Below are positions 1-64,000 of a stretch of DNA of 64,000 nucleotides, piece after piece. Source of the stretch: Candidatus Neomarinimicrobiota bacterium (GTDB lineage Bacteria > Fidelibacterota > Marinisomatia > SCGC-AAA003-L08 > TS1B11). Every line of letters starts with the position of its first letter. Within the stretch, counting starts at the first letter, position 1. The stretch covers positions 1 through 64,000 of the forward strand of contig JADFSS010000003.1 in assembly GCA_022560655.1 (NCBI GenBank), read 5' to 3'. A model generated the notes under the pieces. That model did not search any database and had not been told where the DNA came from. It saw nothing but the letters and a program-made list of their open reading frames with translations. The translations under genes and the position numbers were made by a program.

Positions 1-1280
1 CCGGCCAGCTGGCTACCTGGCTGATGGGCATGCTCATCTTTTTCGACGACTATTCCAACACCCTGCTGGTTGGCAACACCATGCGGCCCTTCACTGACAA
101 GCTGAAAATCAGCCGGGAAAAGTTGGCCTACCTGGTGGATTCGACTGCCGCGCCCATCGCCAGCATCGCCCTGGCGTCCACGTGGATCGGCTTTGAGCTG
201 GGCCTCCTCACCAGCAGCTTTGACGCTCTGGGTATCAGCGACAACCCCTACATGACGTTTATCGCCGCAATACCCTACAGTTTCTATTCGTTGATGGCGC
301 TGCTCATGGTGGCGATGCTAGCCTTTTCGGGTCGCGATTTCGGACCCATGTATGAGGCGGAGCGTCGCAGCCTTGTCGAAGGTAAAGTGCTCCGCGATGG
401 GGCCACCCCCTTACTGGACCGCGAACTGGCAAATCAGTTGCCGCCAGAGGGAACCCAAGGGCGCTGGCACACGGCCCTCATGCCCATTGCGACCATGATC
501 CTCATACTGCTGGTAGGGCTCTATATCAGCGGTAAGGCGAACCTCGGTGAGGGTGATTACCGGGTGCGTGAAATCATCGGTGCGGCAGACTCTTTTGTGG
601 TCCTGATCTGGGCGGCCTTCGGCGGGACTGTCGTAGCCGGGCTGCTTGCAATTGGCCACAGAATACTTTCAGTCGGTGCGACGATTGACGCCTTTCTGGT
701 AGGCTTTAAGGCGATGGTCGTTGGGATTATTATTCTCACGCTCGCCCGTGGCCTGCAATACGTTACGGTCGATCTCCACACTGCCGATTACATTTTCTAC
801 GCTACCGAGGATATTCTCAACCCGCGCCTGTTGCCTGCGATTACGTTCGTGATCGCCGCCTTGACCAGTTTTTCCACCGGCACTTCGTGGGGCACCATGG
901 CGATCCTGGTACCGCTGGTCGTTCCTCTGGCCTATACGATTCCCATGCAGTTGGAACTGCCGGAGGCCGTTGCGCAATCCATATTTTTAGGCAGTATCGG
1001 TGCGATCTTATCCGGTGCCATATTTGGCGACCACTGCTCGCCCATTTCCGATACGACCGTCATGTCGTCCATTGCTTCGGGGGCCGATCATATCGATCAC
1101 GTGCGCACCCAGCTGCCCTACGGACTCGTGGTGGCAGGGGTGACCATTGCCGTGGGCTATATTCCTGCCGGCTTCGGCTTCAGCCCTTACCTGAGCAATC
1201 TGCTGGCACTTGGAATTTTGATGCTAGTGGTCTGGAAATTGGCGCGAAATCCTGAAGATCAGCTAACCGCCGCGAGCTGA
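1..1280 (+). CDS. nhaC: Na+/H+ antiporter, NhaC family (5' end outside window)
   Basis: Inner-membrane antiporter that would exchange sodium for protons. The reading frame is open from the first base of the window, so the true start lies upstream; the first ATG at 24 is internal. The N-terminal part seen here carries the family hallmark FFDDYSNTLLVGNTMRP followed by a conserved DSTAAPIAS segment, and the C-terminal half has GDHCSPISDTTVMSS, also typical of NhaC. About ten hydrophobic segments are visible. Its last 18 bases overlap the end of the convergent CorC-like gene. The substrate could also be an organic anion with Na+, since this superfamily includes malate/lactate exchangers. Confidence 0.88.
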   Translation, partial: GQLATWLMGMLIFFDDYSNTLLVGNTMRPFTDKLKISREKLAYLVDSTAAPIASIALASTWIGFELGLLTSSFDALGISDNPYMTFIAAIPYSFYSLMALLMVAMLAFSGRDFGPMYEAERRSLVEGKVLRDGATPLLDRELANQLPPEGTQGRWHTALMPIATMILILLVGLYISGKANLGEGDYRVREIIGAADSFVVLIWAAFGGTVVAGLLAIGHRILSVGATIDAFLVGFKAMVVGIIILTLARGLQYVTVDLHTADYIFYATEDILNPRLLPAITFVIAALTSFSTGTSWGTMAILVPLVVPLAYTIPMQLELPEAVAQSIFLGSIGAILSGAIFGDHCSPISDTTVMSSIASGADHIDHVRTQLPYGLVVAGVTIAVGYIPAGFGFSPYLSNLLALGILMLVVWKLARNPEDQLTAAS

Positions 1281-2504
1281 GCCCTTGGTAATCAGGGGGT
1301 GGATGGCTACCTGTTCAATCTGGCTGGGGGACGAGCGTGTAATTGTCACTCGGCCGAAAGGTAGGTTGGTCCTTTCGCCTCTGTGTGGTATGCGGTCCAG
1401 AACGGTGGTAAGATAGCCCGCGATCGTTTCATAGTCCCCCTCGGGGATATTCAGCTGAAACTGGGCATTCAAGTCCCGGACCTTGCTCCTGCCGTCGGCA
1501 AGAACCGACCCATCCGGACGCCGCCTGGCCGCGCTGATCTGGGCATCAAATTCGTCCTCGAATTCGCCGAATAACTCCTCAAATAGGTCTTCAGGAGTCA
1601 CCAGGCCAGCCGTGCCGCCGTACTCATCAAGCACAATGGCAATCGGGCGGTGGGTGCGCTGGAGGAGTTTCAGTACATCCATGGTTGTGTTGGAATCGGG
1701 CACCATCGTCATGGGATGTACAATGCTCGCCAGGTCCGGTGGATCCTTGAACAGGTCGTAGAGATAAACCACCCCAATCACCTGGTCCAGCGAGTCACGG
1801 TAAACGGGCAGTTTGGAGTATCCCGAATCGATGAACGCATGTACCACTGTTTCCATGCTCGATGATTCCGGGACGGCGCGCACCTCGGTGCGGGGTGTCA
1901 TGGCGTGGGAGACGGATGTCTCGCCTAGATCAAAGACCTGGGTGATCAGTTCTTGTTCACTTTTCTGCAGTACCTGGGAGTCCCCCTGCCGGGTAAACAA
2001 TAGTTTCAGATCATTCCGCTCCAGGTTCGATTGGCTTGTTGACCCCGACGCAGCCTGAGCATTTGATGCTCCTCTATCGCTGATCTTTCGTAGCGGCGAT
2101 GCCAGTGGCGCAAACAGCAGCTGCCAGAGGCGGTGCAGGGGGGCCAGCAGCCGCAGCAGTTGGTTGGGGCGTTCGCCCGCGATGGTCTTCGGCAGCACCT
2201 CACCAAAAAGCAAGATGGTGGCCGTGATGCTGCTGAGGACCAAAAGCGGGTGCCAGCCGAAACGCATGAGATAGATGGTGGCAAAGCTGGTGGCCAGCAC
2301 ATTGGATAGCGTGGTTCCCACCAGCACGCTGACCATAAACTTGCTGGGGTTACTCAGCAGCTCGTTAGCACGTTGGGCCCCTCGGCGCCGCTTCTTGGCC
2401 CAGACCTCCATCTGGAGGGGGTTGGCCGTCAAAAAAGCTAGCTCCGAGCCTGAAAAAAAGGCTGAGAGTCCCAACCCTACGAGCGCCAAACTCAGCTCAA
2501 GCAT
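1263..2504 (-). CDS. CorC/HlyC-type CNNM-CBS membrane protein
   Basis: Predicted inner-membrane protein of 413 residues. Residues 1 to about 145 form the DUF21/CNNM membrane domain with the conserved EVLPKTIAGERPNQ segment. Residues of about 170-320 hold a CBS pair, with MTPRTEV at the entry and VLDEYGGTAGLVTPEDLFEE in the second repeat, and about 335-405 is the CorC/HlyC C-terminal domain. Family members have been linked to Mg2+ or Co2+ efflux and to hemolysin-C-like functions; the ion here is not known. Length and domain order are normal. It is convergent with the antiporter gene and divergent from murQ. Confidence 0.88.
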   Translation of the reverse strand: MLELSLALVGLGLSAFFSGSELAFLTANPLQMEVWAKKRRRGAQRANELLSNPSKFMVSVLVGTTLSNVLATSFATIYLMRFGWHPLLVLSSITATILLFGEVLPKTIAGERPNQLLRLLAPLHRLWQLLFAPLASPLRKISDRGASNAQAASGSTSQSNLERNDLKLLFTRQGDSQVLQKSEQELITQVFDLGETSVSHAMTPRTEVRAVPESSSMETVVHAFIDSGYSKLPVYRDSLDQVIGVVYLYDLFKDPPDLASIVHPMTMVPDSNTTMDVLKLLQRTHRPIAIVLDEYGGTAGLVTPEDLFEELFGEFEDEFDAQISAARRRPDGSVLADGRSKVRDLNAQFQLNIPEGDYETIAGYLTTVLDRIPHRGERTNLPFGRVTITRSSPSQIEQVAIHPLITKGSARGG

Positions 2505-2695
2505 TGCATCCCTGTTCCCAATCCAATTGGCAGGTTATTGTTTGCATCGGGGGGGGCTGCGCTGAGGGCAACAGGTCTCTGCTTGGGTTTCAACGTGGTT
2601 TGGGTCGCGACATATTGCTCAACGTGATCAGACTTGCATGATTAAATTGATATCCTGAATGACCGTCGGTCTACACGAAGTATAGCTTAACGGGG
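2505..2695. promoter_or_regulatory. Divergent intergenic region before murQ
   Basis: These 191 bases separate the divergent CorC-like and murQ genes and must hold promoters for both. A possible -10 hexamer TATAGC lies at 2681-2686, only nine bases before the murQ ATG, but no good -35 box sits at the right distance. No ribosome binding site of normal spacing precedes the murQ ATG. A CCAATTGG palindrome occurs near 2523. Nothing else is recognisable. Confidence 0.3.
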
Positions 2696-3640
2696 ATGAA
2701 AAAGCAAGTGGAAGCGTCCAGTGTGCCCTTGGACGAATTGAGTCGCCGGGGCGATCTTATCACCGAGCACCGTAACGCGGCCTCAGAGAACCTGGACCTG
2801 ATGCCGGTGGAGGAGGTGCTGCGCCTCATCAACTCCGAGGATGCAACCGTGCCGGAGGCGGTGGCCAGAGCTATTCCGCGCATCGCCGAGTTTGTCGATC
2901 GAGTGGTAGGGAGTTTCCGCTCAGGGGGTCGGCTGATTTATGCCGGCGCTGGAACCAGCGGTCGGCTGGGTGTGCTGGATGCCGCCGAGTGTCCCCCCAC
3001 TTTTTCCGTGCCACCCGACATGGTGGCGGGAATCATCGCCGGAGGACCGCCTGCGCTGACCCGCCCTGTGGAAGGGGTAGAGGATTCGCCCGCGGCAGGG
3101 GCCGACGCTCTGAAGGAGCTAACTCCCACGGCCGCCGACTGTGTGCTGGGCATCGCCACCGGGGCCACCACACCTTTTGTTCATGGCGTACTGGACTACG
3201 CCCGCCAGGTGGGAGCCCATACCGGCTTCCTGGTGTGTACATCCGAGGATAATGTACACGGCCACGCCGACACCATTATTCCGGTCGTGGTGGGGCCGGA
3301 GGTGCTGACCGGGTCCACCCGCATGAAGGCTGGCACCGCCACTAAACTGGTGCTCAACATGATTACCACCACAGCCATGGTGCAGCTCCATAAGACCTAC
3401 GGCAATCTGATGGTCGATTTGAAGGCGCTCAACGCCAAGTTGTGGGATCGGGGTACACGCATCATCGTGGCGGTTACCGGAAGGGAGTACGAGGCCGCAT
3501 ATGAGTTGCTCAGGCGGGCCGATGGCGAGGTCAAGACCGCCCTCGTCATGGGAACTCAGGATTGGTCGGCGACGAAGTCCCGGCGGCGCCTGGCAGAAAG
3601 CGGCGGCGCCCTGCGCCAGGTGCTGGAAAGCGAGGACTAA
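2696..3640 (+). CDS. murQ: N-acetylmuramic acid 6-phosphate etherase MurQ
   Basis: Cytoplasmic enzyme that splits the lactyl ether of MurNAc-6-phosphate to give GlcNAc-6-phosphate and D-lactate in cell-wall recycling. The 314-residue protein is of normal length. It has the SIS-fold signature GAGTSGRLGVLDAAECPPTF at about 81-100, with the conserved glutamate in AAEC as a catalytic candidate, and the second family signature TGSTRMKAGTATKLVLNM. The next gene, three bases on, is anmK, which makes its substrate, so the pair is a coherent unit. The ATG at 2696 has no clear ribosome binding site. Confidence 0.95.
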   Translation: MKKQVEASSVPLDELSRRGDLITEHRNAASENLDLMPVEEVLRLINSEDATVPEAVARAIPRIAEFVDRVVGSFRSGGRLIYAGAGTSGRLGVLDAAECPPTFSVPPDMVAGIIAGGPPALTRPVEGVEDSPAAGADALKELTPTAADCVLGIATGATTPFVHGVLDYARQVGAHTGFLVCTSEDNVHGHADTIIPVVVGPEVLTGSTRMKAGTATKLVLNMITTTAMVQLHKTYGNLMVDLKALNAKLWDRGTRIIVAVTGREYEAAYELLRRADGEVKTALVMGTQDWSATKSRRRLAESGGALRQVLESED

Positions 3641-3643
3641 TCT

Positions 3644-4765
3644 GTGGGGGTCGCGGCCCGGGAATGGACCGTTCTGGGCTTGATGTCGGGTACCTCCATG
3701 GATGGGGTGGACGCCTGCCTCGCCCGCATCGACCTGGCCGACGACGGGCTGGCTTTTGAGTGCCTGGATGCCGTTGCGATCGCCTTTGAATCGGATGACC
3801 AGGCCGCCATCAGGCGTTCCCTCACAGGCAATGCGGACGAGCTGGCGGGCCTGCACGCCCGGCTGGGAACCGTATATGCAGAGGTGGCAGAGCGCTTCCT
3901 GCGCGGGCGTAAACCGGACCTGGTGGGCTGCCACGGCCAGACCGTGGCCCACCGGGACGGGCAGTATACACTGCAGCTGGGTTCGACCGCGCTGTTGAGC
4001 CAAACGCTACAGGTTCCCGTGGTCTCCAACTTTCGGGACGCTGACTTGGCGGCAGGGGGCAACGGAGCGCCCCTGATGCCCTTTCTGGACTGGCTGTTGG
4101 CCAAGTCCCGCCCGACGCCCACGGTGCTGGTGAACATCGGTGGGGTGGCGAACATTTCCGCCATTTTTCCGGGCGCTGACCGGGACGCGGTGACAGGGTT
4201 CGACACAGGGCCGGGGATGGGTCTGATCGATGAGGCGGCCCAGTCGATATTCGGCGAGCCTTACGATCAGGACGGCCGCCTCAGCAGCCCCGGTGAAGCC
4301 CACGACGGGCTTCTCGCCCAGCTGATGGCGCACCCCTTTGTCATCCGCCAGCCGCCCAAGTCCACTGGGCGGGATGAGTTCGGCGGCCAGCTGGTGGCTC
4401 GCTTGAACGGCCAGTTTCAACTGCCGCCTGCGGACACGCTACGCACGCTGGTGAGGTTCACGGCCCGTTCGGTGGCAGCCAATATCCGGCAATTTGTGCC
4501 GGGGTACAAGCAGTTCGATACGCTGATTGTAAGCGGTGGGGGGGTGCACCACCCGCTGGTGATGGCCGACCTCCGGGCGGAATTTCCCACCACGAAAGTG
4601 GTGACTTCAAAAGCGTTAGGCATTGACCCCGACTACAAGGAAGCGCTGCTGGTAGCCGTGCTGGCGGTAGCGCACGCGCAGGGAATGGCTGGCAACATGC
4701 CGGGAGTTACCGGCGCTGGTAGGCAGGTAATTTTGGGACAAGTTACGTCGGTTCAGGAGATCTGA
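3644..4765 (+). CDS. anmK: Anhydro-N-acetylmuramic acid kinase AnmK
   Basis: Phosphorylates and hydrolyses 1,6-anhydro-MurNAc to MurNAc-6-phosphate, the substrate of MurQ encoded just upstream. The 373-residue protein starts at a GTG three bases after the murQ stop. The family motif GLMSGTSMDGVD is at about residues 11-22, followed by GCHGQTVAHR, LVNIGGVANIS and FDTGPGMGLIDE, all part of the ASKHA nucleotide and sugar site. SGGGVHHP near residue 300 is the C-terminal family motif. Its stop is followed at once by the next ATG, so the run is probably one transcript. Confidence 0.95.
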   Translation: MGVAAREWTVLGLMSGTSMDGVDACLARIDLADDGLAFECLDAVAIAFESDDQAAIRRSLTGNADELAGLHARLGTVYAEVAERFLRGRKPDLVGCHGQTVAHRDGQYTLQLGSTALLSQTLQVPVVSNFRDADLAAGGNGAPLMPFLDWLLAKSRPTPTVLVNIGGVANISAIFPGADRDAVTGFDTGPGMGLIDEAAQSIFGEPYDQDGRLSSPGEAHDGLLAQLMAHPFVIRQPPKSTGRDEFGGQLVARLNGQFQLPPADTLRTLVRFTARSVAANIRQFVPGYKQFDTLIVSGGGVHHPLVMADLRAEFPTTKVVTSKALGIDPDYKEALLVAVLAVAHAQGMAGNMPGVTGAGRQVILGQVTSVQEI

Positions 4766-6124
4766 ATGAACGAAAGCATCTTTCGCATGTACGATATCCG
4801 GGGCGTCGTGGAGCGCGACTTTTCCGAAGAGGTGGTCACCGATCTAGGTCGGGCGTTCGGCACTTTTGTACAGCGGCAGGGTGGCCGCAGTGTCGCCCTC
4901 AGCGGGGATATCCGGCTGAGTACGCCGGCCCTGAAGGGTTGGTTCGGTGAAGGGCTGCTGGAGACCGGGACTGAGATCATCGACATCGGCACCGTGCCGA
5001 CCCCGGCCAACTACTTCAGCATGTACCATCTTGACGTGGATGGCGCCGTTCAGATTACGGGCAGCCACAACCCGCCCGAGTTCAACGGTTTCAAGTTGTC
5101 GTACCGACGGGCGGCCGTCTATGGGGAGCAGATTCAGGATTTGCTCGCCCTCATTCAAAAGGGCGATTTTGAACGCGGGGTTGGCAGCCGCCGCGAAGAG
5201 GATATCCTCACCCCTTATCTTGACATGCTGGCAGACAAGATCGAGCTGGAACGCCCTCTGAAAGTGGCCATGGACTGCGGCAACGCGGCGGGCGCCCTGA
5301 CGGCTCCCGCCATTTTCAAGCGGTTAGGCGTGCAACTCACGGAGCTTTTCTGTGAGGTGGATGGCCGGTTCCCAAACCATCATCCGGATCCCACCGAAAT
5401 CAAGAATCTGGCGCAACTGATTGCGGAGGTAAAGTCAGGGCAGTACGACTTCGGGGTGGCCTACGACGGTGACGCGGACCGGGTGGGGATCGTGGATGAT
5501 CAGGGGGAGGTGGTCTGGGCCGACACGCTCATGGCCCTCTTCCTGGATGAAGTGGCCAAGCCGGGGGAAGCCATAATCTTCGATGTGAAGTGCTCACAGG
5601 CGCTGGAAGAGGAGATCGTCCGTCACGGCGCCAAGCCGGTGATGTGGAAGACCGGCCACAGCCTGATCAAGGAGAAGATGCGGGAGTTGCAGGTGGGTTT
5701 TGCGGGCGAGATGAGCGGCCACCTCTTTTTCGGTGACGAGTTTTACGGCTTCGATGATGCCGTCTACGTATCCCTGAGGCTGGCCCGGTTTCTATCCCGC
5801 CGCAAAGAGCGGCTGTCGGATCTGATTGCCAGGATCCCCAGCTATTACAGCACTCCTGAGATGCGCTTGGCGTGTCCAACCGACGAGGAAAAATTCCGTA
5901 TCGCCCAGGCTGCGGAGACCTACTTCAAGGAACGCTACGAATGCATTGATATCGATGGCGTGCGCATACAGTTTGGCGATGGATGGGGTCTGGTGCGGGC
6001 CTCCAATACCCAGCCGGTCATCGTCTGCCGTTTCGAAGCGCGTACACCCCAGCGTCGCGATGAAATTCAGGCCGAGGTCCTGGGCAAGCTGGGCGACTTC
6101 GGCGAGATTGAGATGGTGGGTTGA
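4766..6124 (+). CDS. Phosphomannomutase/phosphoglucomutase
   Basis: Alpha-D-phosphohexomutase of 452 residues that interconverts hexose 1- and 6-phosphates. The active-site serine loop is ITGSHNPPEFNGFK near residue 98, the metal loop is DGDADRVGIVDD near 235, the sugar-binding loop is GEMSGHLFF near 318, and the C-terminal phosphate-binding loop is RASNTQPVIV near 412. The GEMSGH form matches the dual phosphomannomutase/phosphoglucomutase group. The ATG abuts the anmK stop without spacing and the stop overlaps the next gene's TTG. Together with the isomerase two genes on, it could supply mannose-1-phosphate or glucose-1-phosphate for surface sugars. Confidence 0.93.
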   Translation: MNESIFRMYDIRGVVERDFSEEVVTDLGRAFGTFVQRQGGRSVALSGDIRLSTPALKGWFGEGLLETGTEIIDIGTVPTPANYFSMYHLDVDGAVQITGSHNPPEFNGFKLSYRRAAVYGEQIQDLLALIQKGDFERGVGSRREEDILTPYLDMLADKIELERPLKVAMDCGNAAGALTAPAIFKRLGVQLTELFCEVDGRFPNHHPDPTEIKNLAQLIAEVKSGQYDFGVAYDGDADRVGIVDDQGEVVWADTLMALFLDEVAKPGEAIIFDVKCSQALEEEIVRHGAKPVMWKTGHSLIKEKMRELQVGFAGEMSGHLFFGDEFYGFDDAVYVSLRLARFLSRRKERLSDLIARIPSYYSTPEMRLACPTDEEKFRIAQAAETYFKERYECIDIDGVRIQFGDGWGLVRASNTQPVIVCRFEARTPQRRDEIQAEVLGKLGDFGEIEMVG

Positions 6125-7080
6125 ACCTCGCTCCGGCAGAGCTGGACCGACTGCGGGGGCAGATCAATGACCGGCTGGGAGAGGTTTATCCCCAGGGGCC
6201 AGGTCTACTCAAGGAACCGGTGCACTACGCGCTGGCCGGCAAGGGCAAGCGGCTGCGTCCTATTCTCACATTGCTTGCCAACCAGTGCCTGGGGGGCACC
6301 GTGGAGGGCGCCCTGCATGCTGCCGTGGCGGTGGAAATGCTCCACAACTTCACCCTGGTTCACGACGATATCATGGACCGGGATGGGATGCGGCACGGTC
6401 AGGCCAGTGTGCATGCGCGTTGGGATGACGGCGTGGCCCTGCTCGCCGGGGATGCCATGCTGGTACTGGCCATTGCGGAGCTGCGCCTGTCACCCGCCCA
6501 TGGGGATGCGCTGATGAGCAGCTTCACGCGGGGGGCGCTGGCGGTTTGCGAGGGGCAGGCACTGGACAAGGAGTACGAGGACCGGCCGATGGTATCGCTG
6601 GATGATTATCTGCGCATGATCGACCTGAAGACTGGCCATATGCTGGGGATGGCATCCGAGTTGGGCGCCATCGCTGCCGGTGCCAACGAAGAGCACATCA
6701 ACAATTTGAGGCGCTTCGGACAACTCTTGGGGCGGGCCTTTCAGGTTCAGGATGATCTGCTGGAAATATTCTCTGACTCCCATACGATGGGTAAGAGTCT
6801 GGGCAGCGATATCCTGTCGGAGAAAAAGACTTACCTGATGGTCATGGCTTTGGAAGCATTCCCCGACCGGGTGCATCAGGCCACCGAAGCAGCCAGGACC
6901 GATATGGCGGCTGGCATGGAGGCTCTTCGCCGCCTCATTGACCACGAGGGCATTCGTAGTCAGGCCGAGGAGAGCATCGTCAGCACGGTCGCCCAGGCCA
7001 AGCGTCACCTCGAATCGGTGGGCCCTGGCAAACTGGTTCTGGCAGACTTTGCCGATATGGTCTTGGAACGCGACCGCTAG
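6121..7080 (+). CDS. Polyprenyl (geranylgeranyl-type) diphosphate synthase
   Basis: Isoprenyl diphosphate synthase of 319 residues that condenses isopentenyl diphosphate with allylic diphosphates. The first aspartate-rich motif is VHDDIMDRD near residue 80 and the basic GKGKRLRP lies near 39. The second motif reads QVQDDLLEIF near 210, with glutamate where the family normally has the last aspartate of DDxxD. GKSLGSDILSEKKT follows as usual. It starts at a TTG overlapping the mutase stop (TTGA). Chain length cannot be read with confidence; FPP, GGPP or longer are possible. Confidence 0.88.
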   Translation: MNLAPAELDRLRGQINDRLGEVYPQGPGLLKEPVHYALAGKGKRLRPILTLLANQCLGGTVEGALHAAVAVEMLHNFTLVHDDIMDRDGMRHGQASVHARWDDGVALLAGDAMLVLAIAELRLSPAHGDALMSSFTRGALAVCEGQALDKEYEDRPMVSLDDYLRMIDLKTGHMLGMASELGAIAAGANEEHINNLRRFGQLLGRAFQVQDDLLEIFSDSHTMGKSLGSDILSEKKTYLMVMALEAFPDRVHQATEAARTDMAAGMEALRRLIDHEGIRSQAEESIVSTVAQAKRHLESVGPGKLVLADFADMVLERDR

Positions 7081-7089
7081 TAGCGACCT

Positions 7090-8193
7090 GTGCCTCTGAT
7101 GTCAGACCGTCTCGACATCCTTAAGCGGATCAAGAAACTGGACCACCAGGACATGGGCGCTGCCATCCAGGACTGCCCCCAACAGATTGTCCGCCTGCTG
7201 GACGCCACCGGCGCCTGGAAGCCCCGCGCTACGGAGCAGGCACCCAAGCAGGTGCTGTACATGGGGATGGGAGGCTCGGCCATCGGTGGTGACATGGCGC
7301 GGGTCTGGGTGGAGCGCCAGTCGAAGGTGCCCATGTGGGTGCAGCGCGGCTACGATGTCCCGGAATGGGTGGGGCCAGGTACTCTGGCGGTGGCTTCGTC
7401 CTACTCGGGCAACACCGAAGAAACGCTGTCCGCCGTTGAGCAGGCTGCTGAGCGGGGCGCCAGTGTGATAGCGGTGGCCAGTGGAGGTGAGCTGCTTGAG
7501 CAGGCAGAAGGCCAGGGCTGGAAGGTTATCAAGCTGCCGGGCGGCCTGCAGCCCAGGGCCGCCATCGGCTATTCGTTGGCCGCCATTGGGCAAGTGCTCG
7601 TGGCCCACGATGTGCTGCCGGAGTCGACTCTGGATGAGCTGCGCGCCGGCGCCAGTCAGATGGCCGCAGAGGGTATGAGGTGGGCCGATCCCGGTGATGC
7701 GACGAATCAACCGCTGCAACTGGCCGGTCTAATCGGTGACCGGCTGCCGGTCATCTACGGTTCAAGTGGCAGCACCGAGGCGCTGGCCATCCGGCTGCGG
7801 GGTCAGCTGGCCGAAAACAGCAAACTGCTGGCCAGCCATCACCTGTTGCCCGAGCAAAACCATAACGAAATTGTGGGGGTGGCGGCACGCGTGAGGGAGC
7901 GGCACGACCTGTTGATCTTCTGGCTCACCGATACCGATGACCACCCCCGCGTGCAACTACGTCGTAGCCTAGCTGGTGGGCTCATGGGGATAGCCCCGTC
8001 GGATGCTGCGCAACCGCCCCAGCAAGTCACAATGAGTGGGACTGGGAGCAGCCTCATCCAGCGCAATTTGTCCCTGCTGCACCAGATCGACTGGCTGTCG
8101 TATTACGCCGCCCTGATCCGTGGCTGGGACCCGTCGGCTATCGACGTGCTGACAGAACTGAAGATTCAGCTGGGTACCCCCGGCCAAGAGTGA
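7090..8193 (+). CDS. Bifunctional phosphoglucose/phosphomannose isomerase
   Basis: Sugar isomerase of the SIS family (367 residues) related to archaeal-type PGI/PMI enzymes that convert glucose-6-phosphate or mannose-6-phosphate to fructose-6-phosphate. The first SIS lobe has MGGSAIGGDM near residue 58 and SSYSGNTEETLSA near 100. The second lobe carries LPEQNHNEIVG near 256, where the glutamate and histidine are the usual catalytic residues. The start may be the GTG at 7090 or the ATG at 7099. It follows the prenyl synthase by nine bases and overlaps a possible GTG of the next gene. Confidence 0.9.
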   Translation: MPLMSDRLDILKRIKKLDHQDMGAAIQDCPQQIVRLLDATGAWKPRATEQAPKQVLYMGMGGSAIGGDMARVWVERQSKVPMWVQRGYDVPEWVGPGTLAVASSYSGNTEETLSAVEQAAERGASVIAVASGGELLEQAEGQGWKVIKLPGGLQPRAAIGYSLAAIGQVLVAHDVLPESTLDELRAGASQMAAEGMRWADPGDATNQPLQLAGLIGDRLPVIYGSSGSTEALAIRLRGQLAENSKLLASHHLLPEQNHNEIVGVAARVRERHDLLIFWLTDTDDHPRVQLRRSLAGGLMGIAPSDAAQPPQQVTMSGTGSSLIQRNLSLLHQIDWLSYYAALIRGWDPSAIDVLTELKIQLGTPGQE

Positions 8194-8201
8194 CGGCGTC
8201 C

Positions 8202-8230
8202 TTGACATGGTTTCGGGTGGGGAGTATATT
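8202..8230 (+). promoter_or_regulatory. Near-consensus sigma-70 promoter for the BFN gene
   Basis: TTGACA at 8202-8207 and TATATT at 8225-8230 are separated by exactly 17 bases, a near-perfect housekeeping promoter. Transcription would start near 8237, four or so bases before the ATG at 8241, so the message would be almost leaderless. The promoter begins just after the stop of the upstream isomerase gene and could give the nuclease gene independent expression within the operon. Confidence 0.65.
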
Positions 8231-8240
8231 GTCCACCGAT

Positions 8241-8825
8241 ATGATCCAGCTGCTCGTGGAGAAGATTTCATTTTACCCGCCCAGCAAGGGATATGCCATA
8301 TTACTGAAAGAAATGGCCGGGGAACGCTTTCTGCCCGTGATAGTGGGCAGTTTCGAGGCCCAGTCTATCGCCCTGGCCCTGGAAGACGTGCAGATGCCCC
8401 GTCCCATGACGCACGACCTGTTTTGCAATATTCTGGAGGACCTCAGCGTAGAGGTGAGCGAGGTTTTGATATCGGAGCTGCAGGAGGGTACGTTTTACTC
8501 AAAAATCAGTCTGATCAGTCAGGTGGGGACGGCCGATATTGATGCCCGCCCCAGCGATGCGATAGCCTTGGCCCTTAGAGTGGGAGCACCCATCTATGCC
8601 TCGGAAGCTGTCATGGATGAGGCTTCGGTGCATGATATTCTTGAGCAGACTGTCCCTCCTCCGTCGATATCACCCGCGGATGAAACAGAGCCGAAGCAAC
8701 CTGAAGAACGTCTAAAGCGGTTGGAAATCCAACTTGAGCGTGCCGTAACCTCTGAAAACTATGAAAAGGCCGCCGAGCTGCGGGACAAGATTAAGAAGAT
8801 CCAGACGGAGACAACCAAGCCGTGA
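8241..8825 (+). CDS. Bifunctional nuclease (BFN/DUF151) with C-terminal UVR motif
   Basis: A 194-residue protein of the bifunctional nuclease family (DUF151), some members of which have DNase and RNase activity. Residues 1 to about 130 are the BFN domain, with the conserved stretches LPVIVGSFEAQSIA, PRPMTHDLF and DARPSDAIALALR. About 160-193 is a UVR-type helical hairpin (ENYEKAAELRDKIK) as in UvrB/UvrC partners. The ATG at 8241 fits the family N-terminus. A GTG at 8190 that overlaps the previous stop (GTGA) would add 17 residues and could serve read-through transcripts. Function in this organism is unknown. Confidence 0.85.
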   Translation: MIQLLVEKISFYPPSKGYAILLKEMAGERFLPVIVGSFEAQSIALALEDVQMPRPMTHDLFCNILEDLSVEVSEVLISELQEGTFYSKISLISQVGTADIDARPSDAIALALRVGAPIYASEAVMDEASVHDILEQTVPPPSISPADETEPKQPEERLKRLEIQLERAVTSENYEKAAELRDKIKKIQTETTKP

Positions 8826-8841
8826 TTGCGTGGCGGGCAGC

Positions 8842-9564
8842 CTAGGCCTTTTCTTCCTCCAATACTGACATTGCCAGTTCAGCCGCTTCCTGCTCAGCGG
8901 CTTTTTTATTGTTTGCCTGAGCGCTTGCAAAAGTGCGGGTGCCGATGCGGACCTGAACCACAAAGTTCTTGTCGTGCTCCGGTCCTTTGGTGGCCAGCAG
9001 GTCAAACCGTGGTTTACCCAGCTGCTGATGATGACAGAGCTCGATCAAGCGGCCCTTGTGGTTAATGTAGGCTGCAGCCTCAGCCTCCCGGTTGAGCACC
9101 CTGTGCTTCACGAATTGCTCCGCCGCCGCCATGCCGCCGTCCAGGTAAATGGCTCCTAATAGTGACTCAACCGCATCACCCACCAGATTGCGCCGCACCT
9201 TCGCGTTGCTGAGCTTGACGCCACTGTCCACCTGCAGAAAGTGCTGCAAGCCCAAATCCTCACCAACACGCGCGAGGAAGCTCTTGCTGACGAAGGTTGA
9301 CCGCCGCAGGGTGAGCTCGCCTTCTGAATCGCTGGGATAGCTGGTGTACAGGTGGGCGGAGACAACGTGGCTGATGATGGCATCGCCCAAAAATTCCAGC
9401 CGCTCAAAACTTTGGTCGGTGGCATCGCTCGCACTGCGATGGGTCAGGGCCAGGTGGAGCAGGGATATGTCCTTGAAATGGACGCCCAGCCGACGCTGAA
9501 GTTCGCCCAGCTTACCGTTCTGCCGCGGCGTCTTCTTCCTGAATAGCCTGCGGATGGAAACCAC
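8842..9564 (-). CDS. rnc: Ribonuclease III
   Basis: Double-strand-specific endoribonuclease of 240 residues for rRNA processing and mRNA turnover. The nuclease domain contains the signature FERLEFLGDAI near residue 55 and GDAVESLLGAIYLDGG near 127, which provide the metal-binding acidic residues. The C-terminal 70 residues form the double-stranded-RNA-binding domain (VQVRIGTRTFASAQANNKKAAEQEAA). It starts at a GTG nine bases after fabF, the usual end of a fab cluster. Its 3' end lies only 16 bases from the convergent BFN gene and carries that strand's terminator inside its coding sequence. Confidence 0.95.
   Translation of the reverse strand: MVSIRRLFRKKTPRQNGKLGELQRRLGVHFKDISLLHLALTHRSASDATDQSFERLEFLGDAIISHVVSAHLYTSYPSDSEGELTLRRSTFVSKSFLARVGEDLGLQHFLQVDSGVKLSNAKVRRNLVGDAVESLLGAIYLDGGMAAAEQFVKHRVLNREAEAAAYINHKGRLIELCHHQQLGKPRFDLLATKGPEHDKNFVVQVRIGTRTFASAQANNKKAAEQEAAELAMSVLEEEKA
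8881..8907 (+). terminator. Intrinsic terminator embedded in antisense rnc
   Basis: AGCCGCT at 8881-8887 and AGCGGCT at 8896-8902 form a perfect 7-bp stem with an 8-base loop, followed by a run of six T at 8902-8907. On the plus strand this is a textbook rho-independent terminator 55 bases after the BFN stop. On the minus strand the same bases are rnc codons for a Lys-Lys-Ala-Ala-Glu-Gln stretch. Confidence 0.7.
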
Positions 9565-9573
9565 GAGGGTTGA

Positions 9574-10818
9574 TTAGCCGCTGAACCGCTTCAGTAGCAG
9601 CACGGCGTTGTGACCCCCGAACCCGAAGGTGTTGCTGAGACCGTACTCGAACGAGTGTTTGGTGGGTTTGTTCGGCGAATAGTTGAGGTCGCAGTCGGGG
9701 TCGGGCGTAGTGTAGTGAATGGTGGGGGGAATTTCCTGCCGCTCCAGGGCGAGCAGACATGCTATGGCCTCCGCTCCGCCAGCCGCACCCAGCATGTGCC
9801 CCGTCATGGACTTGGTGGAGCTGACCAGCAGCCCGTTGGTGGCATGATCACCAAAGACCGACTTAATGGCGAAGGACTCGTTCTTGTCGTTGCGCGGGGT
9901 GGACGTACCGTGGGCATTGATATAGCCCACCTCATCGGGCTCAATACCGGCATTTCCGATGGCCAGTGCCATGGCCCTGGCGGCACCTTCACCTCCTTCA
10001 GCAGGGGCGGTCACATGGAAGGCATCGGCGGTAGCGCCGTAACCGACCAGTTCACCATGGATCGTGGCGCCCCGTCGCTCTGCGTGGCCCAGCTCTTCCA
10101 ATATCACGAGGCCGGCCCCCTCGCTCATCACGAATCCGTCACGCTGGGCATCAAAGGGGCGGCAAGCTGTGGCCGGGTCGCTATTCCTGGACAGGGCCTT
10201 CATGTTGGTGAAGCCTGCCATCGATATGGGCGTGATGGGGGCTTCGCAGCCGCCGGCCACCATCACGTCGGCATCGTCATATGTTATCAGACGGAATGCG
10301 TCGCCAATCGCATTCGAGCCGGTGGCACACGCGGAAGTGATGCAGTAGTTGGGCCCTTTAAGTCCATACTTGATGGAGATTTGCCCGGCAGCAATGTCCG
10401 CGATAAGCCGGATAACCATGAAAGGGCTGATCCTCCGGGGGCCACGCTCCTTGAGGATTCCCGCCGATTCCTCAAGTGTCCAGATGCCACCGATACCCGT
10501 CCCCACGATCACACCCACGCGATTGGGGTCCGCGTGGCCCAGGAAGCCGGCCTGGGACACGGCTTGCTCGGCGGCCACCATGGCAAAGACGGTGAAGAGG
10601 TCCATCTTGCGGGCCAGGTAAGGATCCAGGTAGGCATCAGTGTCCAGGTTGCGCACCTCGCCAGCTATTTTGACGGCGAAATCTTCCGTGTCGAAACGGG
10701 TAATGGAATCAATGCCATTGCGACCTGAGAACAGAGCCGCCTCAAAATCGCTCACGGAATTGCCGAGGGGTGAGGTCACACCCATGCCGGTTATAACGAC
10801 CCGACGCATGCTTGGCAC
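9574..10818 (-). CDS. fabF: 3-oxoacyl-ACP synthase II FabF
   Basis: Elongating beta-ketoacyl-ACP synthase (414 residues) of fatty-acid synthesis. The Cys-His-His triad is seen in SACATGSNAIGDAF near residue 163, NAHGTSTPRNDKNE near 303 and STKSMTGHMLGAAGG near 339. Length and motif order are those of KAS II. It follows acpP by 16 bases on the same strand and is followed by rnc, the common fab-rnc arrangement. Confidence 0.97.
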   Translation of the reverse strand: MPSMRRVVITGMGVTSPLGNSVSDFEAALFSGRNGIDSITRFDTEDFAVKIAGEVRNLDTDAYLDPYLARKMDLFTVFAMVAAEQAVSQAGFLGHADPNRVGVIVGTGIGGIWTLEESAGILKERGPRRISPFMVIRLIADIAAGQISIKYGLKGPNYCITSACATGSNAIGDAFRLITYDDADVMVAGGCEAPITPISMAGFTNMKALSRNSDPATACRPFDAQRDGFVMSEGAGLVILEELGHAERRGATIHGELVGYGATADAFHVTAPAEGGEGAARAMALAIGNAGIEPDEVGYINAHGTSTPRNDKNESFAIKSVFGDHATNGLLVSSTKSMTGHMLGAAGGAEAIACLLALERQEIPPTIHYTTPDPDCDLNYSPNKPTKHSFEYGLSNTFGFGGHNAVLLLKRFSG

Positions 10819-10834
10819 TTCGACTCCCTACGGC

Positions 10835-11071
10835 CTAGGAAGCATTCTTTTCGATGTACTCCGCGACGCTCCCCACGGTGGTGAGTTTTTCGGCCTCTTC
10901 ATCGGGGATTTCAATATTGAATTCATCTTCGAGTTGCATGATGAGTTCCACGGTATCCAGTGAGTCGGCACCCAGGTCCTCAACAAACTTGGCCTCGGGG
11001 GTGATCTTGGCTGGCTCGACCCCTAATTTGTCGGCAACAACCTCTGAAATCTTGTCGAATGTACTAGACAT
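10835..11071 (-). CDS. acpP: Acyl carrier protein
   Basis: Small acidic carrier protein of 78 residues that holds growing acyl chains on a 4'-phosphopantetheine arm. The attachment serine is in [10 protein letters not shown] near residue 36, and the helix-II motif [14 protein letters not shown] follows. It lies between fabG and fabF as in most bacterial fab clusters, with a GAGGATC ribosome binding site before its ATG. Confidence 0.97.
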
Positions 11072-11083
11072 GCTGATCCTCCG

Positions 11084-11827
11084 CTACATTACCATCCCGC
11101 CATCAACCAGTAAGGTTTGCCCCGTGATGTAACTAGCTTCGTCGCTGGCCAGAAAGACCACCGCTGGCGCCACATCTTCGGGCTCGCCCAGGCGACCGAG
11201 TGGGATGCGCTCGGTCAATTTCTTTTTGACGCCCTTCCGCAAATTTGCCGTCAAGGCCGTGGTGACAAATCCGGGGGCTACGGCATTCACCGTGATTCCC
11301 CGGGATGCCAGTTCCCTGGCAGCCGACTTGGTGAGGCCGATAATGCCGGCCTTTGAGGCTGCGTAATTTGTCTGTCCGGCGTTGCCCATCACCCCCACCA
11401 CAGACGTAATGCTGATGATGCGGCCATAACGCTGTCTGATCATCGGCCTCACAGAGGCCTTGATGCAGTTAAACGCCCCGGTGAGGTTGGTCAACAGTGG
11501 GGCCTCCCAATTTGCATCGCTCATGCGTATGATGAGGTTATCCTTGGTGATTCCGGCATTGTTGACCAAGACGTGGACGGTGCCATATTGAGCAATAATG
11601 TCCTTGAACGCGGCCGTCACCGCCTCCGACTCTCTGATATCACAGGCGTGGGCGCTGGCCCGCCCACCGCGAGATGCAATTTCTTCGCACACTTCCTTCA
11701 GGCTATCTGTTGACCGGCTGATGAGGGCCAGCGTGGCGCCCGATTCAGCCAGCGCCATCCCGATGGCCCGCCCGATCCCCCGGGAAGCTCCGGTAACGAC
11801 TGCAATTCTATCCTGTAGCCGGAACAC
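11084..11827 (-). CDS. fabG: 3-oxoacyl-ACP reductase FabG
   Basis: NADPH-dependent short-chain reductase (247 residues) that reduces 3-ketoacyl-ACP. The nucleotide-binding TGASRGIGRAI is near residue 13, NNAGIT near 89, the catalytic serine in SITSVVGVMGN near 140 and YAASK near 153, with the C-terminal YITGQTLLVDGGM typical of FabG. It starts at a GTG that overlaps the fabD end by about 20 bases, which suggests translational coupling. Confidence 0.96.
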   Translation of the reverse strand: MFRLQDRIAVVTGASRGIGRAIGMALAESGATLALISRSTDSLKEVCEEIASRGGRASAHACDIRESEAVTAAFKDIIAQYGTVHVLVNNAGITKDNLIIRMSDANWEAPLLTNLTGAFNCIKASVRPMIRQRYGRIISITSVVGVMGNAGQTNYAASKAGIIGLTKSAARELASRGITVNAVAPGFVTTALTANLRKGVKKKLTERIPLGRLGEPEDVAPAVVFLASDEASYITGQTLLVDGGMVM

Positions 11828-12737
11828 CCAGTTGCCTCACATCCTGCACTGTGCTCAGACTCAACGTGAACGCCTCAGGCAAGATTCTGCGATTCAGTCC
11901 CAGTAACACCTTGCCAGACCCCACCTCATAAAATTCCCTGAATCCCTCGGTCCACAGTTGGCGCATGGTCTCTTCCCAGCGCACCGGGCTCTCCAGCTGT
12001 TTCAAAAGATTGGCTTTGATCTCCTCGGCCGAACGGGACGCACGAGCGGTAACATTCTGGTATACAGGCACTTGTGGGTCGCGCAACGACATCTTGTCCA
12101 GGGCGGCCCCCAGGGCGGCTTTCGCCGCTGCCATGAGGGGCGAGTGGAATGCACCTGATACGTTAAGTGGGATGACCCGTCGCAAGCCCATTGTCCGGGC
12201 CGCCCGCGCGGCGTTGGCCACCGCCTCAGCGTCACCCGAGAGCACCACCTGCCCCGGCGCGTTAAGATTGGCCGGGACAACCACGCCACCTTCAGGCCCG
12301 TTCTGGCAAAGCGCCTGAATCTGCTCCTCCGAGGCCCCCAAAAGCGCTACCATCGCACCCGGGGCCTGCGCAGCGGCCCGGGACATTTCCAAGCCGCGCA
12401 CCTTTACTACCTCAAGGGCCTCCGCAAAGTCCACCGCGCCCGCCGAAACCACCGCCGAGTACTCCCCCAAGCTATGTCCAGCCGTGGCTTCGGGCAGCAT
12501 CCCCTGTTCCCTCAGCAGCGTACTCAGCGCCAGACTGTGGACGAACAGTGCTGGTTGGGTGACCTGAGTCTGGCGCAAACGTTCCTCCGGGCCTTCGAAT
12601 GAGATTGCAGCCAGGTCGTAGCCCAAGGTGGCCTCAGCATGGTCGTAGAGCTCGCGGACTTCAGCATATTGGTCATAGAGGTCACGGCCCATGCCCACCG
12701 CCTGGCTCCCCTGCCCGGGGAAGAGATAGACCGCCAT
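11808..12737 (-). CDS. fabD: Malonyl-CoA:ACP transacylase FabD
   Basis: Loads malonyl groups from CoA onto ACP. The 309-residue protein begins YLFPGQGSQAVGMG, has the catalytic serine in AGHSLGEYSA near residue 91, and the catalytic histidine in SGAFHSPLM near 201. It follows fabH by two bases and overlaps fabG. Confidence 0.96.
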   Translation of the reverse strand: MAVYLFPGQGSQAVGMGRDLYDQYAEVRELYDHAEATLGYDLAAISFEGPEERLRQTQVTQPALFVHSLALSTLLREQGMLPEATAGHSLGEYSAVVSAGAVDFAEALEVVKVRGLEMSRAAAQAPGAMVALLGASEEQIQALCQNGPEGGVVVPANLNAPGQVVLSGDAEAVANAARAARTMGLRRVIPLNVSGAFHSPLMAAAKAALGAALDKMSLRDPQVPVYQNVTARASRSAEEIKANLLKQLESPVRWEETMRQLWTEGFREFYEVGSGKVLLGLNRRILPEAFTLSLSTVQDVRQLGVPATG

Positions 12738-12739
12738 CC

Positions 12740-13750
12740 CTAAACCGCCTCACTCCAGCGTACATACATGCCACCCCATGTGAATCCGGCACCAAACGCG
12801 GCCAGAAGGACATTGTCGCCCGGCTTCAGCAATTTTTGGTCGACCGCGTCAGCGATGGCGAGCGGGATCGTTCCGGCAGTCGTGTTGGCGTAGCGCTCAA
12901 TGTTGGACAGCACCTGGTCTTCATTCAGTCCCAGCCGCTGGGCACAGGCGTCGATGATCCGTTGGTTTGCCTGATGGGGAATAAACAGGCGGATGTCGCC
13001 GTTACTGAGCTGATTACGCCGGGCCACCTCAGCGGCCATCTCGGCCATCCATTTCACGGCGTATTTGTACACTGCTCGCCCATCCTGCTTCAGGTAGTGC
13101 TTACCCTTGGCCACGGTATCGGCAGTTGCGGGATACAGACTGCCGCCGCCCTCCAAATACAGGTAGTCGCCTCCTGAACCGTCACATCTTAGGATCGAGT
13201 CCATAATCCCTTCGCTCCCGTCCTCACTGGGCTCAAGAAGCACAGCACCGGCACCGTCGCCGAAAAGAATGCAGGTGGACCGGTCTGTATAGTCCATGAT
13301 GGAACTCATGGTGTCGGCCCCTATAACCAGGATTTTGGAGTAGCTACCCGATTCGATCATCCGTGCACCGGCCTCCAGGCCGTAGAGAAACCCAGTGCAG
13401 GCGGCACTAAGATCGAAGCCCCAGGCCCGGTTGGCCCCCAAGTTGTTCTGGACCAGGCAGGCAGTGGCCGGGAGCAGCATATCGGGGGTCACGGTGGCTA
13501 CGATAATGCAGTCGATTTCATTGGGATCCAAGTCCTTCTTGCGCAGGATTTCCTGAGCCGCATGGGTGGCCATGTGCGACGTGGCTTCCCCCTCAGCGAC
13601 CAGATGCCGTTCGCGGATGCCCGTGCGGGAGACGATCCATTCGTCCGTGGTCTCCAGCATTTTTTCAAGGTCCTTGTTGGTGAGAATCCGCTCGGGCAGA
13701 TATTTGCCGGTGGCGGTAATTTTGGCTGTTCTACGAAGTCGTGACGGCAT
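12740..13750 (-). CDS. fabH: 3-oxoacyl-ACP synthase III FabH
   Basis: Starts fatty-acid synthesis by condensing acetyl-CoA (or a branched acyl-CoA) with malonyl-ACP. The chosen ATG at 13750 gives 336 residues and a normal N-terminus; an earlier frame extension would run 24 residues into plsX. The Cys-His-Asn triad appears in LSAACTGFLYG, FIPHQANQRI and RYANTTAGT. It overlaps the 3' end of plsX by 20 bases. The primer preference cannot be read from sequence. Confidence 0.96.
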   Translation of the reverse strand: MPSRLRRTAKITATGKYLPERILTNKDLEKMLETTDEWIVSRTGIRERHLVAEGEATSHMATHAAQEILRKKDLDPNEIDCIIVATVTPDMLLPATACLVQNNLGANRAWGFDLSAACTGFLYGLEAGARMIESGSYSKILVIGADTMSSIMDYTDRSTCILFGDGAGAVLLEPSEDGSEGIMDSILRCDGSGGDYLYLEGGGSLYPATADTVAKGKHYLKQDGRAVYKYAVKWMAEMAAEVARRNQLSNGDIRLFIPHQANQRIIDACAQRLGLNEDQVLSNIERYANTTAGTIPLAIADAVDQKLLKPGDNVLLAAFGAGFTWGGMYVRWSEAV

Positions 13751-14768
13751 GCCGTTCCTCAAATATGTCCATGTGGGCCTCAATACCCTCCCGGATTGTG
13801 TCGACCAGGTTTTCTGAAACACATTGGGCCGTGAGTTTCAGCGCATTCCTAATGGCTCTGGCACTGGACGTGCCATGGCACACTATCGAGACTCCATTGA
13901 CCCCCAGGAGCGGCGAACCGCCGTGCTCTTCGTAATCCAGCTCCCGGCCAAGGTCCCTCAAGGCAGGGCGCATCAGGGGCAGTGCCAGCTGGAAGATGGG
14001 GTGCCGCTTTAGTCTGTCGCGGGCCCATTTGACGGCATGAACCACCATACCCTCTGCTGCCTTCAGCATGATGTTACCTACAAAGCCATCGCAGACGACC
14101 ACGTCAGCCACCCCAGCGAAGATGTCACGCGCTTCAACATTGCCTACGAAATTGTCCACATGGAGTTGCAGCAGATCATAGGCACGCTGAGACAGTTCGT
14201 TTCCCTTGCCCGGTTCAGTCCCGATGTTCAACAAGCCGATCCGTGGCCGGGGATTGTCAAGTCTAAGGGTGGCGTAGGCCTTGGCCATCAGGGCGAATTG
14301 CAGCAGATGTATGGCACGCACGTCTACATTGGCACCCGCGTCGCACAGCAGGAAGCCGCCTTGGGCAGTGGGAATCATCGGGCAGATAGCCGGGCGGCGA
14401 ACACCGGGAATTGGCCTGAGCAGAAAAAGGGAGGCTGTCAACACTGCGCCCGTATTGCCAGCGCTGACAACACCATCGGCTTCACCCCGTTGGACCAGCT
14501 CCACAGCGCGAACCAGCGAGGAGTTTCGCTTGGTCTTGATGATCCGTGCCGGCCGATCGTGCATGGTGACAACCTCGTCGGCGTGGATGATCTGCAGACG
14601 GGAGTGATCAAATGGATATTTGGCGACTTCCGATTCGAGCAAGTCGCGCTGTCCAACCAGGGTGACAGATATATCTCCGTCCCGCGTTTCGCGCAGGTAT
14701 TCGAAGCTCCCCTTGACCATTTGCTCGGGGGCAAGGTCGCCACCCATGGCATCGAGAGCTAACCTCAC
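13731..14768 (-). CDS. plsX: Phosphate acyltransferase PlsX
   Basis: Makes acyl-phosphate from acyl-ACP for phospholipid synthesis. The 345-residue protein opens with RLALDAMGGDLAPE and has the family stretches SAGNTGA, CDAGANVD, LLNIGTEPGKGN and VCDGFVGNIMLKA. It starts at a GTG 15 bases after rpmF and overlaps fabH, the classical rpmF-plsX-fabH order. Confidence 0.96.
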   Translation of the reverse strand: MRLALDAMGGDLAPEQMVKGSFEYLRETRDGDISVTLVGQRDLLESEVAKYPFDHSRLQIIHADEVVTMHDRPARIIKTKRNSSLVRAVELVQRGEADGVVSAGNTGAVLTASLFLLRPIPGVRRPAICPMIPTAQGGFLLCDAGANVDVRAIHLLQFALMAKAYATLRLDNPRPRIGLLNIGTEPGKGNELSQRAYDLLQLHVDNFVGNVEARDIFAGVADVVVCDGFVGNIMLKAAEGMVVHAVKWARDRLKRHPIFQLALPLMRPALRDLGRELDYEEHGGSPLLGVNGVSIVCHGTSSARAIRNALKLTAQCVSENLVDTIREGIEAHMDIFEERHAVTTS

Positions 14769-14783
14769 GGTTGCCGCGAGTGG

Positions 14784-14966
14784 CTAGGATTGTTTGGGCG
14801 AAATAAGGGGTCGCCCACGATAATAGCCGCAATTCGCGCAAGCGCGATGGGGCATTTTCGGTTGCCCGCACTGTGAACAGGCGGACACTTGCGCGGGGGT
14901 CAGTTTCCAGTGAGTGCGCCGCTTGGCTGAGCGACTATGGGAGTGTCTCCGTTTCGGGTGAGCCAT
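14784..14966 (-). CDS. rpmF: Ribosomal protein L32
   Basis: Large-subunit ribosomal protein of 60 residues. It begins AHPKRRHSHSRSAKRRTHW and has the zinc-binding cysteine pairs CSQCGQPKMPH and CANCGYYRG, so this is the zinc-binding (C+) form. The ATG at 14966 is chosen because it matches the family start; the frame stays open for 23 codons upstream. It follows the DUF177 gene by 10 bases, the common pairing. Confidence 0.96.
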   Translation of the reverse strand: MAHPKRRHSHSRSAKRRTHWKLTPAQVSACSQCGQPKMPHRACANCGYYRGRPLISPKQS

Positions 14967-14976
14967 AATTCCTTGC

Positions 14977-15489
14977 TTACTGTTCCAATTGTTGTTTAAT
15001 CGCGTGAAGTGCCAACCAGCGTTCGTCCGGTCCATGGCCAGCGCAGTCGCACGCCTGTTGATTCAAGTCTATGCCGCAGCTGGGACACAACCCCCGGCAG
15101 TCTTCCCGGCACAGCGCCTTCACGGCAGCCTCCAGGTAAATCACTTCAGCTGTGATGCCCCCGAGGTCCACTTCCGGGTGGGTCGCGGGAGTAACCGGAA
15201 GCGCAATGTCATCGGCGCGCAGCCCAGGTCGCCACTCCTGCGCCAGCAGTGCCCGAAACGATCCTGAGATTGACTGCCGCGCCGGCCCCAGGCACCGGTC
15301 ACAGTCAAATTGGAGCTCTGCGGTCACCTGGCCATGGAGCACATAGTCTTTGCCCTGGGGCGACGCCACCAGTGTAACTAGGATGGGCGTATCGGAGGGG
15401 CCCAGATCGAAAATACCGATGTCGGCCAGGGACTCCCGGAACACCCGCTCATCTGCCACGTCCTGCAACTCATTGCGGTAGATTTTCAT
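14977..15489 (-). CDS. DUF177 (YceD-type) protein upstream of rpmF
   Basis: A 170-residue YceD/DUF177 protein, almost always found directly upstream of rpmF; plant and E. coli relatives have been linked to 23S rRNA accumulation. It contains FDCDRCLGPARQSISG near residue 83 and a cysteine-rich tail (CREDCRGLCPSCG and DCAGHG) that probably binds zinc. It seems to be the first gene of the rpmF-fab cluster, since 100 non-coding bases lie upstream. Confidence 0.88.
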   Translation of the reverse strand: MKIYRNELQDVADERVFRESLADIGIFDLGPSDTPILVTLVASPQGKDYVLHGQVTAELQFDCDRCLGPARQSISGSFRALLAQEWRPGLRADDIALPVTPATHPEVDLGGITAEVIYLEAAVKALCREDCRGLCPSCGIDLNQQACDCAGHGPDERWLALHAIKQQLEQ

Positions 15490-15589
15490 AAGCGCTTAAG
15501 TTAGAAATAGCCTATTTGCTGTACAATAAGCATTTGGGCCAGTGCTGCCTACGAAGCGAACGAGCAGCCGCCGTCCGGGTGCGCACAGG
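15490..15589 (-). promoter_or_regulatory. Likely promoter region of the DUF177-rpmF-plsX-fab operon
   Basis: The 100 bases between the membrane-protein gene and DUF177 are the only sizeable gap before the fatty-acid cluster, so they probably hold its promoter. On the minus strand the last 60 bases are AT-rich (TTATTGTACAGCAAATAGGC then TATTTCTAACTTAAG), but no -35/-10 pair of good spacing is certain. I see no terminator for the upstream gene. Confidence 0.3.
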
Positions 15590-16789
15590 CTAATCATCGG
15601 AAGCTGGTGGATTATCCGCAGCAGCAGTGACATCATTGCCTTCCTCCAGTTTGCCCACCGGCTCACCGTCTTCCGTTTCTGCCGCCAGGTCCTCTTCATC
15701 TCGCCTCTCCAGCAGGTTATCGTCGTCGATTCTATACTTGAAGCTAAGAAAGGACAGGGTCTGGCCTACACTGATCACAGACAACGCGTAAGCAAACACT
15801 GATCCGTAAATGAACACCAGCACGACAGCGAGTAGGCTGCCAATGAGCGACTGCCAGCCGCTCAGGGTGGCGAGTTCGACACCGCTGGCCAGGGGTGATG
15901 CGGGAGCCAGCTGGCCAGGTATGTAGGCGAAGAAGCTACTGTACCCGGAGAAGACGATCGATTCGGCCTTGGCAATCAGAGGGGCTAGTTTGTCGCCCAT
16001 GAGCCAGGGGGCTCCAAACACCCAGTTGATGAAGTGGTAGCCGGCGGTAAGAGCCCAGCCGTAGAGCGCGGCGCTCACAATCGCAAGCAGCCCTATCAGG
16101 GTTGAATACACCACCGTTCTCCAAGTCTGATTCCAGGTGATGCTGTAGGCCTGGAATGTGCTGCCCATAGCGTCCTCCTCCCAGAGAGCCACGATGGCTG
16201 GCAAGTAAAGGAGCATGACTGCCAGCACTACAACGCTGTAGAGTACGAAGATAGCCCCGGCAAAATAGAGCGGGTAGAGACCCACAAAAATCACCTCGCC
16301 CAGTACGGGAAGCCTGCCGATGAGCGCCATAACCCCGGCCATAAGCATGATGAATAGCAGCAGCAGGACCAGCGCTACCGGGGAGAAGACTACCGCCCGC
16401 CAGTGGTTGCGGGTATAGGCAAGCCCATCCCTGAAACTATAGAACAGCTCGCCCTTGAGTTCCTTGTAGGTTATGCGGGCAACGGCGGTGGCCGACAGCA
16501 TGGCGATCAGCAGCCAGAGCACTGCGCCCAGGAGGTAAACGCCCCAAGCAAGGGTGCTGCCGAGCCAGCTGCCGTGTAAGTTGAAAAATGGATAAATACC
16601 GAACCGGTCCCATGCGGCAGATAGAGCGGTGCCATCCAACCACATGGCCGTGTAGGTGAGCAAAACGTAGACGGCATACCCCGCCGCCAGCCCCATCAGC
16701 TGGGCCCAGATCTTTTTCCCCTTGAACGCTCGGCGAGGGGCGCTCAGCAGGTCCAGAATGTTAAAGTGCAGCGTCTCAGGATCAAACAC
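15590..16789 (-). CDS. Polytopic membrane protein of unknown function
   Basis: A 399-residue integral membrane protein with about six to eight hydrophobic segments between residues 30 and 345, and a very acidic, probably cytoplasmic tail (residues of about 355-399, rich in Asp and Glu). I do not recognise a catalytic motif; it resembles generic multi-pass proteins with a repeated amphipathic loop (YSITWNQTWRTVVYS). It lies 50 bases after the SPOR lipoprotein gene on the same strand, so a cell-envelope role is an inference only. Confidence 0.7.
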   Translation of the reverse strand: MFDPETLHFNILDLLSAPRRAFKGKKIWAQLMGLAAGYAVYVLLTYTAMWLDGTALSAAWDRFGIYPFFNLHGSWLGSTLAWGVYLLGAVLWLLIAMLSATAVARITYKELKGELFYSFRDGLAYTRNHWRAVVFSPVALVLLLLFIMLMAGVMALIGRLPVLGEVIFVGLYPLYFAGAIFVLYSVVVLAVMLLYLPAIVALWEEDAMGSTFQAYSITWNQTWRTVVYSTLIGLLAIVSAALYGWALTAGYHFINWVFGAPWLMGDKLAPLIAKAESIVFSGYSSFFAYIPGQLAPASPLASGVELATLSGWQSLIGSLLAVVLVFIYGSVFAYALSVISVGQTLSFLSFKYRIDDDNLLERRDEEDLAAETEDGEPVGKLEEGNDVTAAADNPPASDD

Positions 16790-16839
16790 GGCCAGGCTTC
16801 TCCTTGCTATGGCTGGATAACAGTGGACTTCACTGCAGG

Positions 16840-17628
16840 CTACAACGTGGGATCGATATCTTCTTTGCGCAGATTATCAACCCAGGTCCCGGGATAGGTC
16901 GCAATAATCTCCTCCTGTAACATTTTGGCATCCTCCAGAGATGTGAAGTCGCCAACGCGAACCCGCCACCAAACCTCGTTCCTGTATTCCAGCCGAACCC
17001 GCTGGATATAGGCGTCGTAGCCGGTTTCCTGCGCCACCTGTTGCATCACCTTTTGGGCTTGCTGCGGAGTTTTCCAGCTGCTCACCTGGATGGTGAAATG
17101 TCCCGCGACGATATTGCCGCGATATTTCTTACGGGGGACTTTGGCGCGAGAGATGCTGGGAGCCGGTGGCGATTTGGCCGGTGTGGGAGCCGCCAGGGTT
17201 ACCGATTCGGGTGCAGTGCCATCGGCAGTATCCTCAGGCTGAGTGTCCGGGGGAGCATCAGCCATGGGTTGCGCCCGCATGAAGGCGGTGGTGTCCTCCA
17301 GGGCAATGTAGCGGAACTCCTGATAGGACAACTCCTCACCGTCGGAAATCACCGTCACTGCGAAGGCGTAATCCCCGACGACATCCGCTGTGAAGGTCCA
17401 GGAATTGACAAAGGGGGAAAAATCAAGCTCAATCGTGCTCTCATCGGGGTAGTCCACGAGGTCCCAGCGATAGCTCACATCAAAAGCGTCTTCGGGCCCC
17501 TCTGCCAAAATGGTCTCTGGTTCGCCGACATAAATGGTTTGGACCTCCTTCTTCCCAAACGGCAGTTTGTCGCAACTGAATGCGAACAAGAGCATGAGCA
17601 GAATCAGAAACTTGGTGCGGTGTGACAC
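16840..17628 (-). CDS. SPOR-domain lipoprotein
   Basis: A 262-residue protein with a short hydrophobic signal ending LLFAFSC near residue 19, which fits a lipoprotein signal although FSC is not a perfect lipobox. Residues of about 30-115 look like a beta-rich Ig-like segment, followed by a Pro/Thr/Ala-rich linker. A SPOR domain covers about 174-255 (FTIQVSSWKTPQQAQKVM and WWRVRVGDFTSLEDAK). SPOR domains bind denuded glycan strands at division sites, so it probably acts in the periplasm on peptidoglycan. It follows ndk by 19 bases. Confidence 0.82.
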   Translation of the reverse strand: MSHRTKFLILLMLLFAFSCDKLPFGKKEVQTIYVGEPETILAEGPEDAFDVSYRWDLVDYPDESTIELDFSPFVNSWTFTADVVGDYAFAVTVISDGEELSYQEFRYIALEDTTAFMRAQPMADAPPDTQPEDTADGTAPESVTLAAPTPAKSPPAPSISRAKVPRKKYRGNIVAGHFTIQVSSWKTPQQAQKVMQQVAQETGYDAYIQRVRLEYRNEVWWRVRVGDFTSLEDAKMLQEEIIATYPGTWVDNLRKEDIDPTL

Positions 17629-17647
17629 AATAGAACCCCTTATGATC

Positions 17648-18076
17648 TTAGAGGTGACCTAAAATATCCTCTGGTGTGAAAAAGAATGCAACCTCTTTCT
17701 GGGCATCTTCATCGCTGTCTGAGCCGTGCACCGCATTCTCGCCTACGCTGGTTGCAAAGTCCTTGCGGAGGGTACCGGTATTCGCTTGGGCCGGATCGGT
17801 CGCTCCAATAAGGGTACGAAAGACTTCCACGGCCTCTTCCCTTTCCAGGGCCATGGGGAAGCACGGCCCGGACGACATGAACGTGGTGAGCTCGTCAAAA
17901 AACGGCTTGCCCCGGTGGATGGCATAGAATTCATCGGCCCGCGCCTTCGTCAGCCGCAACAGTCTAGCAGCGCGAATCTCGAGCCCCGCCTCCAGGATGC
18001 GATCAATAATCTTGCCCATCGTCCGGGCGCGAATGGCATCCGGCTTGATGATGGCCAGGGTACGGTTGCTGCCCAT
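17648..18076 (-). CDS. ndk: Nucleoside diphosphate kinase
   Basis: Transfers the gamma-phosphate between nucleoside triphosphates and diphosphates. The 142-residue protein begins GSNRTLAIIKPDAI and has the phosphohistidine in NAVHGSDSDEDA near residue 117. The start is the ATG that overlaps the sucD stop (TGATG). Position behind sucCD suits a role in exchanging GTP and ATP made by succinyl-CoA synthetase. The C-terminal part is a little longer than the minimal family, ending in EVAFFFTPEDIL. Confidence 0.95.
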   Translation of the reverse strand: MGSNRTLAIIKPDAIRARTMGKIIDRILEAGLEIRAARLLRLTKARADEFYAIHRGKPFFDELTTFMSSGPCFPMALEREEAVEVFRTLIGATDPAQANTGTLRKDFATSVGENAVHGSDSDEDAQKEVAFFFTPEDILGHL

Positions 18077-18951
18077 CAACCCAGGACCTGCTGCATGGTC
18101 TGGCCGATCATCGCCGGGCTCTCACACACATGGATGCCCGCGGCCTGCAGGGCCTCCATCTTACTTTGGGCGGTGCCCTGTCCGCCGGCAATGATGGCCC
18201 CGGCGTGTCCCATGCGACGGCCCGGCGGGGCCGTGCGGCCGGCAACAAACGCGACGATGGGCTTGCTGAAGCCGGTCTCCTGCACCCAATCGGCGGCCTC
18301 CTCCTCGGCGCTACCGCCGATCTCGCCAATGAGAACCAGTGCATCCGTCCCGTCATCCTCGGCAAAGAGCTTCAGAAGAGCAAGAAAGGTGGAGCCGATG
18401 ATGGGGTCGCCGCCTACGCCGATGCACGTGGATTGCCCCAGGCCCAGTTCGGTCAACTGGAAGACAGCTTCGTAGGTGAGCGTCCCGCTGCGTGAAAGCA
18501 CACCCACGCCTCCGGGCTGGTGAATAAAGCCGGGCATGATGCCGATCTTGCACCTTCCCGGACTGATGACGCCGGGGCAGTTGGGGCCGATGAGCGTCGT
18601 GCTGCTTTGGTCCAGGGCGGCCTTGACCCGCACCATATCAAAAGTGGGGATGCCTTCAGTGATACAGACCACGAGCTCCAGGTTGGCCGCGATGGCCTCC
18701 ATGATGGCGTCCGAGGCAAAGGGTGGTGGCACAAAGATTACCGAGGCGTTGGCGCCGGTGGCGTCCTTGGCATCGGCCAGCGTATTGAAAATGGGGACGC
18801 CGTTAGCGTCCTGCCGGCCCCCTTTGCCAGGGGTGACGCCGGCCACAACTTGGGTGCCATACGCCACCATCTCCTCGGTATGAAACGAACCCTCACTCCC
18901 GGTGATGCCCTGCACGATGAGCCGGGTGTCGTTGCCTGCCAGTATGCTTAT
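18076..18951 (-). CDS. sucD: Succinyl-CoA synthetase alpha subunit, probable AUA start
   Basis: Alpha subunit of the TCA-cycle enzyme that makes ATP or GTP from succinyl-CoA. CoA-binding [25 protein letters not shown] and the phosphohistidine loop GHAGAI near residue 245 are present. No ATG, GTG or TTG lies where the protein should begin: the canonical M-S-I-L start is written ATA-AGC-ATA-CTG. The ATA at 18951-18949 overlaps the sucC stop as ATAA, six bases after the purine-rich GAAAGGGGG. The next usual start, a GTG at 18915, would remove the first beta strand of the CoA-binding fold. A CTG at 18942 is an alternative. With the ATA start the protein has 291 residues, the normal length. Confidence 0.9.
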
Positions 18952-20117
18952 GCCCGGCCCCCTTTCGCGGCGCCCACGGCCAGCTCGGCCGCCTCCTCCA
19001 AGGTCTGGGCCACCAAGAACTCCAGGGGGGAGTCCGCCAGCAGTTTCCGCGCCTCGGGGGCCTTGGTGCCCTCCATGCGCACGATAATCGGGATGCTGAC
19101 ACTCACCTCGTTCAGGGCATCGATGACGCCCTGCGCAATGCGATCGCAGCGCACAATTCCGCCGAAGATATTGATGAGCACAGCGGTTACTTTTTCATCA
19201 TTCACCAGGATGCGGAAGCCGTTGGCCACGGTCTCGGTATTAGCCACCCCGCCCACATCGAGGAAGTTGGCGGGTTCTCCGCCATGCAGCTTGATGATGT
19301 CCATGGTGGCCATGGCCAGCCCCGCGCCGTTGACCATGCAGCCCACGCTACCATCCAGCCGGATGTAGTTGAGGTGGTACTTGTCGGCCTCCACCTCCTG
19401 GGGGTCCTCCTCACTCAGGTCGCGCAACTCCGGCAGCGCCTTCTGGCGGTATAGGGCGTTGTCGTCAAAGTTGATTTTGGCGTCCAGCGCCATGACCAGG
19501 CCGTCCTCGGTCACAACCAGCGGATTGATCTCCATCAGAGAACAGTCGTTAGCCAAGAACGCGCGCCACAACGCCTGCAGCGTACTGGTGCCGTGCTTCA
19601 CCTGGTCGCCGTCCAGTTTCAGGGCATAGGCCAGCTTCCGGGCCTGGTAGGGCTGCAGCCCCCCGGATGGATCGAGCCACTCCTTGACGATGAGTTCCGG
19701 CGTCTCGGCGGCTACCTTTTCGATTTCCATGCCTCCCTGGGTTGATACCATCATCACAAAGTGGCCACTGGACCGGTCCAGCACAATGCCGGCGTATAGT
19801 TCCCGGGCGATGGGGGTGGCCTTTTCGATGAGCAGACGACGCACCTCCTGACCGCCGGGCCCGGTCTGATGGGTTACCAGCTGCATACCCAGCATTTTTT
19901 CCGCCACCTGGCGTACCTCAGCCGGGCTATCCACTAGCTTGACCCCGCCGCCCTGGCCCCGTCCACCAGCATGAATCTGGGCTTTTACCACCACCCGGCC
20001 ACCAATTTTCTTGGCGGCATCCACGGCCTCAGCCACTGAAAATGCGGGGTAACCCTCAGGAATGGGAACCCCGTATTCGCTGAAGATGGCCTTGGCCTGG
20101 TACTCGTGAATTTTCAT
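18948..20117 (-). CDS. sucC: Succinyl-CoA synthetase beta subunit
   Basis: ATP-grasp beta subunit (389 residues) of succinyl-CoA synthetase. It begins [21 protein letters not shown], has [19 protein letters not shown] near residue 43, the Mg-binding [10 protein letters not shown] near 198 and [10 protein letters not shown] near 322. The ATG at 20117 is preceded by GAATAAGG, placed just after the stop of the upstream ATPase gene. Its TAA stop overlaps the presumed sucD ATA start. Confidence 0.96.
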
Positions 20118-20127
20118 TGCCTTATTC

Positions 20128-22629
20128 CTATGTCCACCGGGCGGACCTCCAAATGTTGACAGGAATAGTCAGTTTGTCTTTCTTTCCTACGCCAGGTTTA
20201 GCTGGGTTTTGAACCATGTGCATGGTAGGGTTCTCAGGTATGGATGAGATGACGCATACGTAATATGTCTCTTGAAATCTATCCGCTGCCTCGGTCTCAT
20301 TCTCCGTTAGTTCAACATCAACATCAGAACTCTTACCTTTGACCTCTATTTGTACCTTCCTGCCATCTTTGGCTACTGCCTCAATGTCATAGCCAAAGTT
20401 TCTCTTATCAACAACTTCCACTTTCTGATATTTGGTTTTCAACGTTCCTTTAGCAAAGCTCATGGCAAACTCCTCTACACCATTATCTGGAGAATCTTTA
20501 ACACCACCAGCCTTGAGGAATTCACGCCAAGTCCTCAATTGGTCAGAATCAGCTTTACCTTTGATGTATCTCGGACTTATGAAACTAAGGCCAGAGACGA
20601 ACTGTTTGTTGGTTTCCCAGTCGTGTTCAGGCTGGAACTCTTTAGGAAATAACACTTCCTTGGATGCCTTCACGGATTTTTGTTTTGTGAGAATCCAAAT
20701 TTCCAATTCCTCGTCTATTTCATTTCCGAGAATTTTCTGGCACAAAATTGTGTAGTCGAGAAGTTCCTTTTGTGAAGGCTTAGGAGCATCGACCAGAATC
20801 TTGGGAAGTATGGCCTCCTTGCAAACTTTCTTTTCATCTAGTACTTGCACCCCCGTTAGGCCGGTCAAGAAACCTCGAACCTCTTTTGATTCATCTTCAT
20901 CAACCGCCCTCGATAGGATATCAGGATGTAGCATGGCTTTGGAACTTTTCAACTTGTTCGCCATCTCCATGAATATGGGGTCTACTAAGATTCTGACCAT
21001 GAGGGAGACATCCCCTCCCCTAAGGAGTTTACCATCGCTTGTTAATATAAAATTATAGTTATGATATGCCATAGTGTTTCTTCTGATTCGTCTATAATAA
21101 GAATAAGGCTCTCCGTAAAACGGGTGACTATTGAGCCAGAGATAGAGTGATCTAAACCAATCACCCGCATCAGGTGTGTTGCTCTTATTTTCTAGGAACT
21201 TTTGGTCATGGAGTATATTCCAACGATCCACCTTCTTGATCGGCTTGGATTCGCAGTCAAGCACCTTGGGATGAACAAACTTAAGTTCTTGTCGTCCACC
21301 GAATGCTGAGGCCATCTCATCTTCCAAGAATAAACCCATATCGACAAGATCATCTATTGCCTCGTCATCCTCTGTCAATCGCACCACCTGTTCGGGTCTG
21401 GCCCACCCGTTATCTTTAGTCGGCACGCAATCATTCTCTTCCAAGAATTTTTCGATAGGTTCTATGAGCTTAGGCCCAAATAACTCATCATATGATTCTA
21501 GCCCCTCAGACTTCTTGAATTCGAACACTGGGAAAAATTGATATTTCCACCTATCATGATTCTTGAAGTACTCTATTGCCTCCTTGCAAAGATCAACCAC
21601 TTCCCCCACCAACCAGTGGTTCCATTTGGTTTCATAGTTAATCGCATCTCTGCCCGGCTGAACGAGGAAGTCTGCCTGAATTGGGAACTTTGCTCCGCTC
21701 CTGGCCTCCCCCAATGGTAAGAAAGAATAAACTCCTCCATACATTGCTCCCGCTTCCGACGGCGCCAAGTTACCCTCCTCATCGAGCGCAAAAGCTATCG
21801 CTACTTCTCTCTTTGTAACATTAGCCCTATAATCTTGTGCTAACCGGTCTTGCTTCACCGAATTTGGCACCTTTACGGTCCGTCGAAAGAATTTGAACTT
21901 CACCTCCTCATTGTCATGCTTGAGGGTAGTGATCCCATCCTCGTCCTCCCCAATATTCTCGAGGGTCCATGATCGCCCAGAAACCTCATCTATTACTACT
22001 ATTTTTCTTAACCAGCGTAGAAATAAATATAGCTCACTACTGAGTTTCTCCAGTTCTCCAACCAAACTTGAATAATACGCTTTTTCCCTGTAGGGAATAA
22101 TGAAAGTTGTCAATTCGGCATCTATTTCCTTGGGTGGGTCATCAACCCAAATCGGTATGACCTGCCACGGATTCTTAGTGGGATCATCCCAGTAATTTTT
22201 ATCGAACTTGAATTGAAATCCGTCGGAACAAATCACGGGACAATCAGAGATTTTGAAAACGGACTTAAACCCAATACCCAAATACCCCAATGTACCCTGT
22301 TCTGGCTTCTTGGAAGACCTGATGCTACAGATGGCGCTTACATCTTGTTTGCTGAAGGGACGTCCATTATGCGAAACTCTTACTCTGTCTTTGTTGACCC
22401 GTATTTCAAATGTCCCTGGACTGTTTAGGCCTAGACCAGCGTCTTCCGCATTCTGAATTAGTTCGAGAACAAAACCCGAGCTTCGAGTAAACACTACCTC
22501 GGATATCAACTTTAACGCGCTCACATTATCCTGCCACGTACGGGTTCCCGTTGAAACCTCTATATCACTCCGTATATCCTCAATTACGTTCTTCCTATTA
22601 ACGTGGTTAGTCGTTGTATCTACCTCCAA
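20128..22629 (-). CDS. Sacsin/NO VEIN-like GHKL ATPase with C-terminal NOV_C (DUF3883) nuclease-like domain
   Basis: An 833-residue protein of unknown role. The N-terminus is a GHKL ATPase of the sacsin/NO VEIN type: ELIQNAEDAG at 56-65, SHNGRPFS at 86-93, GYLGIGFKSVF at 115-125. The middle 500 residues are not recognised. About 715-815 matches the NOV_C domain, with D748 in GYDIEA and E762/K764 in QIEVKGK forming a PD-(D/E)XK-like core. The gene is clearly richer in A and T than its neighbours, so horizontal transfer is likely. It sits between arcC and sucC with only 10 bases before sucC. No ATG or GTG exists at the start: TTG 22629 is assumed, and a GGAGG overlaps it. Similar solitary ATPase-nuclease proteins are suspected of anti-phage defence, which is an inference here. 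Confidence 0.75.
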   Translation of the reverse strand: MEVDTTTNHVNRKNVIEDIRSDIEVSTGTRTWQDNVSALKLISEVVFTRSSGFVLELIQNAEDAGLGLNSPGTFEIRVNKDRVRVSHNGRPFSKQDVSAICSIRSSKKPEQGTLGYLGIGFKSVFKISDCPVICSDGFQFKFDKNYWDDPTKNPWQVIPIWVDDPPKEIDAELTTFIIPYREKAYYSSLVGELEKLSSELYLFLRWLRKIVVIDEVSGRSWTLENIGEDEDGITTLKHDNEEVKFKFFRRTVKVPNSVKQDRLAQDYRANVTKREVAIAFALDEEGNLAPSEAGAMYGGVYSFLPLGEARSGAKFPIQADFLVQPGRDAINYETKWNHWLVGEVVDLCKEAIEYFKNHDRWKYQFFPVFEFKKSEGLESYDELFGPKLIEPIEKFLEENDCVPTKDNGWARPEQVVRLTEDDEAIDDLVDMGLFLEDEMASAFGGRQELKFVHPKVLDCESKPIKKVDRWNILHDQKFLENKSNTPDAGDWFRSLYLWLNSHPFYGEPYSYYRRIRRNTMAYHNYNFILTSDGKLLRGGDVSLMVRILVDPIFMEMANKLKSSKAMLHPDILSRAVDEDESKEVRGFLTGLTGVQVLDEKKVCKEAILPKILVDAPKPSQKELLDYTILCQKILGNEIDEELEIWILTKQKSVKASKEVLFPKEFQPEHDWETNKQFVSGLSFISPRYIKGKADSDQLRTWREFLKAGGVKDSPDNGVEEFAMSFAKGTLKTKYQKVEVVDKRNFGYDIEAVAKDGRKVQIEVKGKSSDVDVELTENETEAADRFQETYYVCVISSIPENPTMHMVQNPAKPGVGKKDKLTIPVNIWRSARWT

Positions 22630-22668
22630 CTCTTCAATTGTTGAAAGCTCTCAATTACAGCTAGCCTC

Positions 22669-23628
22669 TTATCTGACAACGGTCGTTCCCGCCTCACCCG
22701 CTAATGCCTGCTCCATCGATTCGATATTCGTCACCACAACCTTCTCACCGCCGGCCTTGAGGAATTGCATCGCGGCCTCCATTTTGGGCCCCATGCTGCC
22801 ACCGGGGAAGTGGCCTGCATCCAGATAATCCTGCGCCTGATGCAATGACAATTTTCGGATGGGCTGTTGGCGGTCGCTACCAAAATGCAGATAGACCTCC
22901 GGTACATCGGTGAGAATATACATCTCCTGAGCCCCAATATCCTCTGCCAGAACCGCCGCGGTCAAATCCTTGTCAACCACTGCATCCACCCCCTCGTAAT
23001 GGCCATTTTCCATGACGAAGGCGGGGATGCCGCCGCCCCCCGAAGCGATAACGATGGAGCCTAGCTCGACCAAATGACGGATGGAGCGGCCGTTGACCAG
23101 GCGGACGGGTTTCGGGCTGGGCACCACCCGGCGCCAGACCCCCGCTTCCTGTTCGGCGATGGACCAGCCGAAACGCTCAGCCAGGTGTTCAGCCCGCTCT
23201 TGTGAATAGCGGTCGCCGATGAACTTTAGGGGGCGCTTGAGGGCCGGATCAGCCGGGTCTACCACTACCTGGGTGATGATGGTTACCACCTCCCGTGAAA
23301 TCTGTTCATCCATGAGCGCGTTTTGCAGTGATTGCTCGATCATGTAGCCGATAGTCCCCTGGGTGGCGGCTACGCAGAGGCCCAGGGGCAGGGGCGGAAC
23401 CCGATCGGCGGCCAGCTCCCCCCGCAGCAGTTCGTCTCCCACCTGGGGACCGTTACCGTGCACGATTGCCAGGCGGTGACCCCGTCTCAGGAAGGGGAGC
23501 GCCGCGTGCAGGGCGGCCCGGGTCTGGGCGAACTGCTGGGCGATGGTGCCGGTGGTAGCGTCCGGCGCCAAAGCGTTTCCGCCCAAGGCGAGCAGGACCG
23601 TGCTATTGGTAAGCAGTGTTGTGCCCAT
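22669..23628 (-). CDS. arcC: Carbamate kinase
   Basis: Catalyses carbamoyl phosphate + ADP to ATP + carbamate, or the reverse. The ATG at 23628 gives 319 residues and the standard N-terminus VLLALGGNALAP; a TTG at 23673 would add 15 residues of no clear match. Signatures include VHGNGPQVGD, IASGGGGIPAF near residue 200, GVDAVVDKDLTAAVLA and HFPGGSMGPKMEAA near 273. Neither arcA nor argI/arcB is nearby, so the source of carbamoyl phosphate is not visible. It lies 35 bases downstream of the pruA-like gene. Confidence 0.93.
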   Translation of the reverse strand: MGTTLLTNSTVLLALGGNALAPDATTGTIAQQFAQTRAALHAALPFLRRGHRLAIVHGNGPQVGDELLRGELAADRVPPLPLGLCVAATQGTIGYMIEQSLQNALMDEQISREVVTIITQVVVDPADPALKRPLKFIGDRYSQERAEHLAERFGWSIAEQEAGVWRRVVPSPKPVRLVNGRSIRHLVELGSIVIASGGGGIPAFVMENGHYEGVDAVVDKDLTAAVLAEDIGAQEMYILTDVPEVYLHFGSDRQQPIRKLSLHQAQDYLDAGHFPGGSMGPKMEAAMQFLKAGGEKVVVTNIESMEQALAGEAGTTVVR

Positions 23629-23707
23629 GAGAGGTTCGGGCGTGCCACCCAGGGCCAGGCGGGCCGGCTGCAACGCTTAAGATCGCGACGCCAGTTTGTC
23701 CGCGCAC

Positions 23708-25252
23708 CTAGACCTTACTGGCTACTGATTTGGCTTGGAGAAACAACCCCAGATAATCTGGCCCGCCAGCCTTGGAGTCTGTGCCGGACATGTTAAACCC
23801 GCCGAAGGGGTGGACCCCCACCATAGCGCCGGTGCATTTGCGGTTGAGATAGAGGTTACCTACGTGAAAGGCGCGTTTGGCTTGCTCCAGGTGATCCCGG
23901 TTGCGGCTGTAGACCGCCCCGGTGAGGCCGTAGATGGTGTGGTTCGCAAAAGCGAGGGCCTCATCAAAGTCTTGGGCTTTGATCACCGCCAGCACCGGCC
24001 CGAAAACTTCCTCCTGGGCCAGCCTGGCATCGGGCTTGATGTCCGCGATGATGGTGGGCTGGTGGAAGTAGCCCTGGTCGCCGATGCGCTCGCCGCCCGT
24101 GAGCAGGTGGCCCTCCTGGCGGCCGATCTCGACGTAATCCTGGACCTTGTCCAGCGCCGCCTGGTTGATGACCGGGCCCATAAATTGGTGCCGGTCCTCC
24201 GGGGCACCAACGTTGATGGCCTCGGCCAAGGCAACGACCTTATTGATGAGCGGCTCGTAGATCTGCTCATGCACAATGAGCCGCGAGCAGGCAGAGCACT
24301 TCTGGCCCTGGTAGCCAAAGGCTGAGGCGACGATGCCCTCGGCGGCAGCATCCAGGTCGGCATCACTGTCCACCACGATGGCATCCTTGCCCCCCATTTC
24401 AACGATGACCCGCTTGATCCAGATTTGACCCGGCCGCGCCTTGGCCGCCCGCTCGTTAATGCCTAGGCCCACCTCCATGCTTCCGGTAAACGCGATGAAT
24501 CGCACCTGCGGGTGCTCCACAATAAAATCGCCGATCTCCCCGCCACTGCCGGTCAGGTAAGTAAGGACCCCCGTGGGCAGGCCGGCCTCTGCGAAGGCCT
24601 CCGCCAGCAGCTGTCCCGTGAGAGGGGTCTCGCTGGCAGGCTTGAGTACCACCGTGTTGCCGGTAACAATCGCGGCTGCGGTCATGCCGGTGAGGATGGC
24701 AAGGGGAAAATTCCAGGGTGGTATGACGGCGCCCACGCCCAGAGGGATGTAGAAGAGGTCCAGCTCCTCACCATCAGTTGGGACTATCGGCTGGGGCTGG
24801 GCATAGCGCAGTGCCTCCCGGGCGTAGTATTCCAGGAAGTCGACAGCTTCGGCCAAGTCTGCGTCAGCCTCAATCCAGCTCTTTCCGGCCTCCAGGACCA
24901 TGGTGGCAACGGCTTCATCCCGGCGTCGGCGCAGAATTTCGGCGGCCCGGAGCAGGATATCCGCCCGCCGCTGAGCGGGGGTCTCCTTCCAGGTTTTAAA
25001 AGTATGACTGGCAACTTCGATGGCTGCCTGGGCCTGGGCCTGGGTGGCTTTTTGGAATAGGGCCAGTACCTGATCGGGGTCGGCGGGATTGGTGCTACGC
25101 AGCTGGCTGCCATTGGTGAACGATTGCTCACCAATGATGAGGGGGTAGCTCTGGCCGGCTCTGGACTGCAGCCGCTTTAGTTCAGCCGCTACAGCGCCAA
25201 TGTCCTTGTCCTGGTCGAAATGTCTGACGGGCAAATTCTTAAAGGGGGTCAT
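23708..25252 (-). CDS. 1-pyrroline-5-carboxylate dehydrogenase
   Basis: NAD(P)-dependent aldehyde dehydrogenase of 514 residues (RocA/PruA type) that oxidises glutamate semialdehyde to glutamate in proline and arginine breakdown. The substrate-tunnel PPWNFPLAI is at 178-186, the general base is Glu285 in VEMGGKDA, and the nucleophile is Cys319 in GYQGQKCSACSR, the form seen in P5C dehydrogenases. No proline dehydrogenase domain is fused or adjacent. Pairing with carbamate kinase suggests amino-acid catabolism. Confidence 0.92.
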   Translation of the reverse strand: MTPFKNLPVRHFDQDKDIGAVAAELKRLQSRAGQSYPLIIGEQSFTNGSQLRSTNPADPDQVLALFQKATQAQAQAAIEVASHTFKTWKETPAQRRADILLRAAEILRRRRDEAVATMVLEAGKSWIEADADLAEAVDFLEYYAREALRYAQPQPIVPTDGEELDLFYIPLGVGAVIPPWNFPLAILTGMTAAAIVTGNTVVLKPASETPLTGQLLAEAFAEAGLPTGVLTYLTGSGGEIGDFIVEHPQVRFIAFTGSMEVGLGINERAAKARPGQIWIKRVIVEMGGKDAIVVDSDADLDAAAEGIVASAFGYQGQKCSACSRLIVHEQIYEPLINKVVALAEAINVGAPEDRHQFMGPVINQAALDKVQDYVEIGRQEGHLLTGGERIGDQGYFHQPTIIADIKPDARLAQEEVFGPVLAVIKAQDFDEALAFANHTIYGLTGAVYSRNRDHLEQAKRAFHVGNLYLNRKCTGAMVGVHPFGGFNMSGTDSKAGGPDYLGLFLQAKSVASKV

Positions 25253-25585
25253 ATGACGCTCTTGTTCCTATTAGGGTTCGACATCGCGGTACCGGGCCAT
25301 CACCGCCCCGTACCAGATCAATACCTCAGCCGCAAAAGTTAGACTCTGCCGTCAGTTTCAATCAAGGCAAATGGAGGGCGTGCCAGCGCAGTCAGCCTCC
25401 AACAGCGGGCATAAATATTGATCGGGCAGTGGCAATGCCTTGCAGGGCGGGGCCGCCTGGAAGTCCACGCGCCGGGTTGTTACCGGTAGCTGCAGGCCGG
25501 TTGCAAACTGATATCTGTTGCCCGCAATTTCGCAGCCTTATATTGCAGCATTGCGCAGGGCGGCATAACCAAACAGGCAGGATTA
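25253..25585. other. Intergenic region between divergent P5C dehydrogenase and DUF1579-like lipoprotein
   Basis: The 333 bases hold no gene that I can support. An imperfect inverted repeat, GGTACCGGG at 25290-25298 and CCCCGTACC at 25308-25316, lies 40-65 bases upstream of the dehydrogenase ATG and could be an operator or leader hairpin. Toward the plus-strand gene, TTGCCC at 25518-25523 and TATATT at 25539-25544 form a weak promoter candidate with a short 15-base spacer. The rest shows nothing distinctive. Confidence 0.4.
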
Positions 25586-26113
25586 ATGATGCATGACACG
25601 AAAACGATCCGTCGCTGGTGGCTGCTTTCATTGGCAATGGCTATGTTCGCCTGCGCCGCACCCGAACGGGGTACGGTCTCCAACCGGAAAGCCCCGGCAG
25701 CGAGCCAGTTCGATTTTTGGCTGGGCGAGTGGGAGCTCACCTGGGGAGATAGTGGCAGCGGGACCAATACGATCACGGCTATCCTGGACAGCATGGTGAT
25801 TGCTGAAAATTTTGATGGCACGCCCTCCATGCCGCTCATTGGCAAGAGCTATTCGGTCTATGTTGAGCGCCAGGGTAAATGGAAACAGACTTGGGTGGAC
25901 AATAGCGGGGGTTACCTGGACTTTGTGGGTGAATTTGTCGATGGCAAAATGATCTTTTCGCGGGATGCTGTCAGGCCAGATGGCACGCCGGTGATCCAGC
26001 GTATGGTGTGGCACAACATTGCGCAGGACGAATTGGACTGGAATTGGGAGGCGTCGACGGATGGTGGGATGAGCTGGAATGTGAACTGGAAAATTCATTA
26101 TCGCAGAAAGTAG
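25586..26113 (+). CDS. DUF1579-like lipoprotein
   Basis: A 175-residue exported protein. After a twin start (ATG ATG) comes RRWWLLSLAMAMFACAAP, a hydrophobic signal with a plausible lipidation cysteine near residue 23. The mature part begins FDFWLGEWELTWGD near residue 42, a pattern typical of the DUF1579 family, and continues as a beta-rich fold. Its function is unknown. It is a single gene with its own upstream region. Confidence 0.7.
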   Translation: MMHDTKTIRRWWLLSLAMAMFACAAPERGTVSNRKAPAASQFDFWLGEWELTWGDSGSGTNTITAILDSMVIAENFDGTPSMPLIGKSYSVYVERQGKWKQTWVDNSGGYLDFVGEFVDGKMIFSRDAVRPDGTPVIQRMVWHNIAQDELDWNWEASTDGGMSWNVNWKIHYRRK

Positions 26114-26154
26114 AGTAGGCTAATTGCCGGAGTTCAATGCACGGCGGCCACACA

Positions 26155-26184
26155 ACTATAGTATTATTAGTTATAGTATATTAG
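26155..26184 (+). repeat. AT-rich direct and inverted repeat upstream of guanine deaminase
   Basis: TATAGTATTATTAG (26157-26170) is repeated as TATAGTATATTAG (26172-26184), a 15-base period. ACTATA (26155-26160) and TATAGT (26172-26177) also form an inverted repeat. The block ends on the AGGAG ribosome binding site region and contains several -10-like hexamers. It may be a promoter with an overlapping operator; which role applies is not known. Confidence 0.4.
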
Positions 26185-26196
26185 GAGTGACGGGAG

Positions 26197-26679
26197 ATGA
26201 GCTCCGCCGCTGACCACAAGTTTATGCGCCTGGCCCTTGAGGACTGCAGGCAGGCGTTTGTCCGGAACGAGGGTGGCCCTTTCGGTGCCTGCATTGTACG
26301 GGACGGCGAGGTGCTCGCCGTTGCGCACAACACCGTCCTGAAGGAGCGCGATCCTACAGCCCACGCCGAGATGAATGCCATCCGCGCAACCAGCCGAACT
26401 CTGGGCAGCCACGATTTGTCAGGCTGCGTCATTTATGCCACCTCCGAGCCGTGCCCCATGTGCTTCGCCGCTATACACTGGGCGCGCATGGGGCAGATAT
26501 TTGCGGGCACCCGGATAGAAGATGTCAAGGCGCTGGGCTTCAACGAGCTGCCTATTCACAACCTGCTGCTCCGGGAGCTGGCCGGGCTGTCCATCAGCCT
26601 CGAAGCGGATATCCTGCGGGCTGAATGCCGCCAGCTGCTGGAGGACTGGAAGGCACAGACTTTGGCTGAAGTCTACTGA
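26197..26679 (+). CDS. guaD: Guanine deaminase (cytidine-deaminase fold)
   Basis: Zinc-dependent deaminase of 160 residues, probably converting guanine to xanthine. The zinc-site motifs are PTAHAEMNAIR near residue 53 and SEPCPMCFAAIHWAR near 85, and the long C-terminal helix with FNELPIHN matches the small bacterial GuaD group more than the tRNA adenosine deaminase TadA. A TadA-like role cannot be ruled out. AGGAG lies nine bases before the ATG. Confidence 0.83.
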   Translation: MSSAADHKFMRLALEDCRQAFVRNEGGPFGACIVRDGEVLAVAHNTVLKERDPTAHAEMNAIRATSRTLGSHDLSGCVIYATSEPCPMCFAAIHWARMGQIFAGTRIEDVKALGFNELPIHNLLLRELAGLSISLEADILRAECRQLLEDWKAQTLAEVY

Positions 26680-27106
26680 TTCCTGGATGGGTGATCTAAG
26701 ACCTCTCTGTCTGAATCTCCATAACGCTTCCATTATACTTTAGTCCGTTCGATATTTATGTGTAAAACTTTATTCTTCTGCGCGGAAATCTGGTGCTCTT
26801 GGGCCCCTTGCATGGGCCCCCAGACCCGGGGTGTTACTGTGACGGTTTGAGCGGGAATTTCACTGGAGAAACTAAAAAATGTCAGGGGAACACGGTTGCC
26901 TAATCATACTCTCGTTCCGATGAGAAATGTGCCTTCTAGAGCCGCGCAGATAGGATCAATGAAAGTCCGAAATGTGATACAGATCAACTTTTCCTTTGCC
27001 TCACCGTTTATTCAGTTGTATACTCGGTGTGGCTAGGCGACTTTGCCGATAAGAATAAGTTCACAGGGCGGTTAACTAAGTAAGTTCTCAATGGAGGAGA
27101 GTCTTA
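26680..27106 (+). other. Long intergenic region before the TonB receptor operon
   Basis: No gene of recognisable kind is seen here. Between about 26796 and 26835 a GC-rich patch has two GGGCCC palindromes seven bases apart followed by CCCAGACCCGGGG, able to form a short hairpin but with no T-run. The promoter at 26996-27024 lies in the right half and the leader continues past 27030 to the receptor ATG. I looked for a cobalamin or other known riboswitch core and did not find one. Confidence 0.4.
26996..27024 (+). promoter_or_regulatory. Sigma-70-like promoter for the TonB receptor operon
   Basis: TTGCCT at 26996-27001 and TATACT at 27019-27024 are 17 bases apart, matching 4/6 and 5/6 of the consensus. 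Transcription would begin near 27031, giving a leader of about 250 bases before the receptor ATG at 27285. Such a long leader suggests room for post-transcriptional control. Confidence 0.45.
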
Positions 27107-27268
27107 GTGAAGGTAGTGGGATTCGTGCCAAAAATGCTGGTAAAATTTAAAATTCAAACCGCATGCGGGGACCAGCTACCTGATTCGACCCTGATCCGGG
27201 CGGAGCAGGATGACGGACAACGGTCCGGCTTTAGCCTCCGCAAATATTTTCCAACCTTTCAATCATAA
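27107..27268 (+). CDS. Putative small leader ORF (53 residues)
   Basis: A GTG at 27107 stands seven bases after GGAGGAG (27093-27099), an excellent ribosome binding site. The frame runs 53 codons to a TAA at 27266-27268, 16 bases before the receptor ATG. The product would be a basic small protein beginning VKVVGFVPKMLVKFK, with one cysteine and no signal peptide or known motif. It could be a real small protein, a leader peptide that couples translation to the receptor gene, or chance. An ATG at 27091 in another frame gives only 19 codons. Confidence 0.35.
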   Translation: MKVVGFVPKMLVKFKIQTACGDQLPDSTLIRAEQDDGQRSGFSLRKYFPTFQS

Positions 27269-27284
27269 AGCCGCAGGAGCGACC

Positions 27285-30200
27285 ATGAACCGAATACTGC
27301 AGATCGCTACCATATTTCTTGTCCCAATATTTCTGTACAGTCAGGAAGTGGGAAAAATTGCCGGGCAGGTAACCGACGAGTCCACGGGTAATCCCCTGGT
27401 TGGCGCCAATGTCCAGGTGGAAGGCACATCATTTGGTGCTGCCACGGACGCAGATGGTAAATACGTCATTTTGGGTATCGACCCGGGCGTTTATACGTTG
27501 GACGTGGGTTACATCGGCTATCAATCAATTCGCCTGACCGATTTGCGCGTTTTGAGTCGGTTGACGACGGAGACCGATGTGGCGCTGGCAGCGCAGGCCA
27601 TACAGACTGAGGCTGTCAATGTGGTCGCTCAGCGGGCGCTCATCATCCGCAATGCCACCAGCGCGGTACGGAGCCTGGGTTCCGATCAGATTGCAAACTT
27701 CGCTACCCGCAACGTGAAGGACATATGGAACACGCAGGCAGGCGTGGTCCTCCAGAACGATATGCTGCACATCCGGGGCAGCCGTCCCGATGAGGTCGGT
27801 TACGAGATCGAAGGTGCGCCCGTGCGCTCCCTGTTTGTCGGCGGCGTGACCCAATTGGGCGGTCGCGGCAATAATGTCAATAATGGCGGCGGCAGCGCCT
27901 TTAATCTTGGCACTGCCATCCCGAATGCAATTGAAGAGGTTTCTCTGCAGATGGGTGGCTACTCTGCGGATATCGGCGGCGCGAATGCCGGAATCGTTCA
28001 GCAAAAGCTGAAAACAGGTGGCAGCAGTTTGAGCGGTTCGGTGCTGTTCGAAACGGAAGGCCTGGCGGAAGCCTTCAACGGTGTGCTGTCGGGTGGCGAT
28101 ACCTACGATTATGGCGGCCGTGAAACAACCGTCACTCTGGGCGGCCCCATAACTTCAAAAATTCGCTTTTTTGGCGCCTACCAGACCATTGGGACCGACG
28201 ATTACGCGCCCCAGTTCTGGAATGGGGCGAATATCAGTGGATTGGACCTGTACCCAGATTCCGAAGGCGCTCTATTTGACCGGGTCCCCGGGGGACAACT
28301 GACGGAAGACAGTGTGTTTATCGCGTGGGATGGCGGCCTGGTTCAGGGACGCAGAAGCGACCGAACCACCATCAACAGTACGTTGTTGTTTGACTTTAAT
28401 CCCCTGATTCTTCGGGTGTCGTTTAGCAACACGTCATCCGAAACCATTCTTAACAGCTTGCCAATCAGAAATCTGTTTAATGTGAATCGTCTTACGTTGC
28501 GAGATGAAGCCAGCACGTTGATCACCGGCAAGCTGACCTACTTCCTGTCGGCCAAGACGCTGATTAATCTGAATTTCAACAGTTTCGACTACACGCGCGA
28601 ATTTTACGATCGCAATTTCGGCAAGCCCGAATCATTCATGGACGGGCAGGCATGGGGCGACTCGGCAAAGGTTGTTGCTATGGGTATGGATAAGTACGGC
28701 GAAGATTGGTCCGGCGCTTTCACTGGGCCATTCTCATTCGAGCGGCCCTACCTGATCGAGAACTTTGAGTTTGCCCGTGCCGGAGATCTGGCGACGCCCG
28801 GTTTTGCAAACTCGGGCCCCAGCAAGTTCGGTCAGAGCTACATCGGCTTTGGCCTCGGGCTGAACAGCCAGGTGGGTGCACATGAACTCAAGCTCGGCTT
28901 TGATGCGCGCACCTATACCATCCGCCGTTACCGGTTCCTCGGGGTTGAAACCATCAACGGACAGCTGGATCCTAAGATCGCGACGCTAACGGAAGCTGAC
29001 ATCGAGAATAAGACTGAAGCAGCCCGGGTTGCGATCCGCAGAGCGTTTGTCAAGAACATTGGTTACGACGAGTTTGGCGACGAGGTTGGCGACTCGGATA
29101 TCGATGGTCCGCGGCATCCAACTACCACCTCGCTCTATATCAATGACAAGATCGAGATGAATGACATTGTCGTGAATGTGGGCGTGCGCTATGATATTCT
29201 GGACCTGAACGATTTTACGCACGTAGACCCGTTCAATCCCAAATTCAACAAGGGCAAATGGTACATTGACGAAGACGGCCTGGAAGATTCCGAGCCCATT
29301 GCCGTCGTGCAGCCACGGCTTGGTCTGGCTTTCCCGCTGTCGGACAAATCGGTCTTCCATCTCCAGTACGGGGTCTTTGCCCAGCTCCCGGATCTGGGGC
29401 TGCCGTACAAAGGTCGCGCGGATATGGCCACCTCTTTGAATGGCCAGAACTTCATCCGCGATCCGTTGGGCTTTGACCTTGAGCCGGTGATAACGACCCA
29501 ATACGAAGTGGGCCTATCCTATCAGTTCGTCGACGATGCGGCCGTGGATGTCACCGCCTTCACCCGCAATACCACCGGCCAGCTCGTGTTGGCGAGGCTG
29601 GGTGACATAGGTGTCGACAAGGAGAACACGTACGGCGTCGATGCAACGTCAACGACCTACATAAATGGTGACTTTTCGGTGGCCACCGGCGTGGAGCTGT
29701 CCGTGACCACGCGGCGGATTGGCCGCCTTCAGGTGCTGGCCAATTACACCTTCACCGATGCCCGCGGCACCAACTCGTTCCCTAACTCTGCGGTTGGCAA
29801 CCTGAGCAACACAGGTCTCTCGGCGCCGTCACTTATCTCGCCGTTGACCTTTCAGCAGCGCCACAAGGGGACGCTTAACCTGGATTACCGCTATGGCCCC
29901 GGTGAGGGCGGCCTGTTGGCCAGCAGCGCCATCAACCTGCTGTTCAACTTCAACAGCGGCCACCCCTACACCCGGGCAACGGGTAGTGGCGCACAGCGGG
30001 GGCCGGACGAGGGTGGCCTCTTGAACGAGAGTGACCCGCGCAGCAGGCAGCCCATAGAGCCCCTTGGGGCTTCGGTGACCCCCTGGGTCTTCCTGACGGA
30101 CATGAGGGTGACCAAGGGTCTCAACTTCGGGGGCGTCAAACTTGATGCGTACCTGCTCATCAACAACCTGTTTAACCAGCAGAACATCATCAACGTGTAC

Positions 30201-30404
30201 AACCGCACCGGTGATGCCTTCGACGATGGGTTCCTCACAACCCCAGCGCTGAGCGAAAAACTGCTGGCCAATAACAGTCCGGTCTATGAAGAGCTTTATC
30301 GCGTTGTTAATCTTGAGCATCGCGAGCACTTTGTTGCTGACATTGGCCTTGACCTCTTCGGAAGACCGCGCCAGATCAAGTTTGGCCTTGAGGTGTCATT
30401 CTAG
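27285..30404 (+). CDS. TonB-dependent outer-membrane receptor with carboxypeptidase-like N-terminal domain
   Basis: A 1039-residue outer-membrane receptor for active uptake or protein export support. The ATG at 27285 follows AGGAG and begins a clear signal peptide (MNRILQIATIFLVPIFLYSQ). Residues of about 24-110 form the carboxypeptidase-regulatory-like domain (IAGQVTDESTGNPLVGANV). A plug domain follows (LGSDQIANFATRNVKDIW, DMLHIRGSRPDEVGYEIEG), then a long beta-barrel ending in the outer-membrane insertion signal KFGLEVSF. The barrel has aromatic-rich strands and no SusD partner nearby. It heads an operon with a T9SS cargo and a PorV gene. The substrate is unknown. Confidence 0.9.
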   Translation: MNRILQIATIFLVPIFLYSQEVGKIAGQVTDESTGNPLVGANVQVEGTSFGAATDADGKYVILGIDPGVYTLDVGYIGYQSIRLTDLRVLSRLTTETDVALAAQAIQTEAVNVVAQRALIIRNATSAVRSLGSDQIANFATRNVKDIWNTQAGVVLQNDMLHIRGSRPDEVGYEIEGAPVRSLFVGGVTQLGGRGNNVNNGGGSAFNLGTAIPNAIEEVSLQMGGYSADIGGANAGIVQQKLKTGGSSLSGSVLFETEGLAEAFNGVLSGGDTYDYGGRETTVTLGGPITSKIRFFGAYQTIGTDDYAPQFWNGANISGLDLYPDSEGALFDRVPGGQLTEDSVFIAWDGGLVQGRRSDRTTINSTLLFDFNPLILRVSFSNTSSETILNSLPIRNLFNVNRLTLRDEASTLITGKLTYFLSAKTLINLNFNSFDYTREFYDRNFGKPESFMDGQAWGDSAKVVAMGMDKYGEDWSGAFTGPFSFERPYLIENFEFARAGDLATPGFANSGPSKFGQSYIGFGLGLNSQVGAHELKLGFDARTYTIRRYRFLGVETINGQLDPKIATLTEADIENKTEAARVAIRRAFVKNIGYDEFGDEVGDSDIDGPRHPTTTSLYINDKIEMNDIVVNVGVRYDILDLNDFTHVDPFNPKFNKGKWYIDEDGLEDSEPIAVVQPRLGLAFPLSDKSVFHLQYGVFAQLPDLGLPYKGRADMATSLNGQNFIRDPLGFDLEPVITTQYEVGLSYQFVDDAAVDVTAFTRNTTGQLVLARLGDIGVDKENTYGVDATSTTYINGDFSVATGVELSVTTRRIGRLQVLANYTFTDARGTNSFPNSAVGNLSNTGLSAPSLISPLTFQQRHKGTLNLDYRYGPGEGGLLASSAINLLFNFNSGHPYTRATGSGAQRGPDEGGLLNESDPRSRQPIEPLGASVTPWVFLTDMRVTKGLNFGGVKLDAYLLINNLFNQQNIINVYNRTGDAFDDGFLTTPALSEKLLANNSPVYEELYRVVNLEHREHFVADIGLDLFGRPRQIKFGLEVSF

Positions 30405-30423
30405 GCTTGAATGGCAAGTTCGA

Positions 30424-30450
30424 TCGGGCCAGGTGAAGAATCTGGCCCGA
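30424..30450 (+). other. Intercistronic hairpin
   Basis: TCGGGCCAG at 30424-30432 and CTGGCCCGA at 30442-30450 form a perfect 9-bp stem with a 9-base loop, 20 bases after the receptor stop. It is followed by A-rich rather than T-rich sequence, so it is more likely an mRNA-stabilising or processing hairpin, or a weak attenuator, than a full terminator between receptor and cargo genes. Confidence 0.5.
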
Positions 30451-30514
30451 CGAATTTGAACGCAAAAAAAAATGATTGTCCATAATCAATTTGGGATAAA
30501 GGTGGAGAGCAATA

Positions 30515-33500
30515 ATGAAGACTAGCCGCTTGATTCTTACGACAGTTCTGGGTCTGGCTGTGGCTTTTCCGGCTCTGGCGAAGGAGACGGGCACGAACCG
30601 GTCGGATCGGTCGTCCAGGCTTTACAGGAGTATGGGACCCAACGGCCCCAATGCGAGCATCGTAAATATTAACAACTTGACCATCTGGTTGGACCGGGAC
30701 GCGTTCTTCGACTGGACCCTCAGCGCCTCCGGGTCGGCTGGCGAGTACCCCAAGGGTACCGCTGGTCTCATATTCGCTGAAGGCATGCTGTGGGGTGTCA
30801 AGGTGGACGACGGCGAGATTCCGCGCCTACGGGTCAATGGCTCCACCTATGCTACCGGCTTGAAGGCGGGCAAAGTGCTATATGATGCCAATGGTGTCGT
30901 TACGGGGTCCGAAGATTTTACCACACGGCACCTCTGGCGCGTGCGGTCTGATTACGCCACGGCCGATCTCACCGCCGACGCCGCCAGCTTCTTCGTGAAA
31001 GCCATTGGGGGCGTTACGGATGCGGATGTTGCCGAAGTCTTTGACCAGTACGACTACGACTGGAACAACTGGCCCGTAGGCGATGGTGCACCCTTCGAGG
31101 ACGTGGATGGTAACGGTGTCTATGATCCCACCGTGGATGTACCCGGCTTCCCGGGCGCATCGCAAACCGTCTGGACCGTGGTCAATGACCTGCCCATTTT
31201 GGACGAAGATGGATCCTTAAACAGTATCTCGGAGACTTCCTACGGCTCGCCGCCCATTGGTATGGAAATGCAGCTCACCATCTGGGAATACGATTTTGCC
31301 ACCACCAATCCGTTAGGCAACATGATGTTCAAGGAGGCCAAAATCATCTACACCGGCCTCATCAATGGTCGAGTTGATGCCAAACTGGACACCGTCTACT
31401 TTACGCAATGGTCCGACCCCGACCTGGGAGATTTCGGTGACGACTTTGTCGGCTCCGACACGACCCTGTCCCTGGGCTACGTATACAACGGCAATGCTAC
31501 CGACGGTGTCTTCTTAGGCCAATTTGGACTGCCGGTGCCTGCCGGTGGCTATGACTTCCTGCAGGGACCCATCGTGGATGGCGATACGCTGGGCATGACG
31601 GTTTTCAACTACTTCGCTGCCGGGTCCCCGATTAGCGACCCGGATCTGGCAAAATATGATGGAACTTTGCAGTGGTATAACTTGATGGAGGGCTTCCTGC
31701 CGCGGCCTGAGTATCCCACGCAGGAGGTGTGGGTTGACGATCAAGGCAATGCTACCAAGTTTACGTTGGCCGGCATTCCGGAGACGGGTACCGGCGACAT
31801 TGACGGCGTGCTCCTCCCGCCTGGCGACCGGCGGCTCACCATGACCTCGGGCCCGTTCAGTATGGCTCTTGGCGATACGCAGACCGTGGTGATCGCTCTG
31901 GTTGCTGCTATGGGGAGCGACGCCCTGAGCTCGCTGGCAAAGCTGCGGGACGTTGACAAGTTTGCCCAGCTGGCATTTGACAACGATTTCGAACTCTGGG
32001 CCCCGCCTGCGGGACCGCAGGTGACCGGCTATGGCGGCGACGGTACCGTCAACCTCTATTGGGGACACAGCCTTGCCGCCGTTGCCCTGACTGAGGATGC
32101 CGTGTCCCGGGGGATGGTCTTTGAGGGCTATAATGTTTTCCAGCTGCCCTCTGCAAGCTCTACCCCGGATGAAGGTCTCAAGATTGCCTCCTTTGACGTA
32201 ATAAACGGCATCAAAACGGTCCTTGAATTGATCCCCGGCCCGGAGCTGGGCATTGACCTGGAGATCGTCGCCCAGGAAGGCACCGACTCGGGCATCAGCC
32301 GCTCCCTGCTGTTGACTTTTGATGCCATACGCAACCGGCCGATGTCAAACGATATCCCCTATTTCTTTGGTGTCAGTGCATACTCCGTCTATGATACCCT
32401 CTCGGATGCGCCTGGAGCGGTAGTGCCGCCCTTCAAGCACCTGGAAGGGAGCCTGTCACGCGCGACCATTACCCCTCAGACGCCTGACCTTGGCATGGCA
32501 CTGGGAGCCGATGTGGGTGCCAAACTGGCGGTGACCCACAAAGCCGGCGCCAGCGATGGTGTTGTCCAGGCTCTGGTCATTGATCCGTCGGCGCTGAACG
32601 ACCATGACTATCAGGTGACCTTCGCAGTGGACGAGGACACCAATTCCACCACGTTTGGTGAGACCCTCTGGACCCTCACCGACCTCACCACCGGCAAGGT
32701 GAAGCTCGCAGATCAGTCGCAGGCCAAGGATCTAACTACCGATGTGTCGCAGCTGATCGTGGACGGCATACAGGTGGCGGTACAGGGGCCGCCCCCCGAC
32801 TTCAAGAACTTCGAAATGGTGGCCAACGCTGCGGGAGTCATCGATCCACCCGAAGGGGCAGCCGCAGATTTTCAGGGCTTTCCCAGTCTTAGGCCAACCA
32901 GTGCGATCCCCCCCGAGACTGGCGGCCAACAGGTGGGCCTAGGCAAGTGGTTCTTCCATACTGGTGACAACTCATTGGGGATCGCAAGTGGGAGCAGGGG
33001 CAGCTATGCTTCCTTCCTGTCGCGGAGCATGCGGGGCGATAATTTCGACCGGGCGGTGCCCTTCGACTTCGAGATGCGCTTCACGGTGGAAGGCAGCTAT
33101 GCCGTGCAGGCCTTTACCACGGGGAACGTGGTAACGGTGCCCTTCGAACTGTGGAATATCGGCCTGGCCACACCGGATGATGCCACCGATGACTACCGGA
33201 TGATACCATGGTTCCTGGAACTGGACGCCGTGGGCAGTGACTGCTTGAATTGCAACGAATATACGTTGGAACCCAACGACCATTCGGCATCCGGTGGCGA
33301 TAATGACCCCTTCACCCCCTGGATCTACTGGTTACGACCGGAAGACTTTTCCGCCGGTACGGCCGGGTATGATGCCTTTGTGGCGTCTCTCGACCTCGTT
33401 TCTGATCCTCCCACTGCTGAACCTCCCGGGGGTTCATACGCCTATGATGGTGCCGAGGTGATCGCCCGCTCGGTGCTCGTAAACTGGAATGGGGGATCGG

Positions 33501-33970
33501 TAGCCGATCCCGCCACCTTCAGGTCCACTGTCAATCAGCTGGTGCCTGAAGAGGGGTCCATCATCAGGATCACAACTACCAAGCCCAACGGGGTTAGCGA
33601 TGTCTTCACCTTCACGGCCCCGGCGTCCTCCTCCAGGGACTCCCTGGTAGCGGTCGACTTGGATAAAATCAACGTCTTCCCGAATCCCTACTACGGCTTC
33701 CATATCCTGGAAACCAGCCGGGATCTGAAATGGGTGAAGTTCATCAACTTGCCAGCGAAGGCCACCATCCGGATTTTCAATCTGGGCGGCACCATGGTCA
33801 AGGTCTTGGAAAAGGATGACCCGACCCAATATATGGAGTGGAATTTGACGAACCAGGCCGACTTCCCCGTGGCAAGTGGAATCTACATTGCCCATATCGA
33901 GATGGACGAGGGCACCAAGATACTTAAGTTGGCCATCGTTCAGGAAGAGCAGATTCTGGTCAGGTATTAG
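30515..33970 (+). CDS. Large secreted protein with type IX secretion sorting domain
   Basis: An 1151-residue exported protein with a signal peptide (RLILTTVLGLAVAFPALA). The body is beta-rich with several Asp-rich loops, one of them EF-hand-like (DVDGNGVYD near residue 198), so calcium binding is possible. The final 95 residues match a T9SS type A sorting domain: INVFPNPYYGFH, TIRIFNLGGTMVKVLEKDD, and ASGIYIAHIE before a Lys-rich strand. No catalytic domain is recognised. It would cross the outer membrane and be attached to or released from the surface. AGGTGGAG precedes the ATG. It lies between the receptor and PorV genes. Confidence 0.82.
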   Translation: MKTSRLILTTVLGLAVAFPALAKETGTNRSDRSSRLYRSMGPNGPNASIVNINNLTIWLDRDAFFDWTLSASGSAGEYPKGTAGLIFAEGMLWGVKVDDGEIPRLRVNGSTYATGLKAGKVLYDANGVVTGSEDFTTRHLWRVRSDYATADLTADAASFFVKAIGGVTDADVAEVFDQYDYDWNNWPVGDGAPFEDVDGNGVYDPTVDVPGFPGASQTVWTVVNDLPILDEDGSLNSISETSYGSPPIGMEMQLTIWEYDFATTNPLGNMMFKEAKIIYTGLINGRVDAKLDTVYFTQWSDPDLGDFGDDFVGSDTTLSLGYVYNGNATDGVFLGQFGLPVPAGGYDFLQGPIVDGDTLGMTVFNYFAAGSPISDPDLAKYDGTLQWYNLMEGFLPRPEYPTQEVWVDDQGNATKFTLAGIPETGTGDIDGVLLPPGDRRLTMTSGPFSMALGDTQTVVIALVAAMGSDALSSLAKLRDVDKFAQLAFDNDFELWAPPAGPQVTGYGGDGTVNLYWGHSLAAVALTEDAVSRGMVFEGYNVFQLPSASSTPDEGLKIASFDVINGIKTVLELIPGPELGIDLEIVAQEGTDSGISRSLLLTFDAIRNRPMSNDIPYFFGVSAYSVYDTLSDAPGAVVPPFKHLEGSLSRATITPQTPDLGMALGADVGAKLAVTHKAGASDGVVQALVIDPSALNDHDYQVTFAVDEDTNSTTFGETLWTLTDLTTGKVKLADQSQAKDLTTDVSQLIVDGIQVAVQGPPPDFKNFEMVANAAGVIDPPEGAAADFQGFPSLRPTSAIPPETGGQQVGLGKWFFHTGDNSLGIASGSRGSYASFLSRSMRGDNFDRAVPFDFEMRFTVEGSYAVQAFTTGNVVTVPFELWNIGLATPDDATDDYRMIPWFLELDAVGSDCLNCNEYTLEPNDHSASGGDNDPFTPWIYWLRPEDFSAGTAGYDAFVASLDLVSDPPTAEPPGGSYAYDGAEVIARSVLVNWNGGSVADPATFRSTVNQLVPEEGSIIRITTTKPNGVSDVFTFTAPASSSRDSLVAVDLDKINVFPNPYYGFHILETSRDLKWVKFINLPAKATIRIFNLGGTMVKVLEKDDPTQYMEWNLTNQADFPVASGIYIAHIEMDEGTKILKLAIVQEEQILVRY

Positions 33971-34007
33971 GACCTAAAATTTAAACAGCCAAGTGAGGGA
34001 GATAACC

Positions 34008-35063
34008 ATGGCTAAACTGAGAATTCATAGTCTGCTGGCGGTCTTAGCTTTGGCCGCCATCGCCACCGCGCAAGGGCCGCGCAATGGAACGACCGGGGCA
34101 TCATACCTGCTGATACCGCAAGGCGGGCAATATCTCTCCGGGGGTGGTGCCACTGCCATCGGCAGCGGCGTGGATGGGGTGTATTGGAACCCCGCCGGCC
34201 TCGCCCGTGCTGAAGGAAACGTCACGGCCATTTTCTCACGGCGATCCTACATCGCCGACATCAGTACCAACTATATCGGCGCTGGTCTGAAACTGGGCGC
34301 GCTCGGTTCGTTGGCCTTGACAATTCGCACGTTCGACATTGGCGCTATCGACAAGACGGATGTGTTTAATCCGGAAGGGACCGGTGAGCAGTTTACCCCG
34401 ACCGTATTTGTTCTCGGCACCACCTTTGCCCGGGCCATCAGCGACCGAACCAGCTTCGGCATCACTGCGAACTTTCTCAACGAGGGCTTCGCCGGCGTGA
34501 GCGCCTCGGGAGTTACCATCGATGCGGGCATTCAGTATGCCTCCTTCCTGGATATACCCGGACTGTCCATTGGGGTGACGCTAAAGAACTTCGGAACCCC
34601 CATGCGCTATGACGGGTCAGCGCTGTGGTATCAGGCGAATGCCAAAGACAGCGACAGACAGACTGAGTGGTACAAATCCAGCGCGGCAGCATTCGATATG
34701 CCGTTCAATATGGACATCGGCACCAACTACCGGCTGAACCTGGGTTCCAGCTCGTTGGACCTCGGGTTTACCTTTGAGAACAACAACGCCGCCCAAAACG
34801 AATACCGCATCTTTGGCCAGTACAATCTGGGCAGCTTGGCTTCGGTGAGATTTGCCAGCCTGACATCGGTTGCAGTGGAAGACGACGCGACGTCCCTGGA
34901 CGTCGATGAGTCTCAGCTAGAGAATATCTTTGCCGGAATCTCGTATGGAGCGAGTCTGAATCTGGCATCCTTCACAGGAGTCAATCTGACCATCGACTAC
35001 GCGTTTATTGCTACGAAGTTCTTCGCTGATAACCAGGTGTTCGCACTGCGGTTAGGTATTTGA
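34008..35063 (+). CDS. PorV/PorQ-family outer-membrane protein
   Basis: A 351-residue FadL-like beta-barrel of the PorV/PorQ family (UPF0164-like). PorV carries T9SS cargo from the translocon to the attachment complex. The signal peptide is KLRIHSLLAVLALAAIATAQ, followed by the family pattern GASYLLIPQGGQYLSGGGA and DGVYWNPAGLAR, where Asn-Pro-Ala is the usual hallmark. The ATG at 34008 follows GAGGGAG; a GTG at 33993 overlaps that site. Placement after the T9SS cargo supports a role with that cargo, although such proteins are often present in many copies per genome. Confidence 0.82.
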   Translation: MAKLRIHSLLAVLALAAIATAQGPRNGTTGASYLLIPQGGQYLSGGGATAIGSGVDGVYWNPAGLARAEGNVTAIFSRRSYIADISTNYIGAGLKLGALGSLALTIRTFDIGAIDKTDVFNPEGTGEQFTPTVFVLGTTFARAISDRTSFGITANFLNEGFAGVSASGVTIDAGIQYASFLDIPGLSIGVTLKNFGTPMRYDGSALWYQANAKDSDRQTEWYKSSAAAFDMPFNMDIGTNYRLNLGSSSLDLGFTFENNNAAQNEYRIFGQYNLGSLASVRFASLTSVAVEDDATSLDVDESQLENIFAGISYGASLNLASFTGVNLTIDYAFIATKFFADNQVFALRLGI

Positions 35064-35092
35064 GCGCATTCTAGACGCCGAGGTAATTTGAC

Positions 35093-35128
35093 GAAAAATG
35101 CCTCACCCTCCAGGGTGGGGCATTTTTC
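35093..35128 (+). terminator. Strong intrinsic terminator after the PorV gene
   Basis: GAAAAATGCC (35093-35102), CACCCT (35104-35109), AGGGTG (35112-35117) and GGCATTTTTC (35119-35128) form a nearly continuous hairpin with a T-G wobble and a tiny loop, ending in a T-run. The A-run on the left makes it bidirectional in form. It ends the receptor-cargo-PorV transcript 29 bases after the PorV stop. Confidence 0.85.
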
Positions 35129-35197
35129 TATTTGGCTCGTGGGGTGGCGACTCGATGTCATGCGATACACCCTCCCCTGAACCCCTTGCATAGCTGC

Positions 35198-35857
35198 ATG
35201 AGCATTTCAGCAATTATTTGGGACTGGAACGGTACCCTGCTTGACGATGTCAATTATGCTATTGGGTGCATGAACCAGCTGCTTGCCAAGCGCAAAATGC
35301 CGATCCTGAACCGGGACCGATACCGGGAGATCTTTGGTTTTCCTGTGGAGTCCTATTACCGGCGGTTGGGCTTTGATTTCGAGGCAGAGGCATTCATTGC
35401 TCTCTCCCGGGAATTCATTAACTGCTACTATGGTAAACTGGCGGTACCAGAGCCGCATATCGGAGCCAGGCAACTGGTAGAAGATTTGTCGGGAGCCGGC
35501 GTGAGCCAGGCCATTCTTTCGGCGATGGAATTGGGCCCACTTCACGAGCAGCTAGCAGCCAATGACTTTCTAGACCTATTCGTACTCATTCACGGGCTGA
35601 ACCACATCCACGCGAGCAGCAAGATTGATGAGGGTCGGCAGCTGCTCAATCGGCTAGGTCAGAAAGGGGAGGCGGTATTGTACATCGGTGACACAACCCA
35701 CGACTTGGAAGTGGCTGAAGCCTTGAGCGTGAAATCCGTCATCCTGACGCATGGTCACCAGTCGGCGGACCAGTTTCAGGACGCCGGGAGTGAGTTGCTG
35801 GAGAGCTTTGACGAGTTGCGCGAGTATCTTCGTGTGCAACAGGGTATTCGGGTTTAG
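35198..35857 (+). CDS. HAD-superfamily phosphatase (phosphoglycolate-phosphatase-like)
   Basis: A 219-residue haloacid-dehalogenase-type hydrolase. Motif I is WDWNGTLLDD near residue 9 with Trp-Asn in place of the usual Phe-Asp-Leu-Asp, a helical cap follows, motif II is ILSAMELG near 108, the conserved lysine is in SKIDEGRQLL, and motif IV is YIGDTTHDLEVAEA near 167. DWNGT and DTTHD are common in a subgroup of putative phosphoglycolate phosphatases. The substrate is not known. It is flanked by the terminator and by a convergent symporter gene. Confidence 0.85.
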   Translation: MSISAIIWDWNGTLLDDVNYAIGCMNQLLAKRKMPILNRDRYREIFGFPVESYYRRLGFDFEAEAFIALSREFINCYYGKLAVPEPHIGARQLVEDLSGAGVSQAILSAMELGPLHEQLAANDFLDLFVLIHGLNHIHASSKIDEGRQLLNRLGQKGEAVLYIGDTTHDLEVAEALSVKSVILTHGHQSADQFQDAGSELLESFDELREYLRVQQGIRV

Positions 35858-35914
35858 GTGAGGATAGCTGTGGGCTCAAGGGTGCCGCGAGGAGTCCCGG
35901 ATTGTGGTGCGCTG

Positions 35915-37336
35915 CTATTCGTCGATTTGTCTTGGATTATCCCGCAAGCTGAGTATCACCAGGAGGGCGATGGAGCTTGCCGCTGCCGGGTAGATTGCCT
36001 CCAGACCAAAAGGGTTTACCCCATCGGCCAGCCGTTTGGCCAGCTCCCAGCCAATGGTAACCACCGTGCCGGCGAGGATTGAGGCGAAAGCTGCCCGTGC
36101 CGAGGCGCGCGGCCAGATGAAACTGGCCAGGAGTGCGGGGGTGATGCTGGCACCATAGATGGTATATGCGGCAAATGCAGCCTCCAGGATTGAAGGGAAA
36201 AATCTGATCATGCTAAAAGCCAGCAAACCCAGGGCCACAACGACAAGGCGGCTGACCAACAACAAATGCTCTCCTGAGGCGGCCCTATTGAAATAGCGGC
36301 CGTAAATGTCAGTCGCCAGATTGTTGGCCGGTACCAACAGAAACGAATCGGCCGTTGAAACAATAATGGATATGATGGCTGCCAACAGGAGGGCGCCAAT
36401 CCAGAAGGGCACTGCCTGATGGGCAATCATAATTAGTATTCTTGCGGCATCGGGGCCAACCAGTCCCGGGAAGCGTATCGACCCCAGAAAGCCGAGGGTT
36501 ACGATAAGCAGTTCAATCAGCACAACCCCAACTACCCATCCTACCACGGCCTTCTCGGCATGGTTGCCGTCCTTTGCCGCTAGCAGGCGCTGGTACATGT
36601 TGGCGTCGCCCATGAGCAGCAGTAGGGTTGGCAGGAACAGCGCGAACATGCTGAGGGCGCCACGGGTTCCAAAAAGCGTCCACTTGATGTCGGGAACATT
36701 CTGAGCAAACTGCTCCCAGCCACCTAATCCAGCCACCACGAACGGTATCGCAATCAGCACACCCAACAATGCCACAACGCCATTCAAAACGTCCGTGTAT
36801 ACCACCGACAACAGTCCTGCCAGGGTTGTGTAGATGATCGTAAACAGAGCCGTCACGATCATGCCGAGCAGAAGGTTGTCAATGCCGGGAATCATCTGCC
36901 CCGATCCGGCGATGATTTCAAAAACTCTGCCACCACCACGAAACTGATAGCTGACGATCGTTACGTAGGCGATGACGGTGGTGATGGATGCCAGGAGTCC
37001 GGTGCGGGCGTCGAAGCGGCGCTCGAGAATCTGGGGCACAGATGAGGCGCCCACCCCGCGAATGCGTTTGGCGATGAAATAGATGAGGATGATGCCGATC
37101 CAGGCGCCGCTTGAGGCCCACAGCGCCGCGAAGCCGTTTTCGTAGCCCAGCCGTCCGTTGTTAAATACCGAGCCTGAGCCTGTCCAAGTTGCAAGCAGAG
37201 TTCCCACCAAGATCGGCCATTTCAGATTGCGACCGGCGACGGCAAAATCTTCCGCTGTGCGCACACGGCGGCGCAGGATCAATCCTACGCCGATCAACAA
37301 TGCCAGGTAACTGATGACAACGACCAGATAGCTCAT
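35915..37336 (-). CDS. Sodium:solute symporter (SSS family)
   Basis: A 473-residue inner-membrane transporter with about 13 hydrophobic helices. The N-terminus (RTAEDFAVAGRNLKWPILVGTLLATWTGSG) and the STADSFLLVPANNLATDIYGRY stretch near residue 330 are hallmarks of the sodium:solute symporter family. Substrates in this family range from proline and pantothenate to sugars and nucleosides; the sequence alone does not decide. The gene stands alone between a HAD phosphatase and an aminotransferase. Confidence 0.9.
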   Translation of the reverse strand: MSYLVVVISYLALLIGVGLILRRRVRTAEDFAVAGRNLKWPILVGTLLATWTGSGSVFNNGRLGYENGFAALWASSGAWIGIILIYFIAKRIRGVGASSVPQILERRFDARTGLLASITTVIAYVTIVSYQFRGGGRVFEIIAGSGQMIPGIDNLLLGMIVTALFTIIYTTLAGLLSVVYTDVLNGVVALLGVLIAIPFVVAGLGGWEQFAQNVPDIKWTLFGTRGALSMFALFLPTLLLLMGDANMYQRLLAAKDGNHAEKAVVGWVVGVVLIELLIVTLGFLGSIRFPGLVGPDAARILIMIAHQAVPFWIGALLLAAIISIIVSTADSFLLVPANNLATDIYGRYFNRAASGEHLLLVSRLVVVALGLLAFSMIRFFPSILEAAFAAYTIYGASITPALLASFIWPRASARAAFASILAGTVVTIGWELAKRLADGVNPFGLEAIYPAAASSIALLVILSLRDNPRQIDE

Positions 37337-37556
37337 GCTATGGCTCTATGCAGCCGCTGTTGTCATCGAGGGAGCAGGCGCCCCGTCGCTGAATTGATCG
37401 ACTCTGACCAGGGTTGATTCCCCGCACTGGCAGGACACGGACCGGCCGGCTGAAAGGTAAAACGTATTCGACCGTATGGATCGCGATGGCATGTTATCTC
37501 CGACCCCCAATAGTATCAAGTTGGCAGCTCCACGCGCACACATGCTGGCGACATTA

Positions 37557-38720
37557 TCACAGTTTCTTAATGCCGCGGGCCATGCGTTGCAGGGCGGTCT
37601 GTATGTTTTCTATGGAATTGGCAAAGGCCAGCCGTAAGTAGCCTTCCCCGTGGGCACCGAACGAAGTCCCCGCAAGGGTCGCAACTCCGTAGTTTTCGAG
37701 GAAGTATTCCTCCAAGGGTTTACTTCGCAGCGGCAGCTCCTTGACATTGGCGAAGGCGTAGAAGGAGCCAGCCGGAGAAAGGCAGGTAATCCCATCAAGG
37801 GCGTTAAGTCCTGATACGATAAAATCACGTCTGCGTCGGAACTCCTCCACCATTGCAAGCGCCTGGCTTTGGGGACCCTTGATAGCCTCCACACAGGCCA
37901 TCTGAACGAAACTGTTCGTGCATGAGTTGCTGTTGGTCTGGAGGCGGGCGACCCAGACGGCCAACTCCTCATTCATCACGCCATAGCCCGCCCTCCAGCC
38001 GGTCATGGCGTAAGTCTTGGAAAAGCCGTCCAACAATATGACCCGGTCCTGCATCCCGGGAAACGACAGCAGCGATATGTGTTCATCACCATAGACAATG
38101 CGGGAGTAGATCTCATCGGCCAGGACTAAGATGTCGTGCCGCTCCACCAGCTCGGCAACGCGCGCCAGCTCATCGCGGGGAATCATTCCGCCGGTGGGAT
38201 TACCCGGCGAGTTCAGGATTAAGAATCGAGTTTTAGGAGTGATCAGGTCGGCGAGTTCGTCCACATCCACGCTGAAGCCCCGTTCCTCGCGCATGGGGAG
38301 CGGAACGGCCTTTGCACCGATCCAGTCAATCACTGATGCGTAAATGGGGAAGCCCGGGTTGGGATAGATGACCTCATCACCGGGGTTAATGCAAGCCAGC
38401 AGTGAGAAGAAAATAATGGGCTTGGCACCTGGCGTAACCACCACGTTCTCAGCGGTCACGTCCACCCCCCGAGTACGGCTCACCTCCTCGGCAATTGCTG
38501 CCCGCAGCAGAGGCAGGCCGGCGGCCGGCCCATAGTGGGTGTAACCCTCGTCCAGAGCGGTCTTGGCTGCATCGCGAATGTTCTCCGGCGTATCAAAGTC
38601 GGGTTCGCCCAGCTCCAGGTGGATCACCTCGCGCCCTTCGGCCTCCAACTTCCGTGCCCGTACCAGGACGTCAAAGGCGGTTTCAGTCCCCAGACGGGCT
38701 AGGCTTGCTGCCAGGTTCAC
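37557..38720 (-). CDS. Class I/II pyridoxal-phosphate aminotransferase
   Basis: A 387-residue PLP-dependent aminotransferase of the AspC/AlaT-like fold I group. ELGEPDFDTPENI near residue 37, the LILNSPGNPTGGM loop near 165, the tyrosine in ADEIYSRIVYG, and the Schiff-base lysine in LDGFSKTYAMTGWRAGYG near 235 are intact. C-terminal RLAFANS holds the substrate carboxylate arginine. The amino donor cannot be told from sequence. It stands between the symporter and the DUF885 gene on the same strand, with 220 upstream-of-symporter bases between them in which I see no gene. Confidence 0.92.
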   Translation of the reverse strand: MNLAASLARLGTETAFDVLVRARKLEAEGREVIHLELGEPDFDTPENIRDAAKTALDEGYTHYGPAAGLPLLRAAIAEEVSRTRGVDVTAENVVVTPGAKPIIFFSLLACINPGDEVIYPNPGFPIYASVIDWIGAKAVPLPMREERGFSVDVDELADLITPKTRFLILNSPGNPTGGMIPRDELARVAELVERHDILVLADEIYSRIVYGDEHISLLSFPGMQDRVILLDGFSKTYAMTGWRAGYGVMNEELAVWVARLQTNSNSCTNSFVQMACVEAIKGPQSQALAMVEEFRRRRDFIVSGLNALDGITCLSPAGSFYAFANVKELPLRSKPLEEYFLENYGVATLAGTSFGAHGEGYLRLAFANSIENIQTALQRMARGIKKL

Positions 38721-38783
38721 GATGGCCAGCGGCAGTATTTATGTGCTGCTAACGTCATCTGGCGTGCCATTGGCCGCACTCCG

Positions 38784-40502
38784 TCAGAGCAGCAACTTTC
38801 GCAGGTATTTAATGGGTGGGGAGCCGTGGGACAGGAGCTTTTCGTGGAATTTGCGCAGGTCAAAGTGGTCCCCCAGTGCAGCCTCCATATCGCTACGCAA
38901 CGCCCACATGAGAGTAGTGCCTACAAAATATGTGGAGAGCTGCGCAGAAGTGAGCTGGGCCCTGACCCACTTCAGTTCCGCTTCGGATTGCTCCTGAAAC
39001 GTTTCGTCCACCATCAACTGCATGGCCTCTTCCTGGCTCATGCCCTGTGCATGGATGCCTTGGTCCAGAATGGCATTGGCGATACCGCGCAGATACCACT
39101 TTTTCTGAACCAGCCGGTAGCGGGGATCGCCCCCGCCGTAACCGGCCTCAATCATCATCGTTTCACAGTAGTGCGCCCACCCCTCGACCATGACCCCGCT
39201 GCCGAATACCGCCCTCAGAACGGATGGGTAGCGGTTGGCGTAGTAGAGTTGCACGTAGTGGCCGGGCAAGGCCTCGTGAATGCTGAGGATTTTCACTGAA
39301 ATGGAATTGTATTCCCTGAGAAAACTTTCCGCCCGCTCATCATCCCAGTCTTCGGGGATGGGGGACACGTTGTAGAAGGTTTTCAGCCCTTTTTCCAGAG
39401 GCCCCGGCGCTTCCAGGCTGGCGATGGAAACCCCCCGCTGAAATTCTGGTGTCGGGCGTATCTCCAGCGGATGCCGGGAATCGAGTGCGATGATATCATG
39501 CTCCCTGATAAATGCTTCCAGATCCACAATGGTGCCCGTGACGTTGTCGAGCACTTCACCTCGCCCCACATGGTCTTCGGCTATTTGGTCGAGTGCCCAC
39601 TTGATTGCTTTCAGCGTGTCGGCGCGGTCCGTGGCACTGAACCCGGCCACCTCCTGCAGGTAGAGGGGCAGCGCCAACTCGAACATCTCATGCTGCGTCA
39701 TGGCCAGCTCCGAACGGGCCCTGCGGAGAATCTCGTCGGGTGTGATGTCTTCACCCAGTGATAGCAGCAGCTTGCGCTCGTAGAGCTTAGCCCCCAGCCG
39801 AAAATCTTTGTCGGCTCTTGGCAGCAGATTGGATTCCAGCCACGAACTGAAGGCTTCCAAGGCCGCCGCCGCTGTGTCCGAGGCTTCACGAAGGGCCTGT
39901 TCCTGGTCCGTCGTAAGCGGTGACAATAGGGTGAAGAGTTCTTCTGAGACCAGGTTTACGGCCCCATTTACTTGCCGTATGGCGGTGCGGGTATGAACCT
40001 CGGGTGCAGTCTCCAATGCAGTCTGGGCCTCCTCCAAGACTCGGGGGATATCCTTCAAACGGTTCAAAATGTTTGCCAGCCGCTCAGCAAGGGGCGCAAA
40101 ATCCTGGGAAGCCAGCAACATGATGCCGAAACCCACCTCTTGGGCAACTTGCATGGGGTTCCAGGTATGCTCGCGCAGATCGATCAGCCCAAATAGCACC
40201 AGGTCTAATGAATTCTGGAAAATGTGGTAGTCCACCTCCTCTTCCAGAGACAATGTTTCAGGGTCTATCTGGCCCAGGCGGATCTGGAACTGCCGCACCT
40301 GTTGGGCTGCTGCCTGCATGGATTCACTGGTATACCGACCGAACCGTCCATCATGATCGTGCATGCCAATCCATGTGGCCTCGACCGGCGATGACTGGAA
40401 GTGCCAGACGAGGTAATCATCCACCAAGGCATGGAAAGTTTGCCGTGAGGGATTACAAGCAAATTGCAGGAGCGCTAGAAGCAGGATGAGCTGCGGTTTC
40501 AT
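38784..40502 (-). CDS. DUF885 lipoprotein, putative zinc peptidase
   Basis: A 572-residue exported protein of the DUF885 family. The ATG at 40502 starts a lipoprotein signal (PQLILLLALLQFAC), so the cysteine near residue 15 would be lipidated. The C-terminal half has HEALPGHYVQLYYANR near residue 410, an HExxxGH-type zinc motif, and an upstream GWAHYCETMMIEAGYGGG. DUF885 proteins resemble carboxypeptidase Taq and M32-like metallopeptidases. The upstream frame extension to 40562 lacks a signal and is not used. Its promoter lies in the 185-base divergent gap shared with the dicarboxylate symporter gene. Confidence 0.82.
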   Translation of the reverse strand: MKPQLILLLALLQFACNPSRQTFHALVDDYLVWHFQSSPVEATWIGMHDHDGRFGRYTSESMQAAAQQVRQFQIRLGQIDPETLSLEEEVDYHIFQNSLDLVLFGLIDLREHTWNPMQVAQEVGFGIMLLASQDFAPLAERLANILNRLKDIPRVLEEAQTALETAPEVHTRTAIRQVNGAVNLVSEELFTLLSPLTTDQEQALREASDTAAAALEAFSSWLESNLLPRADKDFRLGAKLYERKLLLSLGEDITPDEILRRARSELAMTQHEMFELALPLYLQEVAGFSATDRADTLKAIKWALDQIAEDHVGRGEVLDNVTGTIVDLEAFIREHDIIALDSRHPLEIRPTPEFQRGVSIASLEAPGPLEKGLKTFYNVSPIPEDWDDERAESFLREYNSISVKILSIHEALPGHYVQLYYANRYPSVLRAVFGSGVMVEGWAHYCETMMIEAGYGGGDPRYRLVQKKWYLRGIANAILDQGIHAQGMSQEEAMQLMVDETFQEQSEAELKWVRAQLTSAQLSTYFVGTTLMWALRSDMEAALGDHFDLRKFHEKLLSHGSPPIKYLRKLLL

Positions 40503-40687
40503 GTATCTTCCTTCCCGGTTTGGCTGGCTTAAAAGTACCAAGTTTTGGGGCACGAATTCCATAGCCGTTCAGTGAGCGCCACGATATAAAAATTTAGACC
40601 CGCCACTGTGATCCGGGTTGCCCATGGGTCGCTTTTCCGGTAGATTCGAGGACTTTATCTAGCGGAGCAAAACGTATTGGGAGCGTT

Positions 40688-41932
40688 ATGAAACTCAAAC
40701 TTCATTGGCAGATTTTTATTGCCATGATATTGGGATTTCTCTTTGCCACCATTTTTCCTGACCAAGCTGATAAGGCCACCCCCTTGGGTGACATTTTCAT
40801 GCGCCTGCTCAGAATGGTCATTGTGCCGTTGATATTCACATCCATCGTCTCCGGCGTGGCCGGCATTGGCGATTCCCGCAGCCTCGGCCGCCTCGGTGCG
40901 AAAACCTTTAGCTATTACATGGCCTCGAGCTTTCTGGCCATCTTGGTTGGATTGACCCTCACCAATGTAATCCAGCCCGGCGTCGGTGTGGAAGTGGCTC
41001 AAGAGGTGCGGATATCGCCCGAAGATTTAGATACGCCAGGTTCAATCGCAGACATTCTCATGCGCATTATCCCCGTGAATCCGGTGAGAGCTGCCGCCGA
41101 GGGTGACATCTTGGGTCTCATCTTCTTCGCTATCGTGTTCGGTTTTGCCATTACCCAGCTGCCGGAGAAGCAGCGTGGCGGATTCCTGGCATTTTTCGAT
41201 TCGGGTTTTGAGGTGATGATGAAACTCACCCGCGCGGTTATCCGCCTCGCGCCTATTGGCGTCTTTGGATTAATTGCCCGCGCTGTGTCGCTGATGGGAG
41301 CTGATCTGTTTCAGGCTGTGGGCAAATACATGCTCACCATTACTCTCGGGTTGACGATCCATTTCCTGATTGTACTGCCCGCACTGTTCTTTCTGTTAAC
41401 ACGGAAAAGTCCTCTACTGCACTACCGGGCGATGGCATCAGCCATGGCGATGGCCTTCTCCGCCAGCTCCTCCTCGGCGACTTTGCCGCTAACCTTAGAG
41501 TCGATGCGGAAGAACGCCGGCGTATCCAATAAGGTGTCCAGTTTCGTCCTGCCCATGGGTGCCACCATCAATATGGATGGTACTGCATTGTATGAGTGCG
41601 CCGGGGTACTGTTTATTGCTCAAGCCCTGGGGATCGATCTGGATTTTGGGGCCCAGGTGCTGGTGGTGATAACGGCCCTGTTGGCATCCATTGGGGCGGC
41701 GGGGATACCATCGGCGGGCCTGGTCATGATCTTCATTGTGCTCCAGGCCGTGAATATCACCACCCCGGCGGCGTATGCCTTGGTGGGGCTTATGCTGGCG
41801 GTGGATCGCCCCCTGGACATGTACCGCACGGTGGTGAACATTACCAGCGACTCCATTGGTGCGGCGATAATCGCCCACTCTGAGGGTGAAGACCTCGCCT
41901 ATCCCATGGCCATGGAGCAAGATAATGCCTAG
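40688..41932 (+). CDS. Dicarboxylate/amino acid:cation symporter (DAACS family)
   Basis: A 414-residue inner-membrane transporter of the GltP/DctA fold for glutamate, aspartate or C4-dicarboxylates with Na+ or H+. It has the family motifs SSSSATLPLTLE near residue 262 (re-entrant loop 1), MGATINMDGTALYE near 290 and the IGAAGIPSAGLVM loop near 335, plus eight hydrophobic helices. GGGAG lies five bases before the ATG. It is divergent from the DUF885 lipoprotein gene. Confidence 0.93.
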   Translation: MKLKLHWQIFIAMILGFLFATIFPDQADKATPLGDIFMRLLRMVIVPLIFTSIVSGVAGIGDSRSLGRLGAKTFSYYMASSFLAILVGLTLTNVIQPGVGVEVAQEVRISPEDLDTPGSIADILMRIIPVNPVRAAAEGDILGLIFFAIVFGFAITQLPEKQRGGFLAFFDSGFEVMMKLTRAVIRLAPIGVFGLIARAVSLMGADLFQAVGKYMLTITLGLTIHFLIVLPALFFLLTRKSPLLHYRAMASAMAMAFSASSSSATLPLTLESMRKNAGVSNKVSSFVLPMGATINMDGTALYECAGVLFIAQALGIDLDFGAQVLVVITALLASIGAAGIPSAGLVMIFIVLQAVNITTPAAYALVGLMLAVDRPLDMYRTVVNITSDSIGAAIIAHSEGEDLAYPMAMEQDNA

Positions 41933-42245
41933 TATCTCATATGCCGGGGGATCAGTGGTAATTCTTGCTGGGGGTCGCTAAAGCCCTTAATTTGAACTTG
42001 GCTCTTTGAAGATTTGCCCGTGAACTGATCTGTTACTCAGATCCGTCAATCTTACTCCATAGGGCGCCATATTCGGTTAATGCAGCGCAGGCCTTTTCCG
42101 GTTGAGCGGGATGAAGGAAGCCTGCCTTAATTGAGAGGCACCCACCGTTCATACAGAGCGGGATCTCGAGTGACTGTTAGTTCGCGGGCATGTTTTTTTT
42201 ACCACCTGATAACATCCCCGCTGCCCTCCAAGCCGGCTGCCTAAA
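41933..42245. other. Intergenic region between convergent gltP-like and hflX genes
   Basis: The 313 bases hold no supported gene. A perfect GATCTG/CAGATC inverted repeat with a 5-base loop is at 42027-42043, but it is not followed by a T-run. A run of eight T lies near 42190 without a stem before it. No typical terminator is found for either gene. Confidence 0.4.
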
Positions 42246-43499
42246 TCAGCTGCGGATCTTGTCTCTGATGGCGTCGATGGTTGCCTTTGGCCCGCTTACC
42301 GTCAAAAGTGTCGTTTCATTATCAAATGATCGCTCTTCCACTGTCAGGGACTCGTATACGGCACTGATGAGTCGTGCCTGAACGGTGGGAATACGTAGCT
42401 GGCACTGTTCGAAATCGTGCCGGTATGCCTCGATGATGGCCTGCTCCAGTTGATCAAGGCGCAACCGTTGCTTCGCCGAGATCACGACAGCCTCCGGATA
42501 GCGCCGCTGCAGCTGTCCTAGTACAGCGGGGTCTGTAACGGCGTCTAACTTGTTGAATACAATCACCTCGTGTTTTTCTCCCGGAGCCAGTTCCTTCAGA
42601 ACACCGGAAATTACTTCCAGATGCTCCTCAGCCAGGGAAGCCGAAACGTCAATTACTTTGATAAGTAAATCGGCGTTGGTTACTTCAGAGAGGGTTGAGC
42701 GAAAGGAGGCTACCAGATGGTGGGGTAGCTTGCGGATAAAGCCCACAGTGTCGCTGAGCAATATCCTGCTGGTCCCATCGAGGGATAACTGCCGTGTGGT
42801 GGTGTCGAGAGTGGCGAAGAGGCGGTCCTGCACGTGCACGTTGGCCTGGGTCAGAGCATTCATGATTGTGGATTTGCCGGAGTTGGTATAGCCGACCAGG
42901 GCCGCACGAAAAACATGTTGGCGTCGGGCACTTTGTGTCGAGCGCTCTGCACTAATGTGCTTCAGATCCTCTGTGAGTTTCCGGATGCGTTTCCGGATCA
43001 GCCGCCGGTCCACCTCAATTTGTGCCTCTCCAGGGCCACCCCGGGTGCCGATGCCGCCCATCTGGCGCTCGAGGTGAGTCCATTGGCGCGTTAACCGTGG
43101 GAGGAGGTACTGCAGCCGGGCCAGCTCGACCTGCGTCTTTGCCTCCCACGTGCGGGCATGCCGTGAAAAGATATCGATGATCAAACCGCTGCGGTCAATC
43201 ACCTTGATATCATCGCCGGCCAGGCGCTGTAACGACTTTTGCTGAGAGGCCGAAAGGTCGTCATCGAACACAATGAGATTACAGGCTAGTTCGCTGGCCT
43301 GCTGCATGAGGGCCAGGGCTTTGCCCTTCCCAATGAAGGTGGCCGCATCTGGACGGTCCCGGTGTTGAATCACCTGCCCCGCCATTTCCCCGCCAGCGGT
43401 CTCCAGTAGCTGACAGAGTTCATGCAAGTGCTCTCCCACAATTGAGTGCCTGGCAGCACCCCACCGGACCCCGACCAGAATAGCGCGCTCTTTAGACAA
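42246..43499 (-). CDS. hflX: Ribosome-associated GTPase HflX
   Basis: A 417-residue GTPase that rescues or dissociates stalled ribosomes in other bacteria. The HflX N-terminal domain covers about 1-190 (GTRGGPGEAQIEVDRRLI near 152), then the G domain with G1 GYTNSGKST near 207, G3 DTVGFIRKLPHH, and G4 NKLD near 315. GTP hydrolysis motifs are complete. It overlaps the BatA-like gene by eight bases at its start and is the last gene of the yajC-led run. Confidence 0.95.
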   Translation of the reverse strand: MSKERAILVGVRWGAARHSIVGEHLHELCQLLETAGGEMAGQVIQHRDRPDAATFIGKGKALALMQQASELACNLIVFDDDLSASQQKSLQRLAGDDIKVIDRSGLIIDIFSRHARTWEAKTQVELARLQYLLPRLTRQWTHLERQMGGIGTRGGPGEAQIEVDRRLIRKRIRKLTEDLKHISAERSTQSARRQHVFRAALVGYTNSGKSTIMNALTQANVHVQDRLFATLDTTTRQLSLDGTSRILLSDTVGFIRKLPHHLVASFRSTLSEVTNADLLIKVIDVSASLAEEHLEVISGVLKELAPGEKHEVIVFNKLDAVTDPAVLGQLQRRYPEAVVISAKQRLRLDQLEQAIIEAYRHDFEQCQLRIPTVQARLISAVYESLTVEERSFDNETTLLTVSGPKATIDAIRDKIRS

Positions 43500-45645
43500 T
43501 TTCTGTCCTGACGGGATGTCGTGGCGTATGATAGATGTTGGCTAGAACCATCTCTGCAATGAGCAGGGCCAAAACGATATAAAGTAGTGGCCGCCAGAGC
43601 TCACGCCCAAAGCGTGCCTCCTGGATCCACTCCTGAATCGAGGCGTCCGCGGCCAGGACAGTAGCTCCAGAGGGGCCCGTCAGGTTGCGCAGCGCACTGT
43701 TGCCGAGGATACCACTGGTCAGCTCCTCATCAGCGATATTTACCCGAAACTGGATTTCATCCTGATCACGAGTCGTCAAGCCAGCTGGCTTCCTCTTCCT
43801 GCTGGATAGGACGTATATCCCTGGTCGGTCCAACTCCCTCAAGGTAGCCGTACGGGTGCGTATGTCCGGATTGATCAGGCTTCTCACACCATCCGGCGCA
43901 GTCAGGGTTATGGTTTGGGTGGCCTGCCGGGGTTTGATATCCAGTACCGGTGTATCGGCCACGCGAATATCCGCCAAGATAGGACTGGCGGCCCGCCAGT
44001 AAACCAGCCGGTGCCACAGGGGGATAAAGCTCCCCTTGAGGGGCATGTCGGTCCACATCAGGTGGAAGGGCATCGAGAATTGAAAAGCGGCACCGTTGGC
44101 AATATTCGAGCGCAGAAGAATGGGTTTGTTTCCTGCCGCCCACAGTACGACTTCAGCCGTTCCCCGCGGAGCAACCGGATAAAGTTGCGAGACCCCCGGC
44201 AGATCGTCCAGCTGCGCCTCCCTTTGATAGACCTCTCTCAGGATAGAACTTTTCAGGGCAACCCGGTCCAGCACAAGGGAGGCATCAAATTTTTGGGCGC
44301 TGAGCCCAAGTGCCGGGAGTCCAAATTGCTGCTCCAGGGAGGCCAAGGCCGCGGGGCCTGCCGGATCGGCGCTGGGGATCACGATGCAGGTCCCGCCAGC
44401 CTCAAAAAACGCTCTCATCTGTTGTCGCAGCAGGTTTGGTATGGCAGCCAGGCTGTTGAGGATGAGTACCTCGACCTCCTGAGGCATCCAGTTTAGATTA
44501 TCAGGGGCTGCCACACGCAACTGGATGTGAGGCGAATTTTCCGCCAGCGAGCGGAGGGCAAGTCGCGTGAAAGAAGGCTCCAGATTGGGAGGTTCAACGA
44601 GCAGGACTCTCACCACTGGTGGGATAAAGGTGTGAAAGTAGTAGCGGTTGTCCCCGAGGCGTTCGTCCCGGACGAGCTCGGCGTACCCCTGCTGATGACC
44701 CCATTGAGATGGGGCTACTTGAAAATTGACCGATTTCTGCTCGCCGGGCCTCAGGTTCACAACCAGTTGTCCGGAGCGCACATCGTTCAGCACCACCTGG
44801 ATGGGCACTTTGCTCCGCGGCTCGCTCCCGGTGTTGCGGAGGGTCACGGAGACATCCATGAGATCGCCCACCAGTGGGATGGCCGTCTCAATCTCAGCCC
44901 GAACTACCGCCACGTTGTTCTTTTGATGCGGTGCCGGCAGCAAAAACAGGTGCCAGTCGTTTAAGATTGTGGAATCCCGCCCGATTTCTCGGAGAGCCCG
45001 TTGTTGATGAATCTGGAAATCGCTCACGATGTACAGTTCCCGGTTGGCATACAGCCCGGCGGACTCCTGAAATGGAGCGCTCTTCAGCGTATCCAGAATA
45101 GCTGCCAGGTCGTCCTGGCGGAAGGAAGGTCTGTAGAGGTCAGCAAGCACGTCCTCTCCCGGGATATCGGCAACGGAGCCCTCATATATGATGCGGCCAT
45201 CGGTGGCACGCATGATCAGCGCGTCGCCGTGACCGCTTTGGTTACTGAGTATCTCGTAGATGGCATGCAGCTGTTGGCTTGCCCGCCACCGCCCTACCGT
45301 TCCGTCACGACTCATCAGGGGTGGCTGCCCACTCATACTGAACGAATCGTCTACGATCACCACGGAGAGAGTGGAGGCCTCCGCACCTACCCAACCCCGG
45401 AAATAGCCTTTGATGACCGGCCGCGCCAGAAGTAGCACCAATAGCAGGAGCAGAAGGCTCCGAATCGCAAGTACCACCCACTGGTGCCATCGCAGGCGGC
45501 GTATGGATTCGTGTTCCAGCAGGTGAAGAAAGTGCAAGGTGCTGAACTCCACCGTTCGCATATTGGACTGACTGATGAGGTGAATGATCAAGGGAATAGC
45601 CGCCGCCGGCAGCGCCCAAAGGACCTGAGGGATGAGGAAACTCAC
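43492..45645 (-). CDS. BatA-domain protein with VWA-like region
   Basis: A 717-residue membrane protein. The first 80 residues match the BatA N-terminal module (FLIPQVLWALPAAAIPLIIHLI and a second hydrophobic helix). A von Willebrand A-like metal-site motif DDSFS follows near residue 97. The middle is a long periplasmic region with a glutamine-amidotransferase-like segment (VEVLILNSLAAIPN). One hydrophobic helix (ILYIVLALLIAEMVLANIY) near 690 anchors the C-terminus. In Bacteroidota, BatA-type proteins are linked to aerotolerance; the exact role is unknown. The start overlaps the kinase gene by four bases. Confidence 0.82.
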   Translation of the reverse strand: MSFLIPQVLWALPAAAIPLIIHLISQSNMRTVEFSTLHFLHLLEHESIRRLRWHQWVVLAIRSLLLLLLVLLLARPVIKGYFRGWVGAEASTLSVVIVDDSFSMSGQPPLMSRDGTVGRWRASQQLHAIYEILSNQSGHGDALIMRATDGRIIYEGSVADIPGEDVLADLYRPSFRQDDLAAILDTLKSAPFQESAGLYANRELYIVSDFQIHQQRALREIGRDSTILNDWHLFLLPAPHQKNNVAVVRAEIETAIPLVGDLMDVSVTLRNTGSEPRSKVPIQVVLNDVRSGQLVVNLRPGEQKSVNFQVAPSQWGHQQGYAELVRDERLGDNRYYFHTFIPPVVRVLLVEPPNLEPSFTRLALRSLAENSPHIQLRVAAPDNLNWMPQEVEVLILNSLAAIPNLLRQQMRAFFEAGGTCIVIPSADPAGPAALASLEQQFGLPALGLSAQKFDASLVLDRVALKSSILREVYQREAQLDDLPGVSQLYPVAPRGTAEVVLWAAGNKPILLRSNIANGAAFQFSMPFHLMWTDMPLKGSFIPLWHRLVYWRAASPILADIRVADTPVLDIKPRQATQTITLTAPDGVRSLINPDIRTRTATLRELDRPGIYVLSSRKRKPAGLTTRDQDEIQFRVNIADEELTSGILGNSALRNLTGPSGATVLAADASIQEWIQEARFGRELWRPLLYIVLALLIAEMVLANIYHTPRHPVRTEIV

Positions 45646-46223
45646 AAGCCTGCCGCCACCAGCACGGTCATAATAGCGCCAGAGGCCACGGGCATGGCCA
45701 CATTATCATTGATCAGTCTCAGTGGCAAGGCCTCCGCCAAGGTTGCGCCGGCCGCACCCGCCAGGCCCACCAGAGGAGGCAGGCTGGCTGGCAGCGCGAT
45801 GAGTACACACACAGCCAGACATGCCAAAGTTCCTTCCACGGTCTTGTTGCCCAACGCTGTGTGGCCGTAACGCTGGCCGATGAATGAGGCCACAGGATCG
45901 CCGATGCTCATGAACAGCATGGCCAAGACTGCCGGGGCTGGCGGAAATAAGACAGCCGCCGCCAGATGGCCGACGAACACATAACTGCCCCCAGTGATGC
46001 GCCGCTCCTCCTCGGGGCGCGTAACCGGTCCCAGGATACGGGCATAGAGGGTCCGGCCAATCTCCGTATATATGCGGGCAAGTTCCAGCAATAGTATTGC
46101 CGCCGTTATCCCACCCAGGACGGGCACCATCGTATCCCTACCCAGGATCCAATATCCCAGGGGAATGACGCTTGATCCCAGGTGTATCAGCCTACGGCCG
46201 TTCTCCTTGCTGGCCCGCCGCAC
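45642..46223 (-). CDS. Dolichol/diacylglycerol-kinase-like (VTE5/SEC59 family) membrane protein
   Basis: A 193-residue membrane protein of the CTP-dependent polyprenol/phytol kinase and phosphatidate-cytidylyltransferase-like group. It has NGRRLIHLGSSVIPLGYW near the start, ITGGSYVFVGHL and the SIGDPVASFIGQRYG and NKTVEGTLA motifs typical of the family, with about five helices. The start is taken as GTG 46223, one base after the rpe stop; an upstream GTG at 46268 would overlap rpe. The substrate is not known; undecaprenol recycling or phytol phosphorylation are possibilities. Confidence 0.75.
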   Translation of the reverse strand: MRRASKENGRRLIHLGSSVIPLGYWILGRDTMVPVLGGITAAILLLELARIYTEIGRTLYARILGPVTRPEEERRITGGSYVFVGHLAAAVLFPPAPAVLAMLFMSIGDPVASFIGQRYGHTALGNKTVEGTLACLAVCVLIALPASLPPLVGLAGAAGATLAEALPLRLINDNVAMPVASGAIMTVLVAAGL

Positions 46224-46224
46224 T

Positions 46225-46863
46225 TTAGCCCTGTAGCCGACGAAACCGGTCGGCGATATCAGCCGCACCGAAGAGCCCGGAGCCTACCACGGCAATATCG
46301 ATGCCCGTTGCGAATACAGCATCGATGGTGCCTAGATTGACGCCACCGTCAACGGCGATCACGAAGGCATGACTCTTTCGTGCAGCCACAGCCTTGTGCA
46401 TATTCTCGAGCGTTTTCTCCATGAACTGCTGGCCCCCAAAACCGGGATACACGGACATGATGAGGAGCTGATCAAACTCCGACAAGTAGGGCTGAAGTTC
46501 GTCAAAATCTGTGTCAGGGTTAATGGCTACGCCCGCCGAGGCCCCCAGCCTGCGAATCGTGGCCAGATCGCGATGCAGATCGGTGCTAGCTTCGATATGA
46601 ACGGTCACCGTAGCGGATCCCGCAGCGACAAACTCTTCGAGGTAGCGGTGGGGCTTCTCTATCATGAGATGACTGTCAAGGGTGGCACTGGCTAGACGGC
46701 GAATGGCTTGGATGATGAATGGACCGAAGGTGATATTGGGGACAAAGTGGCCATCCATGATATCCAGATGCAGGCGAGTCGCACCGATGCCTTCCACCAG
46801 CTGGACCTGCTCCTCAAGTCGGGAAAAATCGGCGCTGAGAAGACTGGGAGATATGATGCGGAT
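46225..46863 (-). CDS. rpe: Ribulose-phosphate 3-epimerase, probable AUC start
   Basis: Pentose-phosphate enzyme that interconverts ribulose-5-phosphate and xylulose-5-phosphate. LDIMDGHFVPN, HLMIEKPHRY, MSVYPGFGGQQF and AVDGGVN carry the active-site His and Asp residues of the TIM barrel. The conserved N-terminus (IISPSLLSADFSRLEEQ) is preceded by ATC-CGC and, two codons further up, by a stop (TAG). No ATG, GTG or TTG exists there; the first GTG is at 46797, inside the barrel. The ATC at 46863 is seven bases after AGAGGTGGG and aligns with the family start. With it the product is 212 residues. Confidence 0.88.
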   Translation of the reverse strand: MRIISPSLLSADFSRLEEQVQLVEGIGATRLHLDIMDGHFVPNITFGPFIIQAIRRLASATLDSHLMIEKPHRYLEEFVAAGSATVTVHIEASTDLHRDLATIRRLGASAGVAINPDTDFDELQPYLSEFDQLLIMSVYPGFGGQQFMEKTLENMHKAVAARKSHAFVIAVDGGVNLGTIDAVFATGIDIAVVGSGLFGAADIADRFRRLQG

Positions 46864-46919
46864 AACCTAACCCACCTCTTGTAAGGGATCGGCTCTGCGA
46901 ACACTGAAATCGCCGAACA

Positions 46920-47660
46920 TCACTGGTTTATCTCCTCGTAGGTGCTCACCGTCAGATTTATAGATCGCCTCACCTTCAGGACCGTCCCACCGGCAATACT
47001 TTGATCGATGATGGTGTTGGGCAACAGGTTGGGAGCGTAAAGATATTTCACCCTGCCGAGTTCCAGGCCCGCGTCCAGAATTTCCCGCCTGCCGGCCTGA
47101 TACGCCATCCCTACAATTCCGGGAACATAAAAGGACTGGGGCGGCTCCCCCGAGCTGACCATAAGGGACATACCCGAACCCCGGCGGAGCAAATTCCCGC
47201 CACGCGGGGACTGCCACGTAACATTGCCCGCCTTAAAATCATCGCTGTAGGCGGTGAGGATGGTGTCAACGATCAGCCCGGCACGGGCAATTTCGATTTC
47301 GGCTGTACGTAACGATTTGGCCACCACATCGGGTACCGGCACCATCTTTTCGGCCGCGGTTACTGTCAGCTGGATGATGCGCCCTTTCTTAACCCTCGCG
47401 TACGCCGCCGGGTAGGTCTCGAAAATACGGTTAGGCAGATATTCTTGAGTATGTGCCACATGCGTTTTCTCCGCGCGGAAGCCAGCTTTCTTCAATATCT
47501 CTGCCGCTTCGGTGTGGGACAGACCCACCACGTTGGGCATATAGCGCACCTGCCCGTGGCGAACATAAAGTGGCATGATAATATGGTCCAACGCCACCAC
47601 GGCTCCGATGCCCAAAAGCGATAGGGCCGCCAGGTACTGAATAACTGCTCTGAGGTTCAA
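46920..47660 (-). CDS. Membrane-anchored PASTA-repeat protein without kinase domain
   Basis: A 246-residue protein with one N-terminal membrane helix (residues of about 7-28) and three PASTA repeats at about 38-105, 106-172 and 173-243, each opening with a PNVVGLSHTEAAEIL, VPDVVAKSLRTAEIEI or VPGIVGMAYQAGRREI segment. PASTA domains bind peptidoglycan fragments. There is no Ser/Thr kinase domain in this gene or nearby. It lies between rsmB and rpe, the position that a PASTA kinase occupies in Firmicutes. It may be a cell-wall-sensing or -binding protein. Its stop is 57 bases before rpe. Confidence 0.85.
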   Translation of the reverse strand: MNLRAVIQYLAALSLLGIGAVVALDHIIMPLYVRHGQVRYMPNVVGLSHTEAAEILKKAGFRAEKTHVAHTQEYLPNRIFETYPAAYARVKKGRIIQLTVTAAEKMVPVPDVVAKSLRTAEIEIARAGLIVDTILTAYSDDFKAGNVTWQSPRGGNLLRRGSGMSLMVSSGEPPQSFYVPGIVGMAYQAGRREILDAGLELGRVKYLYAPNLLPNTIIDQSIAGGTVLKVRRSINLTVSTYEEINQ

Positions 47661-49030
47661 CTGGCAGCGTCTCCGCTGCTCATATCCTTTAGACGGACGG
47701 CGAACATTCCGTCCACCTCATGCTGCGGCGGAAATGAACACAGCGCGCCATTCCCATCCTGCCAACTTCGGGGTACGCCCTCCGGCAGGGGCAACAGGCC
47801 GAATTGGGGCTGCCTCCCCTGAAAAGTTTCAACCAGGTTCCAGTTTTCTTCCGGTTCCAGGGAGCATGTTGCGTAGACCAAAATACCCCCGGGCCTGAGC
47901 TGGCCAGCGGCATATGTGAGGAGCGACAGTTGGAGGGCAGCAAGTTCGGCCAGGTGCTCCGGCTGGCGCCGCCACCGCAAATCGGCGCGGCGCGACATCA
48001 CTCCCGTTCCGGTACAGGGCGTATCTACCAGGATCTTGTCGGCAGGAGGCAACTCTCGCGCAGTGGCATCGCCGGGAAAAATATCTACATTATCCAGCCC
48101 CAAACGGTTGAGGGTGTCACGGAGCATGCCGATGCGCCGGTTATCTCGTTCATAGGCCAGTATACGCCCATGGGGTCCCACACTGTCGGCCAGGGCGGCG
48201 GTCTTGCCACCCGGCCCTGCGCACAGGTCGATAATCGTCTCTCCCGGCTGGGGATCCACAGCCTGCACCACGGCGCCCGAGGAGGGATCCTGAACGATAA
48301 ACAGGCCCTCCTGCAAAACCTCTGGGATCAGCAGCGGCGCGGGCGAAGGAGTTGCGGTGACATAATTCGACAGCAGGGGGTGCGGTTGCAGAGTCGTGCC
48401 GCTCTCACCGGCCAGCTGGGCCAGGCGCTGCCGCTTCTGCAGGTTGGCACGCAGGCGCAGCCAGATGGTAGGAGGACGATTATTCCAGGCCATCAGGGAC
48501 ATGGCCTGCTCGCGGCCCAAACGCTCCTGCCAGCGTTCCACAAGCCACTCCGGGTGGCTGAAGGCGTCCGCCAGAGCCGAGGTGGACGCCGTCGCAGGCA
48601 ACTTGCCGGGCGGAGGCTGTCGGGTGAGCTGCCTCAGGACCCCGTTGACGATTCCTGATGCCCTTGCCAACCGGACTGCTTGAGCTAGCTCCACCGTAGT
48701 ATTCAGCGCCGCATGAGCCGGTACGCCGTCCATAAATAGCAATTGGTAGGCCCCCAGTCGCAACAACCGCTTCACCCCGCTCTCGATGCGGCCATAGCGT
48801 CCCCGGTAGCAGCGGGCCAGATCAGCGTCGAGTCGTCTACGCATGCGCGTCGTGCCCATGACCAGTTCGGTTACAAATCGCCGCTCGCGATCAGAGAGCT
48901 CTGCTCCTGAGAGTCCCTGGTAAAGGGCGTCATTGATCCGGTGGCCGGCGTCCGCCCGGGCAAGTACATGGTAGGCCGTTAGGCGCGCCGGATCGGCCAC
49001 TGACGGTGCGGCGGGAGCCTGCTTAGCCAA
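47657..49030 (-). CDS. rsmB: 16S rRNA (cytosine-967-C5)-methyltransferase RsmB
   Basis: Modifies 16S rRNA at C967. The N-terminal NusB-like domain (ARLTAYHVLARADAG, FVTELVMGTTRMRRRLD) is followed by a SAM-dependent domain with LCAGPGGKTAALAD, the proline-cysteine DTPCTGTGVMSR motif and the second cysteine in ATCSLEPEEN. A TTG at 49030 that overlaps the fmt stop is the likely start and gives 457 residues. An upstream start at 49075 would overlap fmt by 53 bases. It overlaps the PASTA gene start by four bases. Confidence 0.92.
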   Translation of the reverse strand: MAKQAPAAPSVADPARLTAYHVLARADAGHRINDALYQGLSGAELSDRERRFVTELVMGTTRMRRRLDADLARCYRGRYGRIESGVKRLLRLGAYQLLFMDGVPAHAALNTTVELAQAVRLARASGIVNGVLRQLTRQPPPGKLPATASTSALADAFSHPEWLVERWQERLGREQAMSLMAWNNRPPTIWLRLRANLQKRQRLAQLAGESGTTLQPHPLLSNYVTATPSPAPLLIPEVLQEGLFIVQDPSSGAVVQAVDPQPGETIIDLCAGPGGKTAALADSVGPHGRILAYERDNRRIGMLRDTLNRLGLDNVDIFPGDATARELPPADKILVDTPCTGTGVMSRRADLRWRRQPEHLAELAALQLSLLTYAAGQLRPGGILVYATCSLEPEENWNLVETFQGRQPQFGLLPLPEGVPRSWQDGNGALCSFPPQHEVDGMFAVRLKDMSSGDAAS

Positions 49031-49967
49031 GTGCCATCCCCGGTTGCAGATCCGCACCCCGCAGGAATGCCTCAATACTCATACGCCGCCGTCCTTCGAT
49101 CTGAACCTCGGCCGCCTCGAGTCGGCCGTCGGCCGTTCCGATGACCAAGCGGCCCTGGCTTACGCCCTGTACGACCCCTGGTTCCCCCTCACCATCGGCG
49201 GCTTTGGCACCAAATAGTTTGAGGCGTTGCCCGTTCCAGAAGGTGGCGGCCCCGGGCTTTGGCGAAAATGCCCGGATCTGGTTGACGATAGCCTGGGCAG
49301 GTCGCTCCCATCGGATCAGCAGATCGTCTGGGGTAATCTTCGGAGCGCGGGGTTGATCTCCAGGGGAGACAGCGACCTGGGGGAGCGGTGTTAGCTCGCC
49401 TGATTCCATTTTGTCCAGTGTCTCGGTGAGCAGTTCGGCACCGAGCTGTGCCAGCTGCTGGGAAAGGGTTCCAAAATCATCGTCGCTACGGATGGGGTGC
49501 TGGCGCTGTAGCAGGATGCCGCCCGCGTCGATGTCCATGGTCATCATGGTGGTGCTGACTCCGGTAACGGTATCACCGGCCAGCAGGCAGTGCTGGATGG
49601 GTGCCGCCCCACGGTAGCGGGGCAACAAAGATGGGTGCAGGTTCACGGCGCCTCGCACCGGCACGGCAAGCACGCTGCGGGGTAGAATGCGGAACGCGAC
49701 TACGACGAGCAGATCGATGGAGAGGTCTGCAAGTTGGGACTGGAAGGCCTCGTCTTTCAGCCGCTCAGGCTGAAGCACAGGATATCCCAGATCGACGGCT
49801 AGCTGCTCGATGGCGGGCTGGAATAGGATACGGCCTCGCGACCGGCCGCCGCGGCCCACGGGTTTGTCGTGGCCGGTAACGACGGCCACTACCTCATGGG
49901 AAGAATCGTGCAAGTGCTGGAGGGAAGGCCTGGCAAACTCGGGTGTTCCCATAAAGACGACGCGCAT
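49023..49967 (-). CDS. fmt: Methionyl-tRNA formyltransferase
   Basis: Formylates initiator Met-tRNA. The 314-residue protein starts RVVFMGTPEFARPSLQ and has LHPSLLPRYRGAAPIQ near residue 109 with the catalytic His and the STTMMTMDIDAGGILL stretch. It lies 17 bases after def and overlaps rsmB. The def-fmt pair acts at opposite ends of the formyl-methionine cycle. Confidence 0.95.
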   Translation of the reverse strand: MRVVFMGTPEFARPSLQHLHDSSHEVVAVVTGHDKPVGRGGRSRGRILFQPAIEQLAVDLGYPVLQPERLKDEAFQSQLADLSIDLLVVVAFRILPRSVLAVPVRGAVNLHPSLLPRYRGAAPIQHCLLAGDTVTGVSTTMMTMDIDAGGILLQRQHPIRSDDDFGTLSQQLAQLGAELLTETLDKMESGELTPLPQVAVSPGDQPRAPKITPDDLLIRWERPAQAIVNQIRAFSPKPGAATFWNGQRLKLFGAKAADGEGEPGVVQGVSQGRLVIGTADGRLEAAEVQIEGRRRMSIEAFLRGADLQPGMALG

Positions 49968-49984
49968 GGAAATCCCGCTAGTGC

Positions 49985-50512
49985 CTATAGGATGATGCCA
50001 GTTGACGGCGCTCCTGTTTCGGCGATTTCCGACAGTCGTTTGTCGAGGATAGCACGTTTGGCCGGGGTCAGGTGGTCGATGTAAAATACGCCCCTGAGAT
50101 GATCCATCTCGTGCTGGATGACCCGTGCCAACAGCCCATCCAGCTCCTCCTCACGAGCGCTGCCGTTCTCGTCCTGATATCGTACCAGAACCTGTTCCGC
50201 CCTTGGAATGGTAGCACGTATCTCGGGAATACTGAGGCAGCCCTCTTCCATTTCATCGCTGCCGCTGGAGCTGAGAATTTCGGGATTGACGAAAACGCGG
50301 GGAAACTCATTTTCCTCCGCATGGCTGATATCGATCACGGCGAAATTGAGATTTTCACCGACCTGGTTGGCGGCCAGACCCATGCCAGCATCCTCATACA
50401 TGGTCTCAAACATGTCCTCCAGCAGATCGATTACGGATTGGAGTTCGGTAACGGGCTTGGATTTGCGGCGCAGGATGGGCTCGCCATATTTTACGATGGG
50501 CATAACGGCCAT
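49985..50512 (-). CDS. def: Peptide deformylase
   Basis: Removes the formyl group from nascent proteins. All three motifs are present in the 175-residue protein: GMGLAANQVG near 45, EEGCLSIPE near 92 and QHEMDHLRG near 135. The metal ligands are the cysteine in EEGCLS and the two histidines of HEMDH. It overlaps the yajC stop by one base (TGATG). Confidence 0.96.
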   Translation of the reverse strand: MAVMPIVKYGEPILRRKSKPVTELQSVIDLLEDMFETMYEDAGMGLAANQVGENLNFAVIDISHAEENEFPRVFVNPEILSSSGSDEMEEGCLSIPEIRATIPRAEQVLVRYQDENGSAREEELDGLLARVIQHEMDHLRGVFYIDHLTPAKRAILDKRLSEIAETGAPSTGIIL

Positions 50513-50844
50513 CAGTTCGACGCCGGCGTCTCGGCCGTGTCGCTGGCCGGACCCACAATGTAGGCCCGCGCGACTGTCACCTTATTCCCTTTGCCGATAT
50601 CTAACAGGATACGGCTGTCATCCTTGCCCTTGAAGGCCTCAATTTTCCCGTAGAGGCCGCCACGAGTGAGCACCTGATCACCCTTCTGAAGCTCACCCAG
50701 CATCGTGCGCTGCTGTTTTTGTCGCCGCATCTGGGGCCGAATAAGCAAAAAATAAATGACGGCGAACATGAGAATAAAGGGCAAGAAGTTGGCCAGGCCG
50801 CCACCTTGCCCACCACTTGGAGCCATCGCATTTAGTATGTCCAA
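50512..50844 (-). CDS. yajC: Preprotein translocase subunit YajC
   Basis: Small membrane protein (110 residues) of the SecDF-YajC complex. It has a single hydrophobic helix (LPFILMFAVIYFLLIRPQ) at about 20-40, a basic MRRQKQQ stretch, and the conserved LQKGDQVLTRGGLYGKI segment. It is the first gene of the run yajC-def-fmt-rsmB-PASTA-rpe; the secD and secF genes are not in the window. Confidence 0.93.
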   Translation of the reverse strand: MDILNAMAPSGGQGGGLANFLPFILMFAVIYFLLIRPQMRRQKQQRTMLGELQKGDQVLTRGGLYGKIEAFKGKDDSRILLDIGKGNKVTVARAYIVGPASDTAETPASN

Positions 50845-50929
50845 ATCGCCTCCTGAGTCTAGGTTATAAAATTTACGATAGGCTTACTAGAATCACAACG
50901 GCGGCCACGACGCCATCCGCTGCAAGGAA

Positions 50930-51949
50930 CTAATCATCGGCGGGCAGTCGTCTCCCGGTGGGTTTTTCCGCAGCCGTGGGCTGCTCCTTCTTCTTGCGGC
51001 CCAGGCCCTGGACGGATCGCGACACAAGCGATTTGATACTGTCGTAAGTGGCCGCTGGTATCCGTCGCAGGCTGTCCTTGGCAGCGTCCCAGATAGCGCG
51101 CGATAGCACCCCGGAAGCGCGGGTTACCAGGCCGCTCAACAGCGCTAAGGATTCGCGGTTGGCATTCTGCAGTAGCGTGTTGGGTTCGGTGGGCTTTCCT
51201 GCGAGCAGTGCCTCAAAATAGAGCCGGGTCACTAATCCTGCCCGAAGAACCGTCAAGGCGTTGGCCGACCCCTGTATGACGGCGTCTGCAATGATGATGG
51301 ACACCAGATTTGCCCCTGGAATAGCGCCCACGACGGATGCACCGATAATGGCCGGTCCTATCTGGGCGCCGGGATTGATTTCTTCACGGCTTCCGGGTCG
51401 CAGGACCGCGCCGGCCACGGCCAGATAGGTACGCGAGAGGATTCGTATGCCAGCATGGGGGTAGTAAAGCCGTGCGAGCTTGCGGACGATTCTGAACTGT
51501 TCCCCCAATCCCACCACAACATCCATGCGCCCAGACTGGGATATGGCAGTATGGAAAAAGATGGATTCCGCCGATTCGGTAGTCAGGGTTGCTGTCCTGG
51601 CCTCCAGTCGTTCATAGATGCTCCTTACCAGGGCGGGGCCATCGGCGGCTAGACCCGTCATCTCCGCCAAGGGAAAGCGGCGGTGCCGTTCGGCTAAGCG
51701 AGCCACGTAGCGCCGGTGCCGTCTGCTGCCTGCCAGCAGTGAGCCAGCTGGGCCAACGGCTGCCAGCAGGAAAAGGATTGCAGCGGCGGCGGTCGTGATT
51801 AACAGGGCGCCCAGGCTCACGCCCACGGCCCAGCCCGCCAATGGGTGTGCCTGCCCGGCCAGTGTGGCCATCAGATAGACCTGACTCGCCAGATATATGA
51901 ATATGAGGAACCATGCCACCAGTCCTGAGTAGAGCAAGGTACGTCTCAT
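50930..51949 (-). CDS. DUF697-like membrane protein
   Basis: A 339-residue membrane protein. Residues of about 7-70 hold two hydrophobic helices; the middle 100-160 is soluble (SAESIFFHTAISQSGRMD). The C-terminal half (about 165-300) has GPAIIGASVVGAIPGANLVSIIIADAVIQGSA, the pattern of DUF697/YcjF proteins. YcjF often sits beside a partner GTPase, but none is adjacent here. The C-terminal 30 residues are basic. Its role is unknown. Confidence 0.68.
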   Translation of the reverse strand: MRRTLLYSGLVAWFLIFIYLASQVYLMATLAGQAHPLAGWAVGVSLGALLITTAAAAILFLLAAVGPAGSLLAGSRRHRRYVARLAERHRRFPLAEMTGLAADGPALVRSIYERLEARTATLTTESAESIFFHTAISQSGRMDVVVGLGEQFRIVRKLARLYYPHAGIRILSRTYLAVAGAVLRPGSREEINPGAQIGPAIIGASVVGAIPGANLVSIIIADAVIQGSANALTVLRAGLVTRLYFEALLAGKPTEPNTLLQNANRESLALLSGLVTRASGVLSRAIWDAAKDSLRRIPAATYDSIKSLVSRSVQGLGRKKKEQPTAAEKPTGRRLPADD

Positions 51950-52021
51950 GACCCGGCGGCATCCTCTGGGGCGTAGCGGCTCAGCAGTGTTCGCCGATGT
52001 GGCGGTGCAGGCATGGGAGTC

Positions 52022-53044
52022 TCACGCCGCGGCGAGCTCGGACTGTCCAGTCCCGGCAGCACTTGTGAGACTAGTCCCACAGACAAATCCGTTCAGCTCT
52101 TCCAACAAGGCTTCGATTTGCCCGGTGGAGTCACAAGCCATAAGCTGCTTGCGCCAGGTAGCCGCACCTGCGAAGCCCCGCAGGTACCAGCTGAAGTGCT
52201 TCTTGGTCAGATTCACGGCCAGCTGTTCAGATTTGTCGGCGAGCAGCAAATCGAAGTGATCGCGGCAGACTTGGGCAACTTCCGTCAAATCGGGTGGCGT
52301 TACGGGCCGTCCCGACAGCAGGGCGCTTATGTCACGAAAAATCCACGGCTTGCCGAGAGCGCCCCTGGCCACCATGACGCCGTCGCAGCCGGTTTCCGTG
52401 AGCATTCGTAGGGCATCATCGGCCGTCTGGATATCGCCATTGCCGATGACCGGGATACTTACCTGCTCCTTCACGGCTTTGATGAGGGACCAGTCTGCGT
52501 GGCCGCTGAACAGCTGCTTGCTGGTGCGTGGATGCAGAGTGATGGCAACCCCACCCGCCTGCTCGATGATGGCCGCCGCTTCCGTGGCCACGATACAGCT
52601 ACTGTCCCAGCCGGCACGCATCTTCACCGTCACCGGCAGGTGGGGCACCGCCGCGACTGTGGCCTCCACCACGGCGTGCATGAGGCCCAAATCCCGCAGC
52701 ATGGACGAGCCGGCCCCCTTTTTGGTCACCTTGGGGACTGGGCAGCCAAAGTTGAGGTCGATGAGGTCGGGCTTGACCTTCTCGGCCAAATAGGCTGCCG
52801 ACCGGGCAATGATCTCCGGCGTCTCCCCGAAGAGCTGCACGCCTATGGGGCGTTCGTCCGGGGTGAATTTCACCAGGTCAAGGGTCTTCAGGTTCTCTCG
52901 GATGATACCATTGGCGCTGACGAACTCGGTGTAAACCAGCCCCACCCCGTAGCGGCGGCAGAGCACCCGGAAGGGGTGATCGGTAACGCCGGCCATGGGG
53001 GCCAGGAAGATGGGGTTGTCGACATGTAGGGGGCCGATCTGCAT
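52022..53044 (-). CDS. tRNA-dihydrouridine synthase
   Basis: FMN enzyme of 340 residues that reduces uridines in tRNA to dihydrouridine, closest to the DusB type. It begins with FLAPMAGVTDHPFRVLC, has the catalytic cysteine in NFGCPVPKVTKKGAGS near residue 99, KMRAGWDSS near 142 and the FMN-phosphate site in GNGDIQTADDA. Length and motifs are normal. It lies 36 bases downstream of the DNPH1-like gene on the same strand and 72 bases before the DUF697 gene. Confidence 0.92.
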   Translation of the reverse strand: MQIGPLHVDNPIFLAPMAGVTDHPFRVLCRRYGVGLVYTEFVSANGIIRENLKTLDLVKFTPDERPIGVQLFGETPEIIARSAAYLAEKVKPDLIDLNFGCPVPKVTKKGAGSSMLRDLGLMHAVVEATVAAVPHLPVTVKMRAGWDSSCIVATEAAAIIEQAGGVAITLHPRTSKQLFSGHADWSLIKAVKEQVSIPVIGNGDIQTADDALRMLTETGCDGVMVARGALGKPWIFRDISALLSGRPVTPPDLTEVAQVCRDHFDLLLADKSEQLAVNLTKKHFSWYLRGFAGAATWRKQLMACDSTGQIEALLEELNGFVCGTSLTSAAGTGQSELAAA

Positions 53045-53080
53045 CGTGAAAACAGGCCAACTGGCTCTGGTTTATGAAAC

Positions 53081-53518
53081 TTACGGCCTCCCGGCGCCGG
53101 ACGCTAACGTGCGGAAGTAACCGTCCATGGCCTCCTGTGCCTCCTCCAGGGAGTGATACTCGGCCACCGTCACGTTGGGGTCGCCCGCGATCATGGCCGA
53201 GAGCCGGTGCCCCTTCCTGGGCTGCACAAGGGCCAAAACCGGCTTGTCCAGTCTGCCGGCTTCGGCCACCTCCACCCCGACGCCGAACGATGGCACCGTA
53301 GCTTCCGCCACCAACACATCGCACTGGGCAACAAGTTTCAAGTCCCGATGGTAAATGGCCTCGGGGGTCCGGGACTGCTCACCGAGCGTGGTCAAGGCAA
53401 GATCGGCCACAAACTCAGTGAGCACCTCGCCGTACTGCTTAAGATATGCGATGATCGGCGGATACAGATGGGCCTGATCACGCCCACCGCTCATGCTGCC
53501 CGAGAAATAGATCTTCAT
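53081..53518 (-). CDS. 2'-deoxynucleoside 5'-phosphate N-hydrolase (DNPH1/Rcl) family
   Basis: A 145-residue enzyme of the nucleoside 2-deoxyribosyltransferase fold. The N-terminal IYFSGSMSGGRDQ matches the IYFxGSIRGGR motif of eukaryotic DNPH1/Rcl, followed by VLTEFVAD, the CDVLVAEATVPSFGVGVE stretch with the conserved acidic nucleophile, and AMIAGDP. DNPH1 splits deoxynucleoside monophosphates into base and deoxyribose-5-phosphate and is thought to sanitise odd nucleotides. It lies 111 bases downstream of the PuuD-like gene. Confidence 0.82.
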   Translation of the reverse strand: MKIYFSGSMSGGRDQAHLYPPIIAYLKQYGEVLTEFVADLALTTLGEQSRTPEAIYHRDLKLVAQCDVLVAEATVPSFGVGVEVAEAGRLDKPVLALVQPRKGHRLSAMIAGDPNVTVAEYHSLEEAQEAMDGYFRTLASGAGRP

Positions 53519-53574
53519 GACCTTGACAAGTTAACCCTAAGGCCTCTATTAGACGTCTGTCGTGCCGGCAACAA

Positions 53575-53604
53575 ATAGCCCCAGCCATGATCGGCCGGGG
53601 CTAT
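53575..53604 (-). terminator. Hairpin after the PuuD-like gene
   Basis: ATAGCCCC (53575-53582) and GGGGCTAT (53597-53604) with inner GCC/GGC (53584-53586 and 53593-53595) make an 8+3-bp stem with one mismatch. On the minus strand it follows the PuuD-like stop and is followed by a short ATTTGTT, a weak T-run. It is probably an intrinsic terminator between the PuuD-like and DNPH1-like genes. Confidence 0.55.
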
Positions 53605-53629
53605 ATGAATGCGATAACTGGGACGGGGA

Positions 53630-54397
53630 CTAGAAGCCGGGAACCTTGGCGGACTTTTTGTAGAGCTGGGCCACCACCAGCCAGCCGACGATTATCACGG
53701 CAAACAGAATATAGCGGCTGCCGGCGCCAACTGATGTGGTGTGGAAATTGATCATGGCCCAGACCAGCGGGACTGACAAATAGGTGTTGTGCTTGGAGCG
53801 CATGCCTGCCATTGCCATCAGAGCGCCGTCAGGGGCTTCGCCGTTTTTCACCGCCGGGATGATCTTCTGCTGCGCGGGCCAGATGCGGAACCACACATTG
53901 TAGGCCATAATGGTGCCGAACATGGTGCCGGTGTGGATAACGTATCCCCGGTAGCCGAACTGTGCCCAGCGCTCAAAGAGGAAGATCACCAGCGAAATAA
54001 GGACCAGGCTGGTGATGGTGGCAACGATATCGTTTTTTTTCAAGACCGTTCGGTAGAGCAGGTCGTACGCAAACGCGCTCAAAAATACGACGGCGATCAT
54101 CACATAGGCTGCCAGACCCCATTCCGTTTCTGCGTCTCCAAATAGCGCCCCGCCGTGGTAAAAGACAATGAGCAGGAGCAGCACACCGGTGACCCAGGTC
54201 CAGGCGGCCCCCCAGCGGAACCAGAATAGAGCGCGCGGGAACAGTTCAGGGGTGATTTTCTGCTTCGTTTCATTGTCTTGGGTCGCCGCGAAGGGAATAT
54301 TGACAAAATTGAACCAGTAGAGTAGCCCAATCCACATGATCCCGGCGAGAATGTGAATCCAGCGGAATAGCGCGTCAAGGGACGGCATGAGTTCCAT
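53630..54397 (-). CDS. Membrane protein related to urate oxidase PuuD N-terminal domain
   Basis: A 255-residue integral membrane protein with about six or seven helices. The HILAGIMWIGLLYWFN segment near residue 15 and the HTGTMFGTIMAYNVWFRIWPAQ stretch near 155 match the haem-type membrane domain of PuuD urate hydroxylases. The C-terminal cytochrome c domain of PuuD is absent. Urate oxidation is therefore only a possibility; it may instead be a haem-binding electron carrier. It stands alone with 116 non-coding bases upstream. Confidence 0.68.
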   Translation of the reverse strand: MELMPSLDALFRWIHILAGIMWIGLLYWFNFVNIPFAATQDNETKQKITPELFPRALFWFRWGAAWTWVTGVLLLLIVFYHGGALFGDAETEWGLAAYVMIAVVFLSAFAYDLLYRTVLKKNDIVATITSLVLISLVIFLFERWAQFGYRGYVIHTGTMFGTIMAYNVWFRIWPAQQKIIPAVKNGEAPDGALMAMAGMRSKHNTYLSVPLVWAMINFHTTSVGAGSRYILFAVIIVGWLVVAQLYKKSAKVPGF

Positions 54398-54513
54398 TAC
54401 ATTTCCTCACGATGGTTGAAGAGTGGCAGTGAATTCCTCGCGCAAAAGCTAATCATCTCGGAGCGAGGTTGCAAAGATTAACCCCCGGGGTGAAAATGTG
54501 TTCGGTGGGTGGA

Positions 54514-55104
54514 TCACGCCGGCTTCAGGTCGCCGGCCAGCGCCGCTCGGACCTCCTCAGCCAGTACGGTCTCGAAGCGGTAGTCCCGGTGGTCGATGCA
54601 AAGTTTCACGTTGGGAGCGGGGTCATGCAGGCCCTCTCGAGCCGCCGGCGAGAGCGGGAAGCGCAGGTAGTGCACTGAGCTGATCTGGTCCTCCGCACTG
54701 CGTCCCTCCTCGAACCGGGCATAGGTGCGCTCGTCGCCTACCTGCAGCCAGAGGCTGTCGCCGTCGGTCAAGCCCAGGAATTGCTGCAGCCGTTCCTTGA
54801 TGAGGGCGGCATCGGTAATCTCGATAAAGAGGGTGGCGCTGAGTTCACCCTCGTCGGGAAGCAGGCTATTGTAGACGTCGATCTCCTCCTGGATGGCCGC
54901 GTCGTCCACCATGCGCTCGGCCCGCATCATCTCTTGGATTTGGTAGATCACCGTGCGGCGGTCCTCAAAGGTCAGCGATATCTCAGGGCCCAGCGACACC
55001 CGGCGGTGGGCTTTGTGCTCCATGATGTCCCGACGAGATTCAGTCCGAACCTGCTCATATTCGGCAATGTTGAGCAGATCAGCCAGGGTCACCTTATCCA
55101 TCAA
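54514..55104 (-). CDS. DUF3501 family protein
   Basis: A 196-residue protein of unknown function. It starts DKVTLADLLNIAEYEQVRTESRRD and has the FEDRRTVIYQIQEMMRAER segment typical of DUF3501. The family is repeatedly found beside a rubrerythrin and a CCG-type iron-sulfur protein, as here. It lies 22 bases after the iron-sulfur gene on the same strand and is the last gene of the peroxide-response-like operon. Confidence 0.8.
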   Translation of the reverse strand: MMDKVTLADLLNIAEYEQVRTESRRDIMEHKAHRRVSLGPEISLTFEDRRTVIYQIQEMMRAERMVDDAAIQEEIDVYNSLLPDEGELSATLFIEITDAALIKERLQQFLGLTDGDSLWLQVGDERTYARFEEGRSAEDQISSVHYLRFPLSPAAREGLHDPAPNVKLCIDHRDYRFETVLAEEVRAALAGDLKPA

Positions 55105-55126
55105 AACGCCTCAAATGAGCGCGCTC

Positions 55127-56485
55127 TCATGCCCGGGCGTCCAGTCCGTAGGCGTGGTGGATCATCGTAATGGGATGCCGGGGCGCGATCGCACCGCCAG
55201 TCGCCTGTCGAACCTGCATGCCGGCGAGAGTGCAGTCGGAGCAGGTGGTGGGCGCAGGGTGCTGGTTCAGCGCCGACACGAGCTTGGCAGCCACTTTCAT
55301 GGACTCGGTGAAATTCTCCGATTTCATGCCCCAGCCCCCATCCATGCCGGAGCATTTCTCCACCATGACGACCTTGGTACCGGGCACCAGCCGCAATAAG
55401 TCCCGGCTTTTGAAGCCAGCCTTTTGCGCCTTCAAATGGCATGACAAATGGTAATTGATCTCGCCTAGCTCATTGGCAAAGTCGGTCTTGAGTTTCCCCT
55501 CCTTGTGCAGTTGCATGAGATACTGGGAAATGTCCAGCGTATGGCCCGCCACCTTCGCGATCATCTCTGACATCCGGGGGTCGCCGTCGCTGAGATAGCT
55601 GTAATCCTGACGGAGGGTCAGCGAACAGGTGGGAGGACCGGTCACAACGATCTGGTAGCCGCGATCCACCCACCCAGCCAGCTCCTCCACATTGGGGAGT
55701 GCCTGTGCGCGGAAGGCGTCGAAGTCGCCGGGCGACAGATGCGGTGCTCCGCAGCAGCGCTGGGACGCTACCTGCACCTCCACGTCGTTGTGTTCCAGCA
55801 CCTCAACAGCTGCCCGGCCAACGCCCGGATCGTTGGCATTGGTGTAGCAGGTGGCAAAGACCACCACCCTGCCGGCAGGCTCGGGATTGGGGCGCACATT
55901 CTTGGCATGCTTCCTGTACCACTTGGCGAAGGTCCGGCGGTGGAAGGTGGGCAGCACCCGGTGCCGACTGATCCCCACCAGCTTGTCCAGCAGGAACCGG
56001 AACGGGCCCACGCGGTTGGCGAGATTTGACAGAGGAGCCAGAGCGGTGCCCACCCTGCCGGTGGCATCGGGATTGCCCAGAAAGACATCGCTGCGCTGCT
56101 TGCCCCGGGACCGGGTACGCTGCGCCTGAGCCCTGAGCATGAGGCGGGGGAAGTCCAACAGAAATTCGTGGCCCTGGTCGGGCGTGTAGGGGCAACGGGC
56201 CTCGCACAGCTTGCACTGGTAGCAAAGATCAACCACCCGCCACCGTTCTGACTCCGTCAGGGCGGTCACATCCGCACCCAGTTGGCCCCCTTCTCCGAGC
56301 GCATCGGATTGCGCGTCAAGCGCACCAAACAGCGCCGGAAATGAGGGACACAAGTTCCAGCACAGGCGGCATCCCGCACAGATATCGTAGACCCGATCAA
56401 GCTCCCGATCCAACGACGTGGCATCCCAGTAACCGGTTCGCCTGATATCGTAATGGGTGTGCGTAGTATCGGATTGATTGAACAT
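55127..56485 (-). CDS. HdrD/GlpC-like iron-sulfur oxidoreductase
   Basis: A 452-residue protein with two 4Fe-4S ferredoxin motifs near the N-terminus (CAGCRLCWNLCP and CYQCKLCEARCP) and two CCG-type cysteine-rich domains (CCGAPHLS and EKCSGMDGGWG, with SDCTLAGMQ) near 220-430. This is the layout of heterodisulfide reductase HdrD, glycerol-3-phosphate dehydrogenase GlpC and related electron-transfer proteins. No partner flavoprotein is adjacent. The ATG at 56485 is used; an earlier start would add 19 residues. It sits between rubrerythrin and DUF3501 genes. Confidence 0.82.
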   Translation of the reverse strand: MFNQSDTTHTHYDIRRTGYWDATSLDRELDRVYDICAGCRLCWNLCPSFPALFGALDAQSDALGEGGQLGADVTALTESERWRVVDLCYQCKLCEARCPYTPDQGHEFLLDFPRLMLRAQAQRTRSRGKQRSDVFLGNPDATGRVGTALAPLSNLANRVGPFRFLLDKLVGISRHRVLPTFHRRTFAKWYRKHAKNVRPNPEPAGRVVVFATCYTNANDPGVGRAAVEVLEHNDVEVQVASQRCCGAPHLSPGDFDAFRAQALPNVEELAGWVDRGYQIVVTGPPTCSLTLRQDYSYLSDGDPRMSEMIAKVAGHTLDISQYLMQLHKEGKLKTDFANELGEINYHLSCHLKAQKAGFKSRDLLRLVPGTKVVMVEKCSGMDGGWGMKSENFTESMKVAAKLVSALNQHPAPTTCSDCTLAGMQVRQATGGAIAPRHPITMIHHAYGLDARA

Positions 56486-56580
56486 GGTCGGCAGTCGCGG
56501 CAGGTTAGGTATGCCGTCCCCCAGGGGTGGCAGCCACGGCACAACTTTGTTATACCGTGGCCACAGCTTCCTTGGTTGGA

Positions 56581-56994
56581 CTAGAGTGCGGTGAGGGTCG
56601 CCTGAAACTTCCCGGCATGGGACTTTTCAGCCCGGGCGAGGGTCTCAAACCACTCGGCCACCTCTCCAAAACCTTCTTCGCGAGCCGTCTTGGCGAACCC
56701 GGGGTACATCTCGGTGTACTCATAGGTTTCGCCGGCTACGGCGGCTTTCAGGTTTTCAGCGGTATCGCCAATGGGAAGACCCGTGGCGGGGTCGCCTATT
56801 TCCTTAAGAAAGTCCAGATGTCCGAAGGCGTGCCCCGTTTCGCCGTCGGCGGTGTTCTTAAACACGCCCGCGGCGTCGGGCAATCCTTCAATGTCTGCCT
56901 GGCGTGCAAAGAATAGATACCGCCGGTTGGCCATGGATTCTCCGGCAAAAGCCGATTTCAGGTTCTCCTCGGTCTTGGTTCCTTTTAGTGCCAT
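56581..56994 (-). CDS. Rubrerythrin-like ferritin-fold protein without rubredoxin domain
   Basis: A 137-residue diiron protein. The ferritin-like helices carry the iron-ligand pattern: [40 protein letters not shown] and EKSHAGKFQ. The C-terminal rubredoxin domain of full rubrerythrins is absent, so an external electron donor is needed. Rubrerythrins reduce hydrogen peroxide. AGGAG precedes the ATG by five bases. It follows peroxiredoxin by 53 bases in an operon with Fur. Confidence 0.9.
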
Positions 56995-57047
56995 GTTGAC
57001 TCCTTGATCGTCTTAAACGGTTGATTCGAATCGTTGGTTACGAAGAG

Positions 57048-57506
57048 TTAAATATTGTCAATAGCCTTGAAAATGTCGTCCATCGTGGGCGTGTCGTTGC
57101 CAGGAGTTTCCTCCACATTCATCCAGCGGATAATCCCCTCCTTGTCAACAAGAAATTCGGCGCGATTGTTAGCGCCGCTGCTAAGACTGATGCCGTAGTC
57201 GCCGGCAATTTTCAGGTCCAGATCGCTCAGGACGGGATAATCGATCCCACCCAAGGAATCGCAGAAGGCCTTATGGCTCCAACCACTGTCCCGGCTAATG
57301 GCGATGACCTGTGTGTCGCGGCTGGCAAAACCGTCCAGCTCTTTGTGGTAGTTTGTCAGCTGTGTTGAACACACCGGGGAAAAATCGGCAAAATAGAATA
57401 CCACAAAGACATTCTTCCGGCCGCGGAAGTCGCTGAGGGATACCACCTTGTCATCCACATTTTTGCCCGAAAAACCGGGCGCTACAGCACCAATTTCTAT
57501 AGACAT
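57048..57506 (-). CDS. Peroxiredoxin (AhpC/TSA family) with altered active-site motif
   Basis: A 152-residue thiol peroxidase. The peroxidatic cysteine is in ADFSPVCSTQL near residue 43. The family motif PxxxS/TxxC normally has proline seven residues before this cysteine, but here the residue is phenylalanine (FYFADFSPVC). The distal arginine is likely the one in RDSGWSHKAF. A perfect AAGGAGG lies within the last fur codons, eight bases before the ATG, so translation is coupled to fur. The function may be weakened or specialised. Confidence 0.85.
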   Translation of the reverse strand: MSIEIGAVAPGFSGKNVDDKVVSLSDFRGRKNVFVVFYFADFSPVCSTQLTNYHKELDGFASRDTQVIAISRDSGWSHKAFCDSLGGIDYPVLSDLDLKIAGDYGISLSSGANNRAEFLVDKEGIIRWMNVEETPGNDTPTMDDIFKAIDNI

Positions 57507-57509
57507 GGA

Positions 57510-57893
57510 TTAGTCCTCCTTAGTTGTTGCCCGGCATTGCAGGCATACACCGGTGAGCTCCAGGGAATAGGCTGTCACATCGAACTGGTAATCTCGCTTC
57601 GCTGACTGGACCACACCGTCTACCGGAATGTGCACATCATAAATGCGCTGGCAACGGTCGCAGCGGAAATGGTCGTGGCGGTCCATTATACCGTCATAGC
57701 GTGTATGGCGGTCAGTGTAGAGCCGCCGGATCATGCCGGCATCGGCCAACTGGTTAAGGTTGCGGTAGACGGTCCCCAGACTGATATTGGGAATGTCCCC
57801 TCTCACCCGCTGGAAAACCCACTCCGCCGTGGGATGGGCAGCGGTGCCCCGGATCAGGTCGAGTATCGCGGCTCTCTGATGACTCTGGCGCAT
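57510..57893 (-). CDS. Fur/PerR family repressor
   Basis: A 127-residue metal-dependent regulator. The winged-helix part (SHQRAAILDLIRG, ISLGTVYRNLNQLADAGMIRR) is followed by HTRYDGIMDRHDHFRCDRC and CLQC, two cysteine pairs for structural zinc plus His ligands for iron or manganese. It precedes peroxiredoxin, rubrerythrin and the iron-sulfur protein, a peroxide-response set, so a PerR-like role is an inference. No ribosome binding site is seen before its ATG, which follows an AT-rich stretch directly. Confidence 0.88.
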   Translation of the reverse strand: MRQSHQRAAILDLIRGTAAHPTAEWVFQRVRGDIPNISLGTVYRNLNQLADAGMIRRLYTDRHTRYDGIMDRHDHFRCDRCQRIYDVHIPVDGVVQSAKRDYQFDVTAYSLELTGVCLQCRATTKED

Positions 57894-57923
57894 AATAAAT
57901 AGTAATAATTCCTAGTTAAAGTT

Positions 57924-57940
57924 AGGGGCCCCTACAGGGG
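57924..57940. promoter_or_regulatory. Overlapping palindromes upstream of fur
   Basis: AGGGGCCCCT (57924-57933) is a perfect 10-bp palindrome. It overlaps CCCCT-AC-AGGGG (57929-57940), a second inverted repeat. On the minus strand a TTGCTC lies upstream and TAACTTTA downstream, so the palindromes may sit inside the promoter of the fur operon and act as an operator. This placement is an inference. They do not resemble the AT-rich classical Fur or PerR box. Confidence 0.4.
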
Positions 57941-58011
57941 TTGAGCAAGTTAATTCTGGCAAATTCACGTGAACTAAAATAGGCCAGCGTTGCGCGGCCG
58001 GCTTTTCTTGT

Positions 58012-59844
58012 CTAACCGCCCTCCGCCTTCTCCGGCAGGAACCGCCATGAGAGGCTGAACTGATTGAAGCGCCGGATTATCTGTGGCACCAGTTCCGGTT
58101 GCGGCAGATAGAGGGGCGAGTTTTTGAGGATGACGCCGAACGGGTTGTGTATGCGCGCCCGCAGTTCAAAGTTGGCAACTTTGAGGCCCGCCTCCACATT
58201 GACCCACATCGCCGTGACGGTCGTGTTTCCCTCCGCATTCAGAAACGGGGGAATCGGGGTGCGGTCGGCATAGAGCGGGTCGGGCCACCAGGCGAGGTCG
58301 CTGGAAACCAGCACTGCGGTGGCGGTAACAAAGGGTCGCGCCCGGGAGCGGGGCAGGGGCAGTATCAGCGTGATAGCCGATTTTGCGTTGATCCGGGTCG
58401 GGAACAGCATCGCATCTGGAGAAATCACGCCGGTGAAGGATCCCTGCAGCCGAAAAATATCCGGCCACAGGGCCCAATCCAATGCCAGGCCACCGGTAAC
58501 GGCACTCCGCACGTCGCCCGCAGCATCGCGCGCAGAGAGCTGCGCTAGCCGTGCGGACACTTGTACACGGGGGCGGGATGCCCACCCGGACAGCGTGGTG
58601 CGCCGCAGGGCTACTGGTCCCGGCTGCCAGGGCGTATCATCCAGGGTAAGTCGCCGCCCCACGTGGGGATAGTCCAGAAAACTGGTAGCCTCAGTTTCCA
58701 GGGCCAGTCGCCGCCCGGCCGAGCCGAAGGTCACCCTGCCCTCCGGCGCCACTTTTCCATCGATGATGGCCGTGCCACCATACAGGCCGAGCAGCTTCCA
58801 CGTCCGTGTAATTCCTAATCTTGCGTGGCTGTAACTCAGCGACTGGAATCCCAACGCCCGGTCCGTGATGTGTCGCTGCTTGATATGCCACGAACCCTCC
58901 GCACGCCAATGGGGAGCCAGTTGAAGTCCTATCAGGCCTGCGGCCCATAGGCTCAGGCTCCGGCGGGCCAGGCGGTTTCGTGCCACGCCAATCGAATCCG
59001 TAGCTGTCCGCAGATCGCTCGTCATGACGGCCGTGTTGGCATAAATATCCCATGTCTTGATGCTGCCGTCCAGCCCAAAGCCGTGGGCCCAGGTGTTGTT
59101 GTGTCGCCGGTCCGCAGCTAGCGTCCCTTCATCCAGCCAGGGCAGCCCCACTTCCTCGTCCTGGCGCAGGAGTGTATAGTTAAACGCCATGTCCGGCGAC
59201 AGTTGCCGCTGGTAGTCCAGCAGGTAGTTGCGGAGCACACTATTTTCAATAAGGCCCAGACTGGGGCCAGCCAAGCTGTACTGGCCGGGGTGGCTGCGGC
59301 TCTGCACCGCCGTGACCAGGCTCTGCTCACTGTTTAACCGAATCGCTCCGCCCACCTGCACATCACGATACAGGAAGTCGCCCTGATCCCAGAAAAAATA
59401 GGTCTGATTGGCGCGCGTCCGGTCCTGCATGGGCGCTACCCCATAGGCCGGCAGCCGCTGCCAGGGTCGCCAGCCGGGTGCAGCCCCGTTTGACTTTATG
59501 TGCCGCCGACGTTCCATGCCCTGCTCTACCACGGCAGAGGGATTCAGCGCCGAAAAGATCGGCTGGCCCAGGCTGCCGTCCAGAAAGGCGGCCCCGATCC
59601 GGAGATCAGCCGGGACAAACGGGTTGGCTGCGGTCGCCACGAGATCGGAGTGGGCCCACTCGTCCCACGGCAGATGGAGGCGGTAAGGATTGGGGGTGTC
59701 CTGCAGCAGCGGGACCAATCGGCTGGTCCAGGCGACGGGTGGCGGACGCAGTGTATCGGCGGCTTGAGCACTGTCAGCCTGTGCGGCACCCAGGTTTCCG
59801 ACGGCGGCTGCAACGGCCAGCAGGGCGCTAAGTTGCCGCGGCAT
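58012..59844 (-). CDS. Putative outer-membrane beta-barrel protein (porin-like)
   Basis: A 610-residue exported protein with a signal-peptide-like start (MPRQLSALLAVAAAVGNLGAAQA). The body has many alternating aromatic and polar strands with Arg-rich turns, as expected of a beta-barrel, and ends in FSLSWRFLP. No TonB plug domain is evident. It resembles the poorly characterised putative porins of the FCB group. It follows an ECF S-component gene by 78 bases on the same strand, which may reflect joint uptake of a small molecule. Confidence 0.65.
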   Translation of the reverse strand: MPRQLSALLAVAAAVGNLGAAQADSAQAADTLRPPPVAWTSRLVPLLQDTPNPYRLHLPWDEWAHSDLVATAANPFVPADLRIGAAFLDGSLGQPIFSALNPSAVVEQGMERRRHIKSNGAAPGWRPWQRLPAYGVAPMQDRTRANQTYFFWDQGDFLYRDVQVGGAIRLNSEQSLVTAVQSRSHPGQYSLAGPSLGLIENSVLRNYLLDYQRQLSPDMAFNYTLLRQDEEVGLPWLDEGTLAADRRHNNTWAHGFGLDGSIKTWDIYANTAVMTSDLRTATDSIGVARNRLARRSLSLWAAGLIGLQLAPHWRAEGSWHIKQRHITDRALGFQSLSYSHARLGITRTWKLLGLYGGTAIIDGKVAPEGRVTFGSAGRRLALETEATSFLDYPHVGRRLTLDDTPWQPGPVALRRTTLSGWASRPRVQVSARLAQLSARDAAGDVRSAVTGGLALDWALWPDIFRLQGSFTGVISPDAMLFPTRINAKSAITLILPLPRSRARPFVTATAVLVSSDLAWWPDPLYADRTPIPPFLNAEGNTTVTAMWVNVEAGLKVANFELRARIHNPFGVILKNSPLYLPQPELVPQIIRRFNQFSLSWRFLPEKAEGG

Positions 59845-59922
59845 CAGGCTCGGGGATTCGGTTCATGAAATCTGCCGGCCAGGGATCGATGGTCCCCGCT
59901 CCGGGTGTTCGCCCTGCCCCGA

Positions 59923-60486
59923 CTAGGCCCCGCCGACAGCTGCGCCAATCTGCTGATCCTGACGTGCCCGGCTTACCTGGATAAAGCGCGGCACCAGCAA
60001 GTAGAATATGAGCGTATTGGAGGCCTGATGCAGGATGGTGAAGACCAGGCCGGAGATGAGTAGCGCAACGATTTCGGGGGCAGCAGCCCCTGCGAACAGT
60101 GGAAAGCTGATGGAGGTCAGGCCGTCATAAATCAGCGTGCCCGCCAAGCCCGTAGCAGCGATGAGTACGCGCTGAGTCGGTTTCGTTAGGGAGTTGCTGT
60201 CGGAACGGGCAAACAAGCCCCCTGACAGCCCCACCACGGCGAGACCAGCCACCTGGGCCACCAGCAGCACCGGAAATGCCAGTCCCGATCCAACCGGATT
60301 GGTCGCGGAGAACAGGAACATGCCGGTTGCGCCGGTGACCGCCCCCAGCAGCGATCCTAGCGTAGCTCCAGCGGTGAAGGCCAGCGCAGTAACAAACTCC
60401 ACATTGGGGATCAGGGCAAGCGCCCAGCCCGAGCTCACCATGAGAGCCACAAACATGGCCACCAGCGCCATGGTGGTCGTCCTCAC
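59923..60486 (-). CDS. ECF transporter S component-like protein
   Basis: A 187-residue membrane protein with five or six helices and the features of an energy-coupling-factor substrate-binding S component: a short N-terminus (TTTMALVAMFVALMVSSGWA), then glycine-rich helices (TAGATLGSLLGAVTGATGMF, NPVGSGLAFPVLLVAQVAG). No ECF ATPase (EcfA) or EcfT gene is in the window, so it would depend on a shared module. The substrate, often a vitamin or metal, is unknown. It overlaps the YhaM start by four bases. Confidence 0.72.
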   Translation of the reverse strand: MRTTTMALVAMFVALMVSSGWALALIPNVEFVTALAFTAGATLGSLLGAVTGATGMFLFSATNPVGSGLAFPVLLVAQVAGLAVVGLSGGLFARSDSNSLTKPTQRVLIAATGLAGTLIYDGLTSISFPLFAGAAAPEIVALLISGLVFTILHQASNTLIFYLLVPRFIQVSRARQDQQIGAAVGGA

Positions 60487-61442
60487 GGGCGGTAGTTTTT
60501 CCAGAGGGCCGTGCGGAAGGGGTTGCGCGTGTCGGTGAATGGGGCCTCGCTGAGGTCGCCCTCAATCTCGCGCTGCATCATGTCCAGCATACCATCCAGT
60601 TGATCGATGTAGTGGACCAGTAGCGCTTCCGGGAATTTTGGTGGCCGGGGGGAGCCGCTGGAGGGTGAGCCCTGGTGGCCGATGATGATATGTTCGAGAC
60701 GGAGCGACAGTTCCGGCGGGAAGCCACCAAGCTGGTGCACCGCCTCCAGCAGAATATCCCGGCCAAGCACAACATGTCCAATGAGTTGGCCTTCGTCCGT
60801 GTAGCCGGCTTCTAAACGGTCAGCGATGCCCCGCACCTTACCGATGTCATGGAGCAGCATGCCGGCTAGGAGCAGTTCTCCGTCCAGATCCGGATAGTGC
60901 CCGGCAATCTTGACGGCCAGCTCGCCAGTGGACACTAGATGTTTCAGGAATCCCCCCCGCTCGGGATGGTGGTGACTGACCGACGCCGGCAGAGTGAATA
61001 CTGCGGACTTATGGGCCTTGAAAATGTGGCGCAGCAGCCCCTTCAAGTGTTTGTTTTTGATACCGGTCATAAGGGCCATCAGCCGGGTCCACAGCTCGCG
61101 ACGGTCCTCCTTGATCGTGGGGACCAGCAGGTCCTCGTTGTAGCCGTATTTCCCGTAGCGCTCCTTGGTGGCCCTGGCGACATGGCTGCAGTTGAGCTGT
61201 ACCACGCCGCTGTAGATTTCCACGATGCCCTTGGCCGCGATGGCGTCGCCAGCCTCAAAACCGTTGCGAAAGTGGTCCACCTGATCCCAGATTTTCGCCG
61301 GTGCCCGGCCGCTGGCATCCTGGATCAGCAGGTCGAGGTAATAGTCACCTGCCTTGGTGGTCTTGAGCCGCTTCTCAAGGCAGAGAAAAAATCCTTGAAC
61401 AGTGGCGTTCTCCTTGAAGTCACGAATGCTGGTCAGCTTCAT
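60483..61442 (-). CDS. 3'-5' exoribonuclease YhaM-like (OB-fold plus HD domain)
   Basis: A 319-residue protein. Residues of about 10-95 form an OB-fold nucleic-acid-binding domain (FFLCLEKRLKTTKAGDYYLDLLI, IVEIYSGVVQLN). The HD hydrolase domain (about 155-300) has HHPERGGFLKHLVST, LLHDIGKVRGIA and IIIGHQGSP, with metal-binding His and Asp residues. The combination and order match YhaM and related exonucleases acting on single-stranded RNA or DNA. It is divergent from the HNH gene. Confidence 0.88.
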   Translation of the reverse strand: MKLTSIRDFKENATVQGFFLCLEKRLKTTKAGDYYLDLLIQDASGRAPAKIWDQVDHFRNGFEAGDAIAAKGIVEIYSGVVQLNCSHVARATKERYGKYGYNEDLLVPTIKEDRRELWTRLMALMTGIKNKHLKGLLRHIFKAHKSAVFTLPASVSHHHPERGGFLKHLVSTGELAVKIAGHYPDLDGELLLAGMLLHDIGKVRGIADRLEAGYTDEGQLIGHVVLGRDILLEAVHQLGGFPPELSLRLEHIIIGHQGSPSSGSPRPPKFPEALLVHYIDQLDGMLDMMQREIEGDLSEAPFTDTRNPFRTALWKNYRP

Positions 61443-61491
61443 GGGAAACAGATTTTAGTCTGGAGCGTAGAGATAAACAAGCTTCATTGTC

Positions 61492-61529
61492 CTCCGACGG
61501 GAAAAGGCTTGGACAGCTCCGACGGGAAA
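61492..61529. repeat. 13-bp direct repeat in the YhaM-HNH intergenic region
   Basis: CTCCGACGGGAAA occurs at 61492-61504 and again at 61517-61529, 25 bases apart (between two and two-and-a-half helical turns). The two copies lie in the 239-base divergent gap between YhaM (minus) and the HNH gene (plus). They could be a dual regulator site. No other gene is seen in the gap. Confidence 0.4.
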
Positions 61530-61681
61530 GATAATTTTTGGCTCCGCTCAAGCAGGCCCGAGGCTGCTGCTACGGGGTAGAGCAAAATCATGGTTGTTGA
61601 CCGAATAAGTTACGATAGTCATCCAGGCAATGCTCACGACAGCGTCAATCCCTGGCCGGAAGAATCTGGGCCGGAGGGATC

Positions 61682-62230
61682 GTGATGGGCACCACCCTGC
61701 CAGGTAGGCGACGCGGGATCCTGAATCGGTATGTGCTGGTGCTCAATCAGAGCTACGAACCCGTGATGGTCACCAGCGCGAAGCGGGCGGTAATCCTCAT
61801 GTTCTTGGGCAAGGCCGAGGAGGTGGTGCATTACGATGAGACTATCCGCTCGCCAAGTTTCCGCATGCCGCTGCCCAGCGTGGTGCGCCTCAGTCGCTAC
61901 ATTCGGGTGCACGATAAGGAGATTGTCCTGACCCGGAAGAACGTGCTGAAGCGGGACAACCACCGCTGCCAGTACTGTGGGCAATCTTCAGTGCCGCTCA
62001 CCCTGGACCACATTTATCCTAAGCAGCGCGGCGGGAAGGATACCTGGGGCAATTTGGTGGCTGCCTGCCATTCCTGCAACGTGCGCAAGGGCAATCGCAA
62101 CCCTGCCGAGGCCTCCATGCCCCTGATGCGCAAGCCCTTCAAGCCGTCCCGCATCACTTACTTTCAGAAATTTGTACGGCGGCACCAGGCCGCCTGGCGT
62201 CCCTATCTGTTCATGGAATCCGCCGCGTGA
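61682..62230 (+). CDS. HNH endonuclease
   Basis: A 182-residue protein. A conserved N-terminal stretch (RYVLVLNQSYEPVMVTSAKRA) of the common stand-alone HNH group is followed by the zinc-supported HNH site: CQYCGQ near residue 100, LTLDHIYPKQRGG near 111 and CHSCNVRKGNRNP near 132. The target is unknown; such genes occur as solitary housekeeping-like nucleases in many bacteria. It starts at GTG 61682 or ATG 61685 and overlaps trpS by four bases. Confidence 0.88.
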   Translation: MMGTTLPGRRRGILNRYVLVLNQSYEPVMVTSAKRAVILMFLGKAEEVVHYDETIRSPSFRMPLPSVVRLSRYIRVHDKEIVLTRKNVLKRDNHRCQYCGQSSVPLTLDHIYPKQRGGKDTWGNLVAACHSCNVRKGNRNPAEASMPLMRKPFKPSRITYFQKFVRRHQAAWRPYLFMESAA

Positions 62231-63207
62231 CTGCCCGGCGTGTTCTCAGCGGCATGCGTCCCACCGGGAAACTTCACCTGGGCCACTATGTGGGTGCCCT
62301 GGAAAACTGGGTCGCCTTGCAGGAAACGTACGAAAACTTTTACCTGGTGGCCGACTACCATGCGCTCACCACCCAACTTGAGACGGCCAATATCGCCGCC
62401 GATACATTGGAGATGGTCAAAGACTGGCTGGCGATGGGCATTGATCCCCAGCGGAGTCCCATTTTTCGCCAGAGCCAGATCAAGGAACACTCCGAGCTCT
62501 ACCTTATCTTGGGCATGCTCATCACCGCGGCCCGGCTCGAGCGCAATCCCACCCTTAAGGAGCAGGTGAGGGAATTGAAGGTGGCTAACGTGGTCTTCGG
62601 CCACCTAGGGTATCCAGTGCTTCAGGCGGCTGATATTCTGCTCTACAAGGGGGAGCTGGTGCCCGTGGGCCAGGATCAGGCTCCACACGTGGAAATCGCC
62701 CGGGAACTGGCCCGCAAGTTCAATCGCATCTACGCCCACGTGTTCCCCGAGCCGGAGGTATTGCTTGCTAAGCTGGCCCGCCTGCCGGGGCTGGACGGCC
62801 GCTCGAAAATGAGCAAATCGCTGGGGAATGCCATCCTCCTGTCCGACGAACCGGACATCATTCAGGCGAAGCTCCGCAAGGCCGTGACCGATCCCCTCAA
62901 GGTCCGCAAGAACGATCCCGGCAGGCCCGACATCTGCCTGGTGTTCACCCATCATTCGCACTTTAATCCCGGCCAGCTGGATGAGATTCGGACCGGTTGC
63001 GAAAGTGGCTCGCTGGGGTGCGTGGACTGCAAGCTGATGTGCGGAGAGGCCATTGGCCAGCAGTTAGCCCCCTTCCGCGAGCGCAGACACTATTATGATC
63101 AACATCCCGACGAAGTGACGGATGTTTTGGCTGACGGCGAAACTCGGGCACGGCGAGAGGCCAGGCAGACCATGTCGGCTGTCCGCGGGGCCATGGGGCT
63201 GGGCTAG
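62227..63207 (+). CDS. trpS: Tryptophanyl-tRNA synthetase
   Basis: Charges tRNA-Trp. The 326-residue class I synthetase has RVLSGMRPTGKLHLGHYVG near the N-terminus, where KLHLGHY carries the HIGH motif, and KMSKSLGNAI near residue 197. GQDQAPHVEIARELARKFN is also conserved. It begins at a GTG overlapping the HNH stop, and its TAG overlaps the scpA GTG by one base. Confidence 0.95.
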   Translation: MTARRVLSGMRPTGKLHLGHYVGALENWVALQETYENFYLVADYHALTTQLETANIAADTLEMVKDWLAMGIDPQRSPIFRQSQIKEHSELYLILGMLITAARLERNPTLKEQVRELKVANVVFGHLGYPVLQAADILLYKGELVPVGQDQAPHVEIARELARKFNRIYAHVFPEPEVLLAKLARLPGLDGRSKMSKSLGNAILLSDEPDIIQAKLRKAVTDPLKVRKNDPGRPDICLVFTHHSHFNPGQLDEIRTGCESGSLGCVDCKLMCGEAIGQQLAPFRERRHYYDQHPDEVTDVLADGETRARREARQTMSAVRGAMGLG

Positions 63208-63929
63208 TGGCCTACCAGGTTCACCTGGACAACTTTGAAGGCCCCCTGGACCTGCTGCTCTATTTTATCCAGCGCGACAAGATCGATATCTACGATATTC
63301 CTATCGCACACATTACCCGGGAGTATCTGGAATACCTGGATTTGATGGAGGCCTTGAATCTTGCCGTGGCCGGTGAATTTATCCTGTTAGCTGCTACGCT
63401 CATGCGCATCAAGGCCCGCATGCTGCTGCCGCGTCCGGAGCCAGTGGATGATGAGCTCATGGCAGACCCCCGCCAGGAGCTCGTCCACCAGCTCATCGAA
63501 TACCGTCGGTTCAAGGCGGCGTCGATATCACTTGGCAAGCTGGCGGCGCGTCGTAGCGTGCTCTACCCCGTTGGGCGCGACCTCAGCCGGGAAGCCAACG
63601 GCACCGAGCTCGGCAACTACCTCCAGGGCGTGAACCTGTTCCAGCTCATGGTCGTCGTCAGAGAAGTGCTTGGGCAGCTACCGGCTCAAACGGTCTTGGA
63701 GCTCCAAACCGAGCCGATTCAATTGGATGACAGTATCCGTACCATCCGACGGGCCCTTGCCTCGGCCCGGCAGGTGGTCCTGCAACAGATATTTTCTACA
63801 GCCAGTGGCGTGCAGGAGGTGGTTGTTTTGTTTCTGGCGGTCCTGGAGCTGATACGACGTGGAGCCGCGACCGCCCTACAGGCCACCTCATTTGGCGAAA
63901 TTGTCCTTGTAGCCGTGCCGGAAAACTGA
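63207..63929 (+). CDS. scpA: Segregation and condensation protein A
   Basis: Kleisin-like subunit of the SMC-ScpAB chromosome condensation complex (240 residues). The N-terminus has FEGPLDLLLYFIQRDKIDIYDIPIAHITR, the SMC-binding helix with the conserved Leu-Leu pair, and the C-terminus (about 160-235) carries a winged-helix half (VVLFLAVLELIRRGAATALQ) that contacts SMC. It starts at a GTG that overlaps the trpS stop by one base. Confidence 0.93.
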   Translation: MAYQVHLDNFEGPLDLLLYFIQRDKIDIYDIPIAHITREYLEYLDLMEALNLAVAGEFILLAATLMRIKARMLLPRPEPVDDELMADPRQELVHQLIEYRRFKAASISLGKLAARRSVLYPVGRDLSREANGTELGNYLQGVNLFQLMVVVREVLGQLPAQTVLELQTEPIQLDDSIRTIRRALASARQVVLQQIFSTASGVQEVVVLFLAVLELIRRGAATALQATSFGEIVLVAVPEN

Positions 63930-63939
63930 GGATGCCAGG

Positions 63940-64000
63940 TTGAAGGAGCAAATCCTGCAAATCGCTGAGGCCTTACTCACCGCTACGGCGGAGCCTTTGA
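63940..64000 (+). CDS. scpB: Segregation and condensation protein B (3' end outside window)
   Basis: Only the first 20 codons lie in the window. They read LKEQILQIAEALLTATAEPL, the standard ScpB N-terminus (IIEALLFASGEPL type). The only start in this frame after the preceding stop is TTG at 63940, 10 bases after the scpA stop. ScpB would join ScpA and SMC. Confidence 0.85.
   Translation, partial: MKEQILQIAEALLTATAEPL

Follow-up and report, generated by a model that had tools for sequence, protein, structure and literature searches.

A conserved promoter close to the BFN start codon points to a near-leaderless message in Candidatus Neomarinimicrobiota

Results

The window (the whole stretch of DNA analysed, 64,000 nucleotides) carries a gene for a BFN-domain protein, referred to here as BFN, immediately downstream of a gene resembling those for bifunctional phosphoglucose/phosphomannose isomerases (Table 1). 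The gene order is anmK, a phosphomannomutase-like gene, a polyprenyl synthetase gene, the isomerase-like gene and BFN, followed on the opposite strand by genes for RNase III and a FabF-like protein. BFN matches PF02577 with 137.8 bits (cut-off 27), carries its UVR motif at the C-terminus and is related to TM0160 (E 8e-22), two entries of which (1vjl and 1sj5) were the only solved relatives found by sequence. Both the Pfam domain and the TM0160 match begin at residues 20-21 of the protein read from ATG 8241. An Rfam scan of the window at the gathering threshold returned no matches. The genome from which the window comes is 2.33 Mb in 128 contigs, with GC near 60% over a sample of 464 kb, and the relatives whose BFN proteins are 65-79% identical to this one belong to Candidatus Neomarinimicrobiota.

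Table 1. Positions of the features discussed, numbered along the window
Feature	Position	Strand	Basis or remark
Bifunctional phosphoglucose/phosphomannose isomerase-like gene	7090..8193	+	Upstream of BFN
Open in-frame stretch from GTG 8190	8190..8240	+	Not a conserved N-terminal extension; absent in 10/10 other family loci
-35 hexamer TTGACA	8202..8207	+	Sequence match, scoring, family conservation
-10 hexamer TATATT	8225..8230	+	Sequence match, scoring, family conservation
Predicted transcription start	8237..8239	+	Inferred from usual promoter geometry
BFN gene, 194 aa, BFN domain and UVR motif, start ATG 8241	8241..8825	+	
YhaM-like exoribonuclease gene	60483-61442	-	NCBIfam YhaM model E 5.5e-50, HD domain

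Between the isomerase stop and the BFN start codon (8241-8243) lie 47 bases, which contain a TTGACA and a TATATT hexamer separated by a spacer of 17 bases, and 10 bases lie between the end of the -10 hexamer and the ATG. The original prediction had placed this promoter at 8202-8230, which is correct, and as a pair of sigma-70-type hexamers 16-18 bases apart it scores 11/12. Nine promoter-like sites occur at positions 1-20000 of the window, against a mean of 6.7 (sd 2.6) after shuffling, a total that is not above chance; the BFN promoter stands out among them by its score, the other eight all scoring 9. Exact TTGACA-N16-18-TATATT is found three times in the 2.33-Mb genome and never in the reversed control, and among 349 called genes in 464 kb of the genome the BFN promoter has the top score at a leaderless distance (11/12; the next is 9). 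The pattern TTGAC-N17-19-TATAAT-N5-12-ATG had no match in this genome. The nearest G-rich run before the BFN ATG, at 8216-8224, ends 16 bases short of it.

Comparison within the family covered 10 genomes from 5 genera, which gave 11 BFN start regions; an eleventh genome (G004) had no match. The -10 box is TATATT in all 11 loci and the -35 box is TTGACA in nine and TTGACT in two, the two being 17 bases apart in seven loci and 18 in four, while the distance from the -10 box to the first ATG is 10 bases in eight loci, 9 in two and 8 in one. Thirteen promoter columns (CTTGAC and TATATTG) are invariant across all 11. Over the first 60 BFN codons in 10 of these loci, none of the 19 fourfold sites is invariant, and 4 of the 60 third positions are. 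Because the promoter columns are invariant while the fourfold sites vary, the promoter and its position relative to the ATG are, on this comparison, under strong selection. No Shine-Dalgarno (SD) core, searched for as listed cores of at least 4 bases in the stretch from -18 to -5, precedes the BFN ATG in any of the 11 loci. The promoter sequence, its spacing, its conservation and the absent SD core can all be read directly from the DNA. Met1 is invariant in the 10 aligned sequences, and this invariance, together with the lack of an upstream start in 10 of the 11 loci, points to ATG 8241 as the true N-terminus.

Two side observations concern the same loci. Just 5' of the -35 box, at 8188-8201, lies a GGTTT-type stretch that is partly conserved in most family loci and less clear in the genome of the window; it is possibly an upstream promoter element. 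One assembly (G008) holds two different BFN copies (C152:15953-16522 and C267:8071-8646; L007 and L184), 72% and 70% identical to the BFN of the window and both preceded by the same promoter, which we take to be a duplicate or a mixed bin.

Start signals were surveyed in the 349 genes that a home-made caller predicted over 464 kb of the window's genome, with G002 from the same family as the comparison genome. SD-like 5-mers occur at 47 of the 349 starts against 8 of 349 internal controls, and the 16S sequence of a family member (G001) has the 3' end CACCTCCTTTC. Since starts in the genome are SD-enriched and the G001 16S ends in this way, the absence of an SD is a property of the BFN gene. Searches for 16S found none in the window's genome, no match in G006 and a partial match only in G002.

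Among the 349 starts, TAWNWT ending at -10 to -6 was seen 15 times against 5.8 expected (p 0.002), TANNNT at the same place 25 times against 16.4 (p 0.04, a weak excess) and TATANT once against 0.6, which is no excess; the corresponding values in G002 (10 vs 7.4, 15 vs 19.8 and 1 vs 1.7) show no excess for any of the three. Whole promoters scoring at least 9 precede 3 of the 349 genes (0-3 in displaced controls) and those scoring at least 8 precede 16 (5-12 in the controls), and the same scoring gave no excess in G002. At most a small class of genes in this genome would have leaderless starts.

The three exact TTGACA-N16-18-TATATT sites are the BFN promoter, a site on contig C17 and a third site. 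At the C17 site (G000:C17:31724-31752; L033), TTGACA-17-TATATT is followed 8 bases past the -10 box by an ATG that opens a frame of at least 237 codons; by eye this frame looks GAF-like, and we count it as a third near-leaderless candidate. At the remaining site the ATG comes after 11 bases and opens just 45 codons; a 404-aa ORF follows at a distance of 171 bases from the site. The YhaM-like gene reaches 170 bits, below the NCBIfam YhaM cut-off of 460. It is preceded in 7 of 8 family loci (L205-L212) by GCTTGT-17-[T/C]AA[A/C][A/T]T ending 7-9 bases before the start, under a looser motif that was written after the sequences had been viewed, and 3 of the 8 loci pass BFN-type scoring. The start codon is GTG in L208 and TTG in L211, the locus that does not fit the motif. 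This is likely a second near-leaderless gene.

A search of the class matched 118 of 171 genomes, and the start regions examined cover part of these matches. They number 92, of which genomes of the class contributed 79 and genome_contigs 13, one of an initial 93 (L158) having been dropped when no start was found; L035-L043 are family genomes again and were counted once. A BFN start was called short-gap when a TTG-type promoter scoring at least 8.5 had its -10 box ending at most 10 bases before it. By this definition, whose promoter calls are weak in AT-rich genomes, 27 of the 92 starts are short-gap: 11/11 in f1, 2/2 in f18, 2/2 in f20, 1/8 in f3, 1/17 in f8 and 10/13 in genome_contigs, the last not being an unbiased rate, as these 13 loci were chosen from 47 of 80 after viewing their sequences. 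A second clade is made up of ten loci of the 13 chosen, in which TATATT lies 6-10 bases before the ATG with weaker -35 boxes; the ten cluster in the BFN tree, where L073, a locus of unclear label, falls among them. Nine of these ten loci have no isomerase match preceding BFN at E 1e-5, so the short-gap arrangement is tied to BFN rather than to the gene next to it.

Gaps between -10 box and ATG are 9 and 6 in f18 and f20, and 20-27 in all six loci of f9, f17 and f19. Promoters are callable in 4 of 10 loci of f7, with gaps of 19-27, and in 8 of 17 loci of f8, where seven gaps are 14-23 and one is 6. Two f7 loci (L194 and L195) have TATATT 7 bases before the ATG with no TTG-type -35 box, and fall outside the short-gap count. 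No recognisable BFN promoter could be called in f13 (0/14; L026, L173-L183, L203 and L204), where the BFN start directly follows the apparent end of the upstream reading frame and no SD core was found in the start regions; we regard this as an operon-type form of the gene. Since other lineages of the phylum have a longer gap or an unrecognisable promoter, near-leaderlessness is lineage-specific, and BFN does not need the short-gap arrangement. The BFN tree (51 rows plus 4 outgroup rows, with short 321-base stretches left out) is poorly supported at its deep forks, has long branches, and is too weak to give the number of near-leaderless origins.

Discussion

The reading we favor, at a probability of roughly 85%, is that BFN has its own sigma-70-like promoter, that transcription starts at about 8237-8239, and that leaderless or near-leaderless translation yields one protein of 194 residues. 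The promoter, of a housekeeping type, would act from within the short gap 3' of the isomerase gene. By the usual promoter geometry, transcription starts 7 bases past the -10 box; here the end of the -10 box plus 7 is 8237 and the nearest purines are 8238 and 8239, which would give a leader of 2-4 bases, and the prediction of a leader of some 0-4 bases is well supported. The mRNA 5' end would thus fall some 2-4 bases before the AUG, and the ribosome would take this 5'-proximal AUG instead of a Shine-Dalgarno site. For BFN we infer the transcript 5' end, the use of the sigma factor and the leaderless mode of translation. The almost leaderless message of the original prediction is strongly supported by the second clade and by the family, where promoter, spacing and start codon are all conserved in 11/11 loci. 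BFN is a gene for which a leaderless start can be argued by conservation, from sequence alone.

It could be argued that BFN is translated mainly off an upstream operon transcript, at ATG 8241 and without an SD, the promoter being a minor one. The gap behind the isomerase gene is short, the gene order is kept in 9/9 family loci checked for neighbours, and in f13 the BFN start adjoins the reading frame before it and lacks a recognisable promoter. However, a minor promoter is not expected to stay invariant while fourfold sites vary, and the distance of the G-rich run from the ATG is far for an SD site, and we consider this reading quite unlikely. Conservation by itself is no proof of transcription, and the conserved block might be a regulator-binding site or another DNA element that merely resembles a promoter; yet its two parts match the -35 and -10 hexamers, their 17-18 spacing varies by one, as promoters allow, and the block is fixed in position relative to the ATG, which makes such an element hardly credible.

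The original prediction had also proposed two isoforms, isomerase read-through transcripts giving, by termination-reinitiation at GTG 8190, a form longer by 17 residues beside the leaderless one. What it said of this second start holds in part: the 17-codon frame is open in the window's genome and GTG 8190-8192 overlaps the isomerase TGA (8191-8193). Shigella VirF is a reported precedent for such a pair, a single gene yielding a long product and also a short one, the latter from a leaderless mRNA (PMC5101355). However, the start is not common to the relatives. All 10 other family loci have an in-frame stop 3-57 bases before the BFN ATG and no start codon upstream of the -35 box in the BFN frame, leaving an in-frame upstream start in 1 of the 11 loci, which is not conservation. 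No SD-like sequence lies 5' of GTG 8190, and the 17 extra codons coincide with promoter DNA that is conserved as DNA. The proposal of two isoforms is not upheld by these comparisons and appears very unlikely; the longer form is probably not real, and its frame would be incidental to a GC-rich promoter in which no stops happen to fall. An open frame through a promoter should not be taken as an isoform before relatives are compared.

Near-leaderless, short-leader and promoterless forms of BFN occur across the phylum, and the gene could be used for studying the gain and loss of leaders. One can imagine that Neomarinimicrobiota keep by selection a small conserved leaderless set, biased to nucleic-acid enzymes (BFN and the YhaM-like gene) and including a sensor-like gene, as a regulon acting at the level of translation and responding to the state of the ribosome or initiation factors, most genes using SD or atypical starts; we offer this as speculation that is probably wrong.

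In leaderless mRNAs the 5' end coincides with the AUG or lies close to it, and distance from the 5' end is reported to lower translation in some species (PMC9031893). A TA-like signal some 10 bp ahead of the start is most probably the mark of a leaderless gene, and such genes were reported in 207 of 953 bacterial genomes from groups including Bacteroidetes/Chlorobi (Zheng et al., 2011; PMC3160421); Neomarinimicrobiota are not among the groups named in the part of that paper available to us. BFN resembles these TA-led genes in its -10-like box (gap 10; 8-10 in 11/11 family loci) and in the lack of an SD in 11/11, and differs from them, as far as that part describes them, in adding a near-perfect -35 box and gene-level conservation across genera. 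No report of leaderless genes in Marinimicrobia or of promoters in Neomarinimicrobiota was found in the literature searched. VirF30/VirF21 of Shigella shares with BFN a gene-internal promoter, its mRNA starting 1-2 nt before an in-frame ATG; the long VirF form is reported as the major product and both forms were shown experimentally, whereas the long BFN form is not conserved (PMC5101355 for VirF). At the protein level, BFN shares its domain with the TM0160-type BFN/DUF151 nuclease-domain proteins and differs from them in carrying a UVR motif at its C-terminus; PMC7249048 mentions a plant nuclease that has both DUF151 and UVR. The near-leaderless arrangement is known but uncommon, and BFN is a clear new example of it.

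Follow-up and report, generated by a model that had tools for sequence, protein, structure and literature searches.

A compact TmtA-like gene, a candidate variant of the Tiamat defence system, inserted between arcC and sucC

The window, the whole stretch of 64,000 nucleotides that was analysed, comes from a draft assembly of 128 contigs. Its minus strand carries an open reading frame (ORF) of 833 aa between arcC and sucC, which begins with a TTG codon at 22629, ends with a stop codon at 20128-20130 and has no internal stops. The original prediction had the coordinates of this ORF right but not the strand, which is minus; a plus-strand reading across 20128-22629 contains many stops. The features of the locus are as follows.

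22669..23673, minus strand: arcC (carbamate kinase), the operon gene upstream of the insert
22630..22668, minus strand: left junction, 39 nt, from the arcC stop to the TTG of the TmtA-like gene
20128..22629, minus strand: compact TmtA-like gene, 833 aa, TTG start; GHKL/sacsin ATPase, middle region and predicted NOV_C nuclease
22195..22494, minus strand: Bergerat-fold ATPase core, residues 46-145, from the profile comparison with the PDB
20560..22194, minus strand: residues 146-690, the remaining sacsin/Hsp90-like module and the middle region (the TmtA model match reaches residue 716)
20131..20559, minus strand: NOV_C (DUF3883) domain, residues 691-833, predicted PD-(D/E)XK fold of Hjc/RecU type
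20473..20475, minus strand: E719 codon, a helix glutamate in a position like that of the helix Glu of Hjc
20386..20388, minus strand: D748 codon, predicted metal-binding Asp, invariant
20344..20346, minus strand: E762 codon, ExK motif, invariant
20338..20340, minus strand: K764 codon, predicted catalytic Lys, invariant
20118..20127, minus strand: right junction, 10 nt, from the TmtA-like stop to the sucC ATG; likely sucC ribosome-binding site (AGGAATAAGG overlaps it)
18948..20117, minus strand: sucC, downstream of the insert; directly after arcC in relatives

The TTG start is supported by the aligned relatives, which begin at about the same position. The protein has a single full-length match in its own genome, where no second NOV_C domain was found besides its own; this match, together with full-length relatives elsewhere that are 52-62% identical, indicates that the ORF is not a product of chance. 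As judged from the comparison with its three closest relatives (pN 0.21-0.31 versus a saturated pS of 0.78-0.87), the gene is under purifying selection. Its GC content is 0.441 and its GC3 0.466, as against 0.592 ± 0.032 and 0.707 ± 0.044 for the window's remaining non-overlapping ORFs that are 150 aa or longer (51 ORFs; z = -4.8 and -5.5, respectively), which makes it the sole strongly deviating gene in the window by composition. The lower GC content ascribed to it before this analysis is thus borne out (44% versus 59 ± 3%).

The gene interrupts a conserved operon. The relatives read (24 loci, to the limit of the contigs) preserve the gene order arcC-sucC-sucD-ndk, and in family relatives with an easily read junction about 12-16 nt separate the arcC stop from the sucC ATG, versus 2551 nt here, which points to the clean insertion of one gene. 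Little besides the ORF has been inserted; the predicted distance of ten bases to the sucC ATG is confirmed at 10 nt exactly, and the ribosome-binding site of sucC seems to have been kept within this junction. None of the 60 relatives searched, ten of them from the same family, encodes the TmtA-like protein, and the lone weak match outside the own genome spans the NOV_C domain only. A search of 245 genomes of the phylum found it absent from the other genomes except for short partial matches. The gene is therefore not one that occupies the arcC-sucC junction with matching composition in all relatives, and a foreign origin at a variable site, as originally proposed, is supported. A chimeric assembly was considered and rejected as unlikely, the conserved operon being intact on both sides of the gene.

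The search for repeats at the ends of the insertion returned short chance-like matches only, with no target duplication; no tRNA was found in the window, and neither an Rfam element nor a mobile-element gene was found at the insertion site. Scanned for promoters and terminators, the site gave counts not clearly above those in shuffled sequences (7 versus 4.3 ± 2.3 and 5 versus 5.7 ± 2.5, respectively), and a private promoter or terminator is not claimed for this reason. It follows that co-transcription of the gene with the arcC-sucCD-ndk operon is probable.

The N-terminal part of the protein shows the features of a sacsin-type GHKL ATPase, including the N-box catalytic Glu and Mg-binding Asn (E56 and N60) and the glycine-rich lid motif (G115/G118/G120). 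The motifs ELIQNAEDAG and GYLGIGFKSVF, on which an ATPase had been proposed, were located at residues 56-64 (ELIQNAEDA) and 115-125, and E56, N60, D63, G115, G118 and G120 are invariant in the 15 relatives aligned. Matches were obtained with Pfam SACS (E 5.7e-11) and the NCBIfam sacsin N-terminal domain (E 5e-22), and the ATPase profile found lizard sacsin 5v47 (E 2.3e-20) and TRAP1/Hsp90 (E about 1e-10) in the PDB. The adenine-binding Asp of the canonical GHKL motif DxGxG is absent; its place is taken by H87 (HNGRPF) here and by H or N in every one of the 15 aligned relatives, and the mode of ATP binding may therefore not be that of canonical GHKL proteins. Sacsin itself likewise has no adenine-binding Asp. 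The region around residue 87 corresponds to positions 22363-22380 of the window, and across the sacsin/NOV_C family this residue is H/N, in contrast to the catalytic Glu, which does not vary. The full-length AlphaFold2 model, made from four sequences, has a mean pLDDT of 49, and no fold claim is therefore taken from it, for the middle region included.

At the C-terminus, Pfam recognises NOV_C at residues 718-804 (E 2.6e-13), with D748, E762 and K764 standing where they had been predicted. In a 2013 paper (PMC3710099), DUF3883 was described as a novel REase domain. All three residues are invariant across two sets of NOV_C domains, one of 14 diverse domains and another of 14 that includes ten further viral sequences, and E719, in the first helix, shows no variation in the four-member close clade or in Halosimplex. 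The NOV_C profile gave no match at E <= 5 with PDB sequences, and the assignment of the fold thus rests on a predicted model of the C-terminal 143 residues, which was made from 14 sequences (pLDDT 84.9, pTM 0.78). Its predicted core is alpha-beta-beta-beta-alpha-beta, as in the PD-(D/E)XK superfamily, and D748, E762 and K764 fall in the model on the right strands for the pattern D...(E)xK, strands 2 and 3. A Foldseek search of the PDB with this model placed Holliday junction resolvases at the top (Hjc 2eo0, E 1.7e-4, probability 1.00), with modest TM-scores to Hjc of 0.5-0.65 (0.57/0.65 for A. fulgidus Hjc 2wcz), followed by RecU, the SPARDA nuclease, the homing enzyme I-Ssp6803I, PvuII and EcoRV. 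The comparison with viral predictions returned RecU/Hjc-like enzymes and one NOV_C protein. The nuclease-like C-terminal fold that had been expected is present in the structure prediction (pLDDT 85) as a putative PD-(D/E)XK core with Hjc/RecU matches. On the alignments and the model, the C-terminal residue pattern is that of an active Hjc-type PD-(D/E)XK nuclease.

The protein was compared with the PADLOC models of TmtA, which we take to be the protein of Tiamat (PDLC03964-PDLC03972, 1063-1782 positions). Nine TmtA models match it, and positions 3-678 of PDLC03972 align with residues 12-716 (E 1.4e-105). By itself, the NOV_C domain matches seven models, in each case at the very C-terminus, with E from 4e-14 to 1e-3, for example at positions 1533-1630 of 1655 in PDLC03966 (E 4e-14) and 1210-1286 of 1302 in PDLC03972 (E 1e-8). 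The central positions of PDLC03972 from about 679 to 1209, about 530 in all, have no counterpart in the 833-aa protein. These matches at both ends indicate that the order in TmtA is ATPase, middle region and NOV_C, and that the window protein is a TmtA minus those central positions. The view of the gene as an undescribed system has to be given up, since the architecture is that of TmtA/Tiamat from end to end. The full TmtA length with its long central region is not reached, so naming the protein Tiamat proper must wait; the term "compact variant of Tiamat" fits its sequence. The name and origin of Tiamat reportedly go back to Millman and co-authors in 2022. In the literature searched, no paper on the mechanism of Tiamat or on the bacterial sacsin-NOV_C combination was found.

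Close full-length relatives were found in two MAGs, one from Phycisphaerae (62% identity in the best segment) and one from Chloroflexi (52%), and on a tailed-phage contig of 59 kb (54%). The window protein and these three relatives form a clade supported at 100/100 in a tree built from 16 ATPase domains; the clade contradicts host taxonomy, which implies transfer. The Chloroflexi copy (L029) lies with a few small ORFs between purE and purB, a tight metabolic operon; in several relatives the purE-purB spacing is about 10-50 nt (L071/L089, L074/L090, L076, L077/L092, L078/L091). Another Chloroflexi relative carries a gene for a 440-aa MFS-type transporter at the purE-purB junction (L088:5335-6915), and the junction thus seems permissive for insertions. 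The Phycisphaerae copy precedes a HAD-type gene of the same orientation by 176 nt. All three chromosomal copies have housekeeping surroundings and are not in defence islands. In a survey of Actinobacteria, Tiamat was almost always chromosomal (PMC10482375).

On the phage contig, two tail genes flank the copy, which is antisense: a distal tail gene (phrog_1302) on one side and phrog_2048 on the other. The phage with compact TmtA possesses terminase, portal, capsid and tape-measure genes as well as homologues of ParA and ParB, and the presence of the latter beside the phage genes suggests a phage-plasmid. A second viral contig, found by DNA-pattern scans of viral contigs, encodes a TmtA of 1264 aa (L095:259-4053; PDLC03972, 1088 bits), antisense and adjoining the terminase gene; a DNA-pattern match in the viral contig L094 was dismissed as chance, as no relative was seen among its ORFs. 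These phage-borne copies suggest a use of Tiamat in competition between phages. The phage with compact TmtA (IMGVR_UViG_3300032770_001058) has further antisense genes among its structural genes. One encodes a 1116-aa helicase (L063:5694-9044), whose match to the PADLOC candidate PDC-M23B spans the full length (E 0) and which matches Hachiman HamB more weakly. A third antisense cargo gene (L033:2628-3503, 291 aa) lies in the tail module of this phage between DUF6950 and tail fibre J-like genes and has no match in PHROGs, Pfam or PADLOC.

Among plasmid relatives, one adjoins qatABCD, one the DUF1156 and DUF499 genes and one a helicase gene. In distant plasmid relatives, a small gene lies directly upstream and abuts or overlaps the ATPase gene (L030:7471-7968, L031:5225-5914, L032:5279-5923); in Sulfuricurvum, next to qatABCD, it encodes a NERD nuclease. 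A two-gene system was considered for the window locus and rejected as unlikely, the small abutting gene being absent here and not seen in the three close relatives.

Taken together, the gene is probably a horizontally acquired compact TmtA (Tiamat), present as a solitary insertion in an operon, whose product would be an ATP-gated nuclease attacking invading DNA in the manner of VcSduA. This reading is favoured by the TmtA match, the carriage on phage and plasmids, the invariant ATPase and nuclease residues and the precedent of VcSduA; the housekeeping surroundings of the chromosomal copies, the replacement of the adenine-binding Asp by H or N and the ~530 missing TmtA positions count against it. 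The one-gene defence originally put forward likewise stands as the most likely candidate role, given the TmtA match and the phage cargo context. The protein would dimerise as other GHKL ATPases do, and the sacsin/Hsp90-like module with the middle region would form a clamp sensing a feature of the invading DNA or a phage product; the Hjc-like fold makes branched replication intermediates a possible target. ATP binding and hydrolysis (E56) would alter the clamp and release or position the nuclease, and the Hjc/RecU-like PD-(D/E)XK nuclease (E719, D748, E762, K764) would then cut phage DNA. In VcSduA of V. cholerae, either the ATPase change E27A or the nuclease change K557A abolishes phage protection (PMC12137116).

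An abortive infection against phage or plasmids, in which the nuclease or the ATPase would kill the host cell or bring it to a halt, and not simply cut the DNA of the invader, seems rather unlikely. It gains from the fact that many single-gene defence systems are abortive. It is also compatible with the survey in which Tiamat is listed among defence systems of unknown mechanism (PMC10482375), but VcSduA, the precedent closest in architecture, gives protection at every multiplicity tested and leaves the host viable (PMC12137116).

There is still less reason to expect a role in DNA processing or repair, with an ATP-dependent branched-DNA nuclease of Hjc/RecU type acting on the host's own recombination intermediates. 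The best fold matches, Holliday junction resolvases, and the three chromosomal copies among housekeeping genes agree with such a role; the sporadic distribution (absence in 60/60 relatives and only short partial matches elsewhere in the phylum search), the end-to-end match to a defence family and the travel on phage and plasmids do not. A chaperone of sacsin type that works on proteins and uses an inactive NOV_C for nucleic-acid binding would suit an ATPase profile nearest to sacsin and Hsp90, but is very improbable, because the complete PD-(D/E)XK catalytic set is invariant and an inactive domain would not need it. A selfish element without a host role, whose nuclease drives the insertion of its own gene like a free-standing homing endonuclease, is hardly credible and was rejected: the single-gene insertions that close against host genes at several sites and the fold match with I-Ssp6803I are outweighed by four close copies at four unrelated sites, where homing gives one conserved site, by a large ATPase module unneeded for homing and by the failure to find target duplication or end repeats.

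Returning to the defence reading, a broader picture can be offered tentatively, and with doubt. There may be a compact branch of Tiamat, a bare gene that spreads across phyla and phages without mobile-element remnants and settles in host operons or in sense upstream of sucC, purB and a HAD gene, and antisense in phage structural operons. The central region of TmtA would then be dispensable, and Tiamat would be a sacsin-type ATPase-gated, Holliday-resolvase-like restriction enzyme. TmtA has a sacsin-type ATPase start and a NOV_C end, and the compact form keeps the residues of a predicted active Hjc-like PD-(D/E)XK nuclease; the mechanism of Tiamat is thus reducible to a direct test by two point changes. 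The 833-aa form is also smaller than the TmtA of 1100-1800 residues for biochemistry and cryo-EM.

Among known systems, Tiamat TmtA is, like the window protein, a single large protein with an N-terminal sacsin/Hsp90-type ATPase and NOV_C at the extreme C-terminus, and its N-terminal 700 residues align with the window protein over their whole length; it differs in size (models of 1063-1782 positions versus 833 aa) and in the extra central ~530 positions. VcSduA, or GHKL-Shedu (paraMORC3, Shedu type I-D), has the same order of GHKL ATPase, middle region and C-terminal PD-(D/E)XK nuclease, but with DUF4263 as the nuclease and with canonical GHKL motifs (I-IV) in the ATPase (PMC12137116). In the window protein, Pfam found no DUF4263, the feature of Shedu type I-D, but NOV_C instead. 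Eukaryotic sacsin and Hsp90/TRAP1 share the ATPase domain family with the window protein, whereas their function is that of a chaperone, and they are not known to carry a NOV_C nuclease. The Hjc/RecU resolvases share the predicted C-terminal fold and arrangement of catalytic residues but are stand-alone enzymes without an ATPase, 11-18% identical to the NOV_C domain. Other DUF3883/NOV_C proteins (SNF2 helicase-DUF3883, HmaA, PD-T4-1 and PDC-S36) end in the same nuclease-like domain and carry an N-terminal helicase or unknown module in place of the GHKL ATPase.
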